Source of the DNA: a virus
DNA length: 23,869 bases
Virus record (IMG/VR): IMGVR_UViG_3300020176_000902
Span: 1 to 23,869 of that record
Direction: 5' to 3' (one strand)
Part shown: positions 1 to 23,869 of the stretch, one piece after another
How positions within the stretch are numbered: position 1 is the stretch's first letter
How the letters are laid out: the number at the start of each line of letters is the position of its first letter
Made by a program: the position numbers and the translations under genes
The notes under the pieces: model-generated
What the model was told of the DNA's origin: nothing
The model's input: the letters and a program-made list of their open reading frames with translations, nothing else
Databases searched by the model: none

Positions 1-190
1 TCAAATTCTCTTCTAAACTACGGAAGTTGTTTGATTCATGTGATGTTTGGCTAATAAAGTGTGCCATACGTCTTTCAGTGTTAATACCGTATTTAGGTAG
101 TACATCTACTAGTGCATCATACCATGCATCAACATCTTTGTTGCCTGGAATAAGTGCTGCTAGGTGTTCTTTTTTTAGTTCAAAGCTCAT
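1..190 (-). CDS. GH19 chitinase-like endolysin, N-terminal part (cut by window edge)
   Basis: The 63 visible residues start at an ATG at 190 and run off the left edge without a stop. They match the N-terminus of phage endolysins of glycoside hydrolase family 19 (chitinase/lysozyme type): an 'LAALIPGN' opening, then 'YGINTERRMAHFISQTSHES' and 'FRSLEENL'. In this family the Glu of the 'HES' motif (E52 here) is a catalytic acid, so the start of the active site is present. The enzyme would cut peptidoglycan at the end of infection. No signal peptide is visible, so export would depend on a holin or another route outside the window. The ATG lies inside the last codons of the upstream Cys-rich gene (11-base overlap), which suggests translational coupling. 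The assignment rests only on the N-terminal motif. Confidence 0.82.
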   Translation of the reverse strand, partial: MSFELKKEHLAALIPGNKDVDAWYDALVDVLPKYGINTERRMAHFISQTSHESNNFRSLEENL

Positions 191-344
191 TTGTTGTATC
201 CTTTTGTTCTGGTTGACAAGCATCGCAAATGCAATGTTTGCATACTTCTACATCGCTTGAGTAGACAGTGTCGCCGTTGTAAAAGTCTTTACGAAGACTA
301 GCGCCGCAATGTGATTCGTGTCCGCAATTTTTACAGTATGCCAT
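180..344 (-). CDS. 54-residue Cys-rich zinc-binding-like protein
   Basis: A short frame from ATG at 344 to TGA at 180-182. It carries seven cysteines: C4-x2-C7, C13, then C35-x2-C38-x-C40-x2-C43, with His at 9, 12 and 37. The paired CxxC knuckles suggest a small zinc ribbon. I do not recognise a named family and assign no function. The stop overlaps the endolysin start, so the two are probably co-translated. There is no Shine-Dalgarno sequence before the ATG. Instead a late-promoter-like TAATAAATAC ends six bases upstream, so the message might begin at the start codon. The real-gene call rests on the Cys pattern, the tight fit between neighbours and the promoter. Confidence 0.7.
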   Translation of the reverse strand: MAYCKNCGHESHCGASLRKDFYNGDTVYSSDVEVCKHCICDACQPEQKDTTNEL

Positions 345-348
345 GAAA

Positions 349-358
349 GTATTTATTA
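349..358 (-). promoter_or_regulatory. T4-type late promoter motif before the Cys-rich gene/endolysin
   Basis: The minus strand reads TAATAAATAC, matching the T4 late box TATAAATA at 7 of 8 positions over AATAAATA. Its first TAA is also the stop codon of the upstream gene. With T4 spacing (last A of the box at -6), transcription would start at 344, the A of the next ATG. Confidence 0.5.
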
Positions 359-1072
359 CAGCTTTTTAAGTACTAATGTAGATCCGGCGTTTTCAAATAC
401 AAATTTGTCGCCATATTTGCAAATATTGTAATCGCCTAAATATTTTGTAAGGAATAAAATCTCTGGATAGGAATCCATTACATCGATCGATTCGTTAATC
501 CGCTTAACTGTCGACATTGTTTCACCAAAGTCTATAAATTCAAACATTATCTTCTCTGCATACGATTTCTTAATAGATAAAATATTATCTTCCATTATAA
601 TTTCTTCTACATAACTATTGTTAAAGAAGTTTTTATAGTTATTAAGATTACTTTCTGAAACAGTAACACCATAACTGTTAGGGTCTAGAGGAACTTGTTC
701 ATTTAAATTGTCCAGTGTTGTTTCGTAGCTTTTGAAGCCTTTGTAATAGCGAAACTTAAATGAATCAATATCAGCTAATTTTTTAACTCCGTCAAGGATC
801 TCCATGATATTGTTATTTGCAGATTTTTCTCTCTGAAGTTCAACAAATACTCTATAGTTGCCGTCACTTTGTTCACCAGCAGTTACATCACTATCAAGTA
901 TAAAACCGTAACCACCTTCTAAGAATCTAACTAAATCGTCAGCAGGTGCTTTGTCTTTAACAGTAAAACTAAGTGTAATAATATTTTTATCTTCGCCCAT
1001 TTTGCTTGCATAAGCATCTATTTCGAAAATATGATATACTAAATCTTTCAAGTCGCCTTGTCTAAGTCCCAT
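356..1072 (-). CDS. Conserved protein of unknown function, possibly virion structural
   Basis: A 238-residue protein, soluble, without membrane segments or a signal peptide. It is acidic and mixed alpha/beta, with 'YGFILDSDVTAGEQSDGNYRV' (near residues 55-75) and an Asn-rich middle ('NLNNYKNFFNNSY'). I recall similar proteins of unknown function in marine T4-like phages next to the gene upstream here, but I can name no domain. Its ATG overlaps the stop of the upstream 179-residue gene by one base (TAATG), so the pair is translationally coupled and probably functions together. A virion or assembly role is an inference from the pairing and the late-type promoter upstream of the pair. Confidence 0.75.
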   Translation of the reverse strand: MGLRQGDLKDLVYHIFEIDAYASKMGEDKNIITLSFTVKDKAPADDLVRFLEGGYGFILDSDVTAGEQSDGNYRVFVELQREKSANNNIMEILDGVKKLADIDSFKFRYYKGFKSYETTLDNLNEQVPLDPNSYGVTVSESNLNNYKNFFNNSYVEEIIMEDNILSIKKSYAEKIMFEFIDFGETMSTVKRINESIDVMDSYPEILFLTKYLGDYNICKYGDKFVFENAGSTLVLKKL

Positions 1073-1611
1073 TATACTACTCCTGCTTCTGGTGCTGGTG
1101 CTGCCGCTGGCATTGCCTCAGGCGCAGCACCCATTGCTGACTGATCAGCAACTTGCGGCTGTTCTTGCGCAGTAATATTGGATAGTTCTTCAATCTTATT
1201 ATATCCGCCATAAATGTCAGCGATTAATTTCTTAGGCATTTGAATTTTTACTAACCAAATTGGATGACGATCGAGTTTGCCTTTTTTAGATCCTGGACGA
1301 ATATCATCTGGTTTGCGAATTTTACGTGGTTTGATAACATAGTCTTTGCCCATGAATACCTTGCAATCATAATCAAGCAAACGTTGTCCGCCCATAGGGT
1401 CTGGCATCTTGTTACGGTCCCACATAAACGTACATGTGACCCAGTGACGATCAATAATTGGACCTTCAGCTAGTTCTCCGTCTTGCCAGTTAGCATAGAC
1501 GTAGATGTCCAATTCGTCTAATACTCTTTCAAAATCTTTTAATACTTGGAAAGAAGTATTACTGTCGTAAATTCCTTCAATGTTTTTTACAATGTCATAG
1601 ATATCTTGCAT
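1072..1611 (-). CDS. Conserved marine T4-like phage protein, probable structural
   Basis: A 179-residue protein. Its conserved-looking core contains 'LKDFERVLDELDIYVYANW', 'ELAEGPIIDRHWVTC' and 'MPDPMGGQRLLDYDC', then a basic stretch 'IKPRKIRKPDDIRPGSKKGK'. The last 35 or so residues are low-complexity Ala/Pro/Glu, a likely flexible tail. From memory, the core is widespread in cyanophage-type T4 relatives with no assigned function. The start is supported by an AGGATGA Shine-Dalgarno at 1615-1621 and a late-type box about 30 bases upstream. It is the first gene of a minus-strand late-type unit leading to the endolysin and is divergent from phoH. A structural role is inferred from promoter type and position only. 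Confidence 0.8.
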   Translation of the reverse strand: MQDIYDIVKNIEGIYDSNTSFQVLKDFERVLDELDIYVYANWQDGELAEGPIIDRHWVTCTFMWDRNKMPDPMGGQRLLDYDCKVFMGKDYVIKPRKIRKPDDIRPGSKKGKLDRHPIWLVKIQMPKKLIADIYGGYNKIEELSNITAQEQPQVADQSAMGAAPEAMPAAAPAPEAGVV

Positions 1612-1637
1612 GGGTCATCCTAATTTTCTTACATACT

Positions 1638-1645
1638 TATTTATC
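1638..1645 (-). promoter_or_regulatory. T4-type late promoter GATAAATA
   Basis: The minus strand reads GATAAATA, 7 of 8 identical to the T4 late box. It would start RNA near 1632, giving a leader of about 20 bases that includes the AGGATGA ribosome site of the 179-residue gene. It lies back-to-back with the phoH promoter. Confidence 0.6.
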
Positions 1646-1688
1646 TTGGTTTGCTGGTTATAAGAACATTTTATCTTAAATTCCGTTT

Positions 1689-1697
1689 GCTAAATAC
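1689..1697 (+). promoter_or_regulatory. Late-type promoter GCTAAATAC for phoH
   Basis: The plus strand reads GCTAAATAC, matching the T4 late core TAAATA. The predicted start is near 1702, leaving a 65-base leader before phoH. The leader holds two overlapping weak stem-loops (caagt/acttg at 1708-1722 and tgcttt/aaagca at 1712-1730), of doubtful meaning. Confidence 0.5.
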
Positions 1698-1766
1698 TTT
1701 CGTAGGGCAAGTGCTTTACTTGAAAAAGCATACTGCACTACTCCATTACTCATAGGAGGACACTTA

Positions 1767-2510
1767 ATGGGTGCAAAAAGAAAAGTAGCTGCTAAATCTA
1801 GACAGCATACTAACACTAATTACGATAATGTAATTAATATCAAACCAATGGGACATTCAGTCCAAAAGAAGACGCAAGTCAACATACTTCCCCGCAATAG
1901 AAACCAAGAAACATACGTGTTAACCTTGCTAGATCCAAAGAAAGACATAGTCTTCGGAGTTGGTCCAGCAGGAACAGGCAAAACTCTTTTGGCTGTGCAA
2001 GTAGCGGTTAAACTATTTAAAGAAGGACAAGTTGATAAGATCATTGTTACTAGACCAGCAGTGTCTGTTGACGAAGACCTAGGCTTCTTACCGGGCACAT
2101 TGGAAGAGAAAATGGCACCATGGACACGACCAATATTTGATGTATTGAGAGAATACTTCCATGCAAAAGAAATAGAAGGGATGATTCAAGAAGGAGTGAT
2201 TGAAATTGCACCGCTAGCATATATGCGCGGCCGCACATTTAAAGATGCGTTTATTTTAGCAGACGAAATGCAAAACGCAACACCAAGTCAAATGAAAATG
2301 TTACTAACACGCTTAGGCACAGGAAGCATGATGGCTGTTACAGGCGATCTAAACCAGGCAGACAGGCTTAAGGATAATGGTCTATTAGATTTTACTAGAC
2401 TATTAGAAACAAGTAACTCAGCACATTTGGACATAGTCCACTTTGAACAAGGAGACATTGAGCGCCATCAGGCAGTTAAGGAAGTCCTAAGAGTATACGG
2501 AGACGAATAA
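1767..2510 (+). CDS. phoH: PhoH-like P-loop ATPase
   Basis: A 247-residue PhoH-family ATPase of the P-loop superfamily. Walker A 'GPAGTGKT' lies at residues 66-73, Walker B 'ILADEMQN' at 163-170, and a sensor-like 'VTGDLNQ' at 191-197. The 'VTRPAVSVDEDLGFLPGTLEEKM' block between them is a family signature. The first 45 or so residues are basic and poorly structured. The start is set by an AGGAGGA ribosome site at 1754-1760. PhoH is common in marine phages and belongs to the host Pho regulon in E. coli; its role in phage is unresolved, with RNA-related and phosphate-stress functions both proposed. It is the only plus-strand gene in the first 22 kb, with its own promoter and terminator, so it is expressed as a single-gene unit. 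Confidence 0.95.
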   Translation: MGAKRKVAAKSRQHTNTNYDNVINIKPMGHSVQKKTQVNILPRNRNQETYVLTLLDPKKDIVFGVGPAGTGKTLLAVQVAVKLFKEGQVDKIIVTRPAVSVDEDLGFLPGTLEEKMAPWTRPIFDVLREYFHAKEIEGMIQEGVIEIAPLAYMRGRTFKDAFILADEMQNATPSQMKMLLTRLGTGSMMAVTGDLNQADRLKDNGLLDFTRLLETSNSAHLDIVHFEQGDIERHQAVKEVLRVYGDE

Positions 2511-2529
2511 TTATTAAAGGCTAGAAATG

Positions 2530-2556
2530 GGGGGCTGTAATTAGTCCCCTATTTTT
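2530..2556 (+). terminator. Intrinsic terminator after phoH, inside the 3' end of the dCMP deaminase gene
   Basis: The stem is GGGGGCT (2530-2536) with AGTCCCC (2543-2549), including one G-T pair, around the 6-base loop GTAATT. TATTTTT follows at 2550-2556. The T-run lies only on the plus-strand side, so it should stop phoH RNA. The last codons and the stop of the convergent dCMP deaminase gene are built into the hairpin. Confidence 0.75.
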
Positions 2557-2975
2557 ACGACTTCAATTTTAGATTGATTAAGAAAGTCAATACCGTCTGT
2601 GCTACGATAAGCATTACGGTAGTATACAGTATTAATTCCGCTTTGATATATTAACTTGGCACAATCCATACAAGGAGCATGAGTAATAAACATATCAGCA
2701 CCAAGGCCAGATTCGTTCGATCTTGCCAACTTAGCGATCGCATTAGTTTCCGCATGTAATACCTCCGGTTTAGTTTTTAATACAGGATTGCCTTTATCAA
2801 ACCCTATATGATTCTCACAATTATTGTCCCAACCACTAGGCATACCGTTGTAGCCAATACTGATAATGCGATCATCCTTTACAACAATCGCTCCTACATT
2901 TAAACGCTTTGCTGAACTTAGTTGTGCAAAACGTTCAGCAACATCCATGTATGCATCGATAAATTTTTGTTTCAT
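2541..2975 (-). CDS. cd: dCMP deaminase
   Basis: A 144-residue zinc-dependent deoxycytidylate deaminase (dCMP to dUMP), of the cytidine/deoxycytidylate deaminase superfamily. Zinc ligands and catalytic Glu are visible: H74-A-E76 in 'HAETNAI', and C102/C105 in 'APCMDC'. The N-terminal 'AKRLNVGAIVVKDDRIISIGYNGMP' block is typical. The start overlaps the thyA stop (ATGA at 2972-2975). The enzyme therefore feeds dUMP to the thymidylate synthase made from the same message. It is shorter than the 193-residue T4 Cd, but core motifs are complete. It is the last gene of the minus-strand nucleotide unit and ends against the phoH terminator. Confidence 0.95.
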   Translation of the reverse strand: MKQKFIDAYMDVAERFAQLSSAKRLNVGAIVVKDDRIISIGYNGMPSGWDNNCENHIGFDKGNPVLKTKPEVLHAETNAIAKLARSNESGLGADMFITHAPCMDCAKLIYQSGINTVYYRNAYRSTDGIDFLNQSKIEVVKIGD

Positions 2976-3832
2976 ACAGCCATCGGAGCCTTAATTGAAT
3001 CCATTGGATTATAATTAACAAGTTTATAGTCACTTGTAGTAGTTTCTAATAGTTCTGCAAGATTACTAAACTGTGGCATTTCTAGTGTAGGACCCTGCAT
3101 AGGAGTACGCTCAAGTTGTTGTTTAACTTGCTCCATATGATTACTATAGATATGACAATCACCGCCAGTCCAGATAAATTCACCTACTTCTAACCCGCAG
3201 ATTTGTGCCAACATGTGCGTAAGTAAACTGTAACTAGCAATGTTAAAAGGAACGCCTAAGAACATATCTGCACTACGCTGATACATTTGGCAACTAAGTT
3301 TGCCGTTAATAACTTTAAACTGGCTAAGTGTATGACAAGGCGGGAGTGCCATATCTTCAAGTTCACTAGGATTCCACGCACTTAGAATAATACGACGACT
3401 GTCTGGGTCTGTAGTAAGTTGGCGAATAATATTGTGCATTTGGTCAAATCCTTCGCCGTTAAAATCACGCCATTGGCTACCATAAACTGGACCTAGTTCT
3501 TTTACTTCGTCATCGTTACGATATCCTAGTGCAACTCCTTGTGCGTCAGCATTGGCAGTCCAAATTGTTTTCTTGTCTACAATCTCGCTACGATGCTTTT
3601 CAAATGTGCGTTCAGCTAGTCTACGCTCGTCTGTACTACCTTCTAAAAACCATAGCAGCTCGCCTACTACACTGCGCCACGCAAGTTTCTTAGTAGTAAC
3701 CGCAGGAAACTCTTTGCGTAAATCAAAACGCATTTGATAACCAAATACTGTGCGTGTGCCTACACCTGTACGATCGCTTACATCTTCACCATTGTCTAAA
3801 ATATATTGTAGTGCATCAAGATATTGTTTCAT
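2972..3832 (-). CDS. thyA: Thymidylate synthase ThyA (T4 Td type)
   Basis: A 286-residue folate-dependent thymidylate synthase (dUMP + methylene-THF to dTMP + DHF), the same length as T4 Td. Signatures: 'DRTGVGTRTVFGYQMRF' near the N-terminus, the catalytic Cys in 'LPPCHTLSQF' (C166), 'QRSADMFLGVPFNIASYSLL' for dUMP binding, 'GGDCHIYSNH', and the C-terminal 'IKAPMAV'. A longer frame opens at 3859, but I chose the ATG at 3832. It gives the canonical MKQYL start of ThyA and has a GGA-type ribosome site just upstream. The gene overlaps the small membrane protein gene by 17 bases and dCMP deaminase by 4. ThyA makes dihydrofolate, so the nearby DHFR closes the folate cycle. Confidence 0.96.
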   Translation of the reverse strand: MKQYLDALQYILDNGEDVSDRTGVGTRTVFGYQMRFDLRKEFPAVTTKKLAWRSVVGELLWFLEGSTDERRLAERTFEKHRSEIVDKKTIWTANADAQGVALGYRNDDEVKELGPVYGSQWRDFNGEGFDQMHNIIRQLTTDPDSRRIILSAWNPSELEDMALPPCHTLSQFKVINGKLSCQMYQRSADMFLGVPFNIASYSLLTHMLAQICGLEVGEFIWTGGDCHIYSNHMEQVKQQLERTPMQGPTLEMPQFSNLAELLETTTSDYKLVNYNPMDSIKAPMAV

Positions 3833-3995
3833 CTTTTTCCTTTTTAATTGGCATATCATAGTAGTCTGTTAGACCTTTGCGCTGCCGCTCTTTCTTTTCG
3901 CTAATTAGTACACTAGACATCCAAGCAAACCATCCTACGCCTATAAGAACTGCCACACCTAACAGTGTGTTATAAATTTCAAATAGTGTTGACAT
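3816..3995 (-). CDS. 59-residue single-pass membrane protein between frd and thyA
   Basis: The ATG at 3995 gives MSTLFEIYNT followed by one hydrophobic segment (about residues 11-31, 'LLGVAVLIGVGWFAW'), then a charged Lys/Glu/Arg tail of 28 residues. The start lies inside the end of the DHFR gene and the stop inside the start of thyA, each with a 17-base overlap, so it is wedged into the operon by overlap on both sides. A longer frame beginning at 4100 exists, but its extra part lies entirely inside DHFR. I recognise no family. The topology suggests a small inner-membrane protein with a cytoplasmic C-terminal tail. The function is unknown. Confidence 0.68.
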   Translation of the reverse strand: MSTLFEIYNTLLGVAVLIGVGWFAWMSSVLISEKKERQRKGLTDYYDMPIKKEKDETIS

Positions 3996-4485
3996 TACGT
4001 TTTTCCATAATCTGAAACTTAACTTCGGGGTGTTCCTCTTCCCATTTAACTTTAAACAATGAATCAATTTTACGAATTGGTAAATGTGTATCACAATCAA
4101 AGTCGCCAGGAATACGACTTAGATAAAACTCATCAATAACACCTAACGATTGTTCGATAATATTTGGTCCGCCAATTACCCAAATAATTAGTCCTGGATT
4201 TTGTTCTGCAAGTGCTTTAAGATGAATATTCAAATCTCCAGTAATATATGCGTCAGGGCGAGGATTAATGTAGTTGCTCATCCTTGTAGTTACAAGAATG
4301 TTTTGACGATTAGGCAACGGCCGAGGCATATGCGGATCTTCCCAAGTAGTAGATCCCATTACAACAACGTGTCCTGCTGTACTATTCTTAAACCATTGCA
4401 AGTCTGTAGTATTATGCGGCCAAGGCAGTGTACCGTTCTTACTTACGCCGCCTGTATCGTCGCAGGCCAGTATAGCTTTAATCAT
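3979..4485 (-). CDS. frd: Dihydrofolate reductase
   Basis: A 168-residue DHFR (DHF + NADPH to THF). Visible motifs: 'AILACDDTGGVSKNGTLPW' with the Met20-loop equivalent, the catalytic acid D28 in 'HNTTDLQWFK', 'VVMGSTTWE' (residues 41-49), and the cofactor-binding 'WVIGGPNII' (102-110). Its start overlaps the ferredoxin stop (TAATG), with an AAAGGA ribosome site upstream. As in T4, frd precedes the thymidylate synthase gene, but here a small membrane-protein gene lies between them. It regenerates the folate that ThyA oxidises, so the pair lets the phage make dTMP whichever thymidylate synthase its host uses. Confidence 0.95.
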   Translation of the reverse strand: MIKAILACDDTGGVSKNGTLPWPHNTTDLQWFKNSTAGHVVVMGSTTWEDPHMPRPLPNRQNILVTTRMSNYINPRPDAYITGDLNIHLKALAEQNPGLIIWVIGGPNIIEQSLGVIDEFYLSRIPGDFDCDTHLPIRKIDSLFKVKWEEEHPEVKFQIMEKRNVNTI

Positions 4486-4841
4486 TAGTAAGATCCTTTA
4501 CCAGGAAGCTCGCTAAAATATTCTTCAAACTTATTGGGAACTCCATCCCAATCTGCTGCATCTAACGGAACGTCTTCTGGTCGAGCTTGTGTGATTACTG
4601 GCCAAATTAAACTATATTTTCGATTAATTTCTTCCCATCGAATTGATTCTTCAGGATCTATCGCATTGTCTGGGACAATAGCATTTACAGGGCATTCTGG
4701 TTCACAAACGCCGCAATCAATACATTCATCTGGATTAATTACTAGAAAGTTTTCACCTTCGTAAAAACAGTCTACTGGACATACTTCGACGCAGTCCATA
4801 TGTTTACATTTTACACAGTTATCAGTTACTAAGTATGTCAT
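4485..4841 (-). CDS. fdxA: 7Fe ferredoxin ([3Fe-4S][4Fe-4S]), FdxA type
   Basis: A 118-residue ferredoxin closely resembling Azotobacter FdI and alphaproteobacterial FdxA. All nine N-terminal cysteines sit at FdI positions plus one: C9, C12, C17, C21, C25, C40, C43, C46, C50. By homology C9/C17/C50 bind the 3Fe cluster and C21/C40/C43/C46 the 4Fe cluster. '[15 protein letters not shown]' and the C-terminal '[10 protein letters not shown]' look alphaproteobacterial. It is a cytoplasmic low-potential electron carrier. The redox partner is not evident here. It has an AGAGGA ribosome site and sits in the replication/nucleotide operon between the sulfotransferase and DHFR. Probably a host-derived auxiliary metabolic gene; no cluster ligand is lost, so it should be functional. 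Confidence 0.95.
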
Positions 4842-4852
4842 TATTTTTCCTC

Positions 4853-5770
4853 TTAGAATGGTAGTTTAGGTCTATTTCGAACGTAATTATATAAAGAAAA
4901 GTCTTGACGTTCTGCATTAATTAATTTTTCTATGTCTGGTTGTTTCATAACATCTTCGTATGTCCAAACTCCAGGTACTTTTTCTCCTGTTTTATTTTCA
5001 AATACATTGTCATAGAATGGAATATTAATTAAATTACAAAAGTTTTTTATATCTTCAGTTTGATCTTCTTTGGCAGTAATCCACCAAAACTTATTAATTA
5101 ATGGTTTTACTATATCCCACAGATCAATATCCGTGTCATTCCACCATAGCCATTCGGGCAGTGTAATAGGAACATTATCTGCTGGCAACGTTTGCATTGC
5201 ATGAAAGTTACCATCGTATGTTGGATGTGGTTGCCATCCGCTGCCTGATTCATCCAATCTTAAAAATGTTTTAATAAGCCATTTTGATTGTAAATTATGT
5301 TCAATATTAGCATCTTTATAATATTGCCAAAGTGTGTCATAATCAGCCGCAGATGCACTATTTGCTACTGCATTAGTATTCATTAACGGACTTGCTGAAA
5401 AGACACCAGGTTCTTGTAAAAGAATGTGCCTTGAATGCCTATGATTAAAACTACTTAAAACCCGTTTAATTGGATCTCGAACAAATGTTATGTATTTCGG
5501 ATCTCTAGATACCCGTAGCCAGTGATAACTATTAACAAACACAGAGTGTCCTGAGATAATTTTAAGATTTTTTTGTTGTTCCTTTGTTCTGTGTCTTAAT
5601 ATTGGAATATCTTTCCAGGCGTAGATAGGATTACTAAATCCTTGACAGTAATTATAATGAGTCCAACAAGTACCGTTTTCCTTTGAATAGGCATCCCCTA
5701 CATAGTTTTGAAATGCAGTGCCTGCTGTTCTTGGTATATGTACCTGAATAAAAATAGAGTCTGTATACAA
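4853..5770 (-). CDS. Sulfotransferase-family protein (PAPS-dependent), TTG start
   Basis: A 305-residue protein with the two PAPS-binding elements of the sulfotransferase fold. A 5'-phosphosulfate loop '[10 protein letters not shown]' spans residues 11-20 (compare 'HIPKTAGTS' of the Sulfotransfer_2 group), and a 3'-phosphate site '[13 protein letters not shown]' spans 96-108. 'SGHSVF' (73-78) between them is also typical. The C-terminal half is Trp-rich and probably contacts the acceptor, which I cannot identify. No signal peptide is visible. The reading frame begins with TTG directly after the gp44 stop (TAA-TTG); there is no ATG or GTG before residue 120 or so, and only a weak GAGA ribosome site, so translation may depend on coupling to gp44. 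Glycan, lipid or small-molecule sulfation are all possible. Confidence 0.85.
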
Positions 5771-6685
5771 TTAAATTCTCGCTAAACGAATAAGAGTTGC
5801 TGCTAGATTAATCTCGGCATCAGCAACTAACGCATGATCTACCAAACCTTGCTTAATAGTTAGCACAGCAGTGTCTTGTTGCTCTTCACTTCCGAACAAT
5901 TCAACATTGTCATACAGCCAACGATAAATCTCTTCCATTTCTTCTGGACGAACTGCCCCGCAAAGCAATTTACGTGCATCGTTAATTTTGCCTTGTTTAA
6001 ACAATTCAACCATGTCTAGTTTCCAATCAGTAGTGCCTGCATCACCTTCATTTGGACGCAACAGGCTACCTTCCTGTACATTCATCTGTACCATGTTGAT
6101 ACATTTGCGCAAGTCTGGATAGGTTGCTTTTACATAAGTGTCAAGGATGTCTAGATCCGGTACCACCCCTTCCGTAATAAGAATTTCAGCCACGCGAGCT
6201 GTAAACTCAGTCTGATCGATCTTAGCAATATGGAAGCCCTGACACCGACTGTGGATAGCTGGAATAATACGATTAGGGTAATTACATGTAAGTATAAACC
6301 TAGCAGTTGTATGATATTCTTCCATAACTCCACGAAGTGCTGCTTGTGCTCCTGGAGATAAGTAATCTGCCTCATCTAATAGTACTACCTTAAAGTCGCC
6401 AAACGGAATCATTTGTACAAAGTTAACAATCTTATTACGCACATCATCAACTGAGTTTGTACGAGATGCGTTAATTTCTAAAATATCTAAATCGTTAATA
6501 TCAAGTTCGTTGAATAGTAATTTAGCAAGAGTGGTCTTTCCAATACCTGCATTACCACTGAACAACAGATGCGGAATGGTTTTATCTTTAATCCAAGTTT
6601 GTACTTGTTTCCGTTGTGCTTCGTCGCGAAACACATAACCGTCTACCGTTTTTGGTCGATACTTTTCTACCCATAATTCTTTCAT
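5771..6685 (-). CDS. 44: Clamp loader large subunit (gp44-like AAA+ ATPase)
   Basis: A 304-residue AAA+ clamp-loader ATPase (T4 gp44 is 319). N-terminal 'LWVEKYRPKTVDGYV' is the RFC/gp44 signature. Walker A 'GNAGIGKT' spans residues 44-51, Walker B 'VVLLDEAD' 100-107, sensor 1 'LTCNYPNRI' 132-140, and the 'SRC' arginine-finger motif 146-148. It would load the gp45-type sliding clamp for the phage polymerase, in complex with a small subunit. In T4 that subunit (gene 62) follows gene 44 directly. Here the next gene is a sulfotransferase and no gp62 is recognisable in the window. The start overlaps the stop of the DexA-like gene (ATGA). Confidence 0.95.
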   Translation of the reverse strand: MKELWVEKYRPKTVDGYVFRDEAQRKQVQTWIKDKTIPHLLFSGNAGIGKTTLAKLLFNELDINDLDILEINASRTNSVDDVRNKIVNFVQMIPFGDFKVVLLDEADYLSPGAQAALRGVMEEYHTTARFILTCNYPNRIIPAIHSRCQGFHIAKIDQTEFTARVAEILITEGVVPDLDILDTYVKATYPDLRKCINMVQMNVQEGSLLRPNEGDAGTTDWKLDMVELFKQGKINDARKLLCGAVRPEEMEEIYRWLYDNVELFGSEEQQDTAVLTIKQGLVDHALVADAEINLAATLIRLARI

Positions 6686-7218
6686 CGTTTTAGTCCTAAC
6701 TCTTTATATGCTATTTGAATTGCTTTTGATTGAAAATATGCATCTGCCAATGCGTTGTGCAAATCAGTTTGCATTGCTTTGCGTGGATCTTGTTGGCAAC
6801 AGCCAAATAGTGTTCTAGAATCCCGTATAATCCAAAAGTTCCACGGAATCGGCTTTCCGCAGCGGCGGAACATGTCTTCCAGTATGGTGTAGTCAAAACC
6901 GTAACCTTGTCCCCATAATGTATCAACACCAACGACCCATTTGCTAATTTGACGTAAAGCCTCATCTACGCTAACTGCACCAGTTTGATCAAAGGCTTCT
7001 TCCATAATCTTAGGATCTTGTTTGCCCCACCACTCGATTGTGCTGTCACTAGCTGTACGACCTAGAGCATCTTGCTCATCAATACTAATCTTTAGATAAA
7101 GTTCTGAATGTGGTTCGCTGTCATCCAGCGGATTAAACTTAACTGCACCTAATGATAGTACAGTTGCACTTGGACTAGTATCAATAGTCTCTAGGTCGAT
7201 TGTGCCGTGTGTGGCCAT
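6682..7218 (-). CDS. dexA: DexA-like 3'-5' exonuclease (DEDDh)
   Basis: A 178-residue DEDDh exonuclease of the Rv2179c/T4 DexA type. Exo I is 'IDLETID' (D8, E10), Exo II 'GYGFDYTIL' (D109), and Exo III 'LHNALADAYFQ' (H154, D159), so all four metal-binding acids and the general-base His are present. T4 DexA degrades single-stranded DNA 3'-5'; family members acting on RNA also exist, so the substrate is uncertain. The protein is shorter than T4 DexA (227). It heads the unit dexA-44-sulfotransferase-ferredoxin-frd. Expression appears specially controlled: a consensus sigma-70 promoter and a 46-base inverted repeat that includes its GCAAGGAGT ribosome site lie just upstream. Confidence 0.88.
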   Translation of the reverse strand: MATHGTIDLETIDTSPSATVLSLGAVKFNPLDDSEPHSELYLKISIDEQDALGRTASDSTIEWWGKQDPKIMEEAFDQTGAVSVDEALRQISKWVVGVDTLWGQGYGFDYTILEDMFRRCGKPIPWNFWIIRDSRTLFGCCQQDPRKAMQTDLHNALADAYFQSKAIQIAYKELGLKR

Positions 7219-7224
7219 AAAAAT

Positions 7225-7270
7225 ACTCCTTGCAATTTATATACATTATAGCAAATAAACTGCAAGGAGT
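7225..7270 (-). promoter_or_regulatory. Inverted repeat sequestering the dexA ribosome site
   Basis: Arms at 7225-7240 (actccttgcaatttat) and 7255-7270 (ataaactgcaaggagt) are complementary at 15 of 16 positions, with a 14-base spacer. In minus-strand RNA the 3' arm contains AAGGAGU, the Shine-Dalgarno of the DexA-like gene, and is followed by AUUUUUAUGG. A read-through transcript can therefore form a long hairpin that hides the ribosome site or acts as a weak intrinsic terminator. A transcript begun at the internal promoter (near 7238) lacks the 5' arm. The structure is seen in the sequence; the regulation is inferred. Confidence 0.75.
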
Positions 7271-7273
7271 CAA
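7245..7273 (-). promoter_or_regulatory. Consensus sigma-70 promoter (early type) for the dexA-44 unit
   Basis: On the minus strand, TTGACT (7268-7273) and TATAAT (7245-7250) are separated by exactly 17 bases. This is the best host-type promoter I found in the window. The predicted start is near 7238, inside the inverted repeat. It would drive the replication/nucleotide genes early with host polymerase. Confidence 0.82.
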
Positions 7274-7285
7274 GTAGTTTTTAAA

Positions 7286-7642
7286 TTATTTTACAAATTG
7301 CGCAAGTTCCGGGGCCTTCCAACCTTCTGGCTTTAGAACTTTACCATCTTCACGTTTAGTTACTTTACCTGTATTAGGATCAATCTTAGCAAAGTTAGTT
7401 TTCATAACTTCGTTCCATGCTGCTTCACCATCCCAGCCAGCTGCTCTGATAGCACCAATAGTAACAACAAGAATATCTACAAGTGCATCAAGTTGTTCTA
7501 CTTGATCGCCTGCAATGATAGCGTCTTTTAGTTCGCCTGTTTCTTCTGTAATTAAATCAAGATACATAGCATAGTTGTTAATACTAGGAGTTTGATCACA
7601 CGCTGTTTGAAATAAGTCTACGTCTTTAAATGGATTAGTCAA
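7286..7642 (-). CDS. MazG-like nucleotide pyrophosphohydrolase, TTG start
   Basis: A 118-residue all-alpha NTP pyrophosphohydrolase-like protein. The metal-binding helix pattern is 'LITEETGELKDA' (E33, E34, E37) followed by 'LDALVDILVV' (D52, D56), as in MazG/phosphoribosyl-ATP pyrophosphohydrolase folds. The C-terminal 'NFAKIDPNTGKVTKREDGK' is typical of the phage group. It would hydrolyse (d)NTPs or an alarmone-like nucleotide; the substrate cannot be read from sequence. The frame begins with TTG at 7642, preceded by AAGAGG at a 6-base spacing. There is no in-frame ATG between the upstream gene's stop and the conserved region, so TTG is the likely start. It lies 10 bases after the GroES-like gene. 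Downstream transcription meets the hairpin before dexA. Confidence 0.85.
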   Translation of the reverse strand: MTNPFKDVDLFQTACDQTPSINNYAMYLDLITEETGELKDAIIAGDQVEQLDALVDILVVTIGAIRAAGWDGEAAWNEVMKTNFAKIDPNTGKVTKREDGKVLKPEGWKAPELAQFVK

Positions 7643-7652
7643 TGTCTGCCTC

Positions 7653-8063
7653 TTAATAGCTTGGGTTTACAAATGCACTTGGATCTACGGTAGCATGTTC
7701 ACCGTCAGTATATTCTTTTCCAATATACACATCGTTTGGTTTTTCTTGTGCGTAACCTAACACACTTTCTGCTTCTACCATACGAATTTCTTTATCACCG
7801 TCGTCTGTTTCTACAGAAAAACTACGTGTCCATCGGCCGTGGTCTACTAAAATCCAATGACCGATTTCGTATTCATCTTTATTATCAGGGCCTTTGTCGT
7901 ATACCTTAGCCCAACGTGGATAGATGCCTCGAGTAGTGCCGTCGTCGTCTTTGATAATAAGTCCACTTGATGTCTTTTGCTCACCAAAGTACATGTCTGT
8001 TACAAGTACTCGGTTACCGACTGCCCGCGGATTGCCTTTAACTTTATTAATTTGAACGCCCAT
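7653..8063 (-). CDS. GroES-like co-chaperonin (gp31-type)
   Basis: A 136-residue co-chaperonin of the GroES beta-barrel family. 'NRVLVTDMYFGEQKTSSGLII' (residues 17-37) aligns with the GroES start and mobile loop; 'GLII' occupies the place of the hydrophobic GroES tripeptide that binds GroEL. The later 'GHWILVDHGRWTRSF' and 'IRMVEAESVLGY' match the barrel and C-terminus of the GroES fold. T4 gp31 performs this role so that GroEL can fold the major capsid protein. About 35 extra C-terminal residues have unknown function. A frame opening at 8108 exists, but the ATG at 8063 is preferred: it has a GGAGC ribosome site, overlaps the upstream stop (TAATG), and drops an unlikely Arg-rich leader. Confidence 0.85.
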   Translation of the reverse strand: MGVQINKVKGNPRAVGNRVLVTDMYFGEQKTSSGLIIKDDDGTTRGIYPRWAKVYDKGPDNKDEYEIGHWILVDHGRWTRSFSVETDDGDKEIRMVEAESVLGYAQEKPNDVYIGKEYTDGEHATVDPSAFVNPSY

Positions 8064-8371
8064 TATTTGCTCCGTGGTACAAAGTTGCCGTCGTCGTCTT
8101 CTTCCCATTCTGCTGCTTCTGTCGCAGTAGGTTGATTCCTTGCTACAGACTGTTCTTCTTTTACACCAGGGTTAGACTGATAATAGTCTTTAAGTAATTC
8201 TTCTTTTTTACGAACAATCTTACCGCCTGCACCTAGTTGGTCGCCACGTGCATTTACACGAGCATTGCCAACTGCTGGAGTTAGTTCATTGCGCTGACGT
8301 AGCATATCCATGTCAACGATCTTGCCGTTAGCACTTCTGTGGACTTTACGTCCTGGTTGTTTCATAGCCAT
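8063..8371 (-). CDS. Conserved marine phage protein of unknown function
   Basis: A 102-residue hydrophilic protein. Its basic N-terminus begins 'MAMKQPGRKVHRSANGKIVDM', followed by 'PAVGNARVNARGDQLGAGGKIV', a basic helix-like stretch 'RKKEELLKDYY', and an acidic end 'EWEEDDDGNF'. From memory similar short proteins occur next to co-chaperonin-type genes in marine T4-likes; no function is established and I see no catalytic motif. Low sequence complexity suggests disorder and a possible nucleic-acid or virion-internal role, which is a guess. The AAAGGAGAT ribosome site is strong, and the stop overlaps the start of the GroES-like gene. Confidence 0.8.
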   Translation of the reverse strand: MAMKQPGRKVHRSANGKIVDMDMLRQRNELTPAVGNARVNARGDQLGAGGKIVRKKEELLKDYYQSNPGVKEEQSVARNQPTATEAAEWEEDDDGNFVPRSK

Positions 8372-8396
8372 TGCTAATCTCCTTTAATTATATACT

Positions 8397-8404
8397 TACT
8401 TATC
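8397..8404 (-). promoter_or_regulatory. Possible late-type promoter GATAAGTA
   Basis: The minus strand reads GATAAGTA, two differences from TATAAATA and one from the GATAAATA boxes elsewhere in this window. It overlaps the stop of the upstream gene and lies upstream of a strong AAAGGAGAT ribosome site. A TATAAT at 8387-8392 also exists but has no good -35. Confidence 0.3.
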
Positions 8405-8957
8405 TCAGGAACTCTCTCCAATCCAGGTCATATTGGATTGAATTAATTCTATGTACACCTATTAAGTATAGCACATAACTTGCTACACTACTACCTCTTC
8501 CTACGCCCCACACAATATTGTTCTCACGCATAAAGTCCACAAGATAAACCATATAGCGTAGCAAGTCTTCCATGCCGCGTTCTCTAAACGCTTCAAGTTC
8601 TTCGCAAACTCTAGTCCATTCTACTGTTTCTTGCATGTCATATGGATCGTAAATTTGCATAGTATGAATTAGGCGTGACATTATATCTGCACCTATGTCT
8701 AGAGTCTTGTATTTGTCAGGCATAAACCATTCCGACTGTAACGCACCGTCAAAGTCTTTCTGATCTACATCTAGGGGAATATATTTTGTAAGCTCGGGTA
8801 GATATTGTTCACGCATTGCTGCGTTAAACTTTTCAATATCATCACTAGGGTCGCATAACACCACATGACATTTGTCAACATGACCACTATAGATCATGTC
8901 AATAAGATCGCGATTCGTGAAACGTGGTATACCTAGTTCATCTGTTTTCATAAGCAT
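8400..8957 (-). CDS. DNA polymerase III alpha-related fragment, apparently non-catalytic
   Basis: A 185-residue protein. Its C-terminal part 'GVGRGSSVASYVLYLIGV' (151-168) and 'YDLDWREFLR' (176-185) match the start of the palm region of bacterial C-family polymerases ('GxGRGSSxGSLVxYxLGI...FDLxFERFL'). It stops just where DnaE would continue into the catalytic PDFDxDF aspartates, so it cannot be a polymerase by itself. The N-terminal 150 residues are acidic and helical with no recognised motif. It may be an accessory or regulatory replication protein, or a decoy of the host polymerase. The start is ATG 8957 or the ATG two codons later (8951). No ribosome site is visible; a hairpin occupies its place, suggesting coupling to the upstream gene. 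Confidence 0.72.
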   Translation of the reverse strand: MLMKTDELGIPRFTNRDLIDMIYSGHVDKCHVVLCDPSDDIEKFNAAMREQYLPELTKYIPLDVDQKDFDGALQSEWFMPDKYKTLDIGADIMSRLIHTMQIYDPYDMQETVEWTRVCEELEAFRERGMEDLLRYMVYLVDFMRENNIVWGVGRGSSVASYVLYLIGVHRINSIQYDLDWREFLR

Positions 8958-8961
8958 GTAA

Positions 8962-8989
8962 ACAGTTTAACTGATATTGATTAAACTGT
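8962..8989 (-). repeat. Hairpin between the 78-residue gene and the pol III-like gene
   Basis: Perfect 9-base arms acagtttaa (8962-8970) and ttaaactgt (8981-8989) surround a 10-base loop. In RNA the 3' arm ends four bases before the ATG at 8957 and includes the upstream gene's UAA. No U-run follows, so it is not an intrinsic terminator. A role in translational coupling is inferred. Confidence 0.55.
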
Positions 8990-9203
8990 CAAGCCCTTTT
9001 TCGCCGTTTTGTTCTTGTTGTTGTTGATATTGTTTTGCACGTCTTGCACGTGACTCTTCACGATACATATCTAATATCGTAGCAATTTGTGCCTGAACTT
9101 GAGGATTGTGAGACATAAAATATTTACGCTGAAGTTCGAGTAGTTTATTCTCAACTTCAGCGTCACTTAGTTGTTCAAAGCTGTCAACTAAAGGATTAAA
9201 CAT
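8967..9203 (-). CDS. Small conserved phage protein, helical, function unknown
   Basis: A 78-residue protein opening 'MFNPLVDSFEQLSDAEVENK' and predicted to be mostly helical. Its middle section 'QAQIATILDMYREESRARRAKQ' is amphipathic and basic, followed by a Gln-rich linker and 'SLINIS' at the C-terminus. I recall near-identical architecture in marine T4-like phages but no assigned role. Its ATG sits against the upstream structural gene's stop (9203 shared), so it is co-translated with virion-type proteins. The stop codon is buried in a hairpin before the next gene. Confidence 0.8.
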   Translation of the reverse strand: MFNPLVDSFEQLSDAEVENKLLELQRKYFMSHNPQVQAQIATILDMYREESRARRAKQYQQQQEQNGEKGLDSLINIS

Positions 9204-9760
9204 TAATCAAAAGTTCCGTGATCTTGTGCGAACACTGTAATGCCGCCATTGATAGTCCAAAAGTCTATAATAGTTGGATTAGTTTGTGATGCTACTACTG
9301 TTGTTCCAGCAAACGCTCCTGCGCCTTTAAAGCCGCCACCGCCAGCACTTGCCCAAGTAATAGTTCTTGACGTACCATCACTTGTAAGTTGTAGACGCAT
9401 TTTCCCCATTACGCCGCTTTCAGGCCAATCAGAAAGAGTAAGTGTAATATTAGCACCTGCTTGCAATGTCTGATAATGGCCAGCTTCCCAACTAACGTTT
9501 TGACTAGCAGTAACGTTGCCAGAAGAATAAACAGTTTCAGTATTTGCTTTAAGTTCAGCTTCACTAATTAGACTGCCATTAAATGCGTTATCTGCATTAA
9601 GTTTAGCAGTATCGTTTTGCAATGTTGTAATCTCACTAGCTGCGGCCTCTAGCCCCACTTTAGTTACATTGAAGTTTGTACGAAACCCCTGACTATCATT
9701 ATCTTGACCAGCTACTGGGAACGCTGCATCAAATCCTACTGTACTAATTGCACTTGCCAT
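9203..9760 (-). CDS. Virion structural / tail-fibre-type protein
   Basis: A 185-residue protein. A helical N-terminal third has 'GFRTNFNVTKVGLEAAASEI' (25-44), followed by an Ala/Asn-rich repeat-like stretch. A beta-rich C-terminal domain has 'LQAGANITLTLSDWPESG' (98-115) and 'NPTIIDFWTINGGITVFA' (161-178). This C-terminal pattern recurs as a small domain in marine phage tail-fibre and structural proteins. It lacks enzyme motifs. It starts downstream of a CATAAATA late box with an AGGAG ribosome site, consistent with late expression. The exact virion position (fibre, baseplate or decoration) cannot be told. Confidence 0.72.
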   Translation of the reverse strand: MASAISTVGFDAAFPVAGQDNDSQGFRTNFNVTKVGLEAAASEITTLQNDTAKLNADNAFNGSLISEAELKANTETVYSSGNVTASQNVSWEAGHYQTLQAGANITLTLSDWPESGVMGKMRLQLTSDGTSRTITWASAGGGGFKGAGAFAGTTVVASQTNPTIIDFWTINGGITVFAQDHGTFD

Positions 9761-9780
9761 ATTTTATATCTCCTGTATCA

Positions 9781-9788
9781 TATTTATG
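9781..9788 (-). promoter_or_regulatory. T4-type late promoter CATAAATA
   Basis: The minus strand reads CATAAATA, 7 of 8 identical to the T4 late box. The predicted start near 9775 leaves a short leader with AGGAG before the 185-residue structural gene. Confidence 0.6.
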
Positions 9789-9792
9789 TTTG

Positions 9793-12573
9793 TTAAGCAT
9801 TGAATTCGTAATTTGCGAATAATATGTATTGTTCTTGCGAATTACCTTCAGCATTATCTATTAAGTATCGATCAATATCTAATTCGTATCGACTAAAGTC
9901 TATGTTAAGATAGTCAATGGTATTTGCAATTATCTTTGCAGTACCTGGCTTACAATAACATAATGGAATGGCATTAACAAACCCTAATTCGGTTATAGTA
10001 TCTTCTTGTGACGATCTCATCCATAAAGGTAAAAAGTTCTTTTCAGTTTCGCCGATATCTTTAATAGCAGCTCTCATATGTGTCATATTTGAAATATAAC
10101 GAGTTGTGTCGTTTTCGCCGCTTACAAGAATAGCGTCACTGTCTGTTGTAATTACGTTGGTGGGCCATGGTCTGTACTTGTTACTTTCTATTACTCCTGG
10201 AGTAAATGGCACTCTTATAGAATATCCTGTTTGAATTAACACTTCTAATAGGCTTGTAATAGGTAATTTGTATATTTGATCTCTGCCATTAATGTTTAGT
10301 AATTCTATCCATTTTATTGTAACGTCGCCATCTTCGCGAGTGGTTATATTAAATTCAGAAAGCTCACTTGCATATGTATCGTTAATATCATTATATCTCG
10401 CACTGTTAACTAGTACTTTTTCAGAATTTCTAATCTTTATTTGTTTAGCGACTTTTTCATTCTTTTTAGTCGATTGCTGAGGATCAATTACTTCTAAGTA
10501 AACTACTTCGTATACTACATCCTGTGTTCCAGGAGTTTTAGCAACTGCGGTCTTTACCTTGCCGATATTAAGATTTCGTCTTTTATGATTCTTTGCTGCG
10601 GCTGCAACAAAATGTTCAACTGCTTTAGCTTCGATGCCTGCGTATGCAAGTATTTTAATTCTAGTCTGAATACCAAAATTAGGATCGTTTGGTCTGTATA
10701 AGTATTCTGGTAAGAATATCTCTGCATTGTTTACAAAGTTAATAAATGCAGTTCTTTGCGTCTGTGTAAGCATAGGTTGAAAAAATACATTACTATACTG
10801 TTTGTTATCAGGGTCTGAAAGCCTTACTGTAAATGTTCTTTCAATAGCACTAAATCCAAATTGATCTTGTGCTTTAATTGTAAAATTAAATATTCGATCA
10901 AATGTAGTAGTATTACCATCTAGTTGCATTTGTTGACTATCAAATACTGTTAATCCAGCTTGATCAACAGTTCCAAAACTATTAACTTTTCCAATCAATT
11001 CTCCATCTAATGAAAGTCTGATTCCCGGAGGCAATGTTCCGCTAGTTAGTGTATAAAGCAAATTAGCATTAGGGACTGTAGTGCTTGCATTAACACTTAA
11101 TGTACTAATATAGTTTGCACTAAATGATCCTAAGTTACTAGGTGTATTCCAAGTAATAGTTGATTCTACTTCACCTAATAATTTTATTACAAATGTTTTT
11201 TCGCTGACAGCATCTTCAGTATCAACGATACTAATAGTGCCAAAGTTAATACTTGTACCTTCAGTAAATGCAGTAACTATTGCTCTGTTTAATGTTAATA
11301 CATCGTAGTTTGCATTACTAGTACTAATACTTCTAACAATATATGCATTGCCTGCTATAGTAAATTCCTTACCTACTACATATTCTGAGTAGTTGTCAAA
11401 TTTACTAACTTTAATTTGTGCAACACCTGGGTTGGCACTTTCATACATGTATTCGATTAATTGAACTCTGTCAATGTCGTACCCGATACGTTGTGCAGCA
11501 ATAGTAAATTTATATTCTTGAGTTACAGCAGGCTGATAAGGAACTCGTCCTGCAATCTCGCCAGTAATAGTATCAAGTTCTAAACCCGGTGGCAATATAC
11601 TAGGACTGTTGTCGTCATTAAATGCCTTCTGATAAAAACTAACAACACCTGCTAACGAGTTAGTATCAATAACATCAAGTACAAGTGTAACATAATTGTT
11701 AGCTCGTCTATAGCCGAAGTCTCTTGGGGTTAGCCATATCGGTACTCTTATATGTGTGTTATCTGCACTAAAGACACCTGAGCCTACGTTCATAACAGTA
11801 GTATCAGCTCTAAAGAAGTCGTCGCCTACTACATATAACTTAAACGTACGACTTGCAATAGTATCACCGTCACTTACACTAACAATAAATTCATAGTATC
11901 TATTAAGTTTCTTTGGTGAACGTGTAGGAGTACTTAGGTCGTAAATCGTAGTGTCATAATAAAAACTGTCAAACCCGTTAGAACTTGGAACACTCCAATC
12001 ATATGCACTAGTAGATCCTGCGTCATATCCGGCGTCATCATAAAATCCTGACCCACTTGCTTTTTCTATTGCGAGTATAGGATCAACTACACCGACTAAT
12101 CTACCATCTCTAGTTAACTGTATGCCCGGGGGTAATACCCCACCTTTTGCAGGTATAAAATATTCAAGAACTTGCCCAGCAGCAGTATCAGTATCGATAA
12201 CTTCTAATTGAAAGTCAACAGGTGCGCTATCTAAAATATAATAAACTCCATTGTTACCTGCAGGCAACAAATCAGCAGGCGTCTGCCATACAGGCGCATC
12301 TTCGCCTAATACTGTTATCTTAAATGTTCTATCGCTTATTTGAGAATTATATGTTGCCCTAAGTACAAATGTACTAACTGTTTCTCTCGAAACTTCAATC
12401 GGAGTTCCTAAAATAGTATTATTAACTAAACGCAAGCCTGCAGGCAAACTTCCGCTTATTAGTGCAACTGATGCACTTGGTTCTGAAAGTGGTAATGTTA
12501 ACGGTGCAATAGTTACTTGTTCTTCCAAAGTACCAAGGCTATCACCGTTATTGCTTGTCCAAAAGTTTGCCAT
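9793..12573 (-). CDS. Large fibre/adhesin-like protein with four putative Ig (He_PIG) modules
   Basis: A 926-residue protein. Four times it shows the hallmark of putative Ig/cadherin-like (He_PIG) domains, a 'LPxGLxL...G.I.G' loop: near residues 43-57 ('LPAGLRL'), 147-162 ('LPPGIQLTRDGRLVG'), 325-342 ('LPPGLELDTITGEIAG') and 512-527 ('LPPGIRLSLDGELIG'). Each is followed by a 'RTFKITVLG'-like closing strand. From about residue 590 the C-terminal third is different, with a Lys/Arg-rich 'KNHKRRNLNIGKVK' section and an end domain containing 'PLCYCKPGTAKIIANTIDYL'. There is no signal peptide. Such modular beta proteins form tail fibres or virion surface adhesins. It has a late box and an AGGGA ribosome site. 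The C-terminal domain may be the virion attachment or assembly part. Confidence 0.83.
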   Translation of the reverse strand: MANFWTSNNGDSLGTLEEQVTIAPLTLPLSEPSASVALISGSLPAGLRLVNNTILGTPIEVSRETVSTFVLRATYNSQISDRTFKITVLGEDAPVWQTPADLLPAGNNGVYYILDSAPVDFQLEVIDTDTAAGQVLEYFIPAKGGVLPPGIQLTRDGRLVGVVDPILAIEKASGSGFYDDAGYDAGSTSAYDWSVPSSNGFDSFYYDTTIYDLSTPTRSPKKLNRYYEFIVSVSDGDTIASRTFKLYVVGDDFFRADTTVMNVGSGVFSADNTHIRVPIWLTPRDFGYRRANNYVTLVLDVIDTNSLAGVVSFYQKAFNDDNSPSILPPGLELDTITGEIAGRVPYQPAVTQEYKFTIAAQRIGYDIDRVQLIEYMYESANPGVAQIKVSKFDNYSEYVVGKEFTIAGNAYIVRSISTSNANYDVLTLNRAIVTAFTEGTSINFGTISIVDTEDAVSEKTFVIKLLGEVESTITWNTPSNLGSFSANYISTLSVNASTTVPNANLLYTLTSGTLPPGIRLSLDGELIGKVNSFGTVDQAGLTVFDSQQMQLDGNTTTFDRIFNFTIKAQDQFGFSAIERTFTVRLSDPDNKQYSNVFFQPMLTQTQRTAFINFVNNAEIFLPEYLYRPNDPNFGIQTRIKILAYAGIEAKAVEHFVAAAAKNHKRRNLNIGKVKTAVAKTPGTQDVVYEVVYLEVIDPQQSTKKNEKVAKQIKIRNSEKVLVNSARYNDINDTYASELSEFNITTREDGDVTIKWIELLNINGRDQIYKLPITSLLEVLIQTGYSIRVPFTPGVIESNKYRPWPTNVITTDSDAILVSGENDTTRYISNMTHMRAAIKDIGETEKNFLPLWMRSSQEDTITELGFVNAIPLCYCKPGTAKIIANTIDYLNIDFSRYELDIDRYLIDNAEGNSQEQYILFANYEFNA

Positions 12574-12594
12574 ATATCTATTCCCTATATAGCA

Positions 12595-12602
12595 TATTTA
12601 TC
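12595..12602 (-). promoter_or_regulatory. T4-type late promoter GATAAATA
   Basis: The minus strand reads GATAAATA. The predicted start near 12589 gives a short leader with AGGGA before the 926-residue gene. It is identical in its eight bases to the box at 1638-1645. Confidence 0.6.
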
Positions 12603-12608
12603 GAAAAA

Positions 12609-13310
12609 TTACAATGTACCGTAATCTGATACTAATGCACTTGGTGCAGTAATTGTTCCGTAATCAATTATAGTAGCTCTAAATAATAATTCTACACTAG
12701 TTGTTATATTATCAGATATTAGCCCGTAATCAGCACCATTAACGATTTGGCTTAATTCAGTTATATCGATGCCATTGACAGTACCTGTCAAGGGACCTAC
12801 AATTGAGCTAGCATTAATTGTAGTTGCGTTTAATATGCTGACACTATTAATGTTAAAAGAGTTCGCATTAAGTGCAGCACCTAGTGATGGATTTTTATCT
12901 TGAAACAAGAGGTCAGTGGCATCAAGTGCAACATTGATATTATTACTTGTAAGCGAAGTAGTAATATTTTGTCCGCCATTAATACCAAAACTTCTTCCAG
13001 CACCTGATAGACTTAGTGTATTGCCGTCAGTTCTAACAGTAATAGCACCGTTGTTGGTAATAGTAATACTTGTACCATCTGAAGTAAGTGATATATTGTC
13101 GCCTGCAATCAAACTTCTAAAGTTAAGTGTGTTACTTTCTTTAGTATAAAATACTCCAGTACCTGTACCTAAGTTTGCTGCATTATTTTGCGGAACGACT
13201 CTTTGATCTAATTCGTCAAAGTTGTTGTTAACCTTAACAAATGCTTGACGGAGATCGTCGCCTGTGCCATCGTTTGCTATATTGCCTACATTAATTCTAG
13301 TTATTGCCAT
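12609..13310 (-). CDS. Tail-fibre-type protein with shared N-terminal anchor motif
   Basis: A 233-residue protein. Its N-terminus 'INVGNIANDGTGDDLRQAF' with 'KVNNNFDEL' is the motif found at the start of many marine T4-like fibres, and it recurs at the start of the 2740-residue fibre in this window. The middle is beta-rich with 'GDNISLTSDGTSITITNNG'. Toward the C-terminus is 'DKNPSLGAALNANSFNINSV', a module also echoed in the giant fibre. The length is short for a complete fibre, so it may be an adaptor or a short fibre. No promoter is seen directly upstream, so it is probably transcribed with the 272-residue gene. A CGGAGAT ribosome site supports the start. Confidence 0.8.
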   Translation of the reverse strand: MAITRINVGNIANDGTGDDLRQAFVKVNNNFDELDQRVVPQNNAANLGTGTGVFYTKESNTLNFRSLIAGDNISLTSDGTSITITNNGAITVRTDGNTLSLSGAGRSFGINGGQNITTSLTSNNINVALDATDLLFQDKNPSLGAALNANSFNINSVSILNATTINASSIVGPLTGTVNGIDITELSQIVNGADYGLISDNITTSVELLFRATIIDYGTITAPSALVSDYGTL

Positions 13311-13323
13311 TTGTTATCTCCGT

Positions 13324-14142
13324 TTAGGTTATTGGTCCAAGTAATGCAGCAATTCTATCTAGTGCCGCTGCTATAGTAGTCGGAGCATCATTGTTCCAAT
13401 CTGCTGCAACAGCAGGAGTGTAATTTACAGATCCATTAACTGCGCCACTTATATGCAAGTCGTTAAATTTATTATCTGTTGAACCTAAGTCATAAACCGC
13501 ATCTGCTGCTGGAACTACGTTAGTTCTAATAGTTTGATCTAAGTTAAATGCAGCAAGTACACTGTCAACTAGCAGTGTTGAATCGTCAGCATATACATTT
13601 CCTACTAAATCGCCTGTGTTATTAACATCAACAGTAATTAAACCGTCTGCTAAATCTGCTGCTGTTAAGTATCCTGCATTATTAAACAGTGTACTAATAT
13701 TAGCTCCTGGTTGTAATGCAGTAGATGCTAACGCCCCTTGTAAACTCGTTGCTGCATCAGTTATGCCGTATCCTCCGAGTGTTGTTGGAGTACTAGTTAA
13801 ATCACCAAATGCAACACTAGTTAAATACCCAACATTATTTGTAAGTTGTCCAACATTATCGCCGGGTACTAATACATTCATGTCGTCTATTAGGTCACTA
13901 AGTTGTGTAGGACGATTAATTAAGTCATTAAAGCTACCTGTCACTGCAACAGTTGCAATTTCAGTTCCGCCTTTTTTAATACTTGTAGCACTTAGTACAC
14001 CTGCTGCAACAGTACCACTGGCAGTAACATCAGTTACGCCAATAATACCGTTGTTTGTAAGCTGTAGATTATCTCCACTTGGTATTTCTTTTATTTTGTT
14101 GCCATCAGTTGTATCAACTATTAGTGGATATCTATTTGCCAT
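13324..14142 (-). CDS. Tail-fibre-type protein with NNxGYLT repeats
   Basis: A 272-residue protein. It opens 'MANRYPLIVDTTDGNKIKEI', an N-terminus I recall from cyanophage fibre proteins. It then shows fibre-shaft repeats: 'LTNNVGYLTS' and 'LFNNAGYLTAADL', plus 'LGGYGITDAA', all typical of phage tail fibres. The end is 'VYDLGSTDNKFNDLHISG' (a common fibre beta motif) and a short helix 'LDRIAALLG' that could trimerise. There is no enzyme motif. It is preceded by an AATAAATAC late box and a GAGGAC ribosome site, and is the first gene of the pair with the 233-residue protein. Confidence 0.8.
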   Translation of the reverse strand: MANRYPLIVDTTDGNKIKEIPSGDNLQLTNNGIIGVTDVTASGTVAAGVLSATSIKKGGTEIATVAVTGSFNDLINRPTQLSDLIDDMNVLVPGDNVGQLTNNVGYLTSVAFGDLTSTPTTLGGYGITDAATSLQGALASTALQPGANISTLFNNAGYLTAADLADGLITVDVNNTGDLVGNVYADDSTLLVDSVLAAFNLDQTIRTNVVPAADAVYDLGSTDNKFNDLHISGAVNGSVNYTPAVAADWNNDAPTTIAAALDRIAALLGPIT

Positions 14143-14160
14143 TTTTGTCCTCGCTTAGTG

Positions 14161-14168
14161 TATTTATT
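14161..14168 (-). promoter_or_regulatory. T4-type late promoter AATAAATA
   Basis: The minus strand reads AATAAATACACTAAGCGAGGA: a late box whose downstream 13 bases closely match those at the hesB promoter (AATAAATACACTAGCGAAGGA). The predicted start is near 14155. Confidence 0.6.
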
Positions 14169-14179
14169 TGCTTTGTCAT

Positions 14180-17100
14180 TTATACTCTACCCACAACTGC
14201 TTCAACCATGCCACGGTCGGTGTCTGCTTTAGTACCAACTGCTTTACCAATTACAGTACCAACTTTTGGATCGTTGTCAACAACTGCATACCCTGGAATT
14301 GAGCTTGCAACCAGCATGTCACCTTTAGCAACTGCACCAATTACCTTAACTGGTACACGACCTTGTAATGCTACACATATTTTAATACCAGGACAACCTG
14401 CGTTCATAATGTAAGCACTTTGATCACTTACTACACCAGCAACTCTTGTTGTACGGTGTGTAGCACTTTCAGTAACTTCTTTATCGCCGCCAAATACTAG
14501 CACAGTGCCGATTTCATATTCACGATCGCCTTCATAGTATTCTGCTAAGTCAGCGTATGTTGCTTGTAAGCGTGATCCAGTACTCAAACTCCAGTTACCT
14601 GTAATAGTACCTGTAGTAGTGTTTGCACCTGTTGAGATAGTTCTTACTGTAAGCGTATTGGTGCTACTAACTGTTAGACCAGCAAATGTAGGACTGTCAG
14701 TTGTAGCAAGTCCTTCTGCACTACCTGAAACTTGTCCAGCTGCACTAATTGCTAGATCAAGACCACTTTGTGTAGTACTTGTACCTGCACTTACAACAAC
14801 AGTTCCTGTAGCATTAGGAATAGTAACAGTTCTATCAGCAGTTGGATCTGTAAATGCAATTCTAGTTTCGAATGCATCTGCTGTTCCTTCGTATATAATA
14901 GCATTAGTTGTTGTTGTATTAAGAGTTAGTGTACCATTAACTGTTAGGTTATCTGAAACAACAACTGATCCAGTTCCGTTTCCGCTTAAAGTAAGATTAG
15001 TATTTGCAGTAATGCTTCTTAAATCGTCAGCTTCGACCCCGGTTGTAGTAACTCTTGCTTCAACGTTTCCGCCAGTAACAAATGCAATAACATCGGCGCC
15101 ACCTAAAGTTTTACCTATTCCAGCACCGATACCAATACCTGTACTAGTTGCATTTTTCTCACCCGGTGCCTCGATAAAGCTACTATAAATCCAACGTGCT
15201 GCAATAGCAGAAGTTTCAGTTGTGCCGCCAAGTGCGCCGCCAGTGCTACCAAAATCACTTGCTGCATGGATAGTACTTTCAGTCGGAGCAACTGCCATAT
15301 CGCCAACTTTGATGTTGCCACCAGTATTGATAGTAGGTTTACTTGAACCTGCTGCTGTTAAAATTATTCCTTGTGCAGGAGTCTTAAACGACAATGTACC
15401 AGAGCTCTCAGCTAGCACTTCATATGTAGATGTACCGCCGATAATAAGTGCAGTTGCTTGTAACTTACCTGACGAAGTACGCTTTGCTATTGAGTTATTA
15501 GTACTATCTGTAGCAACTACTGTAGTTCCATAAACTCCTGCAGCAGTCTTAATTAGTGCGTTTCCGTTGCTAGCTGCTACACTAGTAAAGTCACCGTCGG
15601 CTAAGCCGCCACCTTCATCAATAATGGTACTAAATGCTACTGCACTTGCATTACCTGAACCTGCTGCACTGCGACCAATAACAGTATCAGTAGCTAGTGT
15701 TGGCAAATCAGCATAATCGACATCGTTAGACTTTAGTGTAACCCAACCATTTGTAACTGTAAAGTCGCCACTATCAAAACTTGCTAAGCCTAGATTAGCT
15801 TGTGTAATACCAGTAGCGTTAGCTCTAGTAGTTGCAGCATTCATTGCTAACTTACTTTGAGCAATTGCTGCTGAACTGTTAACATCGGCATTAAGAATCG
15901 AATCTTCTCTATACGCCAAATCAACTTCTGTTTTTGTATTATCGCGAGATACTGTAATTACAATGTCACTTGTTGATTTTTCAACTGCGTTAGTAAATTC
16001 ATCAATTGGGTTTTCTAACACTACTGCTGTTGTACTGCCTGGAGATCCTACAACGCCATTATTAATAGGACTTAGTGTTGTGCTAAAATCAGCAACAGTT
16101 GTTAGTGTGTAAGTAATAACTCTTACGTTCTTGTTTAACACTTTATCAAATCTAGACTCAAGTGCTACTACAGTCCCCTGTGCAGTGCCATCAGTAATTG
16201 TTCCACCGACTGTAAATGATCCTGGTGTTTCTGGATCAGTTAGTAATCTGCGTTTGCCTGTCGCAACTAATAGTTGTTTAGCTTTGTTACCTGCTGTTAC
16301 TGAATGTATAGTAACGTTTCTTAAATCATCTAATTCGTCATAGTTACTAACTGCTTGATCAACGAAGTCTTTAGTAGTTGCATCATTGTCGTCAGTTGGA
16401 TCTAACAAGTTTTTAATTTGTTTGCTGTTAGCATTCAAGTTAGCTTCTAGAGGAGTTGATCCGTCTAATGCTAAGAATCCTGGATTAATTCTGCTAGTGC
16501 CCGTTAATTGAGCACTACCATTATGTCCTAGTCTACGACTGATATAGTTAGCAATAGCTTTCTCAGTAGGAACTGCGGTGTCAGACAAATCAATAAACAA
16601 TTCATCGTTTGAGAATTCGTCAATGGTAACACCTTCTTTAAAGCCTAAACTTGCAGCTCTTGAAATACCAACATCACCTGCAAATGTAATACTACCTGTT
16701 GATTGGTCAACTACAAAGTACTTTCCTACACGGAAGAATCCATCATTGTCACTGCTGATAAAGAATACTCTACCTTTACGTCTTTCCCATACTTGTGCTT
16801 TACTTGCATCATTTGAATTACTGTACGCTCCTGCTTTAGCAGCAGTTCCGCCTACAGGTTTACCTAATAGTACGTTAGGATAGTTACTAGTATTAAACCC
16901 GCCAGTTCCAATTTCAGTAAAATCGTGTCCTGTTGCTCGTAATAAAGAAATCGCAACAGTAATTTCAGCAGTTGATCCTGCAACTAAGCCGCAATGGATA
17001 TCACGTGATGTTGTAGGTACTAGTCTAATGCCAGCAGTTGCAACACCATTAACGTCAGTCCCTGCAACAAACGCAGTTTCGATGTACCACACACTTTCTA

Positions 17101-20100
17101 CATCTACCCAGCGTCCGCCACTTGTATAAGTGTCATACAATGTTCCGTCTAGCGTACCAGTTAAGCCTGCGTCAGTATACAATTCAAATGTATCAGTAGT
17201 TACATTGTTTACATAATAACTTGTACCATTTAATATAGTTGTACCGCCAATTGAGTCAAATTCAACTCGCTGACCATTACTTAAATTGTGTCCTGCACTT
17301 GTAATTACAACTGGATTAGTTAACGTAATGTTAGTAATTGACCCAGAAGTAATTGGACCATAATTGATAACTTGTTGAGTTCTGCCACCGTATGCAAATA
17401 TCATACCTCCGATGTAGCCAACATCTCCTGGTACTAATACAGTTTGATTAAGTGGATCAATTGATTGCTGAACAATGCGTGTAGCATCGCTACTGCTTAA
17501 TTTTTCAATAGCTAAGTAGGTATCAGTTACACTTGCGCCTAATGTGCCGCCTCCTGCTGGAGCGCTAACACCTCTATTTGAAAAATCAATAGTAGCAGTT
17601 ACATAAGAATACCCAGCATCAAATACTGCTTTAATTTGTGTACTTGATAATTGTTGATTCTGATCATCTGCTGTAGTAAATCCTGTACTTCTATAAGTAG
17701 CTGTATCACTTTCGTCGAAGTTAATAGCAGTACTAGGACGTTCAGTTATATCTTGTGTATCAACATTATCAAATATAAAGTTCTCACCGTTTCTATATTC
17801 GATTATATCTCTATGAGCTACGGCATCTTGTAAATCAGGGAAATAATCAATATTTGAACTTGCTTCTTGAATTGTCAATCTGTAAACAGAATTGCTAAAT
17901 TGTCCTGCAAAGTTTGTAAACACTGCATCTACATTAATAGTTAAATCATTAACACCGTCTGTTCCGCCGACATCTGCTCCTGATACTACAATGTCATTGC
18001 CTATTGCATACCCGCTACCTATATTTGAAATACTAGTAACAGTAGGAACACCAGCTGCAACTGTAATAGTAAATGTTGCTCCTGTACCTACACCAGTAGT
18101 AGACTTTTGCCCTACTAAAGAATAAACGCCATTTGTCCCAGCAGTGCCTGATACATATGATGCGTCTTCTATACCAGTTACAACAACTGCTCCGCTATCA
18201 CCAGCGACACCATCACCGTTAGGATCTGACAAGTTTTGTACGTTTGTAATTTTATAGTTAAGTCCGCCTACAAGCCCACCGTGATTGATGTAAATGAACG
18301 CATTTTTCATCGGAGCTTCTTTAAAGTCGTAGACTGTAATGCTTGTATCACCTGCTGCGTTTGTATAGCCACCGTATGTAAATGCTTTAACACTCTGAAC
18401 CATGTTTCGTGCAGTTATAACCTGATCCGGAATTTCGTTAGGATCAGCACCTTCAGCAACAAGACCAAAGTTACCATAACCGTTAGAACCGTTTAATGAT
18501 CTAATTTCCGAACCGTTTGATGCGTAATACGCTGCATGACAGTAGTATGTAAACATAGATACCATCTCAGAGAATGCACCATTGTTAGTAACAAGACCGT
18601 ATGCTAAATCGTTAATTTGTGTAAAGTCGTTACCTAGTATACTTCTGTTACCTGCACTTTGTAAGAAAATGTCTTGAATAACATCAAGCTGGTTATGCCC
18701 AGGATCACCTATGTCATCAGTTCCAGTCAAGTTCCAACCGTTTCCGTTATTTGAACCTGGATCAAGATATATAACAGCTCTACCTAATCCGCTGTCATAG
18801 TTTGAAATAGCATTAACTTGATATCGTTGTCCTTGGTAGTAGAACGGAGCAGGAAGTTCTGGTATTCTTAATTTAAGTCCTTGTTCCACTCCGCCAACGT
18901 CTTGTGATTCTACATATAATGTAAATGCGTTTAATGCAATACTTCCGTTTGCATCGGTATAGTTTCCTGAATTTGCCTGTACACGCATTGGTATATTACC
19001 AGCAAATGCGTCAACATACATACCGCCTCGGAATACTTTCTTATTTTCACTCTTAGAGAAACTCGAAGCAGTCTGAATATACGGTGATTTAGTTAGCACC
19101 TGACCTTCTGGATCAAGCACACACATAAATCCGCCGTGACCTTGCACAGTGACGTTTCTAATAATAGTTGCGTCATCCATCAAGAATACATCCATGCCTT
19201 GCGCATCGTTGCGTAATGGCGGATTGTAATCTGTATCAAACGCAAATGCAACAATATCGACTAATCCGCCTACTGTACTAACACTGCTATTAACTTGTTT
19301 CCATTTAATAGTATTTGTAAGTTGACCGAATGTTAATGATAATACATTGGTATCTTCGTCTGTTGCTGTTGAAACATGTGTACGCAATGCTCTATAATAT
19401 AATGAACCCTTTTTAACAAAGTCACCTTGAGTATATGATACACCTGCTGCCCAATCTGGTTCAGCTGCTCCTCGACTAATGTCAGGATCATAATTAGTTC
19501 CAGCATTCTTAGTAGGTGCAACTCCTATTAATAACTGTGCAACTAGCGTTGCTATATGATTAATTGCTGCCGCAGTTTCTGCTTCTTGACCAGCAAAACC
19601 TGCACTAATATATCCTTCCCAGTATTGTCCTTGATTTTCTAAAGAAAATTCTGTGCCGCCGGCAATAAGATCTTTAACAATACCGTCTACAATAATACCA
19701 GTATCACGTCTACATTTTGTTTCGTTATATACTAATGCAGGGTAAGTACTTTCAATAAAGTAAATAACTTCATCTTGTATGAATTCTTTATTACTGTCGA
19801 CAATTTCACTTGCAATTACATATTTGCCAAGATTATTTACAGTAGGACCAACATTTGCTGGCTTTGTATTATCAGTTAGATAATGTCGACCAAAATAACC
19901 TTGTGTCACACCAGTTTGGTTAACAAACGGAGTACCTGTAGTAGCTATTGTTAATCCGTCAAATTCTGCATCTCTATAAAAATATGTATTAGTATATACA
20001 CTTTGTGATTGTCTACGCTTAGGACGTACAATTACTCGTCTAAATTCGTCACCCTTCAATGATACGTTTTTAGCAAGTTTAATAGGATAATCTTCTTCGT

Positions 20101-22402
20101 AAATACCTGTTTCGACTCTAATTGTAACTTGTTTTGCTTTAACATAGTTTCCTAGTTCAATTTCTTCACCTACTTCAAATGGTACTGGATTCAGCGGTTG
20201 TAGATAAAACGTAGTCGAATCAGTGTCTTGAGCAAATGTAATAATTCGAGAAACTGCTCCACTACGCTTACCTTTTAATACCTTACCAGGAATAGCATCA
20301 GTATTGTCTGGGTTCGTTTGATCTAACTCTCCTGCTGTACTGTTTGTTAGTTCTAGAGTATATCTGTTACCAAATGCAATGTCTGCACCTGCTTCAATGC
20401 CATTTGCAATAATATTTCTAATTAAGTTAATGTTATTAGTAATTGCTGCTGCACCGTTTGGTTCCGCACCGCCAGACGCTCCGTCCCAAACTTGTGCTTG
20501 ACTAGTATCTTGTGCAAATTTAGTTTGATATCTTAAGCCAATTTTACCAGTTACAAAGGGAGTATATGCGCTATTGTCAAATGGCTCAGATAATGCTGCA
20601 TCTGTAAATATTTCAAAACTGCTTGCATCAACTACTTTTACATATGCAAATTTGCCGTCAATTTCTGTCATACCAGATACATTATCAAATATTACTTGAT
20701 TTGCATCTTTCAAACCGTGCTCTGTTGTAGTAGTAATTATAGAAGGAGTATCACCTGATTTAACAACAATGCTTTGTATTGTTTTTTCGTTATATAATTT
20801 GTTCTGCAGAATTGAGCTAGTAATCAATTGTCCTAAGAATGCAAAACTATCATTAGTTTGTTCGAGCTGTGATGTAATAGCAATTCTGCCACTAACACTT
20901 GAATAATATCTTTCTGCTGCTGTTCTTGATAGGTAGTTAGCAGTATTACCGCGCTCGGCATCAATTCGTATACTATCAATGATGAGTCCTATATCGCGTT
21001 CGCAAGTTGCAACATTATAAGAAAATTCTGGATAAGTGTACGCAATATAGCCAGATACTTCAGAAATTATATGTTGCTTGTTTAATCTTAAATTTGCACT
21101 TGTAATAACGTTTACACCGTTCTCGACTCCTTCACTGATTGTTACAGCAGGTGTTGAAAAGTTTGTATGTGTTAATGTTTGGAAGTACGGACCTGGCTCT
21201 TCTGGAGCAGTCTTAATTATTTCTGCTGCTCTACGTGCTGCTGCGTTAATTGTTCTAAATGCGTATGTAGGCGAAGAACCTTCTCTGCCTGCAGGCACAC
21301 CTTGCATAGTATCATCACCGATAGTACTAACATTAAGAACTTCTGGGCTAGAATACGCTGTATTGTCTACGTAGTATTTTGTAGCAGCTTGTAAGTCTTC
21401 TATGCCGTTCGGAGCGCCGTCGCCTGCTAAATCACCTGGGTGATCGTGCAAGTACAATGTTCCTGTCATTGTGTCGCCTTGTCTACGAACAATGCTATCA
21501 CGTGGCATTGCTACATCAGATAAGAAATTTCCTGCCAGAGCAGGATCATAGCCTCCATCAGTAATAGTATGAACATCAGTAACTGCAATTGTGCCTGAAA
21601 CTGATATCTTATTAACAGCGGCTTCTGTTGAATTTTCTGTAGCTGCTTCCTCTGCCGTTGCATACAATGCTAACTGATCACCATTTACATATCTAATATA
21701 ATATGTTTCACCGCTGGTTAAATTAGTAGGATCAGTATCTTCTGCATTAAACACAAACGCAGTACCGTTAGCACCACTATCATACCCGTGGCCACTAATA
21801 AATAAATTGCCATCAATGTAATTTGTAATAGTTAATTGATATTGTGCGCTCGAAGCAGGTTCTGCTGCAACACGAACTGGTAATCCACTAGTAATGTATC
21901 GTCTATCAGCATATCCCTTAGTAATAACTAAGTCATCAATAGTATAATTAGTAGTTCTTCCTGGTTGCGAATTAAGTGCAGTAGCAGCACTAGATGAAAT
22001 TTGTACCCCTGCAATCGCAAAGTTCGAAGCATTCAAATGTCCTCCAAGGGATGGATTTACATTATCGTCAACAATTGCACTAAAGGTAGTTGATAATATA
22101 ATTTTACCTGGAATACTAATAACATCAACTTCTATACTATCACTAGCTGCTGGATTAAGATCACTATCGCTTCCAATAGTACTATATATAATTTCAGTAC
22201 CTGTGCTGTTTGTAGTAACAACTTGTCCAGGTTCTATAGTATTAGGTGTATCACCTAACGTAGTAAATCCAATTTGACCACCTTGGCCAAAGACTGCGTA
22301 AATTTCTTGAAAGTTTTCATTTACTTTACGAAACGACTCACGAATACTATCGCCTGTGCCGTCGTTACCTTCTACGCCGATGTTTACATCTTGTTTTGCC
22401 AT
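14180..22402 (-). CDS. Giant tail fibre (2740 residues) with C-terminal G2-peptidase/chaperone-like domain
   Basis: The N-terminus 'VNIGVEGNDGTGDSIRESF' with 'KVNENFQEI' is the marine-phage fibre anchor. The body is beta-rich and modular. A Cys-containing module is duplicated (about residues 440-530 and 870-960; key 'CERDIGLIIDSI' and 'CRRDTGIIVDGI'). Two 'GL/NL...FDxxxG' loops near 560 and 1703 resemble beta modules with 'FEIFTDAALS' and 'FELYTDAGLT'. Probable beta-helix receptor-contact regions include 'FRGGMYVDAFAGNIPMRV' near 1126. A phage-fibre domain near 1865-1935 contains 'GRVFFISSDNDGFFRVGKY'. The last 130 residues, from 'YADLAEYYEGDREYEIGTVL', resemble the peptidase G2/IMC-type end domain that helps fold and may cleave itself off. 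The role is host recognition. Starts with GGAGC; no own promoter was found. Confidence 0.9.
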   Translation of the reverse strand: MAKQDVNIGVEGNDGTGDSIRESFRKVNENFQEIYAVFGQGGQIGFTTLGDTPNTIEPGQVVTTNSTGTEIIYSTIGSDSDLNPAASDSIEVDVISIPGKIILSTTFSAIVDDNVNPSLGGHLNASNFAIAGVQISSSAATALNSQPGRTTNYTIDDLVITKGYADRRYITSGLPVRVAAEPASSAQYQLTITNYIDGNLFISGHGYDSGANGTAFVFNAEDTDPTNLTSGETYYIRYVNGDQLALYATAEEAATENSTEAAVNKISVSGTIAVTDVHTITDGGYDPALAGNFLSDVAMPRDSIVRRQGDTMTGTLYLHDHPGDLAGDGAPNGIEDLQAATKYYVDNTAYSSPEVLNVSTIGDDTMQGVPAGREGSSPTYAFRTINAAARRAAEIIKTAPEEPGPYFQTLTHTNFSTPAVTISEGVENGVNVITSANLRLNKQHIISEVSGYIAYTYPEFSYNVATCERDIGLIIDSIRIDAERGNTANYLSRTAAERYYSSVSGRIAITSQLEQTNDSFAFLGQLITSSILQNKLYNEKTIQSIVVKSGDTPSIITTTTEHGLKDANQVIFDNVSGMTEIDGKFAYVKVVDASSFEIFTDAALSEPFDNSAYTPFVTGKIGLRYQTKFAQDTSQAQVWDGASGGAEPNGAAAITNNINLIRNIIANGIEAGADIAFGNRYTLELTNSTAGELDQTNPDNTDAIPGKVLKGKRSGAVSRIITFAQDTDSTTFYLQPLNPVPFEVGEEIELGNYVKAKQVTIRVETGIYEEDYPIKLAKNVSLKGDEFRRVIVRPKRRQSQSVYTNTYFYRDAEFDGLTIATTGTPFVNQTGVTQGYFGRHYLTDNTKPANVGPTVNNLGKYVIASEIVDSNKEFIQDEVIYFIESTYPALVYNETKCRRDTGIIVDGIVKDLIAGGTEFSLENQGQYWEGYISAGFAGQEAETAAAINHIATLVAQLLIGVAPTKNAGTNYDPDISRGAAEPDWAAGVSYTQGDFVKKGSLYYRALRTHVSTATDEDTNVLSLTFGQLTNTIKWKQVNSSVSTVGGLVDIVAFAFDTDYNPPLRNDAQGMDVFLMDDATIIRNVTVQGHGGFMCVLDPEGQVLTKSPYIQTASSFSKSENKKVFRGGMYVDAFAGNIPMRVQANSGNYTDANGSIALNAFTLYVESQDVGGVEQGLKLRIPELPAPFYYQGQRYQVNAISNYDSGLGRAVIYLDPGSNNGNGWNLTGTDDIGDPGHNQLDVIQDIFLQSAGNRSILGNDFTQINDLAYGLVTNNGAFSEMVSMFTYYCHAAYYASNGSEIRSLNGSNGYGNFGLVAEGADPNEIPDQVITARNMVQSVKAFTYGGYTNAAGDTSITVYDFKEAPMKNAFIYINHGGLVGGLNYKITNVQNLSDPNGDGVAGDSGAVVVTGIEDASYVSGTAGTNGVYSLVGQKSTTGVGTGATFTITVAAGVPTVTSISNIGSGYAIGNDIVVSGADVGGTDGVNDLTINVDAVFTNFAGQFSNSVYRLTIQEASSNIDYFPDLQDAVAHRDIIEYRNGENFIFDNVDTQDITERPSTAINFDESDTATYRSTGFTTADDQNQQLSSTQIKAVFDAGYSYVTATIDFSNRGVSAPAGGGTLGASVTDTYLAIEKLSSSDATRIVQQSIDPLNQTVLVPGDVGYIGGMIFAYGGRTQQVINYGPITSGSITNITLTNPVVITSAGHNLSNGQRVEFDSIGGTTILNGTSYYVNNVTTDTFELYTDAGLTGTLDGTLYDTYTSGGRWVDVESVWYIETAFVAGTDVNGVATAGIRLVPTTSRDIHCGLVAGSTAEITVAISLLRATGHDFTEIGTGGFNTSNYPNVLLGKPVGGTAAKAGAYSNSNDASKAQVWERRKGRVFFISSDNDGFFRVGKYFVVDQSTGSITFAGDVGISRAASLGFKEGVTIDEFSNDELFIDLSDTAVPTEKAIANYISRRLGHNGSAQLTGTSRINPGFLALDGSTPLEANLNANSKQIKNLLDPTDDNDATTKDFVDQAVSNYDELDDLRNVTIHSVTAGNKAKQLLVATGKRRLLTDPETPGSFTVGGTITDGTAQGTVVALESRFDKVLNKNVRVITYTLTTVADFSTTLSPINNGVVGSPGSTTAVVLENPIDEFTNAVEKSTSDIVITVSRDNTKTEVDLAYREDSILNADVNSSAAIAQSKLAMNAATTRANATGITQANLGLASFDSGDFTVTNGWVTLKSNDVDYADLPTLATDTVIGRSAAGSGNASAVAFSTIIDEGGGLADGDFTSVAASNGNALIKTAAGVYGTTVVATDSTNNSIAKRTSSGKLQATALIIGGTSTYEVLAESSGTLSFKTPAQGIILTAAGSSKPTINTGGNIKVGDMAVAPTESTIHAASDFGSTGGALGGTTETSAIAARWIYSSFIEAPGEKNATSTGIGIGAGIGKTLGGADVIAFVTGGNVEARVTTTGVEADDLRSITANTNLTLSGNGTGSVVVSDNLTVNGTLTLNTTTTNAIIYEGTADAFETRIAFTDPTADRTVTIPNATGTVVVSAGTSTTQSGLDLAISAAGQVSGSAEGLATTDSPTFAGLTVSSTNTLTVRTISTGANTTTGTITGNWSLSTGSRLQATYADLAEYYEGDREYEIGTVLVFGGDKEVTESATHRTTRVAGVVSDQSAYIMNAGCPGIKICVALQGRVPVKVIGAVAKGDMLVASSIPGYAVVDNDPKVGTVIGKAVGTKADTDRGMVEAVVGRV
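19522..19797 (-). repeat. Copy 2 of a duplicated module inside the giant fibre
   Basis: This encodes about 92 residues with the pattern F-I-x2-EV...TYP-x3-YNxxxCxRDxGII-D-I...D...GG. Key sequence: 'STYPALVYNETKCRRDTGII', with C near residue 897. It aligns with copy 1 near 20817-21086, showing an ancient protein-level duplication; the DNA itself is diverged. Confidence 0.6.
20817..21086 (-). repeat. Copy 1 of a duplicated module inside the giant fibre
   Basis: This encodes about 90 residues with key sequence 'YTYPEFSYNVATCERDIGLI' (C near residue 466), then 'YLSRTAAERYYSSVSG'. It pairs with copy 2 near 19522-19797 through TYP, YN, C, RD-G-I and D-I at matching spacing. Confidence 0.6.
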
Positions 22403-22414
22403 TGTTGTGCTCCG

Positions 22415-22774
22415 TTAAATTACTGGGGTTGCCAGCTTGTCCATATCAAAATTTACGCTAACTCCGCAACCACATGCAGACTTTGCATTAGGATTTCTTA
22501 TCTCAAAATTTGCGCCGACTATACTTTTAACATAATCGATTTCTGTTCCTACTAAAAACATTAAACTGTGTGCGCCTATAACTAAACTACCTTGATCACA
22601 TGCTATTACAAAGTCATGTTCTTCAATTTCTTCTACTTGTAGGGTTCCCCATTCGTATTCAAAGCCAGCACAGCCGCCTCCTTTAAGGTTTAAGCTGATT
22701 GCGTAACAGTCATTTTCTTGACATAATTTGCCAATTTGATGATTTGCTCGAGCTGTTACTGTACAAATACTCAT
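22415..22774 (-). CDS. HesB/IscA-type iron-sulfur cluster carrier
   Basis: A 119-residue A-type Fe-S carrier. The three conserved cysteines are present: C35 in 'GGGCAGFEY' and C101/C103 in 'SACGCGVSVNF'. The family assembles or delivers Fe-S clusters in the cytoplasm (IscA, ErpA, SufA, HesB), and phage copies occur in marine T4-likes. Length and cysteine spacing are normal, so it should be functional. It lies between the giant fibre gene and a divergent zinc-ribbon gene, downstream of an AATAAATAC late box and a GAAGGA ribosome site. Late expression suggests Fe-S support for virion-stage enzymes or for host metabolism during infection. It could supply the clusters of the phage ferredoxin, but timing differs (the ferredoxin unit has an early promoter). 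Confidence 0.93.
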   Translation of the reverse strand: MSICTVTARANHQIGKLCQENDCYAISLNLKGGGCAGFEYEWGTLQVEEIEEHDFVIACDQGSLVIGAHSLMFLVGTEIDYVKSIVGANFEIRNPNAKSACGCGVSVNFDMDKLATPVI

Positions 22775-22795
22775 GTTTTTAATCCTTCGCTAGTG

Positions 22796-22803
22796 TATTT
22801 ATT
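22796..22803 (-). promoter_or_regulatory. T4-type late promoter AATAAATA before hesB
   Basis: The minus strand reads AATAAATACACTAGCGAAGGA. The predicted start is near 22790, with the GAAGGA ribosome site 10 bases or so on. It faces away from the promoter of the plus-strand zinc-ribbon gene. Confidence 0.6.
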
Positions 22804-22823
22804 ATTTAATTTTATAATCTTAA

Positions 22824-22831
22824 TGTAAATA
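22824..22831 (+). promoter_or_regulatory. Late-type promoter TGTAAATA at leaderless distance
   Basis: The plus strand reads TGTAAATATAGTTATG, with TAAATA at 22826-22831. With T4 late spacing RNA would start at 22837, the A of the ATG. A TATAAT near 22813-22818 is an alternative host-type -10 without a clear -35. Confidence 0.45.
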
Positions 22832-22836
22832 TAGTT

Positions 22837-23124
22837 ATGTTCATAAGAGAATTTCAGGAAGAGACCCGGCACGTTCGCAAGAGTAAATTAGGAGCAGAGC
22901 ATCCGTATACTCGTAAACGTACATATGCTGTATTTAGATGTGACAGTTGTGACGTAGAGTTTACACGCCCTAGAGGAGATATGGATCCAAAACGTCTAAG
23001 TAATAATTACTTTCACGTATGTAAGACCTGCGATAGTAAGACATTTGCACAACGAAAAGGTGTTGAACGCAAGCATATCTGGGATATGCCTGCTTCTAGT
23101 GATTTACCAATTGGTAAACTTTAG
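22837..23124 (+). CDS. Zinc-ribbon-like conserved phage protein
   Basis: A 95-residue basic protein with two CxxC knuckles (C35-x2-C38 and C62-x2-C65) 24 residues apart, the shape of a zinc ribbon. Around them are 'RGDMDPKRLSNNYFHVC' and 'SKTFAQRKGVERKHIWDMPA'. From memory it is conserved in marine T4-like phages, with no function assigned. Nucleic-acid binding is plausible from the basic charge and ribbon. There is no Shine-Dalgarno before the ATG. The start is kept because 'ETRHVRKSKLGAEHPY' lies near the N-terminus as in the homologues I recall. The stop overlaps, tail to tail by four bases, the minus-strand membrane-protein gene. Confidence 0.8.
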   Translation: MFIREFQEETRHVRKSKLGAEHPYTRKRTYAVFRCDSCDVEFTRPRGDMDPKRLSNNYFHVCKTCDSKTFAQRKGVERKHIWDMPASSDLPIGKL

Positions 23125-23288
23125 TCTTCTTTCTTGAATAGTGTCCAAGCACCGTATGCAATAGCACCGTATGCTACTAAACTTGCGATTGGTTTAAAGA
23201 TTAAAAACGCTACGCCAGCACCAATTAGAATAGCACCATCTAGTGTAGTACGTTCTTTTAGTCTAGCCATAATCCACTTTTGTATCAT
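23121..23288 (-). CDS. 55-residue membrane protein
   Basis: The ATG at 23288 gives 'MIQKWIMARLKERTTLDG' (basic amphipathic N-terminus), then a long hydrophobic stretch, about residues 19-51. It is broken by 'FKP' in the middle, so one or two membrane passes are possible, and it ends in charged 'KKED'. A TAAGGAGAA ribosome site lies at 23294-23302. I recall near-identical small proteins in cyanophage-type T4-likes with no known function. It is convergent with the zinc-ribbon gene and divergent from the Lys-rich gene. A holin-like role is possible from size and topology but unsupported. Confidence 0.75.
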   Translation of the reverse strand: MIQKWIMARLKERTTLDGAILIGAGVAFLIFKPIASLVAYGAIAYGAWTLFKKED

Positions 23289-23303
23289 AGTAGTTCTCCT
23301 TAC

Positions 23304-23311
23304 TGTAAATA
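23304..23311 (+). promoter_or_regulatory. Late-type promoter TGTAAATA for the Lys-rich gene
   Basis: The plus strand reads TGTAAATACTT, with the predicted start near 23317 and an AAGGAGAA ribosome site right after it. On the opposite strand the overlapping sequence 23310-23317 reads GATAAGTA, a possible late box for the 55-residue gene. The two ribosome sites form a 9-base inverted repeat (23294-23302 and 23320-23328). Confidence 0.5.
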
Positions 23312-23335
23312 CTTATCCTTAAGGAGAATTAAAAA

Positions 23336-23656
23336 ATGTTTAATTGGATTAAAAATCTATTCAGCTCAACAACTAACTATGCAGAACCAATTCAAGTAGA
23401 TCCTACTACTAACTGGCCATTTCCAACTGGTGATAAGCCAGTAGCTGCTAACTCTGCAACTTACGAAGAGCAAGCTAAACCAGTTGCAAAGCCTAAAACG
23501 CAAGCTAAAAAGCCTGCGGCAACTAAAGCTAAAGCACCTGCAAAGCCTAAAGCAACAGCCACTAAAAAAGCAGCCCCAAAGACTGCTTCTAAAAAGCCTG
23601 CTGCTGTTAAAGCAGAGCCTGCAAAGCGTGGTCGTAAACCTAAGACCTCTGCGTAA
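23336..23656 (+). CDS. Lysine/alanine/proline-rich DNA-binding-like protein with AT-hook-like end
   Basis: A 106-residue protein. The N-terminus 'MFNWIKNLFSS' is an amphipathic helix, followed by a Pro/Thr linker. From about residue 47 it is built from irregular 'KPKA/KKPAA/KAPAKPKA' repeats as in histone H1 and bacterial H1-like tails. The last residues 'KRGRKPKTSA' resemble an AT-hook core (RGR-P type). It is strongly basic and disordered, so it probably binds nucleic acid nonspecifically or in AT-rich grooves. Possible roles are packaged-DNA condensation or host-chromosome binding; neither can be told from sequence. The start is set by AAGGAGAA. The last 17 bases overlap the convergent coiled-coil gene. 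Confidence 0.82.
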   Translation: MFNWIKNLFSSTTNYAEPIQVDPTTNWPFPTGDKPVAANSATYEEQAKPVAKPKTQAKKPAATKAKAPAKPKATATKKAAPKTASKKPAAVKAEPAKRGRKPKTSA

Positions 23657-23869
23657 AAGCAGATTGTAACTGCGCTATTGCAGTTTCTTGGCGAGTCAGC
23701 TTTCGTTCTAACACAGCGATAGCAGCTCGCTGTTTTCTTGACTGCTCTTCCAAACTACGAACATATGCTAGTGTAGGAAGCTCTTGACTAGATCCGTCTT
23801 CGCCTAAGATAGTTAAAGTATCAACACCTTGTGCCCGCAAACCACCTGCTACACGATTAGGATTCTTGT
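23640..23869 (-). CDS. 3' end of a coiled-coil phage protein (cut by window edge)
   Basis: At least 75 residues are visible, open at the right edge; the frame continues upstream of a possible TTG at 23840, so that codon is probably internal. Visible sequence: 'NRVAGGLRAQGVDTLTILGE', then 'ELPTLAYVRSLEEQSRKQRA', and a heptad-like helix 'LERKLTRQETAIAQLQSAF' that suggests a C-terminal coiled coil. From memory, such an ending occurs in virion or tail-fibre-adjacent proteins of marine T4-likes. The name is left open. It ends inside the 3' end of the Lys-rich gene, convergent. Confidence 0.65.
   Translation of the reverse strand, partial: KNPNRVAGGLRAQGVDTLTILGEDGSSQELPTLAYVRSLEEQSRKQRAAIAVLERKLTRQETAIAQLQSAFTQRS

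Follow-up and report, generated by a model that had tools for sequence, protein, structure and literature searches.

T4-type late promoter boxes stand so close to ATG start codons in a marine virus of bacteria and its relatives that they probably define a conserved class of late transcripts, predicted to be leaderless. The window analyzed here is the whole of a linear IMG/VR virus record of 23,869 bases. It holds two such sites, one on each strand. At both, the late box (AATAAATA or TGTAAATA) is separated from the start codon by a gap of 5 (gap meaning the bases between the late box and the start codon), and the gene lacks a Shine-Dalgarno sequence (SD). The features at and around the two sites are as follows.

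1 to 190, minus strand: endolysin gene, cut by the window end (phrog_181, endolysin, E = 8.1e-15, 2-223), with its own SD, AAGGA.
180 to 344, minus strand: gene for a 54-aa CxxC (zinc-ribbon-like) protein, an open reading frame (ORF) whose first base (344) is the predicted +1.
345 to 349, minus strand: spacer CTTTC, 5 bases, predicted −5 to −1, of the same length in four close relatives (L001 to L004).
350 to 357, minus strand: T4-type late promoter box AATAAATA, from sequence, running into the upstream gene's stop codon; gap 5 is kept in L001 to L004 (two distinct sequences).
356 to 1072, minus strand: upstream virion structural protein gene (phrog_13138, E = 1.2e-26), whose stop codon overlaps the box.
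22796 to 22803, minus strand: divergent late box AATAAATA, serving the gene at 22774 to 22415; leadered, with gap 21 and SD AAGGA.
22810 to 22825, plus strand: conserved 16-base block TTTTATAATCTTAATG, from information content, containing TATAAT (sigma-70 −10-like) at 22813 to 22818.
22824 to 22831, plus strand: late box TGTAAATA before the 95-aa gene, from sequence and conservation.
22832 to 22836, plus strand: spacer TAGTT, 5 bases, from sequence.
22837 to 23124, plus strand: gene for a 95-aa CxxC protein, an ORF with relatives in 45 IMG/VR loci; predicted +1 at its first base.

The sequence-only reading had placed the end of AATAAATA six bases before the ATG at 344; counted exactly, five bases intervene, and position six past the box is the A of the start codon. 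Its statements that this gene has no SD and that the same geometry recurs before a CxxC gene at 22837 also held up: AGGA, GGAG, and GAGG are absent from 4 to 16 bases before the first ATG, and the second site reads TGTAAATA, TAGTT, ATG, again with gap 5 and no SD. A late box (N[ACG]TAA[AG]TA) lies within 60 bases of 10 of the 23 gene starts listed in the window; 2 of these 10 are at gap 5 without an SD, and 8 are at gaps of 18 to 26, 7 of them with an SD. A missing SD alone is not special, being found also at 4 of 13 window starts without a box. The motif is likewise no more frequent than expected, with 4 copies of AATAAATA found against 3.36 expected (4 is reached in 41 of 100 shuffles) and 54 matches to TATAAATA with one mismatch against 69.9 expected. 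The AATAAATA count is what would be seen if AT-rich DNA simply yielded such boxes by chance, and motif enrichment was rejected as an argument by itself; the case therefore rests on position and conservation. NRTAAATA stands at gap 4 or 5 before 3 of the 776 ATG triplets on both strands of the window, the third being an internal Met. The geometry is conserved over many loci, for the ATG at 344 alone over two distinct close sequences, and in the census described below a reverse-oriented box occurred at gap 5 in 2 cases versus 74 for the true orientation (2/81 at gap 4 to 5). Against these observations, chance is a vanishingly improbable account. The geometry at the two window sites is real and conserved, recognized by position and not by frequency.

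For the census, PhoH and clamp-loader searches contributed 80 loci each (the best 80 matches of a longer list; some loci overlap). In all, 211 loci and the window gave 3,571 nonidentical genes under a simple longest-ORF rule, and 2,991 of these were homology supported, that is, had at least two homologues in other loci. Using the box N[ACG]TAA[AG]TA and allowing start shifts of up to 60 bases, we found 151 supported genes from 15 families at gap 4 to 5 (133 at gap 5; 146 distinct 50-mers) and 523 at gap 14 to 45, with 32 box-start pairs at gap 6 to 13. The distribution of box-ATG gaps is bimodal, with two discrete classes, 4 to 5 versus 14 to 45. Eleven of the 15 short-gap families contain two or more genes; the other four are singletons and may be due to chance. 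Six short-gap cases in one candidate family, family 11, were rejected as internal Met residues (shift 87), one of which persists in the final census. An SD accompanied 3 of the 151 genes at gap 4 to 5 and 5 of the 32 pairs at gap 6 to 13, versus 492 of 623 leadered box-start pairs. All 151 short-gap genes start with ATG and none with GTG or TTG (a looser shift limit admits one GTG). The sequence features expected of a leaderless mRNA, no SD and an AUG start, are seen at 344 and 22837 and in the class as a whole. Since an SD was also absent from 1,203 of 2,632 supported genes at their first ATG, a missing SD alone does not identify a gene as leaderless. A count free of gene calling, which retained the overlapping and redundant loci among the 211, returned 1,688 copies of NRTAAATA; an ATG triplet followed at gap 5 in 140 cases, compared to 53 at gap 3, 45 at gap 4, 21 at gap 6, and 6 at gap 7.

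A/U-rich leaders can aid initiation without an SD, which counts in favor of TAAATA acting in the RNA as a ribosome (S1) binding element instead of as a promoter. Composition, however, does not account for the pattern: gap 4 to 5 was occupied by 92 of 580 NRTAAATA and 59 of 251 TAAGTA boxes, whereas permuted A/T boxes of like composition were far fewer there (at most 19/264 for TTAAAA and 12/104 for TAATTA). In addition, the same box also stands 16 to 30 bases upstream of genes that do have an SD. We therefore regard an RNA element as very unlikely.

The octamers AATAAATA and TGTAAATA stand before the two genes; their place relative to +1 is taken from T4, whose late box is TATAAATA. The T4 late box spans −13 to −6 (PMC1524935), approximately one helical turn upstream of the transcription start (PMC2988020). 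With a gap of 5, this spacing would put +1 on the A of the ATG, as the sequence-only reading had argued for the gene at 344, and the published coordinates agree with its prediction. Among leadered promoters, A (0.57) and purines (0.75) are most frequent six bases past the box, as expected of +1; a family bootstrap of a pyrimidine-purine test for +1 did not single out that base. Half of 10 related large contigs matched a gp55-type sigma (phrog_12791; E = 2.6e-80 to 1.4e-75). The other 5 had no match, among them the 275-kb record behind L076, which matched neither late-sigma family; the window itself is a fragment.

The 54-aa protein matches Pfam Zn_ribbon_3 weakly (E = 0.062, below the cut-off). 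Its ATG at 344 is the first ATG, GTG, or TTG of the ORF, and the translation has no second Met. The endolysin gene begins (ATG at 190) before the 54-aa gene has ended, the two sharing 11 bases. The window endolysin resembles that of a relative (L136, 16677 to 17552; E = 4.2e-73), where endolysin and then two Rz-like spanin genes come after the 54-aa gene. Since the 54-aa gene precedes endolysin, and spanins as well in that relative, a promoter at 350 would drive lysis genes late.

Relatives of the 54-aa gene were found in six IMG/VR loci. Both the box and gap 5 are retained in four of these (L001 to L004; 80 to 85% identity, two distinct upstream sequences); the other two (L005 and L006; 56 to 58% identity) have no box and carry TAA directly before the ATG, with AAGG. 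In more distant members of the family (L147, L159, and L195), the box is a variant and the spacer differs in sequence; the gap is again 5. In the wide set, 5 of 16 members, these three among them, lie at gap 4 to 5 and 11 do not, the latter having an SD in some cases and an N-terminal extension in others. The comparison of spacing across homologous loci that the sequence-only reading had proposed thus agreed with its interpretation for this gene, with gap 5 in L001 to L004, L147, L159, and L195; against it stand the 11 members with other arrangements. A longer N terminus in homologues, which it had named as a sign against its start site, is absent from close relatives but present in some distant ones. 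The picture is not simple, given that several homologues (for example, those in L198, L211, and L214) start inside the upstream gene and have extended N termini. In the pelagimyophage set, a 54-aa homologue is listed in six loci. The arrangement is box-5-ATG in L318 and L319, box-6-ATG in L321, and box followed by 17 or 20 bases with an SD in L339 and L341; the homologue in the sixth, L327, was assigned to neither class. The Mosig homologue has 18 bases between box and ATG, with GAGG, and that of HTVC008M has an SD and no box. Judging from these sequences, the 54-aa gene appears to occur in either a leaderless-type or an SD-led form, with no intermediate among the homologues classed in the pelagimyophage set.

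The ATG at 344 lies 11 bases past the upstream stop codon and so could be read from a longer mRNA. Generalized to both genes, this alternative has them translated from mRNAs started upstream, by read-through (with coupling or 70S scanning at 344), leaving the box idle or a minor promoter; the TAA and AAGG directly before the ATG of L005 and L006 agree with it. However, the neighbor upstream of the 95-aa gene is divergent, which leaves no adjacent cistron from which transcripts could run into it, whole families hold gap 4 to 5, and an SD is absent from 148 of the 151 genes. Translation from longer mRNAs is therefore quite unlikely.

Of the 45 loci found for the 95-aa gene, 43 were used for the gap count, leaving out L049 (50% identity) and L051 (partial), and these comprise 28 distinct upstream sequences. 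All 28 have the box at gap 5 (25) or gap 4 (3), so that here the proposed spacing comparison bore out the geometry in full; L049 too has TAAATA five bases before the ATG. The single-linkage cluster holding this gene (57 members, 21 at gap 4 to 5) includes unrelated or upstream-extended ORFs, and because of this contamination we relied on the direct count instead. The same 28 upstream sequences carry a divergent TATTTATN box, with TTTTATAA following after 6 bases in 25 of them and after 7 in 3. A single 62-base intergenic region (between 22415 to 22774 and 22837 to 23124) combines late promoters for both strands, one SD-led and the other of the leaderless type.

Conservation upstream of the 95-aa gene extends beyond the late box. 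Across the 26 gap-5 rows of 30 distinct upstream sequences, mean information for the TTTTATAATCTTAATG block was 1.46 bits (−30 to −6) versus 0.70 bits at −60 to −31 and 0.71 bits at third codon positions. At the end of this block, an ATG is immediately followed by TAA (window, L007 to L048, and L050). Conservation well above the flank would fit TATAAT (22813 to 22818) being the true promoter, with a leader of about 12 bases lacking an SD and the late box secondary. However, no conserved −35 or extended −10 was seen by eye in the upstream listing, and TTTTATAATC is restricted to the 95-aa cluster (21 of 21 matches upstream of homology-supported genes), whereas the box geometry is general. We consider it unlikely that TATAAT is the principal promoter; the block suggests an added early promoter beside the late one.

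The short gap is kept in other families as well. A probable virion protein (phrog_13657, unknown function, E = 1.8e-17; phrog_14467, virion structural, E = 5.7e-11) has it in 36 of 36 members and the DnaJ family in 56 of 66. The DnaJ domain match begins at residue 2, which independently fixes the DnaJ start as right. In eight of the 10 DnaJ members off gap 4 to 5, TAAGTATATAATA is present and TATAATA stops five bases short of the ATG. In this family (L055 to L214), the late box is mostly TAAGTA instead of TAAATA, with the five-base gap retained. Smaller shares were found for a 194-aa protein (9/17) and an Rz-like spanin family (5/81). The sequence-only reading had labeled the gene at 344 Cys-rich; both window genes do encode CxxC proteins, but the geometry is more general than these two, making the label incidental. 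Elsewhere in the window, positions 14180 to 22402 (minus strand) form a single 2,740-aa ORF, and a smaller gene nearby (12609 to 13310) shares a similar NDGTGDD N-terminal stretch.

Cultured Pelagibacter phages carry the same arrangement. In the HTVC008M stretch examined (10,282 to 147,284), box-start pairs number eight at gap 5 and one at gap 4, and each of these nine coincides with an annotated start; another eight are leadered, and seven further pairs are at gaps 0, 1, 6, 7, 8, and 10. An SD is present in 1 of the 9 at gap 4 to 5 versus 7 of the 8 leadered pairs. Three of the eight gap-5 boxes are NCTAAATA, a weaker match. The gap-5 genes are annotated as DNA end protector, head completion, tail tube associated base plate protein, base plate wedge subunit, tail completion, tail tape measure, adenylate/guanylyl cyclase, and transcriptional regulator; the labels gp2, gp4, gp54, gp25, and gp3 were assigned in this analysis and are not from the annotation. 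The gp4 case (head completion; L053:8662) is doubtful, as AAGG precedes its ATG. The HTVC008M annotation includes a late sigma and a putative late promoter factor. A wider pelagimyophage census of 1.34 Mb took in 126 IMG/VR loci and the stretches from HTVC008M and Mosig (near-identical phages included), with homology support for 942 of 1,333 genes. It gave 73 genes from 11 families at gap 4 to 5 and 75 leadered genes, with an SD in 1 of 73 versus 52 of 77 leadered pairs; 26 further pairs were at gap 6 and 15 at gap 8. The spacing is not always strict, since a gp25-like family (n = 55) has gaps of 5 (23), 6 (17), 8 (13), 7 (1), and 9 (1). The gp25-like gaps of 5, 6, or 8 (L267 to L346) would agree with transcription beginning at the closest purine or with leaders no longer than 3 bases.

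Other phages gave mixed results. Mosig (40 kb) has three pairs at gap 5, all at annotated starts. Of two short-gap matches in PA5oct (100 kb), one coincides with the annotated start of a structural protein whose entry is marked ESI-MS/MS; the other (L216:10253) lies 15 bases inside an annotated start and was rejected. Atu_ph07 (50 kb) has none at gap 4 to 5, and its match at gap 3 was discarded as upstream of the annotated start; a gap-5 match in ORM_20 was discarded as internal to an annotated coding sequence (27440 to 27994). The late stretch of Caulobacter phage Cr30 has no box-start pair and is hence uninformative. The clamp loader and PhoH show 54.6% and 49.6% identity to the PA5oct group (Arenbergviridae-like jumbo phages), in which PhoH adjoins virion genes too; megablast of window positions 1 to 12000 returned no match. 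On the sequences compared, the short-gap geometry recurs in many related and some distant marine viruses.

Taken together, we consider it likely that both window sites are T4-type late promoters, which a gp55-type sigma of the phage would recognize together with the sliding clamp, and that each is placed to start transcription at the A of the ATG. Late messages from them would then be leaderless, with ribosomes loading at the 5′-terminal AUG without an SD. At 344, a leaderless 54-aa cistron would be followed by the overlapping endolysin gene with its own SD (and by spanins in L136), the promoter serving lysis; at 22837, the conserved TATAAT block may give the 95-aa gene overlapping early and late promoters. 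We lean, by a modest measure, toward a broader proposal: that the late genes of marine T4-superfamily phages (a group related to jumbo phages, together with Pelagibacter myophages) include a second, discrete class that is leaderless by promoter placement. Selection would hold the spacing to a range of one or a few bases across virion, chaperone, and lysis genes, perhaps to let these genes be translated late in infection by an initiation route (70S loading) other than that of SD-led late genes. A whole late-gene class would then be leaderless through placement of the phage's own late promoter. Its occurrence in cultured Pelagibacter phages makes the prediction directly testable, and the geometry would improve annotation of start codons and promoters in ocean phages.

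Leaderless phage mRNA as such is not new, given the remark in PMC5312081 that phage transcripts are "often leaderless." Among the matches listed from the open-license literature without preprints (titles and abstract openings), there was no report of leaderless T4-type late mRNAs, nor, in the literature covered, a description of HTVC008M late genes as leaderless. Leaderless late transcription by promoter placement would seem a fresh combination of two known things. For pelagimyophage genomes, PMC7029224 describes prediction of middle and late promoters as unsuccessful, and the gap-5 geometry may be one reason for failure with the late ones. HTVC008M resembles the window in having boxes at gap 5 before late virion genes but is a 147-kb phage of a separate lineage.

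The T4 late promoter (TATAAATA; gp55/gp33/gp45) shares the box, and its kind of sigma is the one matched in half of the related large contigs. In T4 (100 of 169 kb), however, box-ATG gaps are 12 to 39, 18 of 20 leadered starts have an SD, and none lies at gap 4 to 6 (one pair is at gap 9 if any base is allowed at box position 2). Cyanomyovirus late promoters (NATAAATA; S-PM2 and Syn9) also have the box seen here (PMC2984593), whereas Syn9 (100 of 177 kb) and S-RIM14 (42 of 181 kb), searched with our box, have gaps of 16 to 39; none of these three stretches has a pair at gap 4 to 5. Overlapping early and late promoters are described for RB49 and S-PM2 (the same source, PMC2984593), and TATAAT and TAAATA likewise occur together upstream of the 95-aa gene, where both may operate; the difference is that in the window the late box abuts the ATG. 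The cI mRNA of lambda, named as leaderless in PMC9031893, has a 5′-terminal AUG without an SD, as predicted for the window genes. Lambda cI is one gene expressed from a host-type promoter, whereas here a class of late genes is predicted to be leaderless from a phage late promoter.
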